A DNA stretch of 64,000 nucleotides from Pontibacter kalidii (GTDB taxonomy: Bacteria > Bacteroidota > Bacteroidia > Cytophagales > Hymenobacteraceae): assembly GCF_026278245.1 (NCBI RefSeq), contig NZ_CP111079.1, forward strand, positions 186,001 through 250,000, written 5' to 3'. Every line of letters begins with the position of its first letter. Position 1 is the first letter of the stretch. The notes under the pieces are model-generated. The model did not search any database and had not been told where the DNA came from. It was given only the letters and a program-made list of their open reading frames with translations. This document shows, piece by piece, positions 1-64,000 of the stretch. The position numbers and the translations under genes are program-made.

Positions 1-2379
1 ATCGCCACAGAGGCGAAGGTGGTGGCTATGCTCAAGGAAAAAGGCATCAATAAAAGCGACCTGACCCGTGAGGAGTTCCTCCAGTATGCCTGGGAATGGA
101 AAGAGAAATATGGCGGCATCATCCTGGAGCAGCTCAAGAAGCTCGGCGCCTCCTGCGACTGGGACCGCACCCGCTTCACCATGGAGGAGGACCTTTCTGC
201 TGCCGTAATAGAGGTGTTCGTGGACCTGTACCGCAAAGGTCAGATCTACCGCGGGGTGCGGATGGTAAACTGGGACCCGCAAGGCCAGACAGCGCTCTCC
301 GACGAGGAAGTGATTCCGAAAGATACCATGGCGAAGATGTACCACCTGAACTACGAAGTAGTGGCAGACGGTACGGCAGAGCCTGCCTACATAACCGTGG
401 CTACCTCGCGCCCGGAGACGATCATGGCCGACGTGGCTGTGGCCGTGAACCCAAACGACGAGCGCTACCAGCACCTGCACGGCAAGTCGGTGCGTATTCC
501 GTTGCTGGGTAAGGAGATTCCGGTAATATTAGATGAGTACGTAAGTATAGATTTCGGTACAGGCGCGCTGAAAGTAACGCCGGCCCACGACCTGAACGAC
601 TACGAGCTGGGCCAGAAGCACAAACTGCCAACCATCGACATCCTCAACAACGACGGCACCCTGAATGCGCAGGCGCAGCTGTATGTCGGCCAGGACCGTT
701 TCGCGGCACGCCGTAACATCGTAAAGGACCTTCAGGAAGCCGGCTTGCTGGTGAAAGTTGAAGAGTATGCCTCTGTCTTGCAAACTTCGGAACGTACCGG
801 TGCCGTGATTGAGCCGCGCCTCTCGATGCAGTGGTGGTGCAAGATGGACAAGATGGCCCAGCCTGCCTTGGAGTCGGTGATGAACGATGAGATTCGCCTG
901 CACCCGCCTAAGTTCAAGAACATGTACCGCTCCTGGATGGAGAACGTGCACGACTGGTGTATTTCGCGCCAGCTGTGGTGGGGCCAGCAGATTCCGGCTT
1001 ACTACCTGCCGGATGGTTCTTTTGTAGTGGCAACCAGCGCGGAAGAGGCGTTGGTTTTAGCCCGCAAAGAAAGCGGTAACGAGAACCTGCAGCTGTCAGA
1101 CCTGCGCCAGGACGAAGATGTGCTCGATACCTGGTTCTCGTCGTGGCTATGGCCGATTTCAGTGTTCGACGGCTTCAAAGACCCGGACAACAAGGATATC
1201 CTTTATTATTACCCGACCAATGACCTGGTAACGGCTCCGGAGATCCTGTTCTTCTGGGTGGCGCGCATGATCATGGCTGGTTTTGAGTTCCGCAACGAGC
1301 TGCCCTTCAAGAACGTGTACCTGACCGGCATCGTGCGCGATGCGCAGGGCCGTAAGATGTCCAAGTCGCTGGGCAACTCGCCCAACCCGCTCGACCTGAT
1401 CGACCAGTACGGTGCCGATGGTGTGCGTGCGGGTATGCTTTTCAGCTCGCCGGCCGGAAACGACCTGCTCTTCGATGAGAAGCTGGTGGAGCAGGGCCGT
1501 AACTTCTCGAACAAGATCTGGAACGCCTTCCGTCTGATCAAAGGCTGGGAGGTGGACGAAAGCCTGCCGTTCCCGAACGAGACAGCCGTGAAGTGGTTCG
1601 ACTCGCGCTTCAACGAGGCGTTCGTGCAGATCGAGGATCATTTCAGCAAATTCCGGATCTCGGATGCGCTGCTGGCCGTGTACAAGCTGGTGTGGGACGA
1701 TTTCTGCTCCAACTACCTGGAGATGATCAAGCCAGCCTACCAGCAGCCGATCGACAAGCAGACGATCGACACAACAGTCGGCTTCCTGGAGAAAGTGCTG
1801 AAGGTGCTGCATCCGTTTATGCCGTTCATCACGGAAGAGATCTGGCATGAATTGAAGGAGCGCAAGCCCAAGGAGTACCTGATCGTAGCGCCTTGGCCGA
1901 AGAAGGAGAAGTTCGACAAGGAGATCATCGAGAGAATGGAGAACGTGCTGAACGTGATCGGCTCTGTTCGTAACATCCGGAACTCCAAGAATATCGCGAA
2001 CTCCAAGCAGCTGGACCTGTACATTAAAGTGATGAACAGCGACAACTACGAGCCATTCCTGGGCATCATGCGCAAGCTGGGCAATCTGGATGAGATCAAG
2101 TTTGTGGAGGAGAGTATAGAAGGCGCCATCAGCTTTATCGTGGCCGGCGACGAGTTCTTCATTCCCATGGAAGGCAACATCGACGTGGAAGCAGAGCGCG
2201 AGCGCCTGACGAAGGAGCTGGAGTACACCAAGGGCTTCCTGCTAACGGTAGACAAAAAGCTGAGCAACGAGCGTTTTGTGAGCGGCGCGCCAGAGGCCGT
2301 GATCGCCAACGAGCGCAAGAAGAAAGCCGATGCGGAGGCCAAGATCAACGCCATCGAGCAGAGCCTGGCGGCGCTGTAA
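1..2379 (+). CDS. valS: Valyl-tRNA synthetase, 3' part (partial gene)
   Basis: Class I aminoacyl-tRNA synthetase that charges tRNA-Val in the cytoplasm. The reading frame is open from base 1 (IATEAKVVAML...), so the gene begins upstream of the window and the N-terminal HIGH motif is missing here. The KMSKS ATP-binding loop lies at 1354-1368, inside GRKMSKSLGNSPNP. Before it comes the editing (CP1) region with TVATSRPET, and after it the anticodon-binding helical domain. The last ~65 residues are rich in Glu, Lys and Arg and match the C-terminal coiled-coil arm typical of ValS. The gene ends with TAA at 2379 and is followed by a strong hairpin terminator shared with the convergent protease gene. 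The gene looks intact as far as it is visible. An internal GTG at 19 is only the first start-like codon in the window, not the real start. Confidence 0.97.
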   Translation: MATEAKVVAMLKEKGINKSDLTREEFLQYAWEWKEKYGGIILEQLKKLGASCDWDRTRFTMEEDLSAAVIEVFVDLYRKGQIYRGVRMVNWDPQGQTALSDEEVIPKDTMAKMYHLNYEVVADGTAEPAYITVATSRPETIMADVAVAVNPNDERYQHLHGKSVRIPLLGKEIPVILDEYVSIDFGTGALKVTPAHDLNDYELGQKHKLPTIDILNNDGTLNAQAQLYVGQDRFAARRNIVKDLQEAGLLVKVEEYASVLQTSERTGAVIEPRLSMQWWCKMDKMAQPALESVMNDEIRLHPPKFKNMYRSWMENVHDWCISRQLWWGQQIPAYYLPDGSFVVATSAEEALVLARKESGNENLQLSDLRQDEDVLDTWFSSWLWPISVFDGFKDPDNKDILYYYPTNDLVTAPEILFFWVARMIMAGFEFRNELPFKNVYLTGIVRDAQGRKMSKSLGNSPNPLDLIDQYGADGVRAGMLFSSPAGNDLLFDEKLVEQGRNFSNKIWNAFRLIKGWEVDESLPFPNETAVKWFDSRFNEAFVQIEDHFSKFRISDALLAVYKLVWDDFCSNYLEMIKPAYQQPIDKQTIDTTVGFLEKVLKVLHPFMPFITEEIWHELKERKPKEYLIVAPWPKKEKFDKEIIERMENVLNVIGSVRNIRNSKNIANSKQLDLYIKVMNSDNYEPFLGIMRKLGNLDEIKFVEESIEGAISFIVAGDEFFIPMEGNIDVEAERERLTKELEYTKGFLLTVDKKLSNERFVSGAPEAVIANERKKKADAEAKINAIEQSLAAL

Positions 2380-2404
2380 ACGCAAAGTATAAAGTATAAA
2401 GCAC

Positions 2405-2445
2405 AAAACCGGCCGCCCCTTTACGGGAGCGGCCGGTTTTGTTTT
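2405..2445. terminator. Bidirectional Rho-independent terminator
   Basis: Perfect 12-bp stem, AAAACCGGCCGC at 2405-2416 paired with GCGGCCGGTTTT at 2429-2440, and a 12-base loop. T-rich sequence follows on both strands. It lies between convergent valS and the subtilase gene and should serve both. Confidence 0.9.
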
Positions 2446-2468
2446 CTAACATTCTAAACTGTGCCTGC

Positions 2469-5201
2469 TTAGCGCACCAGCACCATTCTGTTGGAGGTTA
2501 CCTTGCCCCCGGCTTCCACCCGGTAAATATAGGTGCCGCCTGGCAGGCTGCTGCCGTCAAACTGCAGGCTGTGCTTACCGGCAGGCTTGCCCTCGGCCAG
2601 CACGGTCTGCACCCTGTTGCCCAGTACGTCGAACACCTCTATTGTTACATAACCATCCTTCTCTACCGCATAGTTAATGGTGGTAACATGCGTGAAGGGG
2701 TTAGGGTAGGAAAAGCTCTTTTCCCATAGCGCCTGCTCTGCCTGCAGCTCAGAGGTACTGGAGGTGGAAGCAACTGGCTGTGTGGTGGCCTCCCAGTGGG
2801 TCTGGGTTCTGGTAACGATCACGGCAAACTCCCCACGGGTAACGCTCTGTAGCGGCTTAAATGTGGCGTGCATTTGCGGCAACAGGTCAAACGGGCCCTG
2901 CGTTACGGAGTAAAAGGCGTTGATTAGGCCCATGTCCAGGGCCACGCTCACGTAACCCTCCAGGCCGGCCGGAATATCTTTGGCATCCTCAACCGGAATT
3001 TTCTTCCCGTCTACGGTTACAGTAACGGTTTTGCCATTGCGCTGCAGTGCCTGCTCCTGCAGGCCCAGGCTTTGCACCAGCGAGTAGGCCAGTTCTGCCC
3101 GGTTAACATTTGCTTTCGGGTTAAACTTGCCTGATCCATCGGTTCTCATGACACCGTTGTAGCTGTGCAGGCGGTCTCTGAGGGCGGCTCCTTTGGCTGT
3201 TACCGACTCTGCTAATAGCAGGTCGTTGCCGCTCACATCTCGGAAGGATACAGCGCCGTTCGTAGGGAAGTACTGGCGTACAGCCTGTCCCATCATCAGG
3301 TAATCTGCCAGCTGTATTCTCTTGAGCGGTTCGTCCGGCTTATAGCCACCTCCTAAACCGTCTGCCAATCGTGCACTCACAGCCATCTTGATAGAGGCTT
3401 CCGCCGGATGCCCCACGATATCATTCAGGCCGGTTGTGCCGCTCAGCTGCAGGCTGGTAATAGAGCCAGTGATTGTCTCAGGTAAGGCAACGCCCTGCAG
3501 GCCTTCGATCTTCAGCGTCCAGGTGCCCGGCATGGGAGAGGCTACGGCCATCCCTCTGTCGAACGTAAGGGCGAAGAGAACCGGAATGCCCGAGCGGTAC
3601 TGTGTGCCGTCCGGCGCGAGCAGGATCAGGTTTACCGGGTTGCCTGTTTCGCCAAGCAATCCTCCGGAGGTTATTTTAGCTTCGATACCCGTGGTGCCTT
3701 CTGCTACTGAGAACTGCATCTGGTTATTTGCAGTTAGCAAGGGGTTGTAATCGATGGTGAAGTTCTGGACCTCTTTAGACGTGTTGATGCTGCTGTTGAA
3801 CTTTCTGTTCAGGTTGAGAGCCGTTCCGAAAGGAGTGCTTCTGAAAATATAGTCTACGGCAGCATAAGCGTTCACATAACCTGCGCCCACTTCCCAGGGC
3901 TCACGGTTTGGCATGTTAGTGGCCGTTTTCTGCAGGATGTCTTTTACCTGAGCAGGAGAGAGCGAAGGGTTGGCCTCCAGCATCAAAGCTACGATACCAG
4001 CTACGTGGGGCGTGGCCATAGAAGTGCCGCTCATGTGTGTGTAGAAAGGGACATGGGCAGGCTCCAGATTCTCTATGTCCTGTTGGGCAGCCAATGATGC
4101 CACTGGTCCCAGAACCCTGGTAGAAACGATATCCACGCCAGGAGCTACAATGGTTGGTCTGTTTTCGAAAGTCCAGGTTTCGCCATCTATGCTAAAAACG
4201 CCACCTTCTCCCTTCACGCCTCTGGAGGAAAACTCCGCCAACCGGCCATACTTGTCGCCGGCGCCCACCGAGATAACCCATGGGGCAATAGCATAAGGGT
4301 TATGCGTGTCGGAGCTTGGACCTTCGTTACCTGCGGCAAACACAGAGACAATGCCGCGGTCATAAGCCTTCTTAGAGGCCACGTTCACAGGGTTGTTCGG
4401 GTCAAAGTCGCCCGAGGTGCCCCAGGAGTTGCTGATTACTCGGATGCCGTACTCGTACTGGTGCGTTAAGGCATAGTCGTAGCCACCAATGGCATCCAAA
4501 ATAAAAAGTGCCCCACCAGAGCCGTACCCGATCAGGTCTGCGCCTGGAGCGGCACCCTCGTACAGGCCACCCGACTTGGCGCCATTGCCGCCAACGCTAC
4601 CGGCGCAGTGTGTGCCGTGACCAGAGTTGGTGTCGGTGTTAGGTACGTTTTCCAGCCATGTTACCGGGAGCATGCTATCCAGGCTGTTGAGGTTGGTGGT
4701 GCCCATCACGTTCTGTACCAGGTGTGTGCCGAGTTTGATGTCGTCGTGCGTGCCATCCACGCCGCTGTCGTTGATCATCACGCCCACGCCCTTGCCCGAT
4801 ACAGGCATGCCGTTGTTACGGGATGTCATGAGCTTATCGCCTCTCAACCTTTGCACCCCTGTCAGGTTGGTGCCATTGTAGTTGAAGTAGGTGAGCTTTT
4901 TGTTGAGGTAAACTGATTTCACAGCCGGGTTGCTGGCCAGACCTTCTATTTGTGAAGCGGTAGCAAGTACACCGGCTATCGGCAAGGATTTGAAAGTAAC
5001 TCCTTTGGTGATACCTAAAGAGTTTAACAGGGAAATGTCGGCAGGAGTAGGGGCTGCATTGCCATGGAAGGTGACAACTACCCCCAGCGAGCCGGTAGTT
5101 GTTTGCAGCAACTCTTTAAGCTCCTTGTCGAGCGTAGCCTGTGCCAATGCAGATCCCGCAAACATGACGAGGGCTACAACTAAGGTAATAAGGTGTTTCA
5201 T
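2469..5201 (-). CDS. Secreted subtilisin-like (S8) protease with SLH-like modules and T9SS sorting signal
   Basis: Extracellular or cell-surface serine endopeptidase of 910 residues. A signal peptide (MKHLITLVVALVMFAGSALAQ) is followed by a short propeptide-like part. The S8 catalytic triad is visible: Asp145 in INDSGVDGTH, His195 in SGHGTHCAG, Ser394 in MSGTSMATPHVAG, with the oxyanion Asn292 in AAGNEG. After a beta-rich stretch come about two or three S-layer-homology-like units (FRDVSG...NPKANVNRAELA; ...FKPLQSVTRGEFAVIV). The protein ends with a type A T9SS signal (YPNPFTHVTTINY ... GGTYIYRVEAGGK). T9SS C-termini normally direct export and anchoring to the outer-membrane surface. SLH modules are classically linked to Gram-positive wall polymers, so the combination is unusual. 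Convergent with valS. Function as a general surface protease is inferred; the substrate is unknown. Confidence 0.92.
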   Translation of the reverse strand: MKHLITLVVALVMFAGSALAQATLDKELKELLQTTTGSLGVVVTFHGNAAPTPADISLLNSLGITKGVTFKSLPIAGVLATASQIEGLASNPAVKSVYLNKKLTYFNYNGTNLTGVQRLRGDKLMTSRNNGMPVSGKGVGVMINDSGVDGTHDDIKLGTHLVQNVMGTTNLNSLDSMLPVTWLENVPNTDTNSGHGTHCAGSVGGNGAKSGGLYEGAAPGADLIGYGSGGALFILDAIGGYDYALTHQYEYGIRVISNSWGTSGDFDPNNPVNVASKKAYDRGIVSVFAAGNEGPSSDTHNPYAIAPWVISVGAGDKYGRLAEFSSRGVKGEGGVFSIDGETWTFENRPTIVAPGVDIVSTRVLGPVASLAAQQDIENLEPAHVPFYTHMSGTSMATPHVAGIVALMLEANPSLSPAQVKDILQKTATNMPNREPWEVGAGYVNAYAAVDYIFRSTPFGTALNLNRKFNSSINTSKEVQNFTIDYNPLLTANNQMQFSVAEGTTGIEAKITSGGLLGETGNPVNLILLAPDGTQYRSGIPVLFALTFDRGMAVASPMPGTWTLKIEGLQGVALPETITGSITSLQLSGTTGLNDIVGHPAEASIKMAVSARLADGLGGGYKPDEPLKRIQLADYLMMGQAVRQYFPTNGAVSFRDVSGNDLLLAESVTAKGAALRDRLHSYNGVMRTDGSGKFNPKANVNRAELAYSLVQSLGLQEQALQRNGKTVTVTVDGKKIPVEDAKDIPAGLEGYVSVALDMGLINAFYSVTQGPFDLLPQMHATFKPLQSVTRGEFAVIVTRTQTHWEATTQPVASTSSTSELQAEQALWEKSFSYPNPFTHVTTINYAVEKDGYVTIEVFDVLGNRVQTVLAEGKPAGKHSLQFDGSSLPGGTYIYRVEAGGKVTSNRMVLVR

Positions 5202-5660
5202 GGTGAGATGATTAAAAGTGTTACATATAAATTGTGTTTAATAGGGTATTCAGAAAGTCTGGAATTGCACCGGCTAAAAACAGCAGGGGCTGGTGTAACT
5301 GTGGGTATAGTCTGGTGTAGATAGGTGTGGTAGCGGGAATAATTGGATTATACTTAATAGTATATGCTTTTGTTGCTCCTAATGCGCGATTATGATTCTG
5401 AAATTTAGGATGTTACAACATCTTTGCCTCTGCTGGTTGTCGTATGAGAGAAGGGGAAATTGCAGCTATTATACAAATAGATGTTTGATTATATTGTAAA
5501 TAAATTGTACTAAAATATGTTTTTTTGTAGGGTATAGTAGCAGGATGTGCTACAAACCAAAGTTTATACCTGTAGCATCCCATGGCGTCTTTCAAATTAG
5601 CCACCTATATAGTAAGTTTAAGGTAAAAGTATGTTTAAGGTAAATCCCAGCATATCAACC
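5202..5660. other. AT-rich spacer between divergent protease and ThuA genes
   Basis: This spacer must hold the promoters of both divergent genes. It is clearly more AT-rich than its neighbours. An imperfect inverted repeat (GGATGTGCTACA near 5551 against TGTAGCATCC near 5572, with a two-base bulge) is the only structure I see. I found no convincing TAnnTTTG box. A 63-codon minus-strand reading frame (5413-5604) has no recognisable features and I do not call it a gene. Confidence 0.5.
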
Positions 5661-6422
5661 ATGAAGAACAAACCCGTACTTTATACTTTGTTACTGCTGC
5701 TTACCTGTGGCGTCTTTTCCTGTACATCGGCAGAGTCTGACGCTGCAGAAACGATGGCGCAGCAGGAGCACGAAAAAAAGATCCTGGTGTTTTCCAAGAC
5801 CACTGGTTTCCGGCACAAGTCCATCCCGGCAGGGAAGGCGGCTTTGTTGCAGTTGGGAAAGGAGCACAAGGTGGCCGTTGACACTACCGAGAATGCGGCT
5901 GTTTTTACGGCCGATTCGTTAGCGCAGTATGCAGTTGTTGTGTTCCTGAACACCACCAAGGATGTGCTGGATGCGGAGCAGCAGGCCGCCTTCGAGAAGT
6001 ATATACAGTCGGGCGGAGGCTTTGCTGGTGTACACGCGGCTACCGATACTGAGTTCAACTGGCCCTGGTACAATCAGTTGGTAGGCGCTTACTTTGCCAA
6101 CCACCCCGAGATTCAGGCAGCAGCCATTGATGTGCTGGACAAAAATCACCCTTCCACCACACACCTGCCCGACCGTTGGGAGCGTGAGGACGAATGGTAC
6201 AATTTTAAAAGTATGAACCCGGATGTACACGTGCTGGCCAACCTGGACGAGAAAAGCTACAAAGGCGGCGAAAACGGCGAGCAACACCCCATTGCCTGGT
6301 ACCATGAATTTGATGGGGGCCGCGCGTTCTACACCGCCCTGGGCCATACGGAGGAGAGCTACCGCGAAGAAGCTTTCCTGCAGCACCTATGGGGCGGTAT
6401 AAAGTATGCGATGGGAGAGTAA
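5661..6422 (+). CDS. ThuA-like domain lipoprotein
   Basis: Predicted lipoprotein of 253 residues with a ThuA-like (class I glutamine-amidotransferase-like) fold. I chose the ATG at 5661 rather than 5631 because it gives a proper signal peptide (MKNKPVLYTLLLLLTCGVFSC) ending in a lipobox Cys. The body shows the family pattern: KILVFSKTTGFRHKSI near the N-terminus, then VVFLNTT, GGGFAGVHAATDTEFNWPWY, HPIAWYHEFDGGRAFYTALGHTEESY and a C-terminal LWGGIKYAMG. ThuA-like proteins are often associated with sugar metabolism in Bacteroidetes, but the reaction is not established, and no sugar genes are adjacent here. Transcribed alone and closed by a strong palindromic terminator. Confidence 0.9.
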   Translation: MKNKPVLYTLLLLLTCGVFSCTSAESDAAETMAQQEHEKKILVFSKTTGFRHKSIPAGKAALLQLGKEHKVAVDTTENAAVFTADSLAQYAVVVFLNTTKDVLDAEQQAAFEKYIQSGGGFAGVHAATDTEFNWPWYNQLVGAYFANHPEIQAAAIDVLDKNHPSTTHLPDRWEREDEWYNFKSMNPDVHVLANLDEKSYKGGENGEQHPIAWYHEFDGGRAFYTALGHTEESYREEAFLQHLWGGIKYAMGE

Positions 6423-6461
6423 GATTTACATAATGTATAAACAACCTGCGGCGGCAGGAGC

Positions 6462-6499
6462 AGCGCGCCTGGAAGTATACTTCCGGGCGCGCTTTTTTA
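6462..6499 (+). terminator. Rho-independent terminator with AAGTATACTT at its centre
   Basis: A 32-base palindrome (6462-6493) with one G-T pair, arms AGCGCGCC(T)GG / CC(G)GGCGCGCT, is followed by a run of T. Its centre is the perfect palindrome AAGTATACTT, two overlapping half-copies of the motif scattered over the whole window. Confidence 0.85.
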
Positions 6500-6597
6500 T
6501 GGAGTGGCCGGGTGAAGTATAAATCTCCGCACCTATGCAACCCTCGACTAGGTGTTAGGGCTCTTACAGGTATAGATCCAACCCTACCCTAAAAACT

Positions 6598-7047
6598 ATG
6601 GCCAACTACCTGCTTTCCCTGCTGATGATACTGCTGATGACCCAATGCCAGCGAGAGGAGGTACTGCCGCAGGAATCGGAGCTTGGGAAAGCCTTTCTGC
6701 TGAAGCAGGACGAACGGCTGAAGGTAACCGGGGACGAAACCACGGCGCTGGCGCTGCAGGTGGAGGAGGTAAACGACTCGCGCTGCCCTGAGGACGTGGT
6801 GTGCGTGTGGTACGGGAATGCGGTGGTGAAGCTGAAAGTATACAGTAGTAGCAGCGGTAAAAGCCAGACACTCACCTTCTGCATCGGCGATTGCAAACCA
6901 GAACCGGCTCGGGGCAAGCATACTTTAATGGCGGAGGTTGATGGGCAGGCGTACGAAATTACGCTGCTGGAGGTGCTGCCCTTCCCAAACTCTACCGAGG
7001 AACAACCCGCCAAGCAGGTGAAACTGCTGGTGAAGAAGGCCGGCTAA
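6598..7047 (+). CDS. Small conserved lipoprotein with DSRCP...CVW motif
   Basis: A 149-residue predicted lipoprotein: MANYLLSLLMILLMTQC gives a signal peptide ending in a lipobox Cys. The middle holds the pattern NDSRCPEDVVCVWYGNA with paired Cys and Trp, then FCIGDCKP with two further Cys. I have seen this pattern in short Bacteroidetes lipoproteins of unknown role. The four Cys outside the lipobox suggest two disulfides in a small beta domain of the periplasm or outer membrane. No enzyme motif is visible. The gene stands alone between a terminator and a dispersed repeat. Function unknown. Confidence 0.75.
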   Translation: MANYLLSLLMILLMTQCQREEVLPQESELGKAFLLKQDERLKVTGDETTALALQVEEVNDSRCPEDVVCVWYGNAVVKLKVYSSSSGKSQTLTFCIGDCKPEPARGKHTLMAEVDGQAYEITLLEVLPFPNSTEEQPAKQVKLLVKKAG

Positions 7048-7121
7048 ACCGTAGCACATGGGCCACAGGCTGCTTATGCTTTAATGTATACTTTTCATGC
7101 TTATACTGGTGGCAACGCTAA

Positions 7122-7358
7122 AGCAGCGGCTATCGAAATGATATCCAATCTTTCCGTTGAGCGCCTTGTAGATTTCCGGTGCCGAAGGCAGCCCGAGGCA
7201 CGAGGGCAGGTAATGTACACAGCGCGATGCGGGAAGACGAGCCCTCTCGGGCTGGAGAGCACCAATGTCAGAAATGAAACAGTAGGTTTGTGGGAACTAC
7301 AGGATCAGCAGTAGCTAGAAAGTATAGCTTGGTTGAGGTTGAAGGGAGCAGCGGCTAT
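7122..7358 (+). repeat. Dispersed ~240-bp repeat, copy A
   Basis: Copy A begins with AGCAGCGGCTATCGA (7122-7136) and ends with AGCAGCGGCTAT (7347-7358), a direct repeat at both edges. Inside are GTTGAGCGCCTTGTAGA, ACAGCGCGATGC, and GGGCTGGAGAGCACCAA. The same blocks recur at 31563-31805 (same orientation), 33731-33964 and 48737-48983 (inverted). A 76-codon frame crosses it, but its counterpart in copy B meets a stop, so I regard it as non-coding. It occupies most of the spacer 7048-7499. Confidence 0.85.
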
Positions 7359-7499
7359 GAAAGTATAAATCAAGTATGAGCCGGTTGGTTGGGTTTGGTG
7401 CAAAGTATAAATCCGTGCTGCAGATGCCTGACATACCTCCAGGCAAAGGCCCTTGCCAGTACCAACTGCCGGTTGAAAGTATACCCAAATCTGTCACCT

Positions 7500-8324
7500 A
7501 TGAAACAAGCTTTCACCTTTCTTTTGCTGCTGCTCACCTTTGCCTCGGGGGCGCAAAGTATAACACTGCAGGGCTTGGTGCTGTCCAGGGATAGCGACAA
7601 ACCACTGCCTTATGTCAACATCGGCATTCGGAACAAAAATATCGGCACCGCTTCAGACGAGCAGGGACAATTCATACTTTCGCTGCCGCGGGAACACGCG
7701 CAGGATACGCTGACTTTCTCGGCTGTAGGGTACCATGAGCAGGCAGTGCCGGTACGGGAGATGGCAAGTATAAAACCGCTGGAAGTGAGGCTGCAGGAGA
7801 AGGTTACCCCTTTGCAGGAGGTGGTGGTGCAGCGCCGCAAGTTAAAAGTCAGAAGACTGGGGGTGACGGGGCGGCTGCCGGTGGTGTGGGGAAATCCGGA
7901 CCAGAAGGAAAGCCGCGATATTTACGAGTTCGCCAACCTGATCGAGGTGAGAGAGAAGCCGTCGAAGTTGCTTTCGGCGCATTTCTATCTTTCCAGCTCT
8001 AAGTTAGACTCTGCCTTGTTCCGCATCAACCTTTACAAAAGTACCAACGGACAGCCCGGGGAGCGGCTGGTAGAGCAGAGCATTGTGCAGCGGCTGCCGG
8101 CCAAAGGTGGTTGGGTAAGCGTAGACCTGGAGGCCTTGGATATATATGCGGCGGAGGATTTTTACCTGGGCATCGAGTACCTGCCTGCAGAGGGCGCAGT
8201 CAGAAAGGCGATCATGCTGGGCGGCAAACTGGGCGGCTCCAGCTACTCCCGCAAGGCAAGCCTGGGCAGTTGGGAGAAGTTTGTCGGCGCCAGCCTGAGC
8301 GGCTATGTTACCGTGATGCAGTGA
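7500..8324 (+). CDS. Carboxypeptidase-regulatory-like (CarboxypepD_reg) domain protein
   Basis: Secreted or outer-membrane-associated protein of 274 residues. The ATG at 7500 was chosen over the upstream start at 7389 because it gives a clean signal peptide (MKQAFTFLLLLLTFASGAQ); the upstream frame runs through repeat-flanking sequence. Residues ~20-105 form a CarboxypepD_reg-like beta domain (ITLQGLVLSRDSDKPLPYVNIGIRNKNIGTASDEQGQF...), as at the N-termini of TonB-dependent receptors. There is no receptor barrel; the remaining ~170 residues are of unknown type and include LPAKGGWVSVDLEALDI. Likely a periplasmic or outer-membrane accessory protein; the role is not known. It is followed by the tRNA-Leu gene. 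Confidence 0.8.
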   Translation: MKQAFTFLLLLLTFASGAQSITLQGLVLSRDSDKPLPYVNIGIRNKNIGTASDEQGQFILSLPREHAQDTLTFSAVGYHEQAVPVREMASIKPLEVRLQEKVTPLQEVVVQRRKLKVRRLGVTGRLPVVWGNPDQKESRDIYEFANLIEVREKPSKLLSAHFYLSSSKLDSALFRINLYKSTNGQPGERLVEQSIVQRLPAKGGWVSVDLEALDIYAAEDFYLGIEYLPAEGAVRKAIMLGGKLGGSSYSRKASLGSWEKFVGASLSGYVTVMQ

Positions 8325-8403
8325 TAGTAGCTGAGCCACAGCGGATTGCGTTAGATACATGGTGTTTTATACTTGTCAGGAAAAATATCCGCCCCCGGAT
8401 GTA

Positions 8404-8433
8404 TTGCATATATAAATCTGCTTAGTATATTTG
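8404..8433 (+). promoter_or_regulatory. Bacteroidetes-type promoter of tRNA-Leu
   Basis: TTG at 8404-8406, a 19-base spacer, and TATATTTG at 8426-8433, which fits the -33 / -7 (TAnnTTTG) promoter of this phylum exactly. Transcription would start about 8439, some 30 bases before the tRNA. Confidence 0.75.
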
Positions 8434-8469
8434 CAGTACCAATCCTTAGCCGCGGTTAGGGAACAGAAT

Positions 8470-8551
8470 GCGCAAGTGGCGAAATTGGTAGACGCGCTGT
8501 CTTCAGGCGGCAGTTCCGCAAGGTGTGAAGGTTCGAGTCCTTTCTTGCGCA
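8470..8551 (+). tRNA. tRNA-Leu (anticodon CAG)
   Basis: The cloverleaf folds from the sequence. Acceptor GCGCAAG (8470-8476) pairs with CTTGCGC (8544-8550), with discriminator A at 8551. The D-arm holds TTGGTAGA. The anticodon stem CTGTC/GGCAG closes the loop TTCAGGC with anticodon CAG. A long class II variable arm (TTCCGCAAGGTGTG region) and a T-arm with TTCGAGT follow. The CCA end is not encoded. It sits between its own promoter and terminator. Confidence 0.97.
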
Positions 8552-8556
8552 CAGAA

Positions 8557-8590
8557 AGAGGCTAATCGGAAACGGTTAGCCTCTTTTGCT
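8557..8590 (+). terminator. Terminator of tRNA-Leu
   Basis: Stem AGAGGCTAATC / GGTTAGCCTCT around a GGAAAC loop, followed by TTTTGCTTT, starting about six bases after the tRNA. Confidence 0.8.
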
Positions 8591-8631
8591 TTATCCCCTC
8601 TCCAAGCTTTAGGCCCAATTTGTCTGGATTA

Positions 8632-8662
8632 CTTTCTTTGGCAGAAGCGACGCCAAAGAAAG
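8632..8662. repeat. Perfect 11-bp inverted repeat
   Basis: CTTTCTTTGGC (8632-8642) and GCCAAAGAAAG (8652-8662) around a 9-base loop. No T-run follows, so it is not a plain terminator. It resembles short intergenic palindromes that are scattered in Cytophagales genomes. The rest of the spacer to 8813 shows nothing else. Confidence 0.6.
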
Positions 8663-8813
8663 CCAGAGCTGCTTTTCAGAACATTTTTTTGAATTCGAAG
8701 TATGGCAAGCGGAGGAGCATGTATATATTCAGGACTATATCTGCCGCAAGAGTGGCTAAAGCGGGATAAAAAGTGCAATTTGAGCAAATACATCACCTAA
8801 TACCCTGTATTTT

Positions 8814-9803
8814 ATGTTAAAATGGCACATAGAGGTACTGCACCTCAAGCTGAAGCACACGACCACCTTCGCCCCCGGTACCCAGGCCACCCGGGTTAAT
8901 TTCCTGGTGCAGGTGTCGGACGGTGAGTTTAGCGGCTTTGGCGAGGCAGCCCCTGAAGCGCGCTACGGCGAAAGCCCGGAGCTGTTGCTGCAGCAGTACA
9001 AGGTGCTGTTGATGGGCGGCATGCCGCAGGTACAAAGTATGGAGGAGCTCCTGCAACTGCTGGAGCAGCACCCTCCCATTAACGCGCTGCGCTTTGCCAT
9101 AGAGGCTGCTTACCTGCACTACTTCTGCCAGCACAAAGGTATTCCGGTGCACCAGTTGCTGGGCCAGCCGCAGCCGGAGCCGCAGGTAACCTGCTTTACG
9201 CTGCCTGCCTTGCAGCCCGGGGAGGTGGCGCATTACATGCACAAGTATAACCTGGGCCGGTTCCGCTACCTAAAGCTGCGGGTAGACCCGGAGCGGGGGC
9301 CGGAGCTGTTGCAGGAGGTGCTGCGCGCCACGGAGCAGCCGCTGGTGCTGGATGGCCACGAAAGCTGGCTGGATCCGGGAGAACTGCTGGACTTCCTGAA
9401 CCTGCTGGAGCGCGGCCGCATTCTTTTTATGGAGCAGCCCATGCCAGCCTCCAAAGCGGCAGCTTACGCCCAGATCAAAAACATTAGCCCCGTTCCGCTT
9501 GTTGCCGATGAATCGGTGACGGATGTGGCGGACCTGGAGCTGCTGCGCACGCAGTTCCATGGCGTAAGTATAACCCCGATGCGTGCCGGCGGCTACCTGA
9601 ACACTGTGCGGCTGCTAAAGGAGGCGAAGAGGTATGACCTGATGACGGTGCTGGGATCGGGAATAGAGACCACGCTGGGCGCCTGGAGCTCCATGCAGCT
9701 GAGCAGCGCCTTTAACTTCGTGGACCTGGACGGCTTCCTGATGCTGGAGGAGGAACCCTTCGGGCTGGTGCACGAGCAGGAGGGAGTGCTGCACCTGAAA
9801 TAA
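8814..9803 (+). CDS. Enolase-superfamily (muconate lactonizing / dipeptide epimerase-like) protein with altered active site
   Basis: Cytoplasmic protein of 329 residues with the capping domain plus barrel of the mandelate racemase/MLE group. The metal ligands are in place: Asp180 (LVLDGHESW), Glu207 (FMEQPMP), Asp232 (VADESV). The usual catalytic pair differs: the KxK motif reads K154-L-R156 (YLKLRVD), and the second-side lysine, normally in a strand like IKLMKCGG, is Thr254 in VSITPMRAGG. Typical dipeptide epimerases and o-succinylbenzoate synthases need these lysines, so racemase chemistry is doubtful. It could be a one-base enzyme or a protein with a new role. No menaquinone or peptide-catabolism neighbours help decide. 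Its own gene, upstream of the MarR-YceI cluster. Confidence 0.82.
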   Translation: MLKWHIEVLHLKLKHTTTFAPGTQATRVNFLVQVSDGEFSGFGEAAPEARYGESPELLLQQYKVLLMGGMPQVQSMEELLQLLEQHPPINALRFAIEAAYLHYFCQHKGIPVHQLLGQPQPEPQVTCFTLPALQPGEVAHYMHKYNLGRFRYLKLRVDPERGPELLQEVLRATEQPLVLDGHESWLDPGELLDFLNLLERGRILFMEQPMPASKAAAYAQIKNISPVPLVADESVTDVADLELLRTQFHGVSITPMRAGGYLNTVRLLKEAKRYDLMTVLGSGIETTLGAWSSMQLSSAFNFVDLDGFLMLEEEPFGLVHEQEGVLHLK

Positions 9804-9889
9804 CCAGAAGATAAATTTGTAGGGCTGATCGGACATCGTTTTGCCGAAATCAACGTATTGCTGAAACTTTTTTAAATTATTTCTGTTGA

Positions 9890-9916
9890 TATGTTTGTAC
9901 ATTAAATGTATGTACA
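9890..9916 (+). promoter_or_regulatory. Promoter and palindromic operator of the marR gene
   Basis: TATGTTTG (9890-9897) fits the TAnnTTTG box, with a T-run (9868-9876) in the -33 position. Overlapping it and the expected start site is TGTACAT-N7-ATGTACA (9896-9916), with a nested TACATT-A-AATGTA (9898-9910). Position and symmetry suit binding of the MarR dimer to repress its own promoter. Confidence 0.5.
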
Positions 9917-9953
9917 CCATATTTGCATGATAATCCGGGAGTATAAGCTGCAC

Positions 9954-10403
9954 ATGAAGATAGAAGACGAGATAAAGCAAAGCGCTTTCAGGAGCGAGTA
10001 TCATAAGGCTTATATTAACCTTGTGTATACTTCGGGCTATCTGGAGCAGGCGCAGGCGGCGCTGTTCAAGCCCTTCGGCATCACGCTGCCGCAGTATAAT
10101 ATCCTGCGCATCCTGCGCGGCCAGCACCCAAAACCGGCTACCATCAGCCTGCTGATCGAGCGCATGCTCGACAAGACCTCCAACGCCTCGCGCATTGTGG
10201 ACAAGCTGGAGGCCAAGGAACTGGTTACGCGTAAGCAGTGCCCTTCCGACCGCCGCACGGTGGATGTGCTGATCACCGAGAAGGGTCTGGAGCTGCTCCG
10301 GCAGATGGATAGGCTGGAGGGTGGCAAAGGCACCGGCCTCGCTAACCTGACAGAGGAGGAGGCAGCGCAGCTGAACATGTTGCTGGACAAGATCAGAGAC
10401 TAA
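9954..10403 (+). CDS. MarR-family transcriptional regulator
   Basis: DNA-binding regulator of 149 residues with a winged helix-turn-helix. The recognition part is ISLLIERMLDKTSNASRIVDKLEAKELV, followed by the wing with CPSDRRTVDVLIT. I chose the ATG at 9954 (MKIEDEIKQ) since the 16 residues upstream (from 9906) overlap the likely operator and promoter. Members bind palindromes as dimers and often respond to small phenolic or oxidant ligands. A palindrome is present at 9896-9916, which suggests autoregulation. Two YceI genes follow 27 bases later, so the regulator probably controls them. The ligand is unknown. Confidence 0.88.
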   Translation: MKIEDEIKQSAFRSEYHKAYINLVYTSGYLEQAQAALFKPFGITLPQYNILRILRGQHPKPATISLLIERMLDKTSNASRIVDKLEAKELVTRKQCPSDRRTVDVLITEKGLELLRQMDRLEGGKGTGLANLTEEEAAQLNMLLDKIRD

Positions 10404-10430
10404 CAGACAACTATACCACCAACAAAACCG

Positions 10431-11081
10431 ATGAAAAAGTACGTAATTCTTGCCTCTCTTGCGGGCTCGCTGTGCTACATAGCCTACGCCGGCAACACAA
10501 ACAAAGTGGTCGAAGCCACAGAGGTAGCCGTTCCTGCCAAGGCCCGTGCTTATAAAGTGGACGTTGCCAACAGCGACCTGAAGTGGCACGCCAAAAAAGT
10601 AACCGGCGAGCACTTGGGCAGCATCGCCCTGCAAAGCGGCGAAATGACAGTGAATGGCAACAAGATAGTGGGCGGAACCTTTGTGATCGATATGAACTCT
10701 ATCACCTGCTCCGACATCAAGGACGATCAGTACAACGCCAAGCTGGTAGGCCACCTGAAGTCTGACGACTTTTTCAGCGTAGAGAAACACCCTACTGCCA
10801 CCTTCAAGATCAGCAGCGTGAAGCCTGTTGCCAAGGCGGAGGCCGGTAAGCCGAACGCCACCATCACCGGCGACCTCACGATCAAAGGAATTACGAACCA
10901 GGTAACTTTCCCGGCTACCGTGTCTGTTAAGAACGGCGTGGCCTCTGCCAAAGCTGATGTAACCATAGACCGCACCAAGTATGATGTGCGCTATCGCTCC
11001 AACAGCTTCTTCGATAACCTGGGCGATAAGGCGATCTACGACGACTTTGTGGTAAGCCTGAACGTGACTGCGAAGCAGTAA
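10431..11081 (+). CDS. YceI-family periplasmic protein (copy 1)
   Basis: Secreted protein of 216 residues with a lipocalin-like YceI barrel, a family shown to bind polyisoprenoid lipids. A signal peptide (MKKYVILASLAGSLCYIAYA) leads into the domain: DLKWHAKKVTGEHLG, GGTFVIDMNSI, LVGHLKSDDFFSVEKHPTATFKI, GDLTIKGITNQVTFPA, and the C-terminal DRTKYDVRYRSNSFFDNLGDKAI. It lies 27 bases after marR and 51 bases before a second yceI, forming a likely operon. Copy 1 appears soluble periplasmic, copy 2 a lipoprotein. The physiological role is unknown. Confidence 0.93.
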   Translation: MKKYVILASLAGSLCYIAYAGNTNKVVEATEVAVPAKARAYKVDVANSDLKWHAKKVTGEHLGSIALQSGEMTVNGNKIVGGTFVIDMNSITCSDIKDDQYNAKLVGHLKSDDFFSVEKHPTATFKISSVKPVAKAEAGKPNATITGDLTIKGITNQVTFPATVSVKNGVASAKADVTIDRTKYDVRYRSNSFFDNLGDKAIYDDFVVSLNVTAKQ

Positions 11082-11132
11082 AACTATACTTTACAGAGAA
11101 AAATCAACCCAACCATACTTAATTAAATTGTA

Positions 11133-11798
11133 ATGAAGAGAGTATCCATTTATGCATCGTTTGCAGCTGCCCTGCTTTTTACTGCCTGCAGCTCCGAGGC
11201 TGAGAACACAACAGAAACAACGGCCGTAACCGCTGAGGCTCCTGCCGCAGCCGCCGAGGGCGAAACATACCAGATTGCCCAAGACCAGAGCAACGTGAAG
11301 TGGCATGGCACCAAAGTAGGTGGCGAGCACATGGGCGAAATTAAAGTGCAGAACGGCGAGCTGACTGTTGCTGGCGACCAGCTGACTGGCGGTACTATCG
11401 TGATCGACATGAACAGCATCACCAACACCGACCTGGAGGATGCAGAGTACAACGGCAAACTGGTAGGACACCTGAAGTCTGACGACTTCTTTGGCGTAGA
11501 GAAATTCCCGACTGCCACATTCGAGATCACAAGCGCTTCCCCGATTGCTGATGCCGCTGCCGGCCAGCCAAACTACAACGTAGAGGGTAACCTGACGATC
11601 AAGGAGAAAACAGAGAAAGTAAGCTTCCCGGCTACTGTTTCGGTAGACAACGGCACGGTGAATGCCAAGGCTGACGTGAAGGTAGACCGCTCGAAGTTTG
11701 ACGTGCGTTATGGCTCTGAGACCCTGTTGGGCGAGCTGGGCGATAAGGCCATCTCTGATGAGTTCACCATCACGTTCGACGTAACTGCGACGAAATAA
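11133..11798 (+). CDS. YceI-family lipoprotein (copy 2)
   Basis: Paralogue of the preceding gene, 221 residues. Here the signal peptide ends in a lipobox (LLFTAC, Cys19), followed by a Thr/Ala/Glu-rich tether, so this version should be membrane-anchored. The YceI barrel is conserved: NVKWHGTKVGGEHMG, GGTIVIDMNSI, LVGHLKSDDFFGVEKFPTATFEI, GNLTIKEKTEKVSFPA, DRSKFDVRYGSETLLGELGDKAI. The close similarity and head-to-tail order point to tandem duplication followed by a change of cell location. The gene ends at a strong terminator, which closes the marR-yceI-yceI unit. Confidence 0.93.
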   Translation: MKRVSIYASFAAALLFTACSSEAENTTETTAVTAEAPAAAAEGETYQIAQDQSNVKWHGTKVGGEHMGEIKVQNGELTVAGDQLTGGTIVIDMNSITNTDLEDAEYNGKLVGHLKSDDFFGVEKFPTATFEITSASPIADAAAGQPNYNVEGNLTIKEKTEKVSFPATVSVDNGTVNAKADVKVDRSKFDVRYGSETLLGELGDKAISDEFTITFDVTATK

Positions 11799-11820
11799 TT
11801 TAAGACCTGCATTATCCCTA

Positions 11821-11860
11821 AACCGCTTCGGCCGCTGTGGCCGAAGCGGTTTTCTTTTTA
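11821..11860 (+). terminator. Terminator of the marR-yceI unit
   Basis: Perfect 13-bp stem AACCGCTTCGGCC (11821-11833) / GGCCGAAGCGGTT (11839-11851), a 5-base loop, then TTTCTTTTT. Confidence 0.9.
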
Positions 11861-11917
11861 TGCTTGCAGTTGATCTGTACCTTTGCCAAAGTATAGACTT
11901 ATAAAAAATTACCCTTC

Positions 11918-12676
11918 ATGACAAAGTATACGTTTGCCTGGCTGGTGCTGGGCCTGCTGCTTTTTGCGGCATGCTCCGGAAATAAAACCCAGAGATCTGA
12001 GGCACAAGCTATTGTGGATGCCGCCCTGGAGGCCCACGGCTCCCCAAAACTTAACAAGAGTGTGGTCACCTTTAAACTGCGCGGTACCCAGTACCGGGCC
12101 CTGCGGGATAACGGTGCCTTTGTGTACAGCCGCACCTTCTCCGACTCCACCGGTCAGCGCATACACGATGTCTTGAGCAACAGCGGCTTTAAACGTACCG
12201 TGGACGAGGTGGAGGCAGAACTGCCGGAGGAAAAAAAGCAGGCCTACAGTAACTCGGTAAACGCGGTTATATACTTTGCGCTGCTGCCATACTTCCTCAA
12301 CGATGCTGCCGTGCAGAAAGCCTATCTAGGCGAGGCGCAGGTAAAAGGGGAGCCATACCACAAGATTAAGGTTACCTTTACCCAGGAGGGTGGCGGAGAG
12401 GGTTTCCAGGACCAATACATCTACTGGTTCCACAAAGACCGCCATACCATGGATTACCTGGCCTATGACTTTCAGGAGAACGGCGGTGGCTCCCGCTTCC
12501 GCGAGGTATCAAACGTGCAGGAGGTAGGAGGCATCCGTTTCCAGGATTACCATAATTACAAGGCCACAGACAAGGATTTCCCGATCGAGAACTACGACAG
12601 GGCCTTTGAGGCGGGCAAGTTGGAGAAAGTATCGGAGATAAACCTGGATGAGGTGCAGGTGCGGGAGCTGGAGTAG
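11918..12676 (+). CDS. Lipoprotein, DUF6503-like
   Basis: Predicted lipoprotein of 252 residues; MTKYTFAWLVLGLLLFAAC ends in a lipobox. The body (AIVDAALEAHGSPKLNKSVVTFKLRGTQY..., FALLPYFLNDAAVQKAYLGE, YIYWFHKDRHTMDYLAYDF, GGIRFQDYHNYK) resembles a Bacteroidetes family I know as DUF6503, sometimes mislabelled deoxyribose-phosphate aldolase. The N-terminal pattern recalls LolA-like lipoprotein-handling folds, which is only a guess. It is preceded and followed by terminators, so it forms its own unit. Function unknown. Confidence 0.75.
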   Translation: MTKYTFAWLVLGLLLFAACSGNKTQRSEAQAIVDAALEAHGSPKLNKSVVTFKLRGTQYRALRDNGAFVYSRTFSDSTGQRIHDVLSNSGFKRTVDEVEAELPEEKKQAYSNSVNAVIYFALLPYFLNDAAVQKAYLGEAQVKGEPYHKIKVTFTQEGGGEGFQDQYIYWFHKDRHTMDYLAYDFQENGGGSRFREVSNVQEVGGIRFQDYHNYKATDKDFPIENYDRAFEAGKLEKVSEINLDEVQVRELE

Positions 12677-12711
12677 TATACTTTAGTTGGCTACCCGAGA
12701 TTTATACTTGT

Positions 12712-12743
12712 AGAGGCTGTCCAAAAAGGCAGCCTCTTTCGTT
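12712..12743 (+). terminator. Rho-independent terminator
   Basis: AGAGGCTG (12712-12719) / CAGCCTCT (12730-12737) with a 10-base A-rich loop, then TTCGTTT. It closes the DUF6503-like lipoprotein gene. The rest of the spacer to 12909 holds copies of the TATACTT motif and no gene. Confidence 0.75.
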
Positions 12744-12909
12744 TAGAAAGGCCTCTGGATGTACCAGCTCATACTTTATACTTCAGGCTATTTTTCTATA
12801 CTTGGGGTGTATCGGAGGCGGGACGCCACAAAATACCGCAACCCCGCAGGACGCAAACGGAAGCAGAATAATTCACTCCTCCACTCCATCACTCATTCAA
12901 AATTCAGCA

Positions 12910-13455
12910 CTACTCCACCTCGAACTCCTTCGGCAGGGCCACCGTCAGGTGCTTGGGGCGGCTATGGATCTGCTGCAGAAAATCATCCAGCTCAGATTTA
13001 TACTCCAGGTGGTAATCCTCGTGCAGGTTTTTGCGGATGAGTTGAATAGTGCGCAGCAGCAGGCGTGCCGTAGCTGTGTAGAAGCCTTTGTAGTAGCTGT
13101 CGAACTGGCCGGTGAAGTTATCGAAGATGAGGCGCAGCGTGTACAGGTGCAGCTCCACTTCGGCCTTTGGGTCCTTGGTGATGCGCTTGAAGCGGGCAAT
13201 CTCCTTCATGGCCTTGCGCAGCGCCTTGGTGAGCGCCTTGGCCAGGCTGCGGCCGCTGGCGTTTAGCAGCAGCTCATGTATCTTGTCGGCGGCATCGTCA
13301 TACACCTCTTCCAGCGTTACTTCCTCCTGCAGCTCATACCTTAAGATGTCGTAGAGTTCGGCGTCGCGGCGGGCGGCTTTCAGGATAATGGCTTCTTTTT
13401 CCTTGTCGCTTAGTTGTTTAACCGCCTGGCGAAAAGCTGGTGAGATGGCTGGCAT
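12910..13455 (-). CDS. Conserved hypothetical helical protein, partner of the nucleotidyltransferase gene
   Basis: Cytoplasmic protein of 181 residues, with no signal peptide or membrane segment. It is rich in Lys, Glu, Arg and Leu and probably all-alpha: LSDKEKEAIILKAARRD, EEVTLEEVYDDAADKIHELLLNASG, ALTKALRKAMKEIARFKRITKD, DSYYKGFYTATARLLLRTIQLIRKN. I do not recognise the family with certainty. Its start lies two bases after the stop of the upstream nucleotidyltransferase gene, so the two are translated from one message and probably act together. Confidence 0.7.
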   Translation of the reverse strand: MPAISPAFRQAVKQLSDKEKEAIILKAARRDAELYDILRYELQEEVTLEEVYDDAADKIHELLLNASGRSLAKALTKALRKAMKEIARFKRITKDPKAEVELHLYTLRLIFDNFTGQFDSYYKGFYTATARLLLRTIQLIRKNLHEDYHLEYKSELDDFLQQIHSRPKHLTVALPKEFEVE

Positions 13456-13457
13456 AA

Positions 13458-13901
13458 TCAGATGGGGAGGTTTTGCAGGTCTAACATATCCTGCTGGCGG
13501 GCGGTGGCCTGCTTGTTCTTTTTCAGGTCCTGTAGGCTGATGAAGTTGGCCATTACATCGCCGAAAGGCGTCACAAGCTTGTTTTTCCAGCAGGATTTAA
13601 AGTCCACGCCATCCAGCCCGGTGGAAAGGTCGATGCGGTTGGGCGGGTAACCCAGCTGCACCACCACATCCTCGGTTATCAGGTCTTCCAGGTTTACTTC
13701 CTGCGGGTCGTAGCCCAGTTCGTAGAGCACGGCCAGCACTTTTTGGGCATTGTCTTCGGTAGGATTTATCCAGATGTCGATATCGCCGGTGTAGCGGGGG
13801 TAACCGTAAAGGGCCACGGCAAATCCGCCTGCAATAAGGTACTCGGCGCCTGCGGCATTCAATTGTTTGATGACTTCCTGAAAATCTTCTGTCAGTTCCA
13901 T
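13458..13901 (-). CDS. Small nucleotidyltransferase (MNT/DUF6036-like)
   Basis: A 147-residue protein of the polymerase-beta nucleotidyltransferase fold: IAGGFAVALYGYPRYTGDIDIWI carries the GG...DIDIW catalytic motif with two metal-binding aspartates. A third acidic position may be in RIDLSTGLDGVDF. I placed the start at the ATG at 13901 (MELTEDFQEVIKQL); the frame stays open upstream to 14147, but that stretch is Arg/Ala-rich and unlike a domain. Related stand-alone nucleotidyltransferases act as toxins or antitoxins (MNT/HEPN, AbiEii) or on tRNA. The tightly linked 181-residue partner is not a recognised HEPN protein. Confidence 0.8.
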   Translation of the reverse strand: MELTEDFQEVIKQLNAAGAEYLIAGGFAVALYGYPRYTGDIDIWINPTEDNAQKVLAVLYELGYDPQEVNLEDLITEDVVVQLGYPPNRIDLSTGLDGVDFKSCWKNKLVTPFGDVMANFISLQDLKKNKQATARQQDMLDLQNLPI

Positions 13902-14116
13902 TTGTACTAAAATACTATACCGGACCCTGAGCTGCTGCACGGCCACAAGGCGCGCCGGGGCAGGCTGGGTGAGCCAGTAGGATAAATCATCGTTGCTATC
14001 CGACAATCTTTTTTTGCTAACCGCTCTGCCCGCCGGTCGGCGCAGAGGGGTGCTGACTTTTTTATCCAAAGTATAAACCAGTGAGAGGTTGAAGTAGGAC
14101 CTACGGAAAAGCAGCA

Positions 14117-14157
14117 ATAAAGTATAACAGGCTGCCGCCGGAAGCAACAGCCTGTTA
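14117..14157 (-). terminator. Terminator candidate of the DPP IV gene
   Basis: TAACAGGCTG (14125-14134) and CAGCCTGTTA (14148-14157) form a 10-bp stem. Read on the minus strand it follows the DPP IV stop and is trailed by TACTTTATT, a weak T-run that includes the TATACTT motif. Confidence 0.55.
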
Positions 14158-14171
14158 CAAAAGTATGAAAT

Positions 14172-16334
14172 TTACAGGTTGTCGTCAAAATACTGGGTCA
14201 CCTTTCGCATCAGGTGCACGCGGTCTTTGCCCCGCACGTTGTGCGGGTGGCCCGGGTACACGAAGTAGTCCAGCAGGATGCCCTCGTCCACGGCTTTTTT
14301 AAGGAATGCCAGGCTGTGCTGCCACACCACCACATCGTCCACCGTGCCGTGTATCATCAACAGCTTGCCCTGCAGGTTCTTCACGTGGTTGAGCAGGTTG
14401 GCATCCTCGTAGCCTTGCGGGTTTTGCTCCGGCGAGTCCATGTAGCGCTCGGTATACATTACCTCATAGTATTTCCAGTCGATCACAGGGCCGCCGGCCA
14501 CGCCTACCTTGAATACACCCGGGTGGCGCGTCATCAGCGAGGTGGTCATAAAGCCACCGAAGCTCCAGCCATGCACGCCCAGGCGCCCGGCATCCACGTA
14601 AGGCAGCGACTTCAGGTACGCTACGCCGCGCAGCTGGTCCTGCATCTCCACGGTACCCAACTGGCGGAAGACCGCCTGCTCAAAGGCCAGACCTCTGTCG
14701 CCGGAACCACGGGAGTCGAGGGTGAAGACGATGTAGCCTTTCTGGGCCATCAGGTGCATCCAGAGGTTGGCGCCACCCAGCCAGCTGTTGGTAACGAGCT
14801 GCACATGCGGACCGCCGTACACATACACCACCACCGGGTACTTCTTGCTCTTGTCCATGTTCGGGGGCGTGATCATGCGGGCGTACAGCTCAGTGCCATC
14901 CTCCACCTTGATCGGGAAGATGGTGGTTTCCCCGAGGTTATACTTTGTGAGTGGATTTTCAGCCGTGAGCAGCGTTTGCTCTACCTTGCCGTTGGTGCTG
15001 AGCACCTGGATCTTGCGCGGTGTTTCCCGGCTGCTGTAGTTGTCCAAAATATACCTGGCGTCGGGGCTGAGCTGGGCGCTGTGCACGCCGCTGCCCTGCG
15101 AGAGGCGACGGCTTTTGCCGTTGCGCAGGCTTACCGCATAAATGTGGCGCTCCAGCGGGCTCTCGGCCGTGGAGGTATAGTATAGCTCATCGCCCTTCTT
15201 GCTAAAGCCATGGATATCAGTTACCATCCAGTTGCCTTTCGTGAGCTGGCGCAGCTGCTTGCCGCTGGTGTTGTACAAGTATAAATGGTCGAAGCCGGTG
15301 CGCTCGCTCACCCACACAAACTGGTCGGGTTTGCCCGGCACAAAGTATAGGCCGTGCTCCGGCTCCACATACTTCTCCTGCTTCTCTTCAAAGAGTGTGC
15401 GCTCAAACGCGCCGGTCTGGGCATTGTAGCGATTCAGTTTCAGGTGGTTCTGGTCGCGGTTGAGCACAGCAATGTAAATATGCTGCTCATCGGGGCTCCA
15501 GGTGATGTTGGTTAAATACTGCTCGGCCGGCTCGCCAGTTTGCAGGTAAATCGTTTTGCCAGAGTCCACATCGTACACCCCCACCGTCACGTGGTGGCTC
15601 TTGCCGCCCGCCATGGGGTATTTGATGTTGTTGAGCTGCGCCGGAAGTGGGGCTACATCCACCAGCGGGTAATCGGTTACCATACTTTGGTCCATGCGGT
15701 AGAAGGCCAGCTTGCTGCCCGTTGGCGACCAGAAGGTGCCCTTGGTGATGCCGAACTCAGAGCGGTGCGCCGCCTGCCCGTGCACGATACCCTCATTCTC
15801 CTCGTTCGTTATCGCTATATCCTTCTCACCCGGTGCCGCCAAGTATAAATCATTGCCTTTGGTATAGGCCAGGCGCTGCATCGTCGGATCCAGTTCCTTG
15901 TGCTCCGCCTCCTCCGCATAGGTCATAGTTACCCTTGCCCGGCCGGACGTCAGGTCGTAGGCCAGGATTTTGCCCTGCACGTCCATCACAAAGTTGCTGC
16001 CGTCGCGCCAGTACAGCGTCGGGAAGCTGCTGAGCTTCTCAGCGCCCACGGCCGTGAGGGCGGCGTTCAGCTGCTCCAGCGTCAGGATGTCCTGCTGCCT
16101 GGTGGAGGTGGCGTTGCCGCGCACGAGCGCCTGGTTGCCGTTGTCAGCCCTGACGTAGGTAAAGTCGCTGGTGCCGGCCACCCACTGCAGTTGGCGCAGG
16201 TTCTGGGGCTGCAGCGCCGGGTTGATGATGGCGTCCTCCATGGTCAGCAGCTTGTCCTGTGCCTGCAGCTGCAGCGTTACGGAGAGAAGCAACAGGAGCA
16301 GGGCTAATCGCTTCGGGAAGTATGAAATTGTCAT
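14172..16334 (-). CDS. Dipeptidyl peptidase IV-type serine peptidase (S9B)
   Basis: Exported prolyl dipeptidyl (or tripeptidyl) peptidase of 720 residues, the usual family length. A signal peptide (RLALLLLLLSVTLQLQAQ) precedes an N-terminal beta-propeller with SEFGITKGTFWSPTG and LAFYRMDQS. The C-terminal alpha/beta hydrolase carries the triad: Ser591 in HGWSFGGFM, Asp666 in HGTVDDVV, and His near 698 in GHPHNV. Such enzymes remove Xaa-Pro dipeptides from peptides in the periplasm and support amino-acid use. The coding strand holds several copies of the AAGTATA/TATACTT motif in different reading registers. The gene is separate from its neighbours and divergent from clpS. Confidence 0.95.
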   Translation of the reverse strand: MTISYFPKRLALLLLLLSVTLQLQAQDKLLTMEDAIINPALQPQNLRQLQWVAGTSDFTYVRADNGNQALVRGNATSTRQQDILTLEQLNAALTAVGAEKLSSFPTLYWRDGSNFVMDVQGKILAYDLTSGRARVTMTYAEEAEHKELDPTMQRLAYTKGNDLYLAAPGEKDIAITNEENEGIVHGQAAHRSEFGITKGTFWSPTGSKLAFYRMDQSMVTDYPLVDVAPLPAQLNNIKYPMAGGKSHHVTVGVYDVDSGKTIYLQTGEPAEQYLTNITWSPDEQHIYIAVLNRDQNHLKLNRYNAQTGAFERTLFEEKQEKYVEPEHGLYFVPGKPDQFVWVSERTGFDHLYLYNTSGKQLRQLTKGNWMVTDIHGFSKKGDELYYTSTAESPLERHIYAVSLRNGKSRRLSQGSGVHSAQLSPDARYILDNYSSRETPRKIQVLSTNGKVEQTLLTAENPLTKYNLGETTIFPIKVEDGTELYARMITPPNMDKSKKYPVVVYVYGGPHVQLVTNSWLGGANLWMHLMAQKGYIVFTLDSRGSGDRGLAFEQAVFRQLGTVEMQDQLRGVAYLKSLPYVDAGRLGVHGWSFGGFMTTSLMTRHPGVFKVGVAGGPVIDWKYYEVMYTERYMDSPEQNPQGYEDANLLNHVKNLQGKLLMIHGTVDDVVVWQHSLAFLKKAVDEGILLDYFVYPGHPHNVRGKDRVHLMRKVTQYFDDNL

Positions 16335-16555
16335 GATTCGAAAGTATGATCAGTATAAAAAACCAGTATGCAAGAAACGGCTAATATCCCTGTTTCGCAA
16401 AAACAACGGCCTTTACCACGGCTAAAGTATAACCGGAAAACGGGAATCATACCAGGCCCCCGTTTGTTAAAAACCATAGCCCCGGCACGTATAAAACATC
16501 CCGTAACATGGTGTTATACTTAAGCGCCGAACTTCTTTTAATGGGTAAAATTTAG

Positions 16556-16563
16556 TAATTTTG
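16556..16563 (+). promoter_or_regulatory. Candidate -7 element just before clpS
   Basis: TAATTTTG is a full match to TAnnTTTG. It ends four bases before the clpS ATG at 16568, so transcription would begin at or within a few bases of the start codon, giving a leaderless message. The -33 partner is weak (TTCTTTT at 16533-16539). Confidence 0.45.
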
Positions 16564-16567
16564 CAGT

Positions 16568-16855
16568 ATGAATTGGGATACAGATATTTTTCATAAAGAG
16601 GAACTTGACGTCGCGCTACTCGAGGAGACCACCGACCTGCGCAATCTGGTGGTCTATAACGACGACGTGAACACGTTTGATCATGTCATCGATACGCTCA
16701 TCAAAGTATGCGGCCACACGGCAGAGCAGGCGGAGCAGTGTACCATGCTGATCCACTACAAGGGCAAGTGCACGGTTAAAGTGGGGTCTTACGAGGAACT
16801 GAAAGGCATGTGCACCGCCCTGCACGACAAGGACCTTTCGGCGGATATAGAGTAG
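16568..16855 (+). CDS. clpS: ClpS adaptor of the Clp protease
   Basis: Adaptor of 95 residues that hands N-degron proteins to ClpA/ClpC with ClpP in the cytoplasm. The conserved core is plain: LVVYNDDVNTFDHVIDTLIK, which contains the N-end-residue pocket, and CTMLIHYKGKCTVKVG with the conserved His. The length fits the family. It is followed by recR after 18 bases, so the two probably share a transcript. There is no other in-frame ATG, so the start is firm even though a promoter box sits almost on top of it. Confidence 0.95.
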   Translation: MNWDTDIFHKEELDVALLEETTDLRNLVVYNDDVNTFDHVIDTLIKVCGHTAEQAEQCTMLIHYKGKCTVKVGSYEELKGMCTALHDKDLSADIE

Positions 16856-16873
16856 AGGAGGAGCTGCGTTTAG

Positions 16874-17482
16874 ATGAATTTCCCTTCCAAGTTAATTGAG
16901 AATGCCGTAGAGGAGCTGGCGAAACTTCCCGGTGTGGGCCGGAAAACGGCGCTTCGCCTGGCCCTGCACATGCTCAAGCATGAGTCGGAGGATACGCTTT
17001 CGCTGGCTGAGGCGCTGGTGAAAATGCGTACCGAGGTAAAGCACTGCAAGGAGTGCCACAACATCTCCGACACCGAGATCTGCTCGATCTGCGCCAACCC
17101 GCTCCGCGACCGCAGCCTGCTGTGCGTGGTCAGCGATATCCGCGATGTGATTGCCATTGAGAACACCTCCCAGTACAAAGGGCTGTACCATGTGCTGGGC
17201 GGCGTTATTTCCCCGATCGAGGGCATCGGCCCCTCAGACCTGTACATCGACTCGCTGCTTGAGCGCCTACCGAAGTCGGAGATAAAGGAGATTTTGCTGG
17301 CTATCAGCCCCACGATGGAGGGCGACACCACCGCCTTTTACCTTACCCGCAAGCTTCGCGACTTTGACCTGCGCATTACCACCATTGCCCGTGGCGTGCC
17401 GGTGGGCGGCGAACTGGAGTATACCGATGAGATCACGCTCGGCAGAAGCATTGTGGAGCGTACGGCTTACGGCAAAGTATAA
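16874..17482 (+). CDS. recR: Recombination mediator RecR
   Basis: RecR of 202 residues, the standard length. It acts with RecO and RecF to load RecA at single-strand gaps. The order of domains is normal: helix-hairpin-helix (LAKLPGVGRKTALRLALHML), the C4 zinc finger (CKECHNISDTEICSIC), the Toprim domain (LLCVVSDIRDVIAIE ... YHVLGGVISPIEGIGPSDL), and the C-terminal Walker-B-like part (ARGVPVGGELEYTDEITL). It lies 18 bases after clpS and is followed by a strong terminator. The last codons and the first spacer bases contain the AAGTATA motif. Confidence 0.97.
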   Translation: MNFPSKLIENAVEELAKLPGVGRKTALRLALHMLKHESEDTLSLAEALVKMRTEVKHCKECHNISDTEICSICANPLRDRSLLCVVSDIRDVIAIENTSQYKGLYHVLGGVISPIEGIGPSDLYIDSLLERLPKSEIKEILLAISPTMEGDTTAFYLTRKLRDFDLRITTIARGVPVGGELEYTDEITLGRSIVERTAYGKV

Positions 17483-17500
17483 AAAGTATCCAAACTACAA

Positions 17501-17535
17501 AAAAGGCTGCAGAAACCCTCTGCAGCCTTTTTTTG
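17501..17535 (+). terminator. Terminator of clpS-recR
   Basis: Perfect 13-bp stem AAAAGGCTGCAGA (17501-17513) / TCTGCAGCCTTTT (17519-17531) with a five-base loop, then further T. Confidence 0.92.
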
Positions 17536-17697
17536 TGTTCATACACCTGCTTATATACTTCTCTGCATTCAAATATGTACATGATTCAATTATTTACCTG
17601 CAAGGATTTTTTATGTATTTATAAAGTTTAATCGGAACTTAATGTAATGTAAATAAGTATGTATAGGACGTAATTTATAGTATAGCCATTGGTGCCT

Positions 17698-19788
17698 ATG
17701 GAAGCATCACCTTTACCCGTTTCAAAACCCCGATGCAGGTATACGCTGTGTTTGCCTGTTATTTTGTTTCTGATCCTTGGTTTCTGCACATTCTCTGCCC
17801 GGGCCGAGGCAGCAGGAGAGACCCCGCGCGCGCTGGAGGTCGCCTCCTGTTCAACAGCTGTAAAACCCAGGATCACACTGAACGGCCCGCCCACCATCTG
17901 TGCCGGGGGCAGCGTGCTGCTCACGGCAAGCCCAGGCAAAAGCTACAAGTGGAGCAACGGCGCCACCTCCAGGTCCATCACGGTTACCCAATCCGGTGCC
18001 TACTATGTGGAGGTGGTGGATGAGAATGACTGCCTTGGAAAATCGGATACGCTGGAAGTAGTGGTCTCTGCCAGGCTGAAAGCGCCTAAGATTGAATATA
18101 CCGAGCCCCTGGTGGTATGCGGGAAAGGAAGTATAACCATGCGGGTGGAGGAGCAGGAGGGGGCAGCCTATATCTGGAAAAAGGACGGGGTGCCGGTATA
18201 TGATAAATCGAATGAGTTTACGGCCACAGAGACGGGCGTTTATACCGTGGAGCTTTCCAACTTCTGCGGCTATGTGCGCAGTGCGAATAAAGTGGAGTTC
18301 GTGATCCAGCAACCTATGCCAGCTTTTGAGGTGGAGGCCTCCGGAAAGCTTGTGTTCTGCAGAGGCGGCAGTGTAAAGCTGTCGGCTCCTGAATTGAAAA
18401 ACGTTACCTACGCCTGGTTCCGGGACGGGAAGGCCGTTAGTGGCAGCAGCAGCCATACGCTGCAGGCAACCGAGGCCGGGGCTTATACTGCAGAGATCAC
18501 CAGCCAGTGCGGCTCCTTCCGGAGCAGCAACAGCCTGCAGGTAGAGTTACTCAGCCTGCCCGAGGCTCCCACTGCCGAGAAGGTAGTGGGCTGCACGAAA
18601 TCCTCCCTGACATTGCATGCCTCTGGTGGCAAGAATGGCATGTACCGGTGGTATACTTCCGCGAAAGGCGGCGTGGCCATTGCAGGCGCCAACGGATCCT
18701 CCTTTTCCACGCCTGTGCTCTCCAACTCGGCTACCTACTATGTCGCCGTCACCAACGGGCAGTGCGAAAGTGAGCGGGTGCCGGTGGAGGCCATCATCAA
18801 CACAAAGCCAGAGGTGGCAGCCATAGCGGCAAAAGGTTCCCTGGAGTTCTGTGAGGGAGGTGCCGTGGAAATCTCCGGAGTTAAGCCTTATGAGAAGGTG
18901 GAGTACGTGTGGCTGCGCGATGGGAAAGAGGTTGAGAGCGGCCCCAGCACCCTGCAAGCCACCAAGAGCGGTGTATATACGCTGAAGCTGCAGAACGAGT
19001 GCGGTTCCACGGTGTCTTCCAACAGCATAAAAGTGACCGTATGGCCGGCGCCCGAAACCCCGGTAGCGCACGATGGCGTGTCCTGCGGACCCGGCAAGGT
19101 GCTGCTTTCAGCCATAGGGGGTGCCGCTGGAGAGTTTCGCTGGTACGAACAAGCCAACTCAGCCACAGCCATAGCGGGAGCCACCGCCGCCGAGTTCGAA
19201 ACGCCTTCGCTGCAAAGCTCACGGACCTACTATGTATCGGTGGTGCGCAATGGCTGCGAAACGGAGCGGGTGCCGGTGCAGGCATTGGTGTACCCACAGC
19301 CGGTGGCCGCAGCCAGCGTGCAGGATTTGGAGATTGATGCCGGAGATAGTACCCGTCTGCTGGGCAGCGGCGGCGCGAGCTATACCTGGAGCCCGGCCGC
19401 AGGATTGGATGACCCCACCAGCGCCACGCCTGTAGCCACACCCGACAAAACCACCCGCTATACCCTAACGGTGCGCAACGAGGAAGGCTGCGAAGACACC
19501 ACCAGTGTGGTGGTGAACGTGCGGCAGCTGCTGGAGATACCCAATGCCTTCTCGCCGAACGGCGACGGGGTGAACGATACCTGGGAGATCCGCAATATCG
19601 AGTATTACCCGCAGGCTAAAATTGAGGTGTACAACCGCTGGGGAAGCCTGGTGTATGAGCGCTCCAACTACCGAAACGAGTGGGCAGGCACCTACAGAGG
19701 CGCCGCCCTGCCCGTTAGCACCTACTTTTACGTGGTTATTGTTCCGGGCAAGGCCAAGTTTACCGGCTACCTCAACATCGTGAACTAA
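17698..19788 (+). CDS. Surface protein with Ig-like repeats and CHU_C (T9SS type B) C-terminus
   Basis: Secreted protein of 696 residues. I start it at the ATG at 17698; a TTG at 17689 is possible. A hydrophobic signal (CLPVILFLILGFCTFSARAEA) is followed by seven Ig-like/PKD-like modules of ~80 residues, most with a Cys pair (e.g. TICAGGSVLLTA...YKWSNG; VFCRGGSVKLSAPE...YAWFRDGK). The C-terminus is a gliding-motility-associated CHU_C domain: IPNAFSPNGDGVNDTWEIRNI, VYNRWGSLVYE, WAGTYRGAALPVSTYFYVV. This is a type B T9SS signal, whose exported proteins commonly need a PorP/SprF partner. The partner gene is directly downstream (15 bases). A role as an adhesin is inferred. Confidence 0.93.
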   Translation: MEASPLPVSKPRCRYTLCLPVILFLILGFCTFSARAEAAGETPRALEVASCSTAVKPRITLNGPPTICAGGSVLLTASPGKSYKWSNGATSRSITVTQSGAYYVEVVDENDCLGKSDTLEVVVSARLKAPKIEYTEPLVVCGKGSITMRVEEQEGAAYIWKKDGVPVYDKSNEFTATETGVYTVELSNFCGYVRSANKVEFVIQQPMPAFEVEASGKLVFCRGGSVKLSAPELKNVTYAWFRDGKAVSGSSSHTLQATEAGAYTAEITSQCGSFRSSNSLQVELLSLPEAPTAEKVVGCTKSSLTLHASGGKNGMYRWYTSAKGGVAIAGANGSSFSTPVLSNSATYYVAVTNGQCESERVPVEAIINTKPEVAAIAAKGSLEFCEGGAVEISGVKPYEKVEYVWLRDGKEVESGPSTLQATKSGVYTLKLQNECGSTVSSNSIKVTVWPAPETPVAHDGVSCGPGKVLLSAIGGAAGEFRWYEQANSATAIAGATAAEFETPSLQSSRTYYVSVVRNGCETERVPVQALVYPQPVAAASVQDLEIDAGDSTRLLGSGGASYTWSPAAGLDDPTSATPVATPDKTTRYTLTVRNEEGCEDTTSVVVNVRQLLEIPNAFSPNGDGVNDTWEIRNIEYYPQAKIEVYNRWGSLVYERSNYRNEWAGTYRGAALPVSTYFYVVIVPGKAKFTGYLNIVN

Positions 19789-19803
19789 GACATCCCCCTG
19801 CCT

Positions 19804-20805
19804 ATGAAACGACTTATACCCTTCCTTCTATTCTGCTTTTTGCCTGTCCTGCTGCTGGCGCAGCAGAAGCCGCAGTACAGCCAGTACACGATCAATAACT
19901 ACCTGCTAAACCCTGCCATTGCGGGCATCGAGGAGTATGCCGACGTGAAGATAGGCAGCAGGTCAGCCATGTCTGGCGTGGAGGGGGAGCCTACCACCTA
20001 CTACCTCAGTGCTCACGCGCCGATCGGTTATACTTCCAGGGGAGGGCGAAAAGGCTCGGGCCGCAGGGCTCCCTCCTTTGGGGGCAAAAACAACGGCGGG
20101 CGCATCAGCGAGCAGTTCAGGCCGCACCACGGCATCGGTATACTGGCCGTGCATGACAAATTGGGTGCCTTCCATCGAACAGAGGCAAGTATGGCCTATG
20201 CCTACCATTTGGCCCTGTCGCGGGACGTGCGGCTTTCCGGAGGGGTAGGCGCCGGCCTGATACAGCAACGGCAGCGCTCCGGCGAGCTTCACTTCGCCAA
20301 CCCCGTTGATGCGGCAAACGCAGACTGGAACATGGTGAAGCCAAACTTATCGGCGGGGCTGTGGCTTTACGGCAGCAACTTTTACATCGGCACCTCGGGT
20401 GCGCAGCTGCTGGGCAACTCCGTCAGCTTTGATAATGCCGTGGAGGACCGTAACCTGCTCTATGAGCACTTCTTCCTGACCGGGGCTTACCGCTTTAACG
20501 TGACCGAGGAGATAAGCCTGGTGCCATCCCTTATGCTGATGTGGCTGCAGCCTTTGCCCGGTGCCGTAGACTTTAACCTGCGCGCCGTGTACCAGGACCG
20601 GCTGTGGGTGGGCGGCTCGTATAGGCAGAACGGCAATTTCGCGGTGCTGGCAGGTGTTACCATTAACCACATTTTCGACGTGGGATATGCCTACGACAGA
20701 GGGGTGCCTGCCAACTTCGGTATGGGCAACGGTAACCACGAGGTAGTGCTGGGCATGCGCATCTTCAACAAAGCCAAGGTGCTTTGTCCGCAAAATTTGT
20801 GGTGA
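19804..20805 (+). CDS. PorP/SprF family outer-membrane protein (module 1)
   Basis: Outer-membrane beta-barrel protein of 333 residues of the PorP/SprF family, which helps T9SS export or surface attachment of CHU_C-type adhesins. Signal peptide FLLFCFLPVLLLAQ; conserved start QKPQYSQYTINNYLLNPAIAG; later YAYHLALSRDVRLSGGVGAG, YEHFFLTGAYRFN, and C-terminal NHEVVLGMRIF. It lies 15 bases after its presumed cargo gene. It differs from the second copy at 47550-48494 by a Gly/Arg-rich insertion (RGGRKGSGRRAPSFGGKNNGG) of unknown meaning. Confidence 0.95.
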   Translation: MKRLIPFLLFCFLPVLLLAQQKPQYSQYTINNYLLNPAIAGIEEYADVKIGSRSAMSGVEGEPTTYYLSAHAPIGYTSRGGRKGSGRRAPSFGGKNNGGRISEQFRPHHGIGILAVHDKLGAFHRTEASMAYAYHLALSRDVRLSGGVGAGLIQQRQRSGELHFANPVDAANADWNMVKPNLSAGLWLYGSNFYIGTSGAQLLGNSVSFDNAVEDRNLLYEHFFLTGAYRFNVTEEISLVPSLMLMWLQPLPGAVDFNLRAVYQDRLWVGGSYRQNGNFAVLAGVTINHIFDVGYAYDRGVPANFGMGNGNHEVVLGMRIFNKAKVLCPQNLW

Positions 20806-20957
20806 TGCCCTAACCCCATTCCCACTACGCAAACGCTTGTTTTTTATACTTTATACATCCCTTTCATCATCTGAGAATCATTAAGGTTGATATTCCCTTC
20901 TGTTACTGGAAAGTCTGTGGCTTTATGAGTAAATTGCCAGCTTAACTCGAAGCACAT

Positions 20958-22172
20958 ATGCAAGAAACAGCAGAAGCGAAAGCCGTCCTTTCTGATAGAA
21001 TTCTGTCCCTGGCTGAGTCTCAGACCATCGCCATGGCCAAAAAAGCCCGCGAACTGGCCGCCAAGGGCTATGATGTGATCAACCTTAGCTTTGGAGAGCC
21101 CGATTTCCAGACGCCCCAATACATCAAAGACGCCGCCAAACAGGCCATTGATGAAGGGTTTACTTTTTATACCCCGGTGCCGGGCTACCTGGAGCTGCGC
21201 GAGGAAATCTCCAAAAAGTTTAAGCGCGATAATAACCTGGACTATGCCCCGGACCAGATCGTGGTGTCCACAGGAGCCAAGCAAAGTATAGCCAACGCGG
21301 TGATGTGCCTGGTGAACCCGGGCGATGAGGTGGTGATCTTCTCGCCTTACTGGGTGTCTTACGAGGAGATCGTGAAATTGGCAGAGGGTGTGCCGGTGCC
21401 GGTAATGGGCCGCCTTGAGAATGACTATAAGGTTACCGCCGAGCAGCTGGAGAAGGCCATTACGAGCAATACCAAACTGGTGATGTACTCCTCGCCGTGC
21501 AACCCGACGGGCGCCGTGTTCGAGGAAGAGGAGCTCAGGGCTATCGCCCGCGTGCTGGAGAAGCATCCGCAGGTGCACGTTATCGCCGATGAGATCTACG
21601 AGTACATCAACTTCGGCGGCAAGCATTTCAGCATGGCCAGCATTGACTCCATCCGCGACCGCGTGATCACGGTGAACGGCTTCTCGAAAGGCTACGCCAT
21701 GACAGGCTGGCGCGTGGGCTACCTGGCCGCTACCCGTGAGATTGCCTCTGCCTGCGATAAAATGCAGAGCCAGATTACCTCGGGTACCTGCTCTATTGCC
21801 CAGAAGGCTGCCGCCGCCGCATTAAAAGGTGGCAATGCCAGCGCCCTGGAAATGGCCGAGGCCTACCGCCGTCGCCGCGACCTGGTACTGGATCTGATGA
21901 GCGGCATCCCGGGATTTAAGACCTACCTGCCAACCGGCGCTTTTTACATTTTCCCGGATATCAGCGCTTACTTTGGAAAACAATACGAGGGCAAGACAAT
22001 CGAAAATGCCCTAGACCTGAGCATGTTTATACTTAGCGATGCCCATGTGGCCGTGGTAAGTGGCGAGGCGTTCGGGGCACCACAGTGCGTCCGCTTCTCT
22101 TTTGCCGCCTCCGACGAGCAACTGACGGAGGCGATGCGCCGCATCAAGGACAGCCTCGCAAAACTGCAGTAA
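20958..22172 (+). CDS. PLP-dependent aspartate-type aminotransferase (class I)
   Basis: Cytoplasmic aminotransferase of 404 residues that probably exchanges amino groups between aspartate and 2-oxoglutarate; the exact specificity cannot be read from sequence. Fold-type I signatures are present: LSFGEPDFQTP near the N-terminus, SSPCNPTGAVF, ADEIYEYI, and the PLP lysine Lys244 in VNGFSKGYAMTGWRVGY. The conserved Arg near the C-terminus is in CVRFSFAASDE. Its TAA overlaps the ATG of the next gene (TAATG), so it is the first gene of a unit with the heptose kinase and a TrkH transporter. Confidence 0.95.
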   Translation: MQETAEAKAVLSDRILSLAESQTIAMAKKARELAAKGYDVINLSFGEPDFQTPQYIKDAAKQAIDEGFTFYTPVPGYLELREEISKKFKRDNNLDYAPDQIVVSTGAKQSIANAVMCLVNPGDEVVIFSPYWVSYEEIVKLAEGVPVPVMGRLENDYKVTAEQLEKAITSNTKLVMYSSPCNPTGAVFEEEELRAIARVLEKHPQVHVIADEIYEYINFGGKHFSMASIDSIRDRVITVNGFSKGYAMTGWRVGYLAATREIASACDKMQSQITSGTCSIAQKAAAAALKGGNASALEMAEAYRRRRDLVLDLMSGIPGFKTYLPTGAFYIFPDISAYFGKQYEGKTIENALDLSMFILSDAHVAVVSGEAFGAPQCVRFSFAASDEQLTEAMRRIKDSLAKLQ

Positions 22173-23191
22173 TGAATCATTTTAAAAGCTTAGAAGATAT
22201 TTTTGAGGCCTTCAACCGCCTGAAAGTGTTGGTGGTGGGCGATGTGATGATCGACTCCTACCTGTGGGGCAAAACCTCGCGCATCTCGCCGGAGGCACCG
22301 GTGCCGATCGTGAATGTGGTGAAGCGGGAGAAGCGCCTGGGCGGTGCCGCCAACGTGGCCCTGAACGTACAGGCCATGGGCGCCATGCCGCTGCTTTGCT
22401 CCGTTATCGGCGATGATAAGGACGGGGCTGATTATCTGCGCCTGATGGAGGAGAAAGGCTTGCCGACGGAAGGTATTGTGCAGAGCCCGGAGCGGGTAAC
22501 CACCATCAAGCACCGCATTATTGCCGGGGCGCAGCAACTCCTGCGCGTGGATTCCGAGATCGAGCACAACCTGACCGATTACGAGGAGCGGCACCTGGAG
22601 GAGCGTTTCCTGCAGCTGCTTGGTCAGGCCGATGTGGTGATCTTCGAGGATTACGATAAGGGGGTTTTCTCGGAGCGGAACATCCGACGCTTCCTGGAAC
22701 TGGCCAACCAGCACGGGGTGCCGAGCGTGATTGACCCGAAGAAGAAGAATTTCCTGAGCTATGTGGGCTGCACGCTGTTTAAACCAAACCTGAAGGAGCT
22801 GAAGGAAGGCCTGAAAGCCGACTTTGCTGATGAGAACCTGCCTGCCTTTGAGGATGCTGTGGAAGAGCTGCAGCAACGCCTGCAGGTAAAGCAGGTGCTG
22901 GTTACCCTCTCGGAAAGAGGCGTGTTCGTGGCCGATGGCGCCGAGAAAACGTACATTGAGGCGCACCGCCGCTCCATCTCCGACGTATCCGGTGCCGGAG
23001 ACACCGTAATAAGTATAGCCGCCCTATGTATGGCGCTTAAGACCTCCTTGCCTTTTATGGCTGGCCTTAGCAACCTGGGCGGTGGCCTCGTATGCGAACA
23101 AGTGGGCGTGGTGCCTGTGGACAGGCAGCGGCTATATGAGGAGGCGCTGCGCATAGGCCTGTTCAAAAAGCATGAACACCGAGTCGCTTAA
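22172..23191 (+). CDS. rfaE1: D-glycero-beta-D-manno-heptose-7-phosphate kinase (PfkB family)
   Basis: Sugar kinase of 339 residues that phosphorylates heptose 7-phosphate at C1 for ADP-heptose and LPS core synthesis. It is the kinase half only; the adenylyltransferase half of a fused HldE is absent. Motifs: VLVVGDVMIDSYLWGKTSRISPEAPVP, RLGGAANVALNVQAMG, IDPKKKNFLSY, and the PfkB signature DVSGAGDTVISIA with its catalytic Asp. I use the ATG at 22172, which overlaps the previous stop codon; the longer upstream frame is a shadow of the aminotransferase. The 3' end overlaps the next gene (trkH) by 20 bases. Confidence 0.93.
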   Translation: MNHFKSLEDIFEAFNRLKVLVVGDVMIDSYLWGKTSRISPEAPVPIVNVVKREKRLGGAANVALNVQAMGAMPLLCSVIGDDKDGADYLRLMEEKGLPTEGIVQSPERVTTIKHRIIAGAQQLLRVDSEIEHNLTDYEERHLEERFLQLLGQADVVIFEDYDKGVFSERNIRRFLELANQHGVPSVIDPKKKNFLSYVGCTLFKPNLKELKEGLKADFADENLPAFEDAVEELQQRLQVKQVLVTLSERGVFVADGAEKTYIEAHRRSISDVSGAGDTVISIAALCMALKTSLPFMAGLSNLGGGLVCEQVGVVPVDRQRLYEEALRIGLFKKHEHRVA

Positions 23192-24971
23192 CAGGTTTCT
23201 TTACGGCAGCAAGCTGAAGGTGTATGCCCTGATGCGGTATACCACCTATACGCTTACCATACTTGCGGTGGGTATTCTCCTGTACGCCCACGGTGTAGTG
23301 GAGGACCCCACCACGCTCCGCAGGCTGTTCTATGCCATCGACGGCATTCTGATGGTGTTCGTGGTGATTTACCTGCTGCGTATACTCTATGCCTTTGAGC
23401 GGGTAAAGTTCCTGCGGCGCACCCGGTTCGAGGGGCTGCTGATGCTGGTGGTGTTCATCAACGAGTTCAGTACCTATGTGCTGGGCGTTCCTTTAATCTA
23501 CAACATCTTCGACAGCATCGGCATATCCATGTCGGTGGAGCTGTACCGGGCAAGCGTATCGCTGTACATGCTGCTGCTGCTGGTGATAGAGCTGCTGGAA
23601 ACCAGGGTGCACCTGAAAACGCTGCAGCTAAAGCCCGGCATTACCTTTCTGCTCAGCTTTATCACCCTGATCACCATTGGCACCGGGCTGTTTATGCTGC
23701 CCAAAATGACCACCACGCCGGATGGCATGCGGTTTATCGACGCCCTGTTCATGGCCACCAGCGCCTCTTGCATCACCGGGCTGGTGGTGGTAGACCCCGG
23801 CACCTATTTCACGCTGTCGGGCCAGGTGCTGCTGCTGGTGCTGGTGCAGTTGGGCGGGTTGGGCGTGATGACCTTCGCCACGTTCTTCGCCTCGCTCATG
23901 CGGCAAGGGATGGGGATAAAGCAGCACGTAGCCTTGCACCAGATTATGGATAGCGAGTCGCTGCTGTCGGCCAAGGGCCTGCTGAGCAAGCTTATCACCC
24001 TTACGCTCACCATCGAGGCGATCGGGGCTGTCATTATCTTTGCCACCTGGAGCCCCGAAGTACAGTTCTCGAATCTGGGCAGCAAGATATTTTACTCCGT
24101 TTTCCATGCTGTAAACGGGTTCTGCAATGCCGGCTTCTCGCTTTTCCCGGAGGGGCTTTATACCCAGCCGCTGCGCTTTGGCTATGTCATGCACTTGTCC
24201 GTTGCCGCCTTGATCATCTTGGGAGGGCTGGGCTTCCCAACGATGCTAGATGTGTTCTCGCCTTCGTCTATGCGCAGGCGGATGGCCGCCCCATGGCGCA
24301 ACTGGAAACTGCTCACGCGTGTTACCCTGTATACCTCCGCGGCGCTGCTTACGCTGGGAACGGTTGTTTTCTTTTTGCTGGAGTATTACAATACGCTGGC
24401 CAGCCTCAGCTTTCCGGAGGCGCTCGTTACGGCTTTCTTCCAATCCGTTACCGCGCGGTCCGGGGGGTATCATACCGTGGATATCTCGGTGCTCAACACC
24501 CCTACCATCCTGCTGTTCCTGTTCCTGATGTTTATCGGCGCGTCCCCGGGCTCCATGGGCGGAGGCATCAAGACCACCACGTTTGCCGTTATCATACTGT
24601 CAGTGGCCACCACCATCAGGGGCCGTGAGAACCTGGAGATCGGACATCGCACCATTCCGCACTCCATCTCCTACAAGGCCTTCTCGGTTTTTACCTTCGC
24701 AGCCGTCATCAACCTGTTCTGCATTTTCCTGCTCTCCATTACTGATGCGCAGTTTGAGATACTCCAGTTGGTTTTTGAGCAGGTATCGGCATTCGGCACG
24801 GTGGGCCTGAGCACAGGTATAACAGCCGGCCTCTCTGACGCCGGGAAGCTGATCATACTGCTCTCGATGTACGTAGGCAGGGTAGGCACGCTTACGCTGG
24901 CGCTGGCGCTGAGCACGCGGGCCAACATCAAAGGGTACAAGTATCCGGAGGCGCACCTGGCCGTTGGTTAA
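23172..24971 (+). CDS. trkH: TrkH/KtrB-family potassium transporter (copy 1)
   Basis: Membrane protein of 599 residues that moves potassium into the cell, normally with a TrkA/KtrA regulatory partner, which is not seen in this window. The four selectivity-filter regions are visible: TSASCITGLVVVDPG, FHAVNGFCNAGFSLFP, SVTARSGGYHTVD and SAFGTVGLSTGIT. A stretch of ~170 residues before the transporter core has about four extra membrane segments (e.g. YTLTILAVGILLYAHG). It starts 20 bases inside rfaE1, so it is translationally coupled, and the start (MNTESLNRFLYGSKL) is supported by the same residues in copy 2. Confidence 0.94.
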   Translation: MNTESLNRFLYGSKLKVYALMRYTTYTLTILAVGILLYAHGVVEDPTTLRRLFYAIDGILMVFVVIYLLRILYAFERVKFLRRTRFEGLLMLVVFINEFSTYVLGVPLIYNIFDSIGISMSVELYRASVSLYMLLLLVIELLETRVHLKTLQLKPGITFLLSFITLITIGTGLFMLPKMTTTPDGMRFIDALFMATSASCITGLVVVDPGTYFTLSGQVLLLVLVQLGGLGVMTFATFFASLMRQGMGIKQHVALHQIMDSESLLSAKGLLSKLITLTLTIEAIGAVIIFATWSPEVQFSNLGSKIFYSVFHAVNGFCNAGFSLFPEGLYTQPLRFGYVMHLSVAALIILGGLGFPTMLDVFSPSSMRRRMAAPWRNWKLLTRVTLYTSAALLTLGTVVFFLLEYYNTLASLSFPEALVTAFFQSVTARSGGYHTVDISVLNTPTILLFLFLMFIGASPGSMGGGIKTTTFAVIILSVATTIRGRENLEIGHRTIPHSISYKAFSVFTFAAVINLFCIFLLSITDAQFEILQLVFEQVSAFGTVGLSTGITAGLSDAGKLIILLSMYVGRVGTLTLALALSTRANIKGYKYPEAHLAVG

Positions 24972-25126
24972 GGCTGCTAAAACTACCGCTGGCAAGCCGG
25001 GCCGCTGCATTTTTTCAAAAGATTTATGGCTAAAATTTAAGGGCTTTGTAAATCATGTTTTAGATTTGCCGGTTCCTTCCGCAGCAAAGAAAGTACAAAC
25101 CGGCTGCAGAGAGGTAGTTACTAAGT

Positions 25127-26926
25127 ATGAATACAGAGTCGCTAAACAGGGCATTGTACGGTAGTAAGCTCACAGCGTATAAAATTATGCGCTGGACAAC
25201 GTACACCCTGACCATCCTGGCCATCGGGTTGCTTATTCTGGCCCACGGCGTGGTGGAGGACCAGGCACAGCTCAGCCTATTTTTCCGCGCCATCGATGGC
25301 ATCCTGGCTACCTTTGTCGTCCTCTACCTGCTGCGCATACTTTATACCTTCGAGCGGAAAAAATTTCTCAGGCGCACCTGGTTCGAGGGGATATTGATGG
25401 GGATCGTGTTCCTGAACGAGCTCTTTACCTATGGTTTCGGAATCCCGCTGATCTATACCGCTTTTGAGGGGATGGACATCCCGCTGTCGGTGGAGTGGTA
25501 CCGCGTGAGCATCTCCATGTACATGCTGGTATTCCTGACGGTGGAGCTGCTGGAGACGAGGGTGCACCTGAAAACCCTGCAACTCAAGCCATCGCTCACC
25601 TTCCTGCTCAGCTTCATCCTGCTTATCCTGCTGGGCACCGGGCTGCTGATGCTGCCCAAGATGACCACCACGCCGGACGGGCTGCGCTTTATCGACGCCC
25701 TGTTCATGGCCACCAGCGCCTCCTGCGTTACCGGCCTTGCTGTGGTGGACCCCGGCTCCTACTTTACCTTTACCGGGCAGGTGGTGCTGCTGCTGCTCAT
25801 ACAGATGGGCGGCCTCGGCATACTTACCTTCGCCACGTTCTTTGCCTCCCTCATGCGGCAGGGCGTCGGCGTGAAGCAGCACGTGGCCATGCATGAGTTA
25901 CTGGAGAGTGAGTCCCTGTTCTCAGCCAAGGGACTGATGCGGAAGCTGATTTACCTGACCGTAACGATAGAGGGTATAGGCGCTGTGATGATCTTTATGA
26001 CGTGGGGGAGCGAGGTGGAGTTCACCAGCCTTGGCAGCAAGATCTTCTTCTCAGTTTTCCATGCGGTTTCAGCCTTCTGTAACGCAGGTTTCTCGCTCTA
26101 CCCCCAGGGGCTTTACACGGAGCCGGTGCGGTTCTCTTACATCATGCACCTGGTGGTGGCCTTGCTCATCATCTTTGGAGGCCTTGGTTTCCCGGCTATC
26201 ATCGATATGTTTTCTCCTGCGTCCATGCGTGCCCGGATGGCTGCGCCCTGGAAAAACTGGAAAATGTTGACCCGCGTGATCATTTATACTACGTCTGCCT
26301 TGCTGGCGCTGGGCACAGTTGGCTTTTTCCTGCTGGAGTACTTTAACACGCTCTCGCAAATGACCTTTGCCGAAGCGCTGATCACCGCCTTCTTTCAGTC
26401 GGTGACTACCCGTACTGCTGGCTTCAATAGCGTAGATATCTCGGCGCTTACAGTGCCTACGCTCATGATGTTTATTGTGCTGATGTTTATCGGCGCCTCG
26501 CCGGGCTCTACAGGCGGCGGTATCAAAACCACCACCTTTGCGGTGATCTTGTTTGCGGTGGCGGCCACTGTGCGCAACAAGCGCAACTTGGAGATGGGGC
26601 GCCGCACCATCCCGCACTCGGTGGCCTACAAGGCCTTTACGGTATTTACGTTTGCAGCTATCTTCAACATCTTCTTCATCTTTATACTTACCATTTCTGA
26701 CGCCCAGTTCGATATTATTAACCTGGCTTTTGAGCAGGTGTCGGCATTCGCCACGGTGGGGCTGAGCACAGGCATCACGGCAGGCCTGTCGGATGTGGGC
26801 AAGTGCGTGATCATCAGTTCCATGTACATCGGAAGAGTGGGCTCGCTTACACTGGCGCTGGCGCTCAGCACGCGTGTCGACACATCCGCCTACAAGTACC
26901 CCAGCTCCCATTTGCCGGTGGGATAG
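25127..26926 (+). CDS. trkH: TrkH/KtrB-family potassium transporter (copy 2)
   Basis: Paralogue of the preceding gene, with exactly the same length (599 residues) and start (MNTESLNRALYGSKL). The filter regions are conserved: TSASCVTGLAVVDPG, FHAVSAFCNAGFSLYP, SVTTRTAGFNSVD and SAFATVGLSTGIT. A 155-base spacer separates the copies and may hold a separate promoter. The pair is best explained by tandem duplication. Loops 2 and 3 differ slightly (VNG/VSA, ARSGGY/TRTAGF), so the copies could differ in affinity or ion choice; that is inference. A strong terminator follows. Confidence 0.94.
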   Translation: MNTESLNRALYGSKLTAYKIMRWTTYTLTILAIGLLILAHGVVEDQAQLSLFFRAIDGILATFVVLYLLRILYTFERKKFLRRTWFEGILMGIVFLNELFTYGFGIPLIYTAFEGMDIPLSVEWYRVSISMYMLVFLTVELLETRVHLKTLQLKPSLTFLLSFILLILLGTGLLMLPKMTTTPDGLRFIDALFMATSASCVTGLAVVDPGSYFTFTGQVVLLLLIQMGGLGILTFATFFASLMRQGVGVKQHVAMHELLESESLFSAKGLMRKLIYLTVTIEGIGAVMIFMTWGSEVEFTSLGSKIFFSVFHAVSAFCNAGFSLYPQGLYTEPVRFSYIMHLVVALLIIFGGLGFPAIIDMFSPASMRARMAAPWKNWKMLTRVIIYTTSALLALGTVGFFLLEYFNTLSQMTFAEALITAFFQSVTTRTAGFNSVDISALTVPTLMMFIVLMFIGASPGSTGGGIKTTTFAVILFAVAATVRNKRNLEMGRRTIPHSVAYKAFTVFTFAAIFNIFFIFILTISDAQFDIINLAFEQVSAFATVGLSTGITAGLSDVGKCVIISSMYIGRVGSLTLALALSTRVDTSAYKYPSSHLPVG

Positions 26927-26938
26927 AGGAGTTCAAGA

Positions 26939-27127
26939 GTTAGAGAGTTGGAGAGTTTAGGGGTTAGAGAATTAAGGTGAAAGAAAAACAAATTTTGGGT
27001 TACTCCCAAAAAGAGGAGTCCGGTTGTTAAGCACAACCGGACTCCTCTTTTTATATGTGAAAAGTATAAAATGATACGTTATACTACACTTTCTAACTCT
27101 CTAACCCCTAAACTCTCTAACTCTCTA
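26939..27127. repeat. Imperfect inverted repeat around the trkH/hemE terminator
   Basis: GAGAGTTTAGGGGTTAGAGA near 26952-26971 and its reverse complement, TCTCTAACCCCTAAACTCTC, near 27097-27116 bracket the shared terminator. The right arm runs into the last codons of hemE (Ile-Ile-Glu-Ser-stop). The arms consist of repeated AGAGTT units. Confidence 0.65.
27008..27052. terminator. Bidirectional Rho-independent terminator
   Basis: A perfect 20-bp stem (27008-27027 with 27033-27052), five-base loop TAAGC, A-run on one side and T-run on the other. It serves convergent trkH copy 2 and hemE. Confidence 0.95.
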
Positions 27128-28157
27128 TAATCGGGCTAAACTCCTTTACCGTCTGCACAAAGCATTTCACTTTCTCAGGGTCTGTGTCAGGGTACACGCC
27201 GTGGCCCAGGTTGGCGATGTGGCGCTGCGGCCCGAACTCCTTCAGCATCTTAATAGTCTCTTCCTGTATCGTGTCGAAAGAGCTGTAGAGCAGGCACGGA
27301 TCCATGTTGCCCTGCAGGGTTTTGTTCGGCCCCACCTGCTGGCGGGCCTTGCCGATTTCCATGTTCCAGTCCAGGCCTATGGTTTCGCAGTTTAGCTTGC
27401 TGAAATCCTCCAGCGCAAAGAAAGCCCCCTTGGCGAACACCGTTACCGGCACGTTGCGGATGGCGTTGCAGATCTCGGTGATGTATGGCAAGGCGAACTG
27501 GCGGTAGTGCGCCGGCGAAAGGATGCCTGCCCAGGAGTCGAAGATCTGGATAAGGTTGGCACCTGCCTCTACCTGCGCCTTCAGGTAGGCGATAGTCGTG
27601 TCGGTGATCATGCGGAGCAACTCGTGCGCCAGCTTAGGGTTGGTGTACAGCATGCCGCGCGCGTGGGAGAACGTCTTGGAGCCGCTGCCTTCCACCATGT
27701 AGGCCAAGATCGTCCAGGGGGCGCCAGCAAAACCGATGAGCGGCACACGGCCGTTCAGGGCTCTTTTGGTTACCTTGATGGCGTCCAGCACATAGTGCAG
27801 GTGCTCGTGCGGGTCGGCCACGCGCAGTTTCCGCATGTCTTGTTCGGTACGAACCGTATTGGGGAAGATCGGCCCGCGCTTTTCAATCATCTCATAGGTG
27901 CAGCCCATTGCTTCCGGCACAACAAGTATATCCGAGAAAATGATGGCGGCGTCTACGTCCAGAATATCAACGGGTTGTATAGTTACCTCGGCGGCCAGTT
28001 CGGGCGTTTCCACCAGTTCCTTAAAGCCGCTCAGGCTCTCACGTACGGCACGGTACTCAGGTAAAATACGGCCAGCCTGGCGCATCAGCCAAACTGGGGT
28101 GCGCTCCACGGCCTCACCACGGGCAGCTCTCAAAAGCAGATCGTTCTTCAGTTGCAT
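27117..28157 (-). CDS. hemE: Uroporphyrinogen decarboxylase
   Basis: Haem-pathway enzyme that removes four carboxyl groups from uroporphyrinogen III to give coproporphyrinogen III, in the cytoplasm. Signatures: [75 protein letters not shown], and [16 protein letters not shown] use the ATG at 28157 ([15 protein letters not shown]), giving 346 residues, the normal family length; a further ATG at 28211 would add an unlikely hydrophobic tail. The C-terminal codons lie inside the AGAGTT repeat. Confidence 0.96.
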
Positions 28158-28311
28158 GGCACAAAGATACGTTAAAAATACCGACTGACGGAAGATGATT
28201 GTTGTCATCAAAACGACAGCCGCTAAACCTTTAAACTGTATTATGAACTTTGTACTGTGCTTTGCGCTGCCTGGTTGGGTTAACTAAGAAAGAGATGAAG
28301 CCGCGTATACT

Positions 28312-28938
28312 TTACCGGCCTCCGAAAAACAGCGTCTGTATGCCGGTGCTCACAAAGTTTACCCCGATGGAGAGCACGATAAAGCCCATAATTCGCGACA
28401 GTGCCGATAGCCCGGCCTTGCCCAGGTAACCTACCAGCTGGTGGGCAAAGACAAGTATGATAAAAGTAGCTACGGCTACCAGCGTAATAGCGGCAAGTAT
28501 AAGGCTGATGTCGGTGTAGGAGAGGGCGGAGGTGAACATGCCGATGCTCACGGCAATGGCGCCCGGACCGGAGAGCATGGGCATGGCCAGCGGAGTAAAA
28601 GAGATGTCGTCTTTCTCCAGCCCCTCCTGCAGCACGCCCTTCGATACTTTTTTGCCACGATGCGCCTTACTGGTAAGCAAACCAAACCCCGCCCGCATAA
28701 TCATAAGTCCGCCCGCTATCCGGATGTCCGCAAGCCCGATGCCGAAGAAATTAAGCACATACTGCCCTGCCAGAAAGAAGACCGAAAGGATGAGCGCCAT
28801 GTAGATGCAGGCGCGCAGTGCCTGCTGGTTGCGGTTGCCGGCCGTGTCGTCCTGTGTGAGGGTGATAAAGACAGGCATTGCCCCGAATGGGTTTACGACC
28901 GTGAAAAGGGCGGTAAAAGTGGCCAGTACTGCTTCCAT
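28312..28938 (-). CDS. MarC family integral membrane protein
   Basis: Inner-membrane protein of 208 residues with about six hydrophobic helices. Family marks are NPFGAMPVFITLT near the N-terminus, RIAGGLMIMRAGF, and TPLAMPMLSGPGAIAVSIG in the middle. MarC was once tied to antibiotic resistance, but its transport role is not established. It has its own spacer on each side: 154 bases to hemE downstream and 162 to the NYN gene upstream. Confidence 0.92.
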   Translation of the reverse strand: MEAVLATFTALFTVVNPFGAMPVFITLTQDDTAGNRNQQALRACIYMALILSVFFLAGQYVLNFFGIGLADIRIAGGLMIMRAGFGLLTSKAHRGKKVSKGVLQEGLEKDDISFTPLAMPMLSGPGAIAVSIGMFTSALSYTDISLILAAITLVAVATFIILVFAHQLVGYLGKAGLSALSRIMGFIVLSIGVNFVSTGIQTLFFGGR

Positions 28939-29100
28939 GACTTGCTGTGGTTATGGCCACAAAAGTATAGGGCAAAGATTACCGTAGCATTACAGGCATG
29001 TTGTGAGATGGTTAAGAGGCAGAAATTTTAAAGTATGGTTTCAGAGAGCGTTTGGCCCCAGGTACCGGTTTATACCCGAGGCCATACGTTGCATGCGGGT

Positions 29101-29904
29101 TTATTTTGTGGCAGGGGCTGCCTCGGCGGCTTTTTTGCGGGCAGGGCGCCGACGGCTTTCCTTTCGCTTCACATACACAGCGGAGCGACCTTTGTCATCC
29201 TCTTTCCGGATGGTGAAGATGTCCTTGTAAGCGTCTATCAATTGCAACAGCTGGCCGTAGCCGAAGGTACGCGGGTCAAAACTGGGGTCGAGCTGGCGCA
29301 GGTTGGTGCCCATCATGCCCAGGTGCGCCCAGCCATCCTCGTCTGCCGACATTCCGAAGGCCTCCTTTAGAAGCGGCACCGGGTTGGGGCGTTGCTGGTT
29401 TCCGGTGCTGTCGCTAACCTTCTCAGCCTGATCAACTTTCTCCTCAATGTTATCTATCAGGTTCTCGGTGAAGATGAACACGTTGCAGGCGTTTACAAAG
29501 GGCTTCGGGGTTTTGCGCTGGCCAATGCCCATCACAAAAATGCCCTCCTCGCGGATGCGGGTGGCCAGGCGGGTGTAATCGCTGTCGGAGGAGACGATGC
29601 AGAAGCCGTCCACCAGGCCCGAGTGGAGCAGGTCCATGGCGTCGATGATGAGGGCGCTGTCAGTGGCGTTCTTCCCAACGGTGTAGCGGAACTGCTGTAT
29701 GGGCTGTATGGCGTGGTTGTTCAGGCACTCTTTCCACCCGTTCATCTGGGGGGTGGTCCAATCGCCGTAAATTCGCCGGATGGTGGGGGCGCCATACTTG
29801 CCAGCTTCGGCCAGCAGCTTGGCTATCAGGCTGGGCTGGGCGTTGTCGCCGTCAATCAGCATCGCCATTTTGTCAATCTTATTGTTTTTTGATAAATTTT
29901 TCAT
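29101..29904 (-). CDS. NYN-domain protein with OST-HTH-like C-terminal part
   Basis: Cytoplasmic protein of 267 residues. The N-terminal ~160 residues form a NYN/PIN-like (LabA/DUF88) domain with acidic metal-binding positions: AMLIDGDNAQPS, TDSALIIDAMDLLHSG, and VSSDSDYTRLATRIREEG. After a charged linker, residues ~165-245 (PVPLLKEAFGMSADEDGWAHLGMMGTNL, FDPRTFGYGQLLQLIDAY) look like an OST-HTH/LOTUS RNA-binding domain. The tail is Lys/Arg/Ala-rich (RRRPARKKAAEAAPATK). The family is expected to be a ribonuclease or RNA-binding protein. Single gene; target unknown. Confidence 0.9.
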   Translation of the reverse strand: MKNLSKNNKIDKMAMLIDGDNAQPSLIAKLLAEAGKYGAPTIRRIYGDWTTPQMNGWKECLNNHAIQPIQQFRYTVGKNATDSALIIDAMDLLHSGLVDGFCIVSSDSDYTRLATRIREEGIFVMGIGQRKTPKPFVNACNVFIFTENLIDNIEEKVDQAEKVSDSTGNQQRPNPVPLLKEAFGMSADEDGWAHLGMMGTNLRQLDPSFDPRTFGYGQLLQLIDAYKDIFTIRKEDDKGRSAVYVKRKESRRRPARKKAAEAAPATK

Positions 29905-30032
29905 CTACTAAGGGTTAGGGGCAGGAGCAAAGTGCATCCGGCCTTGGCTGGAACTCGCCATACATAGTTATACTGCTATTCTTGCCGGAGGTTGTGGCAG
30001 CCGTAAAGAGGGCGGGGCTAAGTATAAAAGGC

Positions 30033-30040
30033 TATATTTG
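30033..30040 (+). promoter_or_regulatory. Candidate -7 element of the DUF1028 gene
   Basis: TATATTTG matches TAnnTTTG; a clear -33 partner is not seen. It would give a leader of about 120 bases before the ATG at 30165. Confidence 0.35.
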
Positions 30041-30164
30041 TTATCGGCTGTTGTACAGCAGGCTATAAATGTAAGTATAATTTAGCTACCGGCAGTAAGT
30101 TTTTAATCAACGCCCCTGGCGTAGCAGCAGCACGACTTTGCTTAACCACGTATACATCATCCAT

Positions 30165-31160
30165 ATGAAAAAGTATAAAACCACACTTTTAGCGATGGGC
30201 GTAACATTGTTAGCCTCGCTGGGCACAGCGAAGGCGCAGGTTTTTAAGGCCGAGGAGCCACTGGCGCACACGTACTCTATCGTAGCCCGCGATCCGAAGA
30301 CCGGTGAGATGGCCGTGGGCGTGCAGAGCCACTGGTTCTCGGTGGGCACGGCGGTACCCTGGGTGGAGGCAGGCGTGGGCGTGGTGGCCACGCAGTCGTT
30401 CACAAACAAGTCGTTTGGCCCCCGGGGCCTGGCGCTTCTGCGGGAAGGAAAAACCCCGGAGGAGGCGCTGGCTATACTGCTGGCCGACGACGAGGCCCGC
30501 GAGGTGCGGCAGGTAGCTATACTTGATGCCAAAGGAAATGTGGCCACGCATACGGGCAAGCAGTGCATCCGCTATGCCGGGCATATCTCCGGGAAAAACT
30601 TCTCGGTACAGGCCAACATGATGCTCACCGACAAAGTATGGCCGGCCATGGCCAAGGCCTTTGAGCGAAGCGAGGGGCAGCCGCTGGCCGAGCGGGTACT
30701 GCTGGCCATGCAGGCAGCTGAGCGCGAGGGCGGCGATATACGCGGCAAGCAGTCGGCGGCGCTGGTGGTGAAGGGGCAGAAGAGCGACCAACCCTGGGAC
30801 GACAAGACCATTGACCTGCGCGTGGACGACCATGCCGCACCGCTGGAGGAACTGGAGCGCCTGCTGAAAGTATACCGTGCCTACGAATACATGAACGCCG
30901 GCGACCTGGCTATCGAGAAAGGGCAGATGCAAAAGGCCATGGAGGCGTATGGCAAGGCGCAGGCCATGTTCCCCGACAACCTGGAGATGAAATACTGGCA
31001 CGCGATAGGCCTGGCCAACAACGGTCAGATAGAAGAGGCTGCCAAAATTCTCCGGGAAGTATACAAGAAGGACCCGAACTGGCGCGAACTCACCACCCGC
31101 CTGCCGGAAGTCGGGCTGCTGGATGTAAGCCGGGCACAGATGGAGAAGCTGCTGAAGTAA
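30165..31160 (+). CDS. Secreted DUF1028 protein with C-terminal TPR-like region
   Basis: Exported protein of 331 residues. I start it at the ATG at 30165 (MKKYKTTLLAMGVTLLASLGTAKAQ), which gives a signal peptide; the frame from 30138 adds nine residues that spoil it. Residues ~30-220 are a DUF1028 domain, an Ntn-hydrolase-like fold (HTYSIVARDPKTGEMAVGVQSHWFSVGTAVPW, GVGVVATQSFTNKSFGPRGLALL, VATHTGKQC). The mature N-terminus is not an obvious nucleophile after processing. Residues ~240-330 form a TPR-like helical part (AIEKGQMQKAMEAYGKAQAMFPDNLEMKYWHAIGLANNGQIEEA). Function unknown; its own transcript with a terminator. Confidence 0.9.
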   Translation: MKKYKTTLLAMGVTLLASLGTAKAQVFKAEEPLAHTYSIVARDPKTGEMAVGVQSHWFSVGTAVPWVEAGVGVVATQSFTNKSFGPRGLALLREGKTPEEALAILLADDEAREVRQVAILDAKGNVATHTGKQCIRYAGHISGKNFSVQANMMLTDKVWPAMAKAFERSEGQPLAERVLLAMQAAEREGGDIRGKQSAALVVKGQKSDQPWDDKTIDLRVDDHAAPLEELERLLKVYRAYEYMNAGDLAIEKGQMQKAMEAYGKAQAMFPDNLEMKYWHAIGLANNGQIEEAAKILREVYKKDPNWRELTTRLPEVGLLDVSRAQMEKLLK

Positions 31161-31182
31161 GCATCTCGAAAGTATAAAGTAT

Positions 31183-31220
31183 AAAGAGCAACGGCAGGAA
31201 AGCTGTTGCTCTTTTTTTGG
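31183..31220 (+). terminator. Rho-independent terminator after the DUF1028 gene
   Basis: AAAGAGCAAC (31183-31192) / GTTGCTCTTT (31205-31214) with additional GGC/GCT pairs, followed by a T-run. Two AAGTATA copies stand immediately before it. Confidence 0.88.
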
Positions 31221-31384
31221 CTTTCTAGACCTTCTTCCATTTTGGTAAGGTTATGGTTAGGGCGTATGGAATTTTGCTTCGGATGTTCTGATAATTTATA
31301 GAGTATATTATTGCTTTGTTTAAGATGGAAGTCTGTAGTTACTGATGCTGAAGTATAAGCTTTATAGCCTCTGTCCCTACAAAG

Positions 31385-31960
31385 TATAAACCCACCCCTA
31401 GCCCCTCCGGGGAGGGGAATTAGACCTCACCCCAGCCCTTTCCTAAAAACTGGAGAGGGAGTTTCACGATACCGGGCCCAACTCCATAATTCTGCAGTAC
31501 TGGTCCAACCACCCCTACCCCTCCTTGTCCAAGGAGGGGAGTTCTGTTCTGGCTCCGTCAGCCGTGGCTATCGAACTGTTCCCAGTCCTTGGGTTGAGCG
31601 CCTTCTAGTGTTGCGGTGCTGAGCTTGCTCAGCAGCCCGGAGCGGAGCGAGGAGCAGCTTCAATAGACAGCGCGATGCCAAAGGACGAGCCCTTCCGGGC
31701 TGGAGAGCACCAAAGCAGGAAATGAAACAAGTTGCTTGTAAGTCTGGAGGATGAACAGTAGCCTAGAAAGTATAACTTAGTTCAAGTCGAAGGAAGCAGC
31801 GGCTAAGTAAGTGTAGCCCAAGTATGAAGTATAAAAGACTGGCTCTGCGAGCCAGTCAGGTTATAAACCCGACATTATAATAGGCACGGGCTGCAAACCC
31901 GCGGCAGCGGAGTAAAGCCGAGGATCAGCAGTGACTATCAGGTGTAGCTCGTTTCAAGAT
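31385..31960. repeat. Repeat island B, including ~240-bp repeat copy B at 31563-31805
   Basis: The 959-base spacer 31161-32119 has no gene but several repeat types: GC-rich CCCCTCCGGGGAGGGG and GGGCTGG...AGGGAG-like blocks (31385-31540); copy B of the dispersed repeat (31563-31805, plus orientation); the palindrome ACTGGCTC-TGC-GAGCCAGT (about 31840-31860); and GGGCTGCAAACCCGC (about 31888-31902). Counterparts occur inverted in the spacer after the M28 gene. Confidence 0.8.
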
Positions 31961-32119
31961 AGACAAAGCTACTTCTATTAAAGTATACGTTTGCGGCTAA
32001 GGAAATCCGCAGCAGGCAAAGTGTGTCTCTCAGGTTAGAAGGAACCTGGGCTGAGCATCTCTCAAATATAATCCTTAAATTAAACCCCTCTAACAATAAC
32101 CTATTTCACCTTTTACAAA

Positions 32120-33550
32120 ATGTTGAACAAAAAGAACCTCCGCTGCCTGCTGGCGGCGGCTGCCGCCACGGCACTCACTCTGCCAGCCATGGCGCAACAG
32201 AATTATACGCAGGACTCTGTAACGATAAAGAAAATCTACGACAACGCCCTCACCAGCTATGAGAGCTACGAGAACCTGCGCTTCCTGACCAAGAACATCG
32301 GTGCCCGCCTGAGCGGCTCTCCCCAAGCCGCCGCCGCTGTGGAGTGGAGTCGCCAGGTGATGGAGAAGATGGACCTTGATACAGTATATCTGCAGGAGGT
32401 GATGGTGCCGCACTGGGTTCGGGGCGACAAAGAAATCGGGCGGGTGGTCAACTCCAAGCAGGTTGGCTCCGTGGACATGAATATCCTGGCACTGGGAGGC
32501 TCTGTGGGCACAGGCAAACAAGGCCTGAGCGCTGAGGTAGTGGAGGTGAAGAGCTTTGAGGAGCTGGAAAAGCTCGGTAAGAAGAAAGTGAAGGGCAAGA
32601 TCGTGTTCTTCAACCGTCCTTTCGACAACACCCATTTACACACGGGCTCAGCCTACGGCGGTGCTGTAGACCAGCGCGGTGGCGGGCCTGTAGCAGCCGC
32701 AAAACTTGGTGCGGTGGGCGTGTTGGTTCGCTCCATGACGAATGATATCCAGGATGTGCCGCATACCGGCAGTACCCGCTACCAGGATGGTGTGGAGAAG
32801 GTTCCGGCGGCAGCCATCAGTACCAAGCACGCGGAGCAGTTGAGCAGTTTGCTGAAAGATGATCCGAACCTGAGGTTTTACATGCGCATGACTTCTGAGA
32901 CGCTGCCGGATGTGCTGTCTTACAACGTGATCGGTGAGATAAAAGGCACAGAGAAGCCCGAAGAGATCATCCTGGTTGGCGGCCATCTGGATTCCTGGGA
33001 CGTGGGTGAGGGTGCTCACGACGATGGCACAGGTTGTATGCAATCGATAGAGGTGCTTCGCCTGTTCAATGAGCTGGGCATCAAGCCGAAGCGCACCATT
33101 CGGGCGGTGCTGTTTATGAACGAGGAGAACGGCCTGCGCGGTGGAGTGAAGTATGCAGAGGTAGCCAAAGCGAAAGGAGAGAAGCACATTGCTGCCATTG
33201 AGTCGGATGCCGGGGGCTTTACACCGCGCGGATTCGGACTGGATGGCTCAAAAGAGCAACTACAGGCCGTGCTGGCCTGGAAGCCCCTGCTGGAGCCTTA
33301 CGGCCTGCACGACATTGCCCCGGGCTACGGCGGCGCTGACATTGGGCCATTGAAAGGGCAGGGCGCTGTAGCTTTGATCGGTTTTAAGCCGGACTCACAG
33401 CGTTATTTTGATTACCACCACACCGAGATAGACACGTTTGAGCAGGTAAACCGCCGTGAGATGCAGTTGGGTGCCGCCTCCATGGCTTCGCTGGCATACC
33501 TGCTTTCGGAGTATGGCCTTAATGGTGGCACGGCCAAAGTTCAGAAGTAA
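32120..33550 (+). CDS. Secreted M28 family zinc aminopeptidase-like peptidase
   Basis: Exported metallopeptidase of 476 residues: a signal peptide (LAAAAATALTLPAMAQ), an inserted protease-associated (PA) domain around residues 125-255, and an M28 core. Metal ligands and catalytic residues are in place: His289/Asp291 in GGHLDSWD, Asp301 in GAHDDGTG, Glu335-Glu336 in MNEENGL, Asp363 in IESDAGG, and a late His in DYHHTEIDTF. It should trim peptides outside the inner membrane. It stands alone between two repeat islands that contain inverted copies of the same repeat, and ends at a strong terminator. Confidence 0.94.
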   Translation: MLNKKNLRCLLAAAAATALTLPAMAQQNYTQDSVTIKKIYDNALTSYESYENLRFLTKNIGARLSGSPQAAAAVEWSRQVMEKMDLDTVYLQEVMVPHWVRGDKEIGRVVNSKQVGSVDMNILALGGSVGTGKQGLSAEVVEVKSFEELEKLGKKKVKGKIVFFNRPFDNTHLHTGSAYGGAVDQRGGGPVAAAKLGAVGVLVRSMTNDIQDVPHTGSTRYQDGVEKVPAAAISTKHAEQLSSLLKDDPNLRFYMRMTSETLPDVLSYNVIGEIKGTEKPEEIILVGGHLDSWDVGEGAHDDGTGCMQSIEVLRLFNELGIKPKRTIRAVLFMNEENGLRGGVKYAEVAKAKGEKHIAAIESDAGGFTPRGFGLDGSKEQLQAVLAWKPLLEPYGLHDIAPGYGGADIGPLKGQGAVALIGFKPDSQRYFDYHHTEIDTFEQVNRREMQLGAASMASLAYLLSEYGLNGGTAKVQK

Positions 33551-33575
33551 GAGTAAGGCTAAAGTATGAGCTTTA

Positions 33576-33611
33576 CAGAGGGCCACTTGTATGAGTGGCC
33601 CTCTGCGTTTT
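33576..33611 (+). terminator. Terminator of the M28 gene
   Basis: Perfect 12-bp stem CAGAGGGCCACT (33576-33587) / AGTGGCCCTCTG (33594-33605), a six-base loop, then CGTTTT. Confidence 0.88.
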
Positions 33612-33649
33612 CGGTCCTGGCTTATACCTTTCCTGGCGCAGATCTTCAG

Positions 33650-34090
33650 ACTTGTGACCCCAATTGCTTGCGCGGGTTTGAAACCCGACTGGCTCGCAGA
33701 GTCATGCTTCATACTTCGGCTATACTTGACTAGCCGCTGCTTCCTGCTCTCTACACAGGCTATACTTTCAAACTTCTGCTGATCCTCTAGACCCACAAGC
33801 GGCTCCTTTCATTTCCGACTTTGGTGCCCTCCAGGCCGGGAGGCCTCGTCTTCCCGCATCGCGCTGTGTTCCCTCCTGCGCCAAGGCGCTGCCGCTTTCG
33901 CGGCACCGGATCTCACAAGGCGCTCAACGGAAAGAATGGGTTCGGTTTTCGATAGCCGCTGCTTAGCAACATGAACCGGAACTCCCTCTCCTGTTTTTAG
34001 GAGAGGGCTGGGGAGAGGTGAAATTCCCCTCTTGGGAGTGGCAGGGGTGGGTTTATACTTTGTAGGGACAAGTCGCGACCTGTCCGCGCG
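33650..34090. repeat. Repeat island C, including ~240-bp repeat copy C at 33731-33964
   Basis: The spacer 33551-34327 has no gene. Copy C is inverted relative to copies A and B: AGCCGCTGCTT at 33732-33742 and TCGATAGCCGCTGCTT at 33949-33964. It is preceded by the GGGTTTGAAACCC / GACTGGCTCGCAGAGTC block (33673-33705) and followed by GGAACTCCCTCTCCTG...AGGGCTGGGGAGAGG (33971-34018). So the order of elements is the mirror image of island B. Confidence 0.8.
34066..34085. repeat. GGACAAGTCGCGACCTGTCC palindrome
   Basis: A 20-base palindrome with one mismatch, next to TATACTTTGTAG. A perfect copy with the same left context lies at 50631-50650. Confidence 0.7.
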
Positions 34091-34327
34091 ATACCGGCGG
34101 CTATGCAATTTATACTTTAGCCAACGTATAAGCAGGCTCCCCTTCTTCGTCAAGTCTCGAATCCCGTTGCTTCGTGGGAGAGGGGCAGGGGGACGAACCG
34201 GTATTGCAATGCCTTGTTATCTATTCATTCCGCAATTTCCAATCCAGACAATTATCAAAGAATAGCCAATGTACAAAGTATGGCTGAGGGAAAGCATACA
34301 AGTATAACCCCACATCAACCTGAAATC

Positions 34328-35539
34328 CTACGGCAGCAGCAGCGAGCTATCCCCGTAGCTCAGGAAGCGGTAGTCGTGTTCCAGGGCGTGTTGGTATACT
34401 TTGCGCCAGTTCTCGCCGATCAGGGCAGAAACCAGTAGCAGCAAAGTACTCTCCGGCTGGTGGAAGTTGGTAACCAAGCCCTGGCACATCCTGAAAGTAT
34501 AGCCGGGTGCAATAATGATCTGCGTGCTGGCGTGCAGGTGGTTTACATGTTGGTGGTCCATGTACTGCAGCAGGGCCTGCAGTGCCTCCTCCGCTGAGGG
34601 CGGGTTTATACTTTCGTAGGCCTGCCATTGGCTTACCTGCAGTTCCTGCACCGGCAGCTCCGGTTGCTGCAGCACCTTGGCGCCCAGCCAGTAGATGCTC
34701 TCCAGGCTGCGCATGCTGGTAGTGCCGACAGGTATCACCGGCTCGCCCTGCTGCTTCAGTAACCTTTCAAGTATACTTCTGCTGATGTACACCTGCTCGG
34801 CGTGCATCTCGTGCGCCTCCATAGTGTCTGCTTTTACCGGCTTAAAGGTGCCGGCTCCCACATGCAGGGTCAGGTAAGCGGTGTCTATACTTTGTGCTTT
34901 CAGCGCTTCCATCACGCGGTCCGTGAAGTGCAGACCGGCGGTTGGGGCGGCCACGGCCCCCTTTTGATTGGCGTAGATGGTCTGGTAGCGGGTATGGTCA
35001 TCGGGGGTGAGGTCGCGGTTGAGGTATGGGGGCAGCGGCAAACGGCCGCAGCGCTCCAGCACCTCGGCAAAGGTGAGTTCTTCAGGTTCCCACGTGAAAC
35101 GTATCAGAAAATGGCCTTCCTGCTGCGCCTCACGCTCGGCTCGCAACATGCCTCCCTCAAACTGTAAGGTCACAGGCCCGCTCTTCCAGCGCTTGTTGTT
35201 ACCCACCAAGCACTTCCAGGTGCTGCCGCCGGTTTGCTGCATGGCCAGCTGCACCTCGCGGTGCGGGGCCACGGGCTCCAGGCAGAAGATTTCCACCAGG
35301 CCCCCGGTTTCTTTCTGCATCAGCAGCCTTGCCTGTACCACCCTCGTGTCGTTAAACACCAGCAGCGTGTGCGGTGGCAGCAGTTGCGGCAGGTTAGTGA
35401 ATGTATGATCTGTGATATGGCCCTTCTTGTAGAGCAGCAGTTTAGACTGGTCGCGCTCCGGCAGCGGAAATTTGGCGATGCGCTCCTCGGGCAACTCGTA
35501 CACAAAATCCTTTATCGCCAGTTTCTTCGGGTCAGTCAT
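34328..35539 (-). CDS. queA: tRNA preQ1(34) S-adenosylmethionine ribosyltransferase-isomerase QueA
   Basis: Enzyme of queuosine synthesis that transfers the ribosyl part of S-adenosylmethionine to preQ1 in the anticodon of target tRNAs. It has 403 residues, somewhat longer than the common ~345-360. Signatures: FVYELPEERIAKFPLPERDQSKLLL, LLVFNDTRVVQARL, GRLPLPPYLNRD, YQTIYANQKGAVAAPTAGLHFT, LHVGAGTFKPVKAD, and MCQGLVTNFHQPESTLLLLVSALIG. It lies 79 bases downstream of the DUF2721 gene on the same strand; the spacer carries AAGAGTT repeats. Confidence 0.96.
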   Translation of the reverse strand: MTDPKKLAIKDFVYELPEERIAKFPLPERDQSKLLLYKKGHITDHTFTNLPQLLPPHTLLVFNDTRVVQARLLMQKETGGLVEIFCLEPVAPHREVQLAMQQTGGSTWKCLVGNNKRWKSGPVTLQFEGGMLRAEREAQQEGHFLIRFTWEPEELTFAEVLERCGRLPLPPYLNRDLTPDDHTRYQTIYANQKGAVAAPTAGLHFTDRVMEALKAQSIDTAYLTLHVGAGTFKPVKADTMEAHEMHAEQVYISRSILERLLKQQGEPVIPVGTTSMRSLESIYWLGAKVLQQPELPVQELQVSQWQAYESINPPSAEEALQALLQYMDHQHVNHLHASTQIIIAPGYTFRMCQGLVTNFHQPESTLLLLVSALIGENWRKVYQHALEHDYRFLSYGDSSLLLP

Positions 35540-35618
35540 CTAAAAGTTAAGAGTTAAGAGTGATGAGTTAAGAGTTTTCGGTGCATCCTATAAGTATTCA
35601 CGGCTACCTGCCCTCGTG

Positions 35619-36020
35619 CTACTTTTCCGCGGTTTCCTGCAGGTCGTCCAGCTCCAGCTCCAGCGCCTTCACCGAGATCTGTATCTCGCGGATGGCCAGC
35701 GCCAGGGAGATCAGCATCATCAGCAAACTAAAAGCAAAAACATACTTGCCAGCCTCCCTGTAATCGGCAAACAGCAGAAACATGCAGAGTACGCAGCCAA
35801 ACATGCTCAGGCTACCGAAAGCCTGCATGTTCCGGATCAGGACCAGGCGCTCGCGCAGGTTCTTTATCTGGCCGTACACCCGCTGGTTGCGGGAGGTGGC
35901 GTAGCGGTCTTTCAGGCTGCGGATAAGGGAGGCCAGCCCCAGGAAACGGTTGGTAAAGGCCAGCAGCAGCAGTGAGAGCGCCGGGAACAGCAGGGCGGGC
36001 GTGGTCAGGGTGATTTCCAT
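35619..36020 (-). CDS. DUF2721 membrane protein
   Basis: Small inner-membrane protein of 133 residues of the DUF2721 type. Three hydrophobic helices: PALLFPALSLLLLAFTNRF, FGSLSMFGCVLCMFLLFADY and YVFAFSLLMMLISLALAI. A basic/polar stretch (LIRSLKDRYATSRNQRVYGQIKNLRERLVLIRN) lies between the first two, and an acidic tail ends the protein. The family role is unknown. It starts 14 bases after the stop of the unknown gene upstream, so the two are likely co-transcribed, possibly with queA. Confidence 0.85.
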   Translation of the reverse strand: MEITLTTPALLFPALSLLLLAFTNRFLGLASLIRSLKDRYATSRNQRVYGQIKNLRERLVLIRNMQAFGSLSMFGCVLCMFLLFADYREAGKYVFAFSLLMMLISLALAIREIQISVKALELELDDLQETAEK

Positions 36021-36034
36021 CTGGGATACTACTA

Positions 36035-36577
36035 TCAGAGGCTTTTCAGGAAATCCTCGTCCAGCGGCTCTGTGTCGTCGTCATCTTCCGGGTTATGAGG
36101 GGCGTCCCAGTCCACTTCGCTTAAAAGCTCCAGTCCTTCCATAATCAGCTCGTCCAGTTCCTCTTTGGTGCCCGAGTCCAGGGTGAGTTCGAACAGGTGC
36201 AGGATCTGCTCGCGCTGTGGGTTGACAAAGATCTCGTGGTACAGGTTATCAAACGAGGCGATGCGCTTCTGCACGATTTTGTCTATTTCGCGGGTATTTT
36301 TGGCCTTGATCGCCTCCTGCAGCACCTCCAGCACCTCTTTGCTCTTCTCGTTCTCGGCCAGGCGCAGAAATGCCTTCACAAATGCGATAGCCACGCCCAG
36401 GCGCAGGCGCTCAAATCGGTAACTCAGCTGCTCCCTGCTGCTGCCCTGGGAGAACTTCGCCTCCCGCAGGGCACGCTCCAGGTCGGTGTACACGGTGGCG
36501 GCCCCTTCCTCAAACACAGGAGGGTTGGGGCTGTCGAAGGCGGTTTCTAGTAGCAGTTCAAAGCTTCTGGCGCTCAT
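36035..36577 (-). CDS. Conserved hypothetical acidic helical protein
   Basis: Cytoplasmic protein of 180 residues with no signal or membrane segment. It appears mostly helical (FERLRLGVAIAFVKAFLRLAENEKSKEVLEVLQEAIKAKN) and ends in a very acidic tail (NPEDDDDTEPLDEDFLKSL). I do not recognise the family. First gene of the likely unit with DUF2721 and queA. Its promoter must lie in the large divergent spacer before the giant adhesin gene. Confidence 0.75.
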   Translation of the reverse strand: MSARSFELLLETAFDSPNPPVFEEGAATVYTDLERALREAKFSQGSSREQLSYRFERLRLGVAIAFVKAFLRLAENEKSKEVLEVLQEAIKAKNTREIDKIVQKRIASFDNLYHEIFVNPQREQILHLFELTLDSGTKEELDELIMEGLELLSEVDWDAPHNPEDDDDTEPLDEDFLKSL

Positions 36578-36753
36578 GGCAGGTATGGTTTAGCATCTGG
36601 AAATAAGACTGCAAAGGTAACAGTTTATACTTTCTTTCACCATGCCTTGTTCGCCCTGTGCAACTAAGCTGTCTGCCTAGCATTGTTGTACCTTATTTCT
36701 TAGGATGATAACTATACCTTAATGTGCGCTGATAGTATTTATTTAATTTGGCT

Positions 36754-36800
36754 GCTACCTTCCAGGCAAAAGGTTTACACCCCTTTGCCTGGAAGGTAGC
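36754..36800. repeat. Long hairpin in divergent spacer
   Basis: The arm GCTACCTTCCAGGCAAAAGG (36754-36773) pairs with 36782-36800 over 19 bp with one bulged A, and the loop has 8 bases. It is stable, but no T-run follows directly; T-rich sequence comes only ~20 bases later. Neither flanking gene needs a terminator here, because both point away. Confidence 0.75.
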
Positions 36801-37055
36801 CGAAAGGCAGGCAGGCAGATTTTTTGATTTTTCAGAGGATGCTGATGGACGGGGCAGGTGTTGTGCTGTGTTATACTTTAATTATTTGTAAGTATAATCA
36901 TAGTTACGTTTAGTACCTGTTTTTGATTTTTATATATATAGTTATTGTGTTGCTTGCCATACGTGTAATACCTTTATTTGTTGTATAATTCGATTAGAAA
37001 TGTTTAGGCTTCATATCTTGCGGGTTTTGGAGCCGGAGCGGTTGCACAATGTTGG

Positions 37056-37070
37056 GGTGCAAGTTGCACC
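37056..37070. promoter_or_regulatory. GGTGCAA-G-TTGCACC palindrome, possible operator
   Basis: A perfect 7-bp inverted repeat around one base, with a further GTTGCAC half-site at 37041-37047. It lies about 350 bases before the adhesin start. Suitable for a dimeric regulator; identity unknown. Confidence 0.35.
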
Positions 37071-37418
37071 GTTTCTGTGCATCTTCTCACTATGTGAGTC
37101 TAGAGTAGCCTGCTTCTCCGGGTGTGGGAAGGGTTGTTAAAGTGCAACAGTGCCTTTAGTAGGCTTAGGAAGGTGGCTTAGAACCGGATTGGACAATTGT
37201 AGCCGGGAGGAAGGTGGTGTGTATAAGTGGAGAGTTTTCACCCAGCGGGACTATTTATAATTATAAGTAAGATTATACCTATAACATGTCGATTTGCAGG
37301 CGCAAAAAAATAGCACAGGACTACAGCTGCCTATTGCCAGATACGGCAACAGCTTATTACACAAGGAAATTACAGGATAATCACCGCATAAAATTGATAT
37401 AGTTTTAAACAGGAGCTT

Positions 37419-40400
37419 ATGATAACAACCTCTACCCAAAAACTTTCCCTCTTGTTTGCCATTTGCCTGTTCGGGGTGTTGCAGCTTGCAACATCCCTTG
37501 GTGCGTTTGGGCAGGGGAAGAATGATGAAGTGCCGACCTTTACAGTAGACCTGAGGGGGAAGCCAAATGGTGTCTGGAGATCTGATGAAATAATTAGAAA
37601 CGGGCAGTTGTGCGGTATTACGGATAAAAATGAGAACTGCGTTCAGTTTACCATTATCCTGGATCCGAATGCTGAACAAATGGAGTTCGACATCATCAAA
37701 GGACCTGTTCCTTCCGGCTCCATGGGGTACCAAATTGATTGTGGCCCGCAGATGCCGGTGGGGCAGCCTATTTGCGTGGATGTTTCCAAGCCAATCACTT
37801 TAACACTATGTATGCCAGGCAAAGCGGGTGGAGTGTTTGAGATCAGGTCTCTTGCATCCTTCACACCACAGGAGGATGTCTCGGTTACAATGGGTTGCTC
37901 GGCTACACTCATAGCGCCACTGTCCTTCGGGGAAGGTACTATCCAGTGGAGGGACATCACCTATAACGGCACTTATAATAAATACCTGAGTTTCCCGAAT
38001 GGAGATACCAGGCCCTTAGTAACACCGGATGCGAATGCGCCGGCTTATGTAGACTATGAGGTTACCGGAACCACCGTTGCGACCAAATGCCCGGGCAGGT
38101 TCGCTTCTGATGTGGTGCGCGTATACTTCTACCCGCCGCCAACTGTTACCGTTGGCCCAAATCCTGCCATTATCTGTCCCGGAAGCAGTGGCGTGGTGCT
38201 TACGGGCAGTGTAACCGGCGGCGACGGCAACTGGGAGTATATCTGGACAGATCCTGCCGGCAACGTGGTGGGTAATCAGCTCAACTACACCGCCACTACG
38301 GTGGGTACTTATAAATTTGAGGTCCGGAACGTGAACTACCCGAACTGCCGCGAATTCTCGGCCACGGTAGATGTTGCCTCGAACCTGGCGGCAAACGCGG
38401 GCCCGGACCAACTGGCGTGTTCGCAGAACCCGGTGCAGCTGGCAGGCGCCATAACAGCGGCCACAGGAGGTGTCTGGAGCGGAGGCGGAGGTACTTTCAG
38501 CCCAAGCAACACAGCGCTAAACGCGGTCTATACCCCTACGGCAGCTGAGATTGCGGCAGGTTCTGTAAAACTTACGCTGACCTCTACAGGCAACGGCTCG
38601 TGTACTGCCATGAAAGATGATGTTCTGATCACGTTCTACCCGATCGATGTGGAACTGACAGGTACCCCCGTTATCTGTAACGGAACCTTGGGTACGATCA
38701 CGGCAAAAGTAACAGGCGGCAACGGGACCATTTCTTACAAGTGGAGCACCGGCCAAACCACATCCACCATCACGGGCGTTGCTGCCGGCACCTACACCGT
38801 TACCGTTACAGACGGGCAGAGCTGCGCCATCACCAAATCATTCACCGTAACCCAGGTAAATGGGCCGACTGACTTTACGGTCAGCGCGACGCAGGAAACC
38901 TGTGGCAGAAGCGACGGTAGTGTCACCATCAGCAATGTGCAGGGTGGCACAGCTACGTACAAGTATAGCGCAGACGGCAAGACCTATCAGACAGGCACGA
39001 CGCTTTCGAACCTGGCTGCCGGCAACTATACCCTTTACGTGATGGATGCCAACGGCTGTACGGTTTCCAAGAGCGTTACCATCACCAACGTGGCCGGGCC
39101 AACGGCAGTAACGGCCTCTACGGTGGCGGCCTCCTGCGCCAACAACGACGGCGGCATTACGGTGGGCGCTGTAACCGGCGGTACATCACCATATACTTAT
39201 TCCATCAACGGCTCTACTTTCCAGAGTTCAACCAGCTTCACGGGGCTGGCTTCCGGTGCCTACACGGTAACGGCAAAGGATGCCAACGGCTGTATCATCA
39301 CTACTTCAGCCTCGGTAGCTAAAAGAATACTCACAAACTTCACGGCAACTGCGGCCTCTTCTACCTGCGGGGCCAGTAACGCAAGTATAACCGTAAGTAA
39401 TGTGCAAGGTGGTATCGCTCCTTTTCAATATAGCAAGGATGGGGTGAGTTTTCAGGACAATGCCACGCTTACAGGCCTGGCTGCCGGAATATACAGGGTA
39501 ACAGTGAAAGACGCAAGAGGCTGTATTCTGACCAAATCGGTAACGGTAGGCAACATTGCCGGACCGACAGACCTGACAGCGACTGCCAAAGCCTCTACCT
39601 GCGGCGACAGTAACGCTGAAATTACGGTAACAGGTGTAACGGGCGGTACGGGTACTTATACTTATAGTATAGACGGTGCCACCTTCAGTGCTTCATCCAG
39701 CTTTACAGGGCTGGCTGCCGGCAACTATACCGTTTATGTAAAAGACGGCAACGGCTGTATTTACTCGGAAGCGGTTGCCCTGACCAACATTGCAGGCCCA
39801 GACTTTACAGCTACGGCCCAGTCTTCTACCTGTGGCGCCAGCAACGGCCGCATCAGCATTGGCGGGGTAACTGGCGGAATCTCTCCTTATAAGTATAGCA
39901 AGGATGGGGCTACCTTCCAGGATGCAGCTACCTTTACAGGTCTAGCGGCAGGCACGTACAACATCACGGTGAAGGATGCCAACGGTTGCTTCCTGGTGAA
40001 GTCTGTAACGGTAACGGATATTGCAGGGCCAAGCGATTTCGCCTTGGCAGCTAAGTCCTCTACCTGCGGGGCCAGCAACGGCAGCATTACCGTAGGTGCC
40101 GTAACAGGCGGAACATCAACTTATACTTATAGTATAGACGGCAGTAACTTCCAGTCCTCGGCTACCTTCGGGAACCTGCTTGCAGGGGAGTATACCATCA
40201 CGGTGAGGGATCGTAACCTGTGCGTGATCGCTAAGAAAATCACCGTTACCGATGTGGCTGGCCCGACAAATTTGGCGGCTTCTTCTAAGTCGTCTACCTG
40301 CGGCGGCAGCAACGGCGAATTAACCGTAACAGGCGTAACAGGCGGCACAGCTCCATATACGTATAGCAAGGATGGCACGAACTTCCAGGCCTCCGCTACG

Positions 40401-43400
40401 CTCACCGGTTTTGTGGCTGGCACGCATACGGTCTACGCCAAGGATGCCAACGGATGTGTGGTGTCAGGTTCCTTTACAGTTGCCAACATTGCTGGTCCTA
40501 CGGCAGTGGCGGCTACCTCGCTGCCTGCCGGTTGCGCCAACAACGACGGTAGCATTACCGTGGGCACCGTAACCGGTGGCACGGCCACTTATACTTACTC
40601 CATCAACGGGACCAGCTTCCAGAGCTCGAAAACCTTCTCTGGCCTGGCTTCAGGAACCTATACGGTCACGGCGAAAGACGCCAACGGCTGTATCATTACC
40701 AGGTCTATATCAGTAGGAAAGACAGCTCCGACCAACTTTGCAGCTACAACTGAACCTTCCACCTGTGGTAGCAACAATGGCACCATCACCGTGGGCGCAG
40801 TTACAGGTGGCGTATCGCCTTATACCTATAGCAAGGATGGCGCAAACTTCCAGGCATCTGCTACACTGACAGGCTTTGTGGCGGGCACGCACACCATCAC
40901 GGTGAAGGATGCCAAGGGCTGTACCTTCTCCAAATCGATCACGGTAACGGATGTAGCAGGCCCTTCGGATCTGGCAATTGCTGCCACGGCCTCTACTTGT
41001 GGCAACAGCAACGGTCAGTTTACCGTGAGTGGCGTAACGGGAGGAACTTTGCCTTATACCTATAGTATAGACGGCTCAACCTTCCAGACTTCCGACACGT
41101 TTACGGCCCTTGCTGAGGGCTCTTACACGGTTACCGTAAAAGACGCCAACGGCTGTACCTACGCTGAAACAGTGGCGGTAAGCAACATAGAAGGTCCATC
41201 GTTCACACTTTCAGCCAAAGCCTCCACCTGCGGGGCCAGCAACGGAACGGTAACCGTAAACAGCCCGACTGGCGGCACGGCACCTTATACCTACAGCAAA
41301 GACGGCACGACTTTCCAGACCTCAGCTACATTCACAGGGCTGGCAGCAGGGGAGTATACCATCACCGTAAAAGATGCCAACGATTGCGTGCTGCCTCAAA
41401 CAATAGAAGTGACAGACATCCCGGGCCCAAGCGACCTGGCCCTGTCGAGCACGGCTTCTACCTGCGGCGACCCTAATGGGGTGATCAGCATCAGCGGCGT
41501 AACCGGAGGTACGGCACCTTATACTTATAGTATCGATGGCACCAACTTCCAGGGCTCCCAGACATTCGGGGCAGTGCTGGCAGGGGAGTATACCGTAACG
41601 GTGAAAGACGTGAACGGCTGTATTTTCACCAAAGAGATCGTGGTAGGCAACGTGGCCGGACCAACCGGTATCACAGCAACTACCACTTCCTCCACCTGTG
41701 GCAGCAACAATGGCGAAATTAGAGTAACGGGTGTAACGGGCGGTACAGGTGCTTATACCTACAGCAAGGATGGCGTAAACTTCCAGGCATCTGCCACACT
41801 TACCGGTTTTGTAGCCGGCACGCACACGATCTACGCCAAAGATGCCAACGGCTGTACAGTGGCCAAAGCCTTTACGGTGTCAGACATTGCCGGACCTTCT
41901 GCCGTGGCGGCTACCTCGCAGCCAGCCAGTTGCCAGGATAACGATGGCAGCATCACGGTGAGCAAGGTAACAGGCGGCACAACGGATTATACTTACTCCA
42001 TCAACGGCACTACTTTCCAGAGCTCAGCCAACTTTACCGGGCTGGCCTCCGGAACATACACGGTTACGGCGAAAGACGCCAACGGCTGTATCATCACTAC
42101 TTCTGTAAAAGTAAACCTAAACGTACCCACCGCCTTTGCCAACTCTTCGGTAGCAGCCACCTGCGGCCGCCCGGACGGGCAACTGACGATAGGAACGGTA
42201 ACTGGCGGCACGGCTCCATACAAGTATAGTATAAACGGGGCGCCGTTCCAGACAGCAGCTACCTTCACAGGACTTTTGGCCGGTTCTTACGAGATCACAG
42301 TGCAGGATGCCAACGGCTGTGTGTTTACAGACTCGGTGGGCGTGAGTAACCTCAATGGACCAGCTTTCGGTACAACGGTCGCCGCAACAACCTGCGGCGC
42401 TGCGAACGGAAGTATAAAAATCAGCAACACCACAGGGGGCGTGGCGCCTTATACCTATAGTATAGATGGCGTGAACTTCCAATCAGCAACTACTTTTGAA
42501 GGCCTGCTGGCCGGTACCTACACCGTTACTGCGAAAGATGCCAAGGGTTGCTTTGGCACCAGCCAGGTAGTAGTGGAAGACATTGCCGGACCAAGCGACT
42601 TTATGCTGACCGCTACCTCCTCTACTTGTGGTGCGAGCAACGCGACCATTACCGTAAGCGATGTGGCAGGCGGAACATCAACTTATACCTATAGTATAGA
42701 CGGGAAGAACTTCCAGTCTGCTGCTACTTTCGCTAACCTTGCAGCCGGCGAGTATACCGTAACGGTGAAAGACGCGAATGGCTGTACCATCAGCAAAGCG
42801 ATTGAACTGAACGACATCCCTGGCCCAAGCGAGCTGCTGCTGACTTCCACTGCTTCTACCTGCGGTGAGAGCAACGGTAAAATTGAGGTGAGCGGCGTAA
42901 CGGGCGGCACGGCTTCCTATACCTTCTCCATCGACGGCAATACCTTCCAGCAGGGAGCGGTCTTTGCCGGAGTAGCAGCCGGCGAGTATACCGTAACGGT
43001 GAAAGACGCTAACGGCTGTACGCTGTCCAAGAAGATTGTAGTGGAGAACACCGGTGGGCCAACGGGCTTCCTGGCGAGCGCCACTTCCTCTACCTGTGGC
43101 GCGGCCAACGGTAAACTGGCGGTGACAGAAGTGACGGGCGGTGTGGGACCTTATGCATATAGTATAGATGGCGTGAATTTCCAGGAAGGGCTGGTGTTTG
43201 AGAACCTGCTGGCCGGAGAGCACACGATCACCGTGAAGGATAAGAATGGCTGTACCTTCGCCAAAACCTTTACGGTAGGAGATATTGCCGGCCCTACGGC
43301 GGTTGCCGCTACTGCGCTTCCGGCCAGCTGCCAGAACAACGACGGCAGCATCATGGTGGGAGCGGTAACGGGCGGAACGTCCGAGTACACTTATTCCATC

Positions 43401-46400
43401 GATGGTAGAAACTTCCAGACGTCAACTACCTTCAGCGGCCTGGCTTCGGGAGATTACACGGTAACAGTGAAAGACAAGAATGGCTGTACTTTTACCACAA
43501 GTATAAAAGTGAACCAGAACGTACCAACTGATTTTGCCAGCACCACCGTAGCCTCTACCTGCAGCGATAGCAATGCCAGTATTACGGTAGGCGCTGTAAC
43601 CGGCGGCACGGCTCCTTATAAGTATAGCCTGAACGGCGGCAGCTTCCAGGCCTCGACTACATTTGGCAACCTGGCAGCGGGCACTTACAACATCACCGTA
43701 CGGGATGACAATGGCTGTACCTTCAGCAAAGAGGTAAAGGTGGAAGACATCGCCGGACCATCGGCTCTCGCTTTAACCGGAAAGGCCTCTACCTGCGGCA
43801 GCCCGAACGCTTCTATCACCGTGAACGGTGTGACGGGCGGCACGGCTCCTTATACCTTCAGCCTTAACAACTCAGCCTTCCAGGGCAGCACCAGCTTCGG
43901 CTCGCTGCCTGCCGGAGCGTATGAGCTAACGGTGAAGGATGCCAACGGCTGTACCTTTACCCAGGCCATTACGCTGGAGAACATCCCGGGTCCATCTGCT
44001 TTTACTGCCTCAACTTCAGCCTCGAGCTGCGGCCGGGCAAACGGAAGTGTAACCGTGGATGCCGTAACCGGCGGAACCGCGCCTTATACCTACAGTGCAG
44101 ACGGAGAGAACTTCCAGGAAGCTGCCACCCTGGCAGGACTGTTGGCCGGAGAGCATACCATCATCGTGAAAGATCAGAATGGTTGTGTGGTGGAGATGAA
44201 AGTAGTAGTAGAGGATGTGGCGGGCCCGTCCGGGTTGGAGTTGGCAAGCACCGCCGCTACGTGCGGCGATCGCAATGGCAGCATTACGGTAGGCAAGGTT
44301 ACGGGCGGCACGGCTCCATACAAGTATAGTATGGATGGGGCGAGCTTCCGGAACGAGCTTACTTTTGAAGGAGTGCTGGCCGGCGAGTATACGATCACGG
44401 TGGAGGACGCCAAGGGCTGTAGGTTCTCTGCAAGTATAAGAGTAGACAACATCGGCGGGCCTACCGACTTTGTAGCTACAGCCAAAGCAACTACCTGTGG
44501 TGCCAGCAACGGCGAGTTAAACATAAGCAACGTGAGCGGCGGTGCCGGCTCCTATGCTTATAGTATAGATGGCGCAAACTTCCAGGCTTCGGCCACTTTT
44601 GTGGGCTTGGCTGCCGGTTCCCACACCATCACGGTAAAAGACGCCAACGGCTGTACGTTTACCAAAGCGGTGGAAGTAACGAACATTGCCGGACCTAGCG
44701 CTATAACGGCAGCTACCAAAGCGGCCAGCTGTGCCGACAATGACGGCAGCATTACGGTAACCCGCGTAACCGGCGGTACCTCAGCCTATACTTACGCTAT
44801 CGACGGGAAGAACTTCCAAAGTGCGGCCAGCTTTACAGGCCTTGCTTCCGGAGAGTATACCATCACGGTAAAAGATGCCAACGGCTGCGAGTTCTCCGAC
44901 AAAGTGAAGGTGAGTAAGGATGGCCCGGCAAGCTTTGCCAGCTCCACTGCCGCTTCTACCTGCGGTGCCGAAAACGGCCGCATCTCGGTTGTGTCTGTGG
45001 AGGGGGGCGCGGTGCCTTACACCTATAGTATAAACGGCGGCAGTTTCCAGAACTCAGCGGTCTTCACCTCGCTTCTGGCCGGCTCCCACACCATTACGGT
45101 AAAAGACGCCAACGGCTGTACCTATACCCAGGAGGTGGAAGTAAGCAACATGGAGGGTCCTTCAGACCTGACGGCCTCCGCTACCACCACCACCTGTGGC
45201 AACAGCAACGGCCAGATCAGCATCTCGGAGGTAACCGGCGGAACAGCGCCTTATACCTATAGTGTGGATGGCGTGAACTTCCAGGCTTCTGCCACCATCA
45301 CAGGACTTGCCGCCGGCGAGTACCAGGTGACGGTAAAAGACGCCAACGGCTGTATCGTAGTAAAAGCAGTAACGATCACGAACCAGTCAGGTCCGGAAGG
45401 ATTTACGGTGACAGGCAAAGCCGCTACCTGCGGCGGCGCTAATGGCCAGGCTACGGTAAGTGCCGTGGTCGGTGGCAAGGCTCCTTATACCTACAGCAAG
45501 GATGGCACGAGCTTCCAGCCGGAGCCTACGCTGACGGGACTAGTTGCCGGCACGCATACCATCACGGTAAAAGATGCCAACGGCTGTACCTTCTCCAAGC
45601 AAATAGTTATCGAGAACATTGCCGGACCTGCCAACTATGACCTGGCTACTGTGGCTACTACCTGCGGCGCTGCCAACGGTTCTATCACGGCAAGCAACGT
45701 AACGGGTGGCACGGCTCCTTATACCTACGCCCTGAACGAAGGCAACTTCCAGGCTGCGGCTACCTTTGCAGACGTAGCGGCCGGCGAGCATACCATCCGG
45801 GTGAAAGACGCCAACGGCTGTATCCTGGAGAAGAAAGTGGTAGTAACGGATATTGCTGGTCCTTCTGAGATCGTGGCCGCTACTACACCCACTGCCTGCA
45901 CAGCCAACAACGGTACTATTACCGTGAGCGGCGTAACCGGTGGCAAAGCGCCTTATACGTACTCCCTCGACGGTAAAGCTTACCAGGCTACGGCGACCTT
46001 TGGTGCGCTGGCGGCAGGAGAGTACGATGTATTTGTGAAGGATGCTAACGGCTGCAGCGCCACGGTGATAGTAACGGTAGGCCTGAAAGGTCCGAAAGAG
46101 GCTTCCCTGGCTGCCAAAGATGCTACCTGCGGAGAGCAGAACGGCTCGATCACGGTTACTGCTGTGAAGGAGGGGACCAAACCGCTGGCTTATAGTATAG
46201 ACGGCAAAAGCTTCCAGACTTCGGCTACTTTTGGCAACTTGGCGGCGGGTGTGTATACCATCACCATCAAGGATGCTGAGGGATGTGTGCTGGAGGTAAC
46301 CCAGCAGGTAAGCAACAGCGGAGCCGCCACCTTCACGGCAACAGGCACCAATGCCAGCTGTGGCGCTGCCAATGGCCGCGTCATCATCAGCAATGTGAGC

Positions 46401-47522
46401 GGAGGCGTGAACCCTTATACCTACAGCATAGACGGTACCACCTTCCAGAACGCACCGGAGTTTACCGGCCTGGCCGGAGGAGTATACCAGGTAGCGGTGA
46501 AAGATGCTGCCGGCTGCATGAACTTCGAGGCTGTGACCATCAGCAACACGCCTCCTATCACGGACCTGAAAGCGACCGTAGCAGCCCCAACCTGCGACCA
46601 ACCAACTGGCCAGGTAACGATCAGCGAAGTAATCGGCGGTACGGCTCCTTATACTTATTCGTTAGATGGTACCAACTTCACAGCTTCTGCCACACTGGCT
46701 GATGTAGCGCCAGGCACCTATACTTTAACGGTGAAAGACGCGGCGGGCTGTACTTATAGTATAGAAGTACAGGTAGCCGAGGGCGTGAGCAGCAAGCTGG
46801 ATTATGTGCATCACCTGGCCTGCTCCGGCGGCAACACCGGCGAGATCGCTTTAGCTGCAACAGGCGCCGATGCGCAGACCCAATACAGTATCGACGGCGG
46901 CAAGACCTTCCAGAAGAGTCCGGTGTTCAAGAGCCTGGCCAAAGGCACCTACCAACTCATGACCAAATTCTCCGAAGCGTGCATTATTAACGTGGGCACT
47001 GTGGAGGTGAAGGAGGCAGAAGAGATGATGGTAGAGGTTACCGCACTCACCAAAGCGGTAGGTTTCGAGAAAACAGGCAGTGCGGCCGTAACGAAGATTA
47101 CCGGCGGGGTGGGGCCTTACACGTACTCGCTGGATGGCGGCAGCTTCTCTTCCGACTCTGTATTCACCAACCTGAGCGCCCGTGAGTACACTGTGACCGT
47201 GAAAGACAGCAGAGGCTGCTTACAGACCGAAACCTTTGTGATCGAGGGCCTCGGCGACATCGACATCCCGAACGGCTTTACGCCAAACGGCGATGGACTG
47301 AACGATACCTGGGTGCTCAAGAACCTGCCGAATCTGTATCCGGACAACCAGGTGACGGTGTACAACCGCTGGGGTAGCGAGGTGTTCTCGTCGAAAGGGT
47401 ATAAGCGCCCTTGGGATGGCACCTACAAGGGCAAGCGCCTGCCGGATGGTACTTACTACTGCATCATCGAGTTCGGCGACGGAACGGCCCCAATCAAAAC
47501 ATCAGTGACCATTATGCGCTAA
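37419..47522 (+). CDS. Giant SprB-repeat surface adhesin with CHU_C C-terminus
   Basis: Cell-surface protein of 3367 residues, like the gliding adhesin SprB. A signal peptide (SLLFAICLFGVLQLATSLGAFG) leads to ~380 residues of Ig/PKD-like sequence. About 37 tandem SprB-like repeats of ~78 residues follow, each with two Cys (TCG...NGC) and the pattern GGTAPYTYSIDG-x-FQ, AGEYTVTVKDANGC, IAGP. The end is a CHU_C type B T9SS domain (IPNGFTPNGDGLNDTWVLKNL, VYNRWGSEVFSSKGY, WDGTYKGKRLPDGTYYCII). Every sixth repeat belongs to a special class (see repeat entry). In Flavobacterium, SprB moves along the cell and pulls it over surfaces; a gliding or adhesion role here is inferred. A SprF gene follows 27 bases later. 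Confidence 0.95.
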   Translation: MITTSTQKLSLLFAICLFGVLQLATSLGAFGQGKNDEVPTFTVDLRGKPNGVWRSDEIIRNGQLCGITDKNENCVQFTIILDPNAEQMEFDIIKGPVPSGSMGYQIDCGPQMPVGQPICVDVSKPITLTLCMPGKAGGVFEIRSLASFTPQEDVSVTMGCSATLIAPLSFGEGTIQWRDITYNGTYNKYLSFPNGDTRPLVTPDANAPAYVDYEVTGTTVATKCPGRFASDVVRVYFYPPPTVTVGPNPAIICPGSSGVVLTGSVTGGDGNWEYIWTDPAGNVVGNQLNYTATTVGTYKFEVRNVNYPNCREFSATVDVASNLAANAGPDQLACSQNPVQLAGAITAATGGVWSGGGGTFSPSNTALNAVYTPTAAEIAAGSVKLTLTSTGNGSCTAMKDDVLITFYPIDVELTGTPVICNGTLGTITAKVTGGNGTISYKWSTGQTTSTITGVAAGTYTVTVTDGQSCAITKSFTVTQVNGPTDFTVSATQETCGRSDGSVTISNVQGGTATYKYSADGKTYQTGTTLSNLAAGNYTLYVMDANGCTVSKSVTITNVAGPTAVTASTVAASCANNDGGITVGAVTGGTSPYTYSINGSTFQSSTSFTGLASGAYTVTAKDANGCIITTSASVAKRILTNFTATAASSTCGASNASITVSNVQGGIAPFQYSKDGVSFQDNATLTGLAAGIYRVTVKDARGCILTKSVTVGNIAGPTDLTATAKASTCGDSNAEITVTGVTGGTGTYTYSIDGATFSASSSFTGLAAGNYTVYVKDGNGCIYSEAVALTNIAGPDFTATAQSSTCGASNGRISIGGVTGGISPYKYSKDGATFQDAATFTGLAAGTYNITVKDANGCFLVKSVTVTDIAGPSDFALAAKSSTCGASNGSITVGAVTGGTSTYTYSIDGSNFQSSATFGNLLAGEYTITVRDRNLCVIAKKITVTDVAGPTNLAASSKSSTCGGSNGELTVTGVTGGTAPYTYSKDGTNFQASATLTGFVAGTHTVYAKDANGCVVSGSFTVANIAGPTAVAATSLPAGCANNDGSITVGTVTGGTATYTYSINGTSFQSSKTFSGLASGTYTVTAKDANGCIITRSISVGKTAPTNFAATTEPSTCGSNNGTITVGAVTGGVSPYTYSKDGANFQASATLTGFVAGTHTITVKDAKGCTFSKSITVTDVAGPSDLAIAATASTCGNSNGQFTVSGVTGGTLPYTYSIDGSTFQTSDTFTALAEGSYTVTVKDANGCTYAETVAVSNIEGPSFTLSAKASTCGASNGTVTVNSPTGGTAPYTYSKDGTTFQTSATFTGLAAGEYTITVKDANDCVLPQTIEVTDIPGPSDLALSSTASTCGDPNGVISISGVTGGTAPYTYSIDGTNFQGSQTFGAVLAGEYTVTVKDVNGCIFTKEIVVGNVAGPTGITATTTSSTCGSNNGEIRVTGVTGGTGAYTYSKDGVNFQASATLTGFVAGTHTIYAKDANGCTVAKAFTVSDIAGPSAVAATSQPASCQDNDGSITVSKVTGGTTDYTYSINGTTFQSSANFTGLASGTYTVTAKDANGCIITTSVKVNLNVPTAFANSSVAATCGRPDGQLTIGTVTGGTAPYKYSINGAPFQTAATFTGLLAGSYEITVQDANGCVFTDSVGVSNLNGPAFGTTVAATTCGAANGSIKISNTTGGVAPYTYSIDGVNFQSATTFEGLLAGTYTVTAKDAKGCFGTSQVVVEDIAGPSDFMLTATSSTCGASNATITVSDVAGGTSTYTYSIDGKNFQSAATFANLAAGEYTVTVKDANGCTISKAIELNDIPGPSELLLTSTASTCGESNGKIEVSGVTGGTASYTFSIDGNTFQQGAVFAGVAAGEYTVTVKDANGCTLSKKIVVENTGGPTGFLASATSSTCGAANGKLAVTEVTGGVGPYAYSIDGVNFQEGLVFENLLAGEHTITVKDKNGCTFAKTFTVGDIAGPTAVAATALPASCQNNDGSIMVGAVTGGTSEYTYSIDGRNFQTSTTFSGLASGDYTVTVKDKNGCTFTTSIKVNQNVPTDFASTTVASTCSDSNASITVGAVTGGTAPYKYSLNGGSFQASTTFGNLAAGTYNITVRDDNGCTFSKEVKVEDIAGPSALALTGKASTCGSPNASITVNGVTGGTAPYTFSLNNSAFQGSTSFGSLPAGAYELTVKDANGCTFTQAITLENIPGPSAFTASTSASSCGRANGSVTVDAVTGGTAPYTYSADGENFQEAATLAGLLAGEHTIIVKDQNGCVVEMKVVVEDVAGPSGLELASTAATCGDRNGSITVGKVTGGTAPYKYSMDGASFRNELTFEGVLAGEYTITVEDAKGCRFSASIRVDNIGGPTDFVATAKATTCGASNGELNISNVSGGAGSYAYSIDGANFQASATFVGLAAGSHTITVKDANGCTFTKAVEVTNIAGPSAITAATKAASCADNDGSITVTRVTGGTSAYTYAIDGKNFQSAASFTGLASGEYTITVKDANGCEFSDKVKVSKDGPASFASSTAASTCGAENGRISVVSVEGGAVPYTYSINGGSFQNSAVFTSLLAGSHTITVKDANGCTYTQEVEVSNMEGPSDLTASATTTTCGNSNGQISISEVTGGTAPYTYSVDGVNFQASATITGLAAGEYQVTVKDANGCIVVKAVTITNQSGPEGFTVTGKAATCGGANGQATVSAVVGGKAPYTYSKDGTSFQPEPTLTGLVAGTHTITVKDANGCTFSKQIVIENIAGPANYDLATVATTCGAANGSITASNVTGGTAPYTYALNEGNFQAAATFADVAAGEHTIRVKDANGCILEKKVVVTDIAGPSEIVAATTPTACTANNGTITVSGVTGGKAPYTYSLDGKAYQATATFGALAAGEYDVFVKDANGCSATVIVTVGLKGPKEASLAAKDATCGEQNGSITVTAVKEGTKPLAYSIDGKSFQTSATFGNLAAGVYTITIKDAEGCVLEVTQQVSNSGAATFTATGTNASCGAANGRVIISNVSGGVNPYTYSIDGTTFQNAPEFTGLAGGVYQVAVKDAAGCMNFEAVTISNTPPITDLKATVAAPTCDQPTGQVTISEVIGGTAPYTYSLDGTNFTASATLADVAPGTYTLTVKDAAGCTYSIEVQVAEGVSSKLDYVHHLACSGGNTGEIALAATGADAQTQYSIDGGKTFQKSPVFKSLAKGTYQLMTKFSEACIINVGTVEVKEAEEMMVEVTALTKAVGFEKTGSAAVTKITGGVGPYTYSLDGGSFSSDSVFTNLSAREYTVTVKDSRGCLQTETFVIEGLGDIDIPNGFTPNGDGLNDTWVLKNLPNLYPDNQVTVYNRWGSEVFSSKGYKRPWDGTYKGKRLPDGTYYCIIEFGDGTAPIKTSVTIMR
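38650..47246 (+). repeat. SprB-like coding repeats, ~234 bp, in a six-repeat higher-order array
   Basis: About 37 coding repeats of ~78 codons. The first Cys codon of the marked class (A-S/G-C-x-N-N/D-N/D-D-G) falls at 39135, 40533, 41931, 43329 and 44730, and the repeat in the same phase at 46128. The spacings are 1398, 1398, 1398, 1401 and 1398 bp. Other classes keep the same phase, for example the NGEL/NGEI/NGKL class two repeats before each marked repeat's predecessor. The array seems to have grown by copying blocks of six repeats. Confidence 0.9.
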
Positions 47523-47549
47523 TTGCCCATTTACCAAACAAGACGTGTT

Positions 47550-48494
47550 ATGAAAAATTACCTTCTCATATTTTGCTTTCTGCTCGTTGGTTCGGTAGCT
47601 GTGGCGCAGCAGAAGGCGCTGTACAGCCAGTACATGACCAATTACTTTCTCCTGAACCCGGCCGTGGCCGGGGTGGAGAAGGACTGGAACATAAAAGCCG
47701 GCTACCGCAACCAATGGACAGGTTTTGACGGAGCACCCCAGACCTTTTACCTGAGCGCCGAGACAGCCCTGTTTAAGCGCAGCATTGGCCGTAGGGCCAA
47801 ACCTTACCACGGTGCTGGCGGCTACATCTACAAAGACCAGACGGGGCCGATCTCACAGACGGGTTTGCTGCTCTCTTACGCCTACCACGTGCCCATTAAC
47901 AAGAGCATCTACCTCTCGTCGGGCGTATTTGCAGGAGTGCAGCAGTATAAGTTTGATGAGAACAAGATCCACCTGGCGGATGGCTCAAATGAGCGCGACC
48001 CGGTAACGCAGCAGGGAAGTATAAATGCCTTTATGCCCGACCTGAGTGTGGGCACTTACCTGCATTCGGAGGAGTTTTTTGTGGGAGCCTCATTGTTTCA
48101 GGCGCTGGGCAACAAGATCAATAAGAACAAGGAGATCGAGGACCCGGCCCGCCTCTCGCGCCACCTGTTCGTCTCGGGCGGGTATCACTTTGATGTGAAC
48201 CGTGAGATCACTGTAACGCCCTCGGTGCTGCTCAAGTACGTGAGCCCGGCCCCGATTCAGGCCGACATCAACGTGCGCGGCGAGTACCACTTTACCAAGC
48301 GCCGCAAAACCGTATACGATGACATGGTGTGGGCCGGTATTTCCTACAGAACGCAGGATGCCGTGGTGGGTCTGATCGGGGTGCAGTTTAAGGAGCAATA
48401 CCGCCTCAGCTATACCTATGACATCACCGTATCGCCCATGCGCCACCACAGCGCCGGCTCGCATGAGATTGTGCTTGGGTTCAGGATGCCGTAA
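47550..48494 (+). CDS. PorP/SprF family outer-membrane protein (module 2)
   Basis: Outer-membrane protein of 314 residues, paralogue of the one at 19804-20805. I use the ATG at 47550 (MKNYLLIFCFLLVGSVAVAQ) because it begins a signal peptide; the frame from 47523 only adds nine residues. Conserved points: QKALYSQYMTNYFLLNPAVAG, NQWTGFDGAPQTFYLS, LLLSYAYHVPINKSIYLSSGVFAG, HLFVSGGYHFDVNREITVTPSVLLKY, and C-terminal HEIVLGFRMP. It lies 27 bases behind the giant adhesin and, as for SprB/SprF, is expected to be needed for that adhesin's export or surface attachment. A strong terminator closes the unit. Confidence 0.95.
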   Translation: MKNYLLIFCFLLVGSVAVAQQKALYSQYMTNYFLLNPAVAGVEKDWNIKAGYRNQWTGFDGAPQTFYLSAETALFKRSIGRRAKPYHGAGGYIYKDQTGPISQTGLLLSYAYHVPINKSIYLSSGVFAGVQQYKFDENKIHLADGSNERDPVTQQGSINAFMPDLSVGTYLHSEEFFVGASLFQALGNKINKNKEIEDPARLSRHLFVSGGYHFDVNREITVTPSVLLKYVSPAPIQADINVRGEYHFTKRRKTVYDDMVWAGISYRTQDAVVGLIGVQFKEQYRLSYTYDITVSPMRHHSAGSHEIVLGFRMP

Positions 48495-48504
48495 CAGGAG
48501 CTTG

Positions 48505-48560
48505 AAAGTATAAACAGGAATGGCCGGGGTATTTGCTCCGGCCATTCCTGTTTATACTTT
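48505..48560 (+). terminator. Long hairpin terminator built with the AAGTATA motif
   Basis: A 23-bp perfect stem: 48505-48527 with 48538-48560. The outer part of the stem is AAAGTATAAA / TTTATACTTT, so a motif pair in inverted orientation forms the base of the terminator. The T-run is the motif's own TTTATACTTT. Confidence 0.75.
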
Positions 48561-48734
48561 GGCTATACTTTATACTTGTTGATTTATACTTGCTGCTCCT
48601 ATAGCCTCCCTTGTGCAAGCGTCCGCTTGTGCCTTTTTATACTTTACACTTTAGCTATACTTTGCCCATACTTCCGCTGGCGCGGGCTTGCAGCCCGTGT
48701 CTTTATATAGATCATACGTGCTTTGGCTATACTT
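48506..48734. repeat. Cluster of eight AAGTATA/TATACTT heptamers
   Basis: Copies begin at 48506, 48553, 48564, 48571, 48585, 48638, 48656 and 48728. This is the densest group in the window of a motif found both in genes and in spacers. Confidence 0.85.
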
Positions 48735-48736
48735 CC

Positions 48737-48983
48737 ATAGCCGCTGCTTCCCGCAGTATGACACAAGCTATCCTTGCTAGCTGCTGCTGATCCACGGCTT
48801 AATAACCTGCTCTTTTCATCTCTGGCTTTGATGCTCTCCAGCCCGAGAGGGCTCGTCCTTTGGCATCGCGCGGTGTACATTTCCTTTGCTACCCTTCGGT
48901 CGCAATGCCGCCAAGGCGGCACCGGAAATCTACAAGGCGCTCAACCCAAGGACTGGGATCAGAATCGATAGCCACCGCTACTT
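48737..48983 (-). repeat. Dispersed ~240-bp repeat, copy D
   Basis: Inverted copy: ATAGCCGCTGCTTC (48737-48750) at one edge, TCGATAGCC (48965-48973) at the other. Inside are TTGGTGC-like and CTCTCCAGCCCGAGAGGGCTCGTC blocks and a GCCGCCAAGGCGGC hairpin. A short minus-strand frame shares a peptide with the frame in copy A, but I do not think it is a gene. Beyond it lie GC-rich AGGGAGGGCTGGGG-type blocks (49105-49180). Confidence 0.85.
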
Positions 48984-49198
48984 GTCATCTCGAACGTAGT
49001 GAGAGATCTATATGGAATTCCGGATAGATCTCTCACAGCTACGCTGGCTCTCCTCGGCTCCCGCCTCAAGAGTACTCGAGATGACAGGGAAAGGAGTAAG
49101 TATAGCTCCCTCTCCTGTTCTTAGGGGAGGGCTGGGGTGGGGTGAAATTCCCCTCCTCGGAGGGGCTAGGGGTGGGTTTCATACTTTGTAGTCCTGCT

Positions 49199-49296
49199 GT
49201 TCCGGATTTGTAATCCGGAACGCTGTTACCTGCGGATTTGCAATCCGCTTTTCTGTCCGTAGCTACTGCCTTTGCTATGGCGGATTACAAATCCGC
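49199..49296. repeat. Array of CGGATT-NNN-AATCCG palindromes
   Basis: Three hairpins in 100 bases: arms GTTCCGGATT / AATCCGGAAC (49199-49221), GCGGATT / AATCCGC (49232-49248) and GCGGATT / AATCCGC (49280-49296), each with a three-base centre (TGT, TGC, ACA). A fourth, TTCGGATT-GCA-AATCCGAA, begins at 49309 and is split by the IS element. Confidence 0.85.
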
Positions 49297-49322
49297 GGCT
49301 AAGCTGCCTTCGGATTGCAAAT

Positions 49323-50583
49323 TAGGAGTGTTCGGAAGTTGTTTACGTTTTCATATTGGCAAAGACAATCTCTGGTTTTCCTCCTGCTATGACGATAAGC
49401 AAGGCCGTGATACGTTCATCAAGCTCCATGGCAAATCTTCTTTTGGCGGTTTTGTATCCCAGCTCATTTACTTTCCTGTAGACCAACAGCATCATGGCCA
49501 GTATCAGCGTCATGTAAAGGATGATTTTGATACCGTTGAGGCTGACCGTGAGCAGATGGGAGAGGTTGAGCTCCTGCTTGAGAAAGCGGAAGAAGACCTC
49601 TATGTCCCAGCGCCTGCGGTAGAGCCTGGCAATGGCCTTAGCCGATACGTCAAAGCGGTTGGTGAGCAAGGGAATCACTTTGCCTTTGTCGGTCACAGCT
49701 TTGATGAGGCGAAAAGGCACCTCGACCTGCTTGCCATGGGAGTAGAGCCAACACAACTCATCGCTGAGGATGCGCACGTTGCCTACCCGCTCTCCAGCCG
49801 CCGTCGAGAAACAAGTGCCGGTTTGGCAGCGGGCATTCTTCTTGAGCCGGGTGATAAACCAAAGCTGCTTTGCATCTATCCGGCAAAAGCTCCTGCGCTG
49901 CTGCACGCCCCTGTCGAAGACAACCACGTTGTCCTCGGCTGCTACCTGGCCCAGGATAAGCCTGGCAATGGTCTTGTCCTCGCTCAACTCGGATTGTTTG
50001 GAAAACAGCTCCACGGAGGAGGGAAACAGGTCCTGCAGGGCCAGCGTGTACTTGATCTGTTTTTTGCCGTCCTTCTTGCGCCCCACACGCATACCGGCCT
50101 CCAATTTGTTGGCCTGCTCGCAAACCATGGTCGAGTCAACCCGGGTAATGGAGTGGCCTGCTGCCTGCTGCTCCCCGTAGTGGCGCGAGAAGAGGTGATA
50201 GACCTGCTGATAGGCCTGCTCAAAAAAGCTCACTGGCATGGTGGCCAGCCTGTCGGAGAGGGAGCTGTGGCTGATCTGGGAAGAGGCATCGAGCTTGGCA
50301 AACGCCCGGAACTTGGCTGTGTTGAAATAATCTGCTAGGCTCCGCTGCCCTATTCTCTCATCACTTATCAGACCGTAGAGCAGCAGGTAAAACATGCTGC
50401 GCCCATACAACTTATGCACCTTGTAATCAACTCTCGTCTGATGGGCAAGAGCAGAAAAGCTCTCCTCGGGAATATACTGCAGTAAGGATTCCACACTTAC
50501 TTTGGTAGAGGATATAATAGCGGCCATAACTTTTATGCATTATCCTTTCTTTTACGATTCCATAACTCTTCCGAACACTCCTA
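49323..50583. mobile_element. Intact IS4-family insertion sequence (1261 bp)
   Basis: Perfect 16-bp terminal inverted repeats TAGGAGTGTTCGGAAG at 49323-49338 and, inverted, 50568-50583. The flanks show a 9-bp target duplication ATTGCAAAT (49314-49322 and 50584-50592). It contains one complete transposase gene on the minus strand, which ends 20 bases from the left edge. Removing the IS and one duplicate restores TTCGGATTGCAAATCCGAA, a member of the neighbouring palindrome family. The perfect ends and open transposase suggest a recent insertion. Confidence 0.93.
49343..50527 (-). CDS. IS4-family DDE transposase
   Basis: Transposase of 394 residues, complete. The DDE residues are Asp131 (ITRVDSTMV), Asp205 (VVVFDRGVQQ) and Glu310. 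The last lies in YRRRWDIEVFFRFLK, which matches the IS4 signature Y-(2)-R-(3)-E-(6)-K exactly. An N-terminal DUF4372-like helical part (MFYLLLYGLISDERIGQRSLADYF) precedes the catalytic domain. The large plus-strand frame over this gene (49238-50338) is an antisense shadow. Confidence 0.95.
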   Translation of the reverse strand: MAAIISSTKVSVESLLQYIPEESFSALAHQTRVDYKVHKLYGRSMFYLLLYGLISDERIGQRSLADYFNTAKFRAFAKLDASSQISHSSLSDRLATMPVSFFEQAYQQVYHLFSRHYGEQQAAGHSITRVDSTMVCEQANKLEAGMRVGRKKDGKKQIKYTLALQDLFPSSVELFSKQSELSEDKTIARLILGQVAAEDNVVVFDRGVQQRRSFCRIDAKQLWFITRLKKNARCQTGTCFSTAAGERVGNVRILSDELCWLYSHGKQVEVPFRLIKAVTDKGKVIPLLTNRFDVSAKAIARLYRRRWDIEVFFRFLKQELNLSHLLTVSLNGIKIILYMTLILAMMLLVYRKVNELGYKTAKRRFAMELDERITALLIVIAGGKPEIVFANMKT

Positions 50584-50630
50584 ATTGCAAATCCGAAAGA
50601 GCAGGAATGGGTGGGTTCCATACTTTGTAG

Positions 50631-50650
50631 GGACAGGTCGCGACCTGTCC
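50631..50650. repeat. GGACAGGTCGCGACCTGTCC palindrome
   Basis: A perfect 20-base palindrome in the spacer between the IS and the M14 gene, preceded by ATACTTTGTAG as in the copy at 34066-34085. Nearby GGGTAGGGGTGG and CTCCTTGGACAAGGAG blocks also recur in island B. Confidence 0.75.
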
Positions 50651-50755
50651 GCGCAATACCAACAGAAACGGAGTTCATACTTTAACAGAAGTATGACAGG
50701 CTCCCCTCCTTGGACAAGGAGGGGTAGGGGTGGTTGGGCCCATTACCCCAAAACA

Positions 50756-50795
50756 AAAAATGCCTCTCTCCTAAAACAAGGAGAGGGGCATTTTT
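50756..50795. terminator. Terminator of the M14 carboxypeptidase gene
   Basis: A 17-bp stem with one G-T pair: 50756-50772 with 50779-50795, A-run and T-run on the two sides. It lies just beyond the minus-strand stop codon. Confidence 0.88.
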
Positions 50796-50812
50796 GCGGT
50801 TGCTAAACTTCC

Positions 50813-53401
50813 TTAGTGTGCCGCTTCCTCGGCGCGGGCGGAGCTGCCGCTGATGATCTGGCCAAAGAAGATGCTGTTGAGGAACAGCTTGTTGGTACCA
50901 TACCAGAAGGCCCGGAAGTTCGGGTTATCCGGCATCGCGATCACCTTGCCGGCACCCACGGTTGACACATCCACAGCAGCAGTATTTTTTATCCGCTGCA
51001 GGTTTGGCTTGGAGATGTAGCCTGCCATCAGCGGCTCCGAGGTGTACATCACCGGGTTAGCGTAAGGGCTCTTGGAGCGTTCCATAAACAGGGTATTGCT
51101 GCGGAAGATCGGCAGCCTCGCATCGGTATAGCCGTAGGCCAGCGGGTGCGTCAGGTCTAGCTTCGTCTCAAAAATAGCCCCTCCGATGACGTGTGCGCCT
51201 TCCGCATTTTCCAGGTCAGCATAGGCTCTTTGGGCAATGGTATCGGGTTCTGCTTTCTTGAAGGTAATGTTACCGATGCCGTTGTCGGCGAGCCACTTGG
51301 CTGCGCCGCCCATACCTACCACTGTGCCTCCCTGCTGCACCCAGGCACGCAGTTTATCCTTGGAGATGTTGTTGTAGGAGCCTTCTGCCATCACCAGCAC
51401 GTTATACTTGTTCAGGTCAGTCCGGTTAAAGTCATTGGTTTTTACAAGTGCAGGGCGCATCCCGAAGCGGTCGTCCATCAGGTGCCAGGCCTCACCGGCG
51501 TCGTAGCTGTTCACCCCGTCGCCAATCAGCATCATGATCTTGGGTTGCTCCAGGCTGCGCACCATCGGGCTGCCCAGTTTTATACCTTGCGGCGTGAAGC
51601 CGGTGTTCATGGCGTATACCTGTAGGGCGTTTTGCTGGGCTAACTCCTGTAGTACCTGGTGCAGTTGATCGGCATTTATATTTTGTCCCGCTACAGGTAT
51701 CAGGATGGTGCCATAGTCGAACTGCTTACCGTCAGTGGCGGTAAATTTATCAGTGGCCACGCGGGCGCTGATGCCGCGGTCCATGAGCTGGTTCAGCGCG
51801 CGGGGAGCGTAGTAGCCGTGCCACTCAAAGGCATAGGCGTAGTCGCTTTTGCCGCCTATCACTTCGCCTGTCGGTAAACGTAGCTCTTCTACCTTCTGGC
51901 CCAGCTGGCTCTTCTTAAAGTTGCGGGAAGAGAGGGCCGCGTGTTCCAGGTCGAAAGCGAGCGGGAAGGTCCAGGCAGAGATGTCGTAGAACAGGCTGTC
52001 CTTAAACGTCGTTCGTTTCTCGAACATCGCCTCGATGAGCTTATACTGCGGCTGCTCCGTGGGCACAATGTAAGCGTTCTCCGGCGTGTATTCTACATCA
52101 TTGATCTTAAAGCTTTCCTTCGGACGGTACACGGCAATCTGGTGCTGTCGGATGATCTCGGCCAGGTGATAGGCGCGGGCCTTGTCCATCTCCGAGCCAA
52201 AAACATAGGCCTTCGTGCTGGCTTTCTTCGCATCGCTCAGGGCGTCTTTGTAGAAATCGCGCTGGTGTACCAGCAGCTCCTCGCGCATGGCCTGCGCTGC
52301 CTCTAAGGTGGAGAGGGTGGTGGTAAACTGGTTGCGGATAGTGAAAGGGAAGGTCAGTACACCGTTTACGCTCTCCTGGGCGTGTCCGCGGGAGCTGGCC
52401 TGTTCGAAAAGTATACCCACTGCTCCGTGGATATCCGGGTACGTAGAGCCCTTGCCGAAGTAGAAGTCGTCGAAGCTTTCCTCGGTATAATAAAAAGAGC
52501 CGATCTTATCTAAAGCCTTGGCGTGGTAGGTGCCTATTTTCTGCGTGAGCTTATAGTTGCTCTCCGGGGTGAGCGGGTTGTTACGGCTTGGAATGCCGGG
52601 TTGAAAGAAGAACGTAGAGTTGGTGCCCATTTCGTGGTGGTCGGTCAGCACGTTCGGCTTCCACTCGTGGAACTTGGCCAGCCTGCCCCTGGACTCCGGG
52701 TGCTGCAGCGGCAACCAGTCGCGGTTCAGGTCGAACCAGTAGTGGTTGGTACGGCCACGGGGCCAGGCCTCACTAAACTCGGCGCTGTTGGGGTCGGTTA
52801 CCAGGTTTTTGCTGCGGTGCGAGTTTACCCAGCTGGCAAAGCGGTTCATGCCGTCCGGGTTAATGGAAGGGTCGATGAGGATAATGGTCTCGTCCAATAG
52901 CTTCTCGATCTCTGGTCCCTGTGCGGCGGCCAGGTGGTACACGGCCAGCAGCGAGGCATTGCTGCCACTCGGTTCGTTGCCGTGCACGCTATAGCCCATC
53001 CATACCACCGCTGGCATGTCCTTTATGTTCAAGCTGCCGGACTTTTCCGGGTCTGTCAGCTGGCGGTGCTGCTCCTTTATTTTCTCAAGGTTCTGGTGGT
53101 TCTTGGGCGAGGTGATGGTAAGCAGGTACAGTGGCCGATTCTCGTGGGTGCGGCCATACTCTGTGATGCTGATGCGGTCCGAGAGGCTGGCCATCTGGCG
53201 CATGAACATCACCAGCTGGTCGTGGCTGGCATGCCACTCGCCCACATTATAGCCCAGGATGTCTTTAGGTGTGGGAATACTGCTGTTGTACGAGGCCGCA
53301 GCAGGCAGGTAGTAGGAGAGTGGAGTTTCAGCCTGCTGTGCCACTGCCACCGGGCCAAGCCCCAGCATGGCTGCCACAGCAAGTACGCGTAGGTTTTTCA
53401 T
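50813..53401 (-). CDS. Secreted M14 family zinc carboxypeptidase
   Basis: Exported metallopeptidase of 862 residues. A signal peptide (VLAVAAMLGLGPVAVAQ) precedes an M14 catalytic domain in the first ~400 residues: zinc ligands His140 and Glu143 in SVHGNEPSG, the region INPDGMNRFASW, FDLNRDWLPLQHPES, a likely third His in LTDHHEMGTNS, and a late Glu in GILFEQASSRG. The C-terminal half contains a glutamine-amidotransferase-like fold segment (KIMMLIGDGVNSYDAGEAWHLMDDRFG, YNVLVMAEGSYNNISKDKLRAWVQQGGTVVGMGG). No T9SS signal is seen. It probably digests peptides in the periplasm or outside. Stand-alone gene. Confidence 0.93.
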   Translation of the reverse strand: MKNLRVLAVAAMLGLGPVAVAQQAETPLSYYLPAAASYNSSIPTPKDILGYNVGEWHASHDQLVMFMRQMASLSDRISITEYGRTHENRPLYLLTITSPKNHQNLEKIKEQHRQLTDPEKSGSLNIKDMPAVVWMGYSVHGNEPSGSNASLLAVYHLAAAQGPEIEKLLDETIILIDPSINPDGMNRFASWVNSHRSKNLVTDPNSAEFSEAWPRGRTNHYWFDLNRDWLPLQHPESRGRLAKFHEWKPNVLTDHHEMGTNSTFFFQPGIPSRNNPLTPESNYKLTQKIGTYHAKALDKIGSFYYTEESFDDFYFGKGSTYPDIHGAVGILFEQASSRGHAQESVNGVLTFPFTIRNQFTTTLSTLEAAQAMREELLVHQRDFYKDALSDAKKASTKAYVFGSEMDKARAYHLAEIIRQHQIAVYRPKESFKINDVEYTPENAYIVPTEQPQYKLIEAMFEKRTTFKDSLFYDISAWTFPLAFDLEHAALSSRNFKKSQLGQKVEELRLPTGEVIGGKSDYAYAFEWHGYYAPRALNQLMDRGISARVATDKFTATDGKQFDYGTILIPVAGQNINADQLHQVLQELAQQNALQVYAMNTGFTPQGIKLGSPMVRSLEQPKIMMLIGDGVNSYDAGEAWHLMDDRFGMRPALVKTNDFNRTDLNKYNVLVMAEGSYNNISKDKLRAWVQQGGTVVGMGGAAKWLADNGIGNITFKKAEPDTIAQRAYADLENAEGAHVIGGAIFETKLDLTHPLAYGYTDARLPIFRSNTLFMERSKSPYANPVMYTSEPLMAGYISKPNLQRIKNTAAVDVSTVGAGKVIAMPDNPNFRAFWYGTNKLFLNSIFFGQIISGSSARAEEAAH

Positions 53402-54306
53402 GAGTAAGGGTGAAGTATAAGGTTAGATGTTTGGTTATACCTGCAATTTCCTGTTTTACGGAGCTTTTTGCAAGTATAAAAAGCCCTGAATTGGTGCAGC
53501 AGCTTTAGGTTTAGCGACACGCTAAATAGTACAAGGCCTTTGTGGTGCTGTAGGTTCTGTTGTAGTTATATTTCGCTTGTTAAAGTATTGACTACCAATA
53601 ATAAGTGTGATTCCGGTCTTTCCTGTTTGCCCTTTCCATACTTTCTTTCACCCTTCTACGGAGTAGTTATACTTCTAAAAGTTGCCGCTGCCAGAGCGCA
53701 AAAGCTACAGCATGCCTCCGGTATAGTTCAGTATAAGATCATATTCCGTGCTCCCTGGGTTGAAAAATATAAATGAAACTGGATGAAATTCCAATGCAAT
53801 TTTCAGGTGGCCATTTATTCAACTACAAGGCTGTGGTGTGCAAAACACCCTATGCAATTAAACTTCAGGAGATTGTAGCCTTATAAATATGTGCAATTTT
53901 AATACTTTATATATAATTTATGTAATAAATAGTAGGTTTTAGCTGCAACAAAATATAGAAGGTAAGGTATAAGTTCTTTAAATAGTAAAATAAACTATAG
54001 AAATAGGACATGTATGACTGCTGACTCTGCCTTTCACTACAAGCGCGGGGCTCCTTGAGGCTCCAGCTGACGTGAAGTAGCCCTTAGGAACATTCTTTTT
54101 ACGCGCTCCTTCAGCCTTACGACATCGGTTAATGTGATTTAACCCACCTGCAATAGGGTTTTAGCTATTAAAAATAGCTGTTAAACCTATTGCCCAGCCA
54201 TGTTTTGCCCTACTGTAAAGTATCCGAGCTTTCGATCCACCTGACCATTTAATCAACCAAGGCCAAAGCGACACAGCCTTAAACCCACGCATTATCCCCT
54301 AAATTT
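53402..54306. other. Large AT-rich divergent spacer before the 2624-residue protein gene
   Basis: 905 bases. The M14 gene and the surface-protein gene both start here and point away. The middle (about 53760-54010) is very AT-rich. A hairpin with GCAATAGG / CCTATTGC outer and AGCTATT / AATAGCT inner arms lies at 54150-54193, ~113 bases before the ATG. A 78-codon plus-strand frame at 53540 is Cys/Ser/Leu-rich with no features and I do not call it. Confidence 0.6.
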
Positions 54307-57300
54307 ATGAAACAACGTTTTACTCACTTGATTGCGCAGGCATCTCAGGCCCGGCGTGTGCTCATCTCATCCTTGGCAGTAGTCGCGATATTGGCTGCTG
54401 CTGTTTATGTTTATGCCGCTGTAGGTGTGTCTGTAACTGGCGGAGGAACTTTCCCTATTTCGGCTGACTTGGCGGCTGATGCAACGCAGTCTACGCCTGG
54501 TTATACATCGGTGGGAACTATCACTATCACAGAGCAACTGGCCGATGATATCTCATCCACGGGAAATATAATCATTACTCCTCCGTCAGGATGGAGATTT
54601 CAAGTATCTCAGGTACTAGTAAGTGCTGGCGCGGCTCCTGGTGAAAACAGAGGAAATGTAAGAATTGCTGCTGGGCCAGCTACTGTTGCTGAAAATGGCT
54701 TACAGATTACTATACCAATTACAAATCATACAACAGATAGGTTTGAACAAATTTCAATAACTGGTATAGCTGTACAGGCCTTAAATGGTAGCAACATACC
54801 TGGTACAGGAAGCATCTCCATCGGAGTGGCTAATGGTGCGGCAGTTAGTGGCTTACCCACTACTTTAAGCAAGGCCCTGTCTCAAAGACCAGGTGCCATT
54901 AGGGGTTTAGCCTTCAGACAAGAGCCCTCTACAGCTGACGTTGGTGCAGCCATATCGCCAGCGCCTAGTGCAGCTGTAGTAGATCAGTTTGGCAACACTG
55001 TCACAAGCATCAATACTGGCTCCATTGGTCTGGCACTTAGAGGTACTCCTACCTCAGCGCTAATAGATCCTTCCTCTGGTGCCACAGCTTCTCTTGTAAA
55101 TGGAGTAGCTGTTTTTAACAACATCAGAATAGATGAGGGGGGGGATTTTCAGTTGCTTGCTACTTACTCTGGAAACTCTAGTGCGCAGGCTACAAGTAAC
55201 ACCTTCACAGTAAATAATCTCACCCCAACCGTTTCAAGTGCACTGCCATGTATAACGGTAGGTGATGGGCAAAATACGGTAGATGTTACAGGAACAGGTT
55301 TCGTGCGAGGCTCTGTGGTTAGAATAAATGGGGCTAGTAGAGTTACGACTTTTGTGAGTTCCACATCTATTTCGGCTACTTTACTCCCTGAAGATATCAA
55401 TACCGCACAGACGCTCAAGTTAACTGTTTTTAACCCAACACCAGCCGGCGGCTCCTCAAATGAGGTAGATTTCGTAATCCATCCAATTTATCAGGCAGGG
55501 GAAATAGCAGGCGATACGGAGGTTTGTGAAGGTGCACAGGAAGTAATTTATTCTGTTGAGAATATAGCGGGCGCGACCTTTAACTGGCAGGTTGGCCCTG
55601 GTGCGACCATAGTTTCTGGTGGAACAACCAATACCATTGAAGTTAGGTTTGTTGGCAATTCAACCCCTACGGTGAACATCTCTGTGCAGGCCTTAAATGC
55701 CTGTGGAGTTGCAGGCCCAGTTTCTGATATAGATGTTGCCGTGACACCATACCCTACAGGTATAAGCGCAGGTCCAGCAGAAGGAATATTTTTCTGTACA
55801 GGTGAATCAGCCACACTAGGCTCTGGAGAACCGGCTGTTACTGGCTATACTTATTTGTGGTCACCAGCAGCGGGCTTGTCCGATCCAACGGTTCCAAACC
55901 CAACCATTACCCTAACAAATACAGGAACCACCGCCGAGTTTTATACTTATACCTTAACAGTAACAAATGGCGAGGCCGAGTGTGCCGTGACTGACCAGAT
56001 AACTGTAACAGTTTATCCAGCACTGATCATAGCAGCTGATGATGTAGATCCGGTTTGCGTTGGCGGCAGTATTGAATTAAGAGTAACAGGAGACCCAAGC
56101 TATACTTACGCCTGGACCGGTCCTGATGGGTTCACCTCTTCAGAGCAAAACCCTGTTATTCCCAATGCCACAGAAGATAATGAAGGTACTTACACTGTAG
56201 TGGTTACAAACCAGCAAGGCTGCCAGGCTACAGCAGAAGTGGAGGTTGACATAGCACCACTGCCCACTGCCAGTGCTGGTCAGGATCAACGCCTGTGTAC
56301 GCAAGGTGCTTCTACCTCATTTACAGTAACAGGTACACCATCTGCCGGCGCGGTTGGTGTTTGGAGTGTGGTAGAAGGTACTGCCACTATCGCCTCCCCA
56401 ACATCGCTTGAAACCGAAGTAAGTGTTACCAGCGCCAGCGCTACACTGAGATTTACCGCTGAGACTCCTGAGGGGTGTCAGGCATTTGACGATGTGGTGC
56501 TGACAGTGGATCCTTTGCCGAATGTTACGCTGGCTCCATTCGGCGATATATGCGAGAGCGATGCACCATTCACCCTAACCGGAGGTTTGCCGACAGGTGG
56601 AACCTACTCAGGCCCAGGTGTTACAGACGGCGTGTTTGATCCTGTAGCTGCGGGAGGTGATGGTACCTATACCATTACCTATACATACACGAATGGAAAT
56701 GGCTGTACTGATACAGCCACCCGAACTATTACGGTTAAGCCGCAACCGGTGGTAGCTGTAACGCCAGACTCGGAAATATGCTCAGGAGAGAGTATCACGT
56801 TAACTGCCAGCGGAGCCACAACCTACCGTTGGGAGCCAGCTGCTGGCCTAAGCGCTACTACGGGAGCATCCGTAACCGCCACCCCAACATCTACAACTAC
56901 CTATACTGTATACGGCACAACCAATGGCTGTGAGTCAGTGGCGCAAACCGTTACCATTACCGTTAGTCCACTCCCGGATGTAACCATCACACCAACCGGC
57001 CCAACGGAGTTCTGCCCTGAGAATTATGTAGAACTCCGTGCCGTTGAGAGTTCTACTTATACTTATGCTTGGTTTAGGACCGATAACAGCACTTCAGTGG
57101 GCTCAGCAAGCTCTTACCAGGCTACCGAAACAGGCAGCTACTATGTAACCATTACCACCGATAGAGGCTGTACGCTTACATCGGAAACAATAGCTGTTAA
57201 AGTGGCCAATGTGCCAACCGTAGCTACCATCACTACTACTGGAGCTACTACTTTCTGTGAGGGAGGCTCGGTGCTCTTCGGTGCTAACCAGGCACCGTCC

Positions 57301-60300
57301 GGACAATCTTATGTATATGAGTGGGAGCAAAGTACTGATGGTGTGAACTTCACAACGATTGTCGGCGAAGAGTCTAGAACCTATGAAGCGGAAGCGACAG
57401 GTTACTACAGAGTACTAGTAAGCAATACAGTGGAGGCCGATGAAGATACGGAGCAGTGTACGAAGATATCAGAAGCTGTACAGGTAACAGTACTGGCTCA
57501 GCCAACGGCAGATATTACATCAAGCAGTGAAACACAATGCCGTGCTGAAAGTGGTGCCACCACCTTTACGGTGACAGGTACCTATTCTGGAGGTACAGGT
57601 GTTTGGAGTGCTACGAATGGATTTAGTGTTGCCGAAAGCTCAAGCTCTACGGTAGACGGTGTTACTACCTCTACAGCCACTGTAACAGCACCGTCCTCTG
57701 TAACAAGTATAACAAGTACAGTTGTAACACTTACAACAACTAATACAACTTCAGCCTGTGATCCGGCAAGTGATCAGGTTACGCTGACAGTGCAGCCGCT
57801 GATTGCAGGAAACACCATTACAGGCACCTCCGAGTACTGCCAGAATGCTGCAGCCACAGCGCTAAGCTCCGGCACGCTCAGCGGTGGGAATGGCAGTTAT
57901 ACTTACCAGTGGCAGAGCAGTTCAAGTGCAACAGGTACATTTGATAATATTCCTGGCGCAACGGAGGATGCATATATGCCATCTACAGCAACAGGTGGTA
58001 CCACTTACTACAGGCGTGTGGTTAACTCTGGTGAGTGCTCTAACACCAGTGCAGCTTTTGCTGTAACGGTTACCCCAAGCATCACAACCAACACCATTAC
58101 AGGCACACAGAGCTACTGCGAGGATGAGCCTGCTACAGCACTAGGTGGTGCGGTTGCGGGTGGTACAGGAAGCTATACTTACCAGTGGCAGAGCAGTTCA
58201 AGTGCAACAGGTACATTTGATAATATTCCTGGCGCAACGGAAGATGCGTATATGCCATCTACAGCAACTGGAGGCACAATATACTACCGTCGTTTAGTTT
58301 CTTCGGGAGAGTGTGCAAACAATGTTAGTAATGTAATTGCTGTCACGGTAACACCGGCTATCACGGCCAACTCGATCTCGGGCACGACCACTTATTGCCA
58401 GAACGCCACGGCCTCTGCCTTGGGAGGAACAGTTTCAGGTGGTCTGGAGTCTAAAACTTACCTATGGCAGCAGAGCCCGAACGGCACCGACCAATGGACC
58501 ACCGCGACAGGTACGAGCAACCTGGCGAGCTACACGCCGCTTACCACCGCTGCCGGCACCATGCACTACAGACGTGTGGTAACCTCTGGGGAATGCTCGA
58601 GCACCAGTAATGTGGTTGCTGTCACGGTAACGCCGGCTATCACGGCCAACTCGATCTCGGGCACGACCACTTATTGCCAGAACGCCACGGCCTCTGCCTT
58701 GGGAGGAACAGTTTCAGGTGGTCTGGAGTCTAAAACTTACCTATGGCAGCAGAGCCCGAACGGCACCGACCAATGGACCACCGCGACAGGTACGAGCAAC
58801 CTGGCGAGCTACACGCCGCCTACCACCACTGCCGGCACCATGCACTACAGACGTGTGGTAACCTCTGGGGAATGCTCGAGCACCAGTAATGTGGTTGCTG
58901 TCACGGTAACGCCGGCTATCACGGCCAACTCGATCTCGGGCACGACCACTTATTGCCAGAACGCCACGGCCTCTGCCTTGGGAGGAACAGTTTCAGGTGG
59001 TCTGGAGTCTAAAACTTACCTATGGCAGCAGAGCCCGAACGGCACCGACCAATGGACCACCGCGACAGGTACGAGCAACCTGGCGAGCTACACGCCGCTT
59101 ACCACCGCTGCCGGCACCTTGCACTACAGACGTGTGGTAACCTCTGGGGAATGCTCGAGCACCAGTAATGTGGTTGCCGTCACGGTGAACGCTCCAATTG
59201 CAGGCAATCAGATTTCCGGTACCCAAACCGTTTGCTCCGGAGGAACAGTAGCACCGCTGGGACAGGCAAATGGTACCAGTTTGAGTGGTGGTAGCACGCC
59301 GTATACTTACCAGTGGCAGAGCAGCACTACTTTGAACGGAACGTATACTAACGTTACTGGAGGAACTGGAGCGACCACTGCAACCTATACTCCAGCAACC
59401 CGAACAGTTACTTCTGCAACAACAGTTTACTACAAGCGAGTTGTTAATGGAGGTCAATGCTCAAGTGTCAGCAATGCAGTGTCTGTAACATTCAGCCCAG
59501 CAATAGCTAGCAACACTATTTCTGGAGCACAGACAGTATGCGCGGGTGTAGCCCCTAGCCAACTCACCGGTAGTGCACCAACTGGTGGATCCGGGTCTTA
59601 TACTTACCTATGGGAGAGTAGCACAACTTCTGCTACTGCTGGCTTTAGCGCAGCAGCAGGAACGAATAGTGGTAGAAACTACAGCCCAGGAGCTTTAACT
59701 CAAACTACTTGGTTCCGAAGGGTGGTTACCTCAGGAGGCTGTTCTAATATCAGTACTGCTGTACGTGTACTTGTAACACCTACTACTACACTTACGCTAG
59801 TTCTTAAAGCCAGCCCATTCCCGGTGTGCCCAGGCCAGCAGACGACGTATACAGCTACTGTTATAGCTAATGCTACGGCTGTAAATTATCCGGCTAACCC
59901 AAGGTATGAAGAAATTACCTGGGAGGGGGGAACAGATGTATCTAGTATGTTCATTTTCGACTGGTGGAAAAACGACAATGTGGATAACCAGGAAGGGCAG
60001 ACAGGCAGAACAGTAAGTCAGGCAGGTCTTTCATCTACAGATTATTTTACGGTAAGGGCCAGACCAAACTCTAATTTCAACATAAGCTGCATTAGCTATG
60101 TAAACCAGCCAGAGTTAACGCCTAATGATAACAAAGGCAACGTGCTGTTCTCTAACAGGATTTACCTGGGCCAGCCAAGCAACTATGATGTAACCATAAG
60201 CAGGGTGCCCGAGGGTTCTATTTGCCAGGGCACGCGTGTAACCTTCACGGCCACACCTAACGCGGATTATGTAAACCTCACCATGGAGTGGATTGTAAGA

Positions 60301-62181
60301 AACAGTGCAGGTACTATTGTCGCTAGCACTCCCATGAACGCAAGTAGAACATTCACCTCCAATTCTCTCAATAATGGTGATGTTGTCAGCTTGAACTTTA
60401 CATCTGAGGAAAACAAGTGTCAGCCTGTCGCAACCAGTACCCCTATAACAATGGTGGTGGTTATTCCGCAGACTATGGCAGGAGGTGGTGCTTACTGCGC
60501 AGGCGGTACCGGTGTTCCGGTAAGTATTACAAGTTCACAGCAGGGAGTTACATATCAGTTGCTGCGTACGGTTGGCTCTACCACAGAAGCTGTTGGCTCA
60601 CCAAGATCTGGCACTGGAAGTGCAATTAATTTCGGAAACCAGACCATAGCCGGTACTTACACAGTACAGCCAATATCTGCTAACGGAGCCTGCTCTCCGG
60701 TTTATGGCCCAGTAGAAGTAGTCATTACTCCTAGACCGATAGCATACAATGTGACTCCGGTTTCTGGTGCTTCATACTGTGCAGGAGGAGCAGGAGTGCC
60801 TATTGGAATGGCGAACTCTCAGGCAGGAGTTACTTACAGCCTGTATAGAAGTGGTACTACTGCGCCAGTAGAAACTGTGAACAGAACTGCACCTGGAGCA
60901 TTTACTTTCCCAGGAAGCTTTACAGCAGGTACGTACTCTGTAACAGCCACACCTACTGGTACACAGCCAACTGTGGCGAATTGCCCGCAGAGCATGCTGA
61001 ACACAGTTACTATCACTGCGGATCCACTGCCAATAGCCATTACGGCCACTGGCGGTAGCTACTGCGAAGGCTTGGACGGTGCATCTGTTCCTGGTGCTAC
61101 AATTACAGTGGGTGGTACACAGAACGGCGTATCTTATCAGTTGCTGAACGCAGCAGGCCAGCCAGTAGGCAGTGCGGTTGCTGGAAACGGAAGTACTATA
61201 ACACTCGGCCCTGTTAATGCTGGTGACTACACGATCCGTGCGACAAATGGCACAACCGGTTGTACCAACATTGTAGGCCAGGCAACTGTAACAGAGACAG
61301 AACGAGTAGAGCCACTAGGGGATATTATTGTCACCAATGAAAGTGGTGAGGTAATTACTGAACAGGAACTTAAGACTGGTCAGTATGCCAGGTTTATAGC
61401 TGATAATACGTTTGAAGATGACCGTACTGCTGAAACCTATACTTGGTATATTGGTGATGGCACTGATACAGGCTGGGAGGTTGTGCCTGATGTTAACGGG
61501 CCTGTACTAACCATACAATCTATCCCAGGTGGCGACTTCGCAGTAAGAGTGGTAGTTACAGCTGATGAAACCGCTTGTTATACGGAGTTCGTGGGAGATT
61601 ACTCCACTACCCCAGTTGTTCCGCTCCCGGTAGAGATCATCTACTTCACGGCGGCCAAGCAAGGGCATAACGTGCTGCTGGAGTGGGCCACAGCCTCTGA
61701 AGAGAGCAATACCGGCTTCGAGGTGCAGGTATCGCAGGACGGCTTCAACTTCCGTAAGCTGGACTTTGTACCGACCAAGAACGGCAACACGGTCATCAAA
61801 CAGGTGTACCAGTATACCGACAAGGAGAACGGCAAGCGCGGCACCCGCTACTATCGCCTGAAGCAGCTAGATGAGGATGGCAGGTTTGAGTACTTTACCA
61901 CCAAGGCAGTAACCTTTACAGAGGTGGCCAGCAAGGTGAAGGCCTTCCCGAACCCATTCTCGAGCAAGCTGACGTTGGATATTGCTGCTGAGCAAAGTGG
62001 AGAGGTGCAGGTAAGCATGTCGAATGCCATAGGCCGCCATATGATGGAACGTACCATTAAAGTGGAAGAAGGCTTCAATACGATCAACCTCGACATGAAT
62101 GGTGATCTGCCGCACGGGGTATACTTCATCCGGGTTTACCTGGACGGCAAGATGCACCAGCTCAAGATGCTAAAAGAGTAA
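54307..62181 (+). CDS. Giant T9SS type A surface protein with Ig-like, IPT/TIG and repeat modules
   Basis: Secreted protein of 2624 residues. An N-terminal hydrophobic signal (ISSLAVVAILAAAVYVYA) is followed by a beta domain, an invasin-type Ig unit near residues 200-300 (AVVDQFGNTV...GVAVFNNIRIDEGGDF), and an IPT/TIG-like unit (PTVSSALPCITVGDGQNTVDVTGTGF). Many PKD/Ig-like modules come next, among them ~93-residue units starting NTITGT/NSISGT...YC and ending YYRRVV-SGEC. Three of these are almost identical in DNA. The end is a type A T9SS signal (VEIIYFTAAKQGHNVLLEWATASEESNTGFEV ... AFPNPFSSKLTLDI ... GVYFIRVYLDGK). There is no enzyme motif; an adhesin or matrix role is inferred. Base composition changes along the gene. 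No SprF follows, in keeping with the type A signal. Confidence 0.93.
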   Translation: MKQRFTHLIAQASQARRVLISSLAVVAILAAAVYVYAAVGVSVTGGGTFPISADLAADATQSTPGYTSVGTITITEQLADDISSTGNIIITPPSGWRFQVSQVLVSAGAAPGENRGNVRIAAGPATVAENGLQITIPITNHTTDRFEQISITGIAVQALNGSNIPGTGSISIGVANGAAVSGLPTTLSKALSQRPGAIRGLAFRQEPSTADVGAAISPAPSAAVVDQFGNTVTSINTGSIGLALRGTPTSALIDPSSGATASLVNGVAVFNNIRIDEGGDFQLLATYSGNSSAQATSNTFTVNNLTPTVSSALPCITVGDGQNTVDVTGTGFVRGSVVRINGASRVTTFVSSTSISATLLPEDINTAQTLKLTVFNPTPAGGSSNEVDFVIHPIYQAGEIAGDTEVCEGAQEVIYSVENIAGATFNWQVGPGATIVSGGTTNTIEVRFVGNSTPTVNISVQALNACGVAGPVSDIDVAVTPYPTGISAGPAEGIFFCTGESATLGSGEPAVTGYTYLWSPAAGLSDPTVPNPTITLTNTGTTAEFYTYTLTVTNGEAECAVTDQITVTVYPALIIAADDVDPVCVGGSIELRVTGDPSYTYAWTGPDGFTSSEQNPVIPNATEDNEGTYTVVVTNQQGCQATAEVEVDIAPLPTASAGQDQRLCTQGASTSFTVTGTPSAGAVGVWSVVEGTATIASPTSLETEVSVTSASATLRFTAETPEGCQAFDDVVLTVDPLPNVTLAPFGDICESDAPFTLTGGLPTGGTYSGPGVTDGVFDPVAAGGDGTYTITYTYTNGNGCTDTATRTITVKPQPVVAVTPDSEICSGESITLTASGATTYRWEPAAGLSATTGASVTATPTSTTTYTVYGTTNGCESVAQTVTITVSPLPDVTITPTGPTEFCPENYVELRAVESSTYTYAWFRTDNSTSVGSASSYQATETGSYYVTITTDRGCTLTSETIAVKVANVPTVATITTTGATTFCEGGSVLFGANQAPSGQSYVYEWEQSTDGVNFTTIVGEESRTYEAEATGYYRVLVSNTVEADEDTEQCTKISEAVQVTVLAQPTADITSSSETQCRAESGATTFTVTGTYSGGTGVWSATNGFSVAESSSSTVDGVTTSTATVTAPSSVTSITSTVVTLTTTNTTSACDPASDQVTLTVQPLIAGNTITGTSEYCQNAAATALSSGTLSGGNGSYTYQWQSSSSATGTFDNIPGATEDAYMPSTATGGTTYYRRVVNSGECSNTSAAFAVTVTPSITTNTITGTQSYCEDEPATALGGAVAGGTGSYTYQWQSSSSATGTFDNIPGATEDAYMPSTATGGTIYYRRLVSSGECANNVSNVIAVTVTPAITANSISGTTTYCQNATASALGGTVSGGLESKTYLWQQSPNGTDQWTTATGTSNLASYTPLTTAAGTMHYRRVVTSGECSSTSNVVAVTVTPAITANSISGTTTYCQNATASALGGTVSGGLESKTYLWQQSPNGTDQWTTATGTSNLASYTPPTTTAGTMHYRRVVTSGECSSTSNVVAVTVTPAITANSISGTTTYCQNATASALGGTVSGGLESKTYLWQQSPNGTDQWTTATGTSNLASYTPLTTAAGTLHYRRVVTSGECSSTSNVVAVTVNAPIAGNQISGTQTVCSGGTVAPLGQANGTSLSGGSTPYTYQWQSSTTLNGTYTNVTGGTGATTATYTPATRTVTSATTVYYKRVVNGGQCSSVSNAVSVTFSPAIASNTISGAQTVCAGVAPSQLTGSAPTGGSGSYTYLWESSTTSATAGFSAAAGTNSGRNYSPGALTQTTWFRRVVTSGGCSNISTAVRVLVTPTTTLTLVLKASPFPVCPGQQTTYTATVIANATAVNYPANPRYEEITWEGGTDVSSMFIFDWWKNDNVDNQEGQTGRTVSQAGLSSTDYFTVRARPNSNFNISCISYVNQPELTPNDNKGNVLFSNRIYLGQPSNYDVTISRVPEGSICQGTRVTFTATPNADYVNLTMEWIVRNSAGTIVASTPMNASRTFTSNSLNNGDVVSLNFTSEENKCQPVATSTPITMVVVIPQTMAGGGAYCAGGTGVPVSITSSQQGVTYQLLRTVGSTTEAVGSPRSGTGSAINFGNQTIAGTYTVQPISANGACSPVYGPVEVVITPRPIAYNVTPVSGASYCAGGAGVPIGMANSQAGVTYSLYRSGTTAPVETVNRTAPGAFTFPGSFTAGTYSVTATPTGTQPTVANCPQSMLNTVTITADPLPIAITATGGSYCEGLDGASVPGATITVGGTQNGVSYQLLNAAGQPVGSAVAGNGSTITLGPVNAGDYTIRATNGTTGCTNIVGQATVTETERVEPLGDIIVTNESGEVITEQELKTGQYARFIADNTFEDDRTAETYTWYIGDGTDTGWEVVPDVNGPVLTIQSIPGGDFAVRVVVTADETACYTEFVGDYSTTPVVPLPVEIIYFTAAKQGHNVLLEWATASEESNTGFEVQVSQDGFNFRKLDFVPTKNGNTVIKQVYQYTDKENGKRGTRYYRLKQLDEDGRFEYFTTKAVTFTEVASKVKAFPNPFSSKLTLDIAAEQSGEVQVSMSNAIGRHMMERTIKVEEGFNTINLDMNGDLPHGVYFIRVYLDGKMHQLKMLKE
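57822..59175 (+). repeat. Tandem ~279-bp coding repeats
   Basis: Three copies of exactly 279 bp (93 codons), 58339-58617, 58618-58896 and 58897-59175, differ at only a handful of bases (for example CTTACCACCGCT / CCTACCACCACT). Two older copies stand before them, sharing a long identical block that begins at 57901 and again at 58177 (276 bp apart). Confidence 0.92.
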
Positions 62182-62209
62182 CAACAAAATTTAATAGGGT
62201 TTAAAGCTG

Positions 62210-62242
62210 AAAGAGCCGGGTATTTTACCTGGCTCTTTTGCA
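62210..62242 (+). terminator. Terminator of the 2624-residue protein gene
   Basis: AAAGAGCCGGGT / ACCTGGCTCTTT (62210-62221 with 62227-62238) with one G-T pair, then TTTG. Confidence 0.82.
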
Positions 62243-62735
62243 TTTATTTTAAAATATTTTGGTGCAATCTAACACAAGGCGTAAATATATATGGCTTTAG
62301 GTATATTTTATACAAACTATATTGTTTTGCTGTGGAAATAGTTGGTAAAGTTATATTGTTACTTTGAAAGTATTTTGTTTTGTATCTATCATTTATAGTG
62401 CAATTAATGGTTCTTATAGTTTAAAATTTAATCTTTTCTATATACTCCCTCTCACTTTTTTGCTTTATACTTGCCTTGATAAATAGATTATTCCTGTAGA
62501 AAATAAGTAAAAATTTTAGGCAAACAGGTGTTGCCAGCAGTAGCAAACGGTTGCAAAAAAGAGAGGGGCGACTTTACAAGTCCTCCCAGCCAAGTAGACT
62601 TTAAAGCTGGTAATATCCGGGTTAAAAATAGCACGCCATAAGGCGTGGGTGGATTTCTATTGCCTAAAAAGTAAAGATGCAGAAGTGCGAAGTATAACCG
62701 AACCATTTTATCCAAACCCTTTAAACCCCCTTTTT
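62243..62735. other. AT-rich spacer with possible leader RNA structures
   Basis: No gene. The first half is very AT-rich. From ~62518 small hairpins can be drawn: GGCAA-N7-TTGCC, GCAA-ACGG-TTGC and CACGCC-ATAA-GGCGTG (62631-62646). They may form the leader of the next gene. I could not match them to a riboswitch class. The short minus-strand frame at 62488 is not convincing. Confidence 0.45.
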
Positions 62736-64000
62736 ATGAAACAAATTTCTACTCGATTTGCCTGTTTGTTCTGGGCTGTGCTGTTCATCGCTGTTTTTAG
62801 TGGTGGAACTGCGGCTGGGCAGACAATGAGCCCAGTTTCGGTTACATTTGATAGTAATTCAGCAGGCTATCAACTTCATAAGCTACCTGATGTAAATAGT
62901 CCCACTACTTATGATAATACACCCACTTTTGATACCCGTGCAGGCGGAGTAACAGGAGCATCTGCTTATATATTGGCTTCACCTGGGCTAAAAACTAATG
63001 GAGAAGGACAGTACAATGGTTTAATTAAGATTACTAGTGGTATTGTATTTAGGAAAGGGTATATATATAAAGCTACCTTAAAAGCTAAAAGTGGTAATGA
63101 TGCAGGCCAAGGTGATGGTACAGCGTCTGGGACTATTACACTTGTGACTAGTCCTGATCCGAATTTCAATTCAATGACTGGTACTACACCACACGTAAGT
63201 GTAAGTACATGGGGTTCTCCAGCTTCAAGTCCTAGATTGTATGAGACTAAGAATTTCCAATTCAGTAGCAGTATTTTAAACTCGGCTTCCCAGACATTAT
63301 ATGTTGGATTTCGATTACACAACCCTTCTCAAAATAAAGCCTGGATGTATGTTGATGACATTGTCATCACAGAAGAGGCCTGCCCAACCAATATTCCTAT
63401 TCCTACTGTTAACATCACTACACCTCCTCCTGCCTGTGGTCCAGGACAAGTTGTTCTGAATGCCTCCGGAGCAAATACAACTGCCGAAGATACTTACAGA
63501 TGGTACAAGTCGCAAGCAGATTATAATAATGGAGTGCATATCCCAGGACAAACAGGGGCTTCGTTAACTATTTCTTCACTTAGCGAAACGGCAACATACT
63601 ATACCACTATTGCTACTGCAGCAGGTTGCGAGAGTAGTCCAAGATCAGTTAATCTCACCATAAATCAACTTCCGGCAACTCCTGGTTCTATTACAGGCAG
63701 TTCAGCGGTTTGTGCTGGCACACAGGGTGTTGTTTATTCCGTTCCTCAGGTAACAGGTGTAACCTACAACTGGATTGTTCCGACTGGCGCAAGCATAGTT
63801 GGTGGAGCAAATACTAATACTATTACTGTTGACTTTAGTAATACTGCACAGTCTGGTCAGGTTTCGGTAGCAGCTGTAAGTGCTCAAGGTTGCTATAGTT
63901 CCTCCAGGACAAGTATGCAAGTTACAGTTAACCCTCTTCCTCCGGCCATCATATCAGTTAATGGTCCCACGTCCTACTGCCCGGCTACAACGGCTACCAA
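62736..64000 (+). CDS. Large secreted surface protein, 5' part (partial gene)
   Basis: An open frame of more than 420 codons that runs out of the window. It starts at the ATG at 62736: signal peptide MKQISTRFACLFWAVLFIAV...AAGQ. Residues ~30-215 form a beta-rich domain with a jelly-roll look (VTFDSNSAGYQLHKLPD ... KAWMYVDDIVITEEACP), reminiscent of carbohydrate-binding-like domains in T9SS proteins. From ~220 come Ig/PKD-like modules (PPPACGPGQVVLNASG...DTYRWYKSQ; SSAVCAGTQGVVYSVPQVTGVTYNWIVPTGASIVGG) similar to those of the gene before it. A T9SS C-terminus is expected beyond the window. Codons are AT-rich, as in the preceding gene's middle. Confidence 0.88.
   Translation, partial: MKQISTRFACLFWAVLFIAVFSGGTAAGQTMSPVSVTFDSNSAGYQLHKLPDVNSPTTYDNTPTFDTRAGGVTGASAYILASPGLKTNGEGQYNGLIKITSGIVFRKGYIYKATLKAKSGNDAGQGDGTASGTITLVTSPDPNFNSMTGTTPHVSVSTWGSPASSPRLYETKNFQFSSSILNSASQTLYVGFRLHNPSQNKAWMYVDDIVITEEACPTNIPIPTVNITTPPPACGPGQVVLNASGANTTAEDTYRWYKSQADYNNGVHIPGQTGASLTISSLSETATYYTTIATAAGCESSPRSVNLTINQLPATPGSITGSSAVCAGTQGVVYSVPQVTGVTYNWIVPTGASIVGGANTNTITVDFSNTAQSGQVSVAAVSAQGCYSSSRTSMQVTVNPLPPAIISVNGPTSYCPATTAT

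Follow-up and report, generated by a model that had tools for sequence, protein, structure and literature searches.

An over-represented, lineage-specific short word with dialects in Pontibacter, a candidate mark for self-DNA uptake

To our knowledge, uptake sequences are known only from the Neisseriaceae and the Pasteurellaceae, two families of Proteobacteria in which type IV pili serve for DNA uptake; DNA carrying the USS is likewise taken up by pili. The abstracts of PMC1939737 and PMC7811141 name these two families for uptake sequences. Frye et al. 2013 (PMC3630211) describe the Neisseriaceae words (DUS) as short, non-palindromic and present in thousands, both inside and between genes, with clade-specific dialects; a genome of 2.4 Mb holds 5,918 copies, two dialects coexist in one genome, and inverted pairs lie at terminators. 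The USS of the Pasteurellaceae has a short over-represented core, and derivatives with one mismatch are also enriched, according to the part of PMC1939737 that treats them. The cyanobacterial HIP1 is a single over-represented octamer per genome with lineage-specific alternates, and in the excerpts available from PMC4390886 the HIPs are palindromes with known methyltransferases, for which Elhai proposed methylation-dependent repair. Within the Bacteroidota, Riemerella (Flavobacteriia) transforms with partly novel machinery: as far as the available text of PMC8459023 goes, a transposon screen found ComEC, DprA, ComF and RecA to be essential together with four novel proteins, and novel proteins are predicted on the cell surface and in the outer membrane. 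The Riemerella paper PMC8383284, searched for uptake-sequence terms, contains none, and among the titles listed in searches of the open literature none reports an uptake sequence or comparable word in Pontibacter, the Cytophagales or the Bacteroidota.

The window studied here is a stretch of 64,000 nucleotides from a Pontibacter genome of two contigs and 5,054,860 bases. The initial annotation had pointed to eight copies of the heptamer AAGTATA within 229 bp and had suspected a genome-wide signal. This suspicion was borne out: the genome holds 8,861 copies, 4,451 and 4,410 on the two strands, and the reversed word, used as a control, occurs 356 times (170 + 186), so that AAGTATA is present in 25-fold, strand-balanced excess throughout. 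Counting both strands, 126 copies lie in the window; over 100 dinucleotide shuffles of it the number averaged 5.3 and never exceeded 12. In a count of the window's 7-mers against a third-order Markov model, the kind of model that had been proposed as a check, AAGTATA tops the deviations, with 25.4 copies expected, a conservative figure as the model was trained on the window itself. Neither a count at the Markov level nor an enrichment confined to the window, the two outcomes named in advance as speaking against the signal, was seen. The best 8-mer of the window is AAGTATAA, found 2,681 and 2,590 times on the two strands of the genome (reversed control, 51 and 61). DUS and USS, too, are short words in gross genome-wide excess on either strand. 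The observation is larger than could be seen from the window, and we consider it practically certain that the word is genuine, lineage-specific and maintained.

The cluster that drew attention is at 48.5 kb, and its eight copies begin exactly at the positions first given (Table 1). The accompanying estimate of 0.03 copies expected in 229 bp is correct if all four bases are equally frequent; measured more fairly against the genome's own intergenic density of 33 per 10 kb, about 0.76 copies would be expected. The cluster is the densest 229-bp stretch in 444 kb of this genome (8 copies; the next distinct cluster has 7); it is the extreme of a genome-wide pattern and no separate object. The hairpin seen there is real, the predicted fold of 48490-48580 having an energy of -50.3 kcal/mol and z = -9.9. 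Copies named at other places were found within a few bases of the positions given, at 2385/2392, 6473/6476, 11085-11091, 12677, 17475 and 31170.

Table 1. Positions of the word and of associated structures in the window
Feature	Position	Strand	Evidence or remark
Whole window	1..64000	.	126 copies, part of 8,861 in genome
Two tandem words just 3' of valyl-tRNA-synthetase-like frame (19-2379)	2385..2398	+	word search
Palindromic word pair AAGTATACTT	6473..6482	.	word search
Stem-loop, 26 pairs, loop of 4, 3' of PorP/SprF gene, two inverted words in stem	48505..48560	+	fold
AAGTATA word, left arm of terminator-like hairpin	48506..48512	+	word search, fold
AAGTATA word, right arm of 48505-48560 hairpin	48553..48559	-	word search, fold
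AAGTATA word	48564..48570	-	word search
AAGTATA word, 7-bp tandem with 48564 copy	48571..48577	-	word search
AAGTATA word	48585..48591	-	word search
AAGTATA word	48638..48644	-	word search
AAGTATA word	48656..48662	-	word search
AAGTATA word	48728..48734	-	word search

Several local features of the window were recorded along the way. Minus-strand words at 39192, 39657, 40122, 40590, 41520 and 41988, all inside a 3,367-residue frame at 37419-47522, are spaced by 465-468 bp (once 930), so that a repeated protein domain probably accounts for a few of the copies. Palindromes of the form GGATT-N(1-5)-AATCC lie at 49204, 49234 and 49282, within about 90 bp; these are three of only five in 444 kb and form a local REP-like cluster adjoining a transposase gene at 49343-50527. 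Most of the window's longest word-free stretch is filled by two neighbouring 599-residue TrkH-family genes (23172-26926).

Placement was studied with 735 copies in 444 kb of this genome, made up of the window and 19 stretches of 20 kb, in which genes were called with a simple purpose-made gene caller. Information is confined to (A)AAGTATAA(A) and falls to background within about 2-3 bases on either side of the 7-mer; neighbours with one mismatch are mildly enriched, mainly at the two 3' positions. Genes hold 397 of the 735 copies (222 sense, 175 antisense) in all six coding frames, at 11.5 per 10 kb, and the spaces between genes hold 33 per 10 kb, 2.9 times the genic density. For the reversed word the genic density is 0.38 and the intergenic density 0.71 per 10 kb. 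The intergenic copies were densest between convergent genes (79 per 10 kb), followed by divergent (44) and tandem genes (31), so the crowding at 3' ends of genes described at the outset holds in this genome. Among seven dialect-A samples the ratio of intergenic to coding density ranged from 1.5 to 3.7, and among five dialect-B samples from 1.0 to 3.6; for word C it was 3.1 in G030 and 2.2 in P. fetidus (the dialects are defined below). Spirosoma profusum had a ratio of 0.64 and Persicitalea one of 0.51, and the intergenic excess was absent from the samples of these two and of G015. Genic copies together with denser intergenic ones, as in DUS and USS, are thus found here, with Spirosoma profusum and Persicitalea as exceptions.

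Because counts of AAGTATAA were strikingly uneven among relatives, other words were sought in 100-kb samples. The genomes G003, G005, G010, G011 and G015 carried AGGTATAG (logo CAGGTATAGC), G030 carried AACTATAG, and the samples of G002 and G025 had no word of comparable strength. We call AAGTATAA, AGGTATAG and AACTATAG words A, B and C; all three are non-palindromic. With a dominant word defined by at least 2,000 copies, the 50 Pontibacter genomes divide into 20 with A, 12 with B, four with C (G018, G030, G060, G066), three with both A and C (G026, G032 and G065) and 11 low in all. Identical word counts show G065 to be P. fetidus and G024 to be P. pamirensis. The three mixed genomes, in which both words reach 2,000 copies, are possibly caught between dialects. 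Dominant counts run from 2,246 to 7,030 for A, 2,823 to 5,222 for B and 6,292 to 8,208 for C, against 65-200 for the reversed words; the 11 low genomes are above zero, with A counts of 204-1,201 against 116-336 reversed. Dialects in related species are a further property of DUS and USS. In a species tree of eight of the 50 Pontibacter, built from seven window genes, the A species grouped together with the low-word P. pamirensis (G024) nested inside (support 0.82), and therefore the word can be lost within a dialect group; the two B species paired (support 1.00), and P. fetidus, mainly C, was placed weakly (support 0.33).

Three further observations were made on these genomes. The 11 low-word genomes are larger than the others (median 5.8 vs 4.6 Mb, p = 4e-6, from rounded sizes and with kinship ignored). 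The samples of G002, G011 and G025 have CCAGTTC/GAACTGG over-represented about 2.4- to 3.1-fold, whatever their dialect. At G020:C1:1944098-1946626 there are at least 39 copies of AGGTATAG, one every 64-69 bp; the array looks like a CRISPR, and its repeat would contain the dialect-B word within a dialect-A genome.

To ask how far the words persist at orthologous sites, codon alignments of nine window genes were made with seven named Pontibacter loci, the background being the frequency of identical 7-mers; four of the 13 window genes had been dropped for having fewer than three species, and some species lack some of the nine kept. Within the close A pair L002/L003 the word was kept at 18 of 25 and 18 of 28 sites (background 0.22), and within the B pair at 8 of 15 and 8 of 9 (background 0.29). 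From this genome to L002, L003 and L006 the figures were 6/12, 5/12 and 3/8 (background 0.13-0.14). All 12 ordered A-A comparisons, which are non-independent, gave 72 identical of 194, and the distant A pairs, L002 and L003 to L006, were at background (2/16 and 2/19). In close pairs, then, the word is maintained at orthologous sites within a dialect, well above background, as uptake sequences are. Between dialects, 78 site comparisons that started from A words gave no identical sequence in a B species, and 96 that started from B words gave 15 identical ones in A species (background 0.10-0.145). In 16 ordered A/B comparisons of these genes one dialect's word was never found on the other's site, and therefore new dialects are mostly written at new places. 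A words were above background in P. fetidus, as its mixed A+C content would give, and one A/C place holds both words.

The second contig of the genome, 73.8 kb, is plasmid-like, with a TraG-like protein 98% identical to that of a P. actiniarum plasmid. It has 20 copies, or 2.7 per 10 kb (Markov expectation 14-16), whereas the chromosome samples of this genome have 16.6 per 10 kb; for two dialect-A chromosomes the figures are 14.4 and 16.6. Densities are similarly low on plasmid Paks1 of P. akesuensis (2.3 per 10 kb in 100 of 116 kb) and on a plasmid of P. actiniarum (3.9 per 10 kb in 100 of 204 kb). The genome G020 is probably P. actiniarum, a methyltransferase being at the same place on its second contig. 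For AAGTATAA the G020 genome has 4.5 per 10 kb (2,246 in 5.0 Mb) vs 1.6 on the P. actiniarum plasmid stretches, and given that probable identity the difference between chromosome and plasmid is about threefold for that species. Any slow process would, however, leave replicons that are young or turn over fast short of the word as well. We also considered whether word-free gaps in the chromosome are foreign DNA, and rejected this; the longest gaps hold ordinary genes. From the six gaps of greatest length in the 444 kb, ten proteins were scanned, of which nine match known families (among them glycosyltransferase, polysaccharide deacetylase, urease, sdhA, SusC/SusD, atpA and RND permease) and one matches none, and no mobile element was found among these ten.

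Genes of the ComEC and DprA families are present in each of the 50 Pontibacter genomes; the comEC frame of G018 is short (561 residues), with no stop in the matched part. Both genes are multiply broken in the same two genomes, G021 (dialect A) and G009 (dialect B), which points to transformation having been lost as a unit. The comEC and dprA pseudogenes thus occur together (G009:C76 and C13; G021:C1) in genomes of different dialects. In one 100-kb sample of G021 the intergenic density is 16.8 per 10 kb vs 36.6 in the pooled samples of G000 (the genome of the window), G001, G013 and G029 (Poisson p ~4e-9); the coding density is similar (11.4 vs 13.2). Its excess of one-mismatch words between genes, 1.80, is the largest of the seven dialect-A samples (others 0.45-1.00). 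This pattern is what decay after loss of a drive would look like. The mixed genomes G026 and G032, with intact genes, have similar excesses (1.79 and 1.77). G020, also with both genes intact, has fewer words than G021 (2,246 vs 2,537), and G009 is rich in words (5,041 of B) although both of its genes are broken. Further, comEC and dprA are kept in all 11 low-word genomes, their matched regions being free of stops, and therefore the two genes do not predict the word.

A convincing type IV pilus ATPase was not found in the 50 genomes. The PF00437 family gives short partial matches in every one, covering at most 66 of 370 positions with a best score of 25.9 bits; in three of the 50 the score exceeds the cut-off of 24.9, by no more than 1 bit. 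The PF00437 search thus gives no convincing sign of the pilus machine that goes with DUS and USS, and therefore no ComP-type pilin receptor can be assumed. DUF5689, suggested as a receptor gene by Riemerella RS04920, was tried and rejected, being present in 22 of 50 genomes and not in the one studied here; ten of the 22 matches are in frames of about 1,100-1,300 residues, and some of the seven loci inspected have a neighbour that we take to be SusD-like. The comEC neighbourhood was compared among three genomes, one from each dialect; identity is 52-61% for ComEC and 78-93% for matched neighbours, and no candidate surface protein linked to comEC was seen in these three. No report of competence in Pontibacter was found in searches of the open literature.

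Different words were also found in four further genera, Rhabdobacter, Persicitalea, Spirosoma and Hymenobacter. The degenerate word AASTACC occurs 19,586 times in Rhabdobacter roseus (reversed, 2,994) and 9,003 times in Persicitalea (2,691), and in Telluribacter the counts are 5,614 and 2,549. In samples of 61-101 kb, Spirosoma profusum has ACGTAGC 172 times vs 54 expected, Hymenobacter sp. CA2-7 has GCTAGCC 103 times vs 23 expected, and Hymenobacter cavernae (L023, G095) has ACCTAGGT 134 times vs 7.0 expected, a 19-fold excess; as the word is a palindrome, each site enters both figures twice. The over-represented ACCTAGGT is a perfect palindrome that contains CTAG, a tetramer that most bacteria have seldom. 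The CA2-7 word in the form GGCTAGCC is palindromic in part.

We suggest, with a probability of roughly 0.55, that AAGTATA(A) works as a mark for the uptake of self DNA, a local dialect of a DUS-like self mark. The assignment is to a class defined by preferential uptake and is made here from sequences alone, so "DUS-like" is meant in that limited sense. The initial annotation had listed a DNA-uptake-like word among its options; this is the best of those it offered and agrees with the genome signature, from which uptake itself would follow by inference. Its remark that no known class fits was too strong, since the uptake-sequence class of the Neisseriaceae, with its dialects, fits most of the features tested. 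Counted in favour of an uptake mark are features read directly from the genomes, namely the genome-wide excess of the words, their dialects and placement, conservation between close species of one dialect, the plasmid shortage and the comEC and dprA homologues in all 50 genomes, as well as the gene breakage in G009 and G021, the decay-like pattern in G021 and transformation in Riemerella. Counted against it are the intact genes of the low genomes, the cases of G020, G009 and G026/G032, the background-level distant pairs, the missing intergenic excess in three samples, the rarity of long stems outside this genome, the ordinary genes in gaps, the other possible cause of a plasmid shortage, and the fact that neither a receptor nor a report of competence in Pontibacter was found.

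The system of Frye et al. 2013 is the closest parallel in the available text of PMC3630211: Pontibacter shares with it thousands of short non-palindromic words, dialects in related species, genomes with two dialects, and copies both within and between genes. Pontibacter differs from it in phylum, in an AT-rich core of 7-9 rather than 10-12 bp, in having no convincing type IV pilus ATPase, and in that inverted terminator pairs are a minor feature. With the USS it shares a short over-represented core and enriched one-mismatch derivatives, the latter as given in part of PMC1939737; the word is unrelated, however, there are several dialects in one genus, and the machinery differs. Riemerella belongs to the same phylum, and ComEC and DprA, needed there according to the available text of PMC8459023, were found in 50 of 50 Pontibacter genomes.

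As an uptake mark the word could act as follows. A surface or periplasmic receptor of a competence machine lacking type IV pili would bind the word on free DNA and favour fragments that carry it; ComEC would move one strand into the cell, and DprA with RecA would recombine it at the homologous place in the chromosome. Through the receptor's preference, variants bearing the word would be copied more often than those without, so that biased gene conversion would stamp the word wherever the sequence tolerates it and then keep it. If the receptor's taste shifted, a new word would grow at new places, giving dialects A, B and C, and if uptake stopped, the word would decay. Receptor and drive are thus inferred. 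An uptake signature with dialects in a phylum that can transform by other machinery would suggest that self-marking evolves repeatedly and independently of pili. The dialect map would also offer a genetic route to the receptor, namely a gene with alleles tracking words A, B and C, and harmless laboratory strains of Pontibacter, Spirosoma and Hymenobacter are predicted to be transformed in dependence on which word the supplied DNA carries.

Two rivals are a role linked to methylation and one resembling that of Chi. In a role like that ascribed to HIP1, a methyltransferase would recognize the word, methylation-dependent repair would create and keep it, and dialects would track changes of methyltransferase. 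Such a role would be in keeping with the HIP alternates of different lineages and their matching methyltransferases (in the available text of PMC4390886), and the Hymenobacter cavernae word, like HIP1, is a perfect palindrome. However, words A, B and C and those of Rhabdobacter and Spirosoma are non-palindromic, and a palindromic octamer is found only in ACCTAGGT and, partly, in GGCTAGCC. A link to methylation, followed through the PF01555 family alone, gave no match in 13 of 39 word-rich genomes, a third of them, including all four of dialect C. The plasmids, moreover, are poor in the word, though an enzyme acting in trans would act on them too. We therefore think a methylation-linked role unlikely.

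Chi words are short, asymmetric and over-represented, and differ between lineages; in E. coli Chi is strongly polar. A Chi-like or chromosome-maintenance word, whose reader would be an AddAB/RecBCD-type nuclease or a nucleoid protein and which would be under selection on the chromosome and not on plasmids, would fit the plasmid shortage and the conservation in close species, and the Pontibacter word is likewise a lineage-specific, over-represented, short and asymmetric one. Yet with replication strand assigned by the sign of GC skew, the copies in the 20 stretches divide 388:343 (p = 0.10), so that no clear polarity is seen; of the options first offered, a chromosome-organising signal is not supported in a polar form of the Chi or KOPS type. 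The density peak between convergent genes in this genome and the low counts in 11 of 50 close relatives also speak against a Chi-like word, a role to which we give a small chance.

A role in transcription termination or RNA processing, in which an A/T-rich word would have spread because it suits terminator stems and gene ends, is suggested by the convergent density of 79 per 10 kb and by the word arms in the terminator-like hairpin at 48.5 kb. Close pairs are indeed above random placement in this genome, as 7-bp tandems (a 7-bp spacing occurs 11 times in 444 kb vs 1.2 expected) and 3-bp-offset palindromes, and inward-facing pairs outnumber outward-facing ones, 61 vs 34. A stem with at least six further pairs is formed by only seven of the 61 inward pairs, however, the 48505-48560 hairpin being one, and by 0 or 1 pair in each of nine other samples; therefore terminator pairing is a minor feature. 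The dialect-B and -C samples show no consistent excess of inward pairs. A terminator-only role fails because over half of the copies are inside genes, 175 of them antisense, and it would leave the dialects without a reason; we judge it quite improbable. The self-spreading short repeat (mobile, or REP/MITE-like) also proposed at the outset is not supported and is very improbable: local clusters and 7-bp tandems beyond random placement would suit it, but the flanks are flat beyond the 9-10-bp core, with none of the conserved sequence of REPs or MITEs, copies fit every codon frame, and at aligned gapless sites (gapped ones set aside) other species differ by substitutions.

Returning to the uptake reading, all words found can be written as NNN-TA-NNN, an alignment chosen by eye and offered as a lead. 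They may belong, we propose tentatively, to a self-word system that crosses families of the Cytophagales, presumably at least the Hymenobacteraceae and Spirosomaceae, with a homologous, fast-retargeting receptor, a pilus-free transformation machine and 8-bp sites with a central TA. Each lineage would have its own triplets flanking TA, giving AAG-TA-TAA, AGG-TA-TAG, AAC-TA-TAG, AAG-TA-CCY, ACG-TA-GCR, ACC-TA-GGT and GGC-TA-GCC. If true, uptake sequences would have arisen independently once more, and the system would reveal the outer-membrane DNA receptor of the Bacteroidota. In loci of about 14-21 kb no such word was seen in three from Rufibacter and two from Adhaeribacter, nor in 13 of the 15 from Hymenobacter. 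In an order-wide survey, 20 of 22 order-level genomes were sampled, 17 stretches reached 10 kb, and none of these 17 had a word of the present kind. Very strong 7-mers were seen in G038 and G039, with 27 and 218 copies in 20 kb, and long repeats are suspected there.
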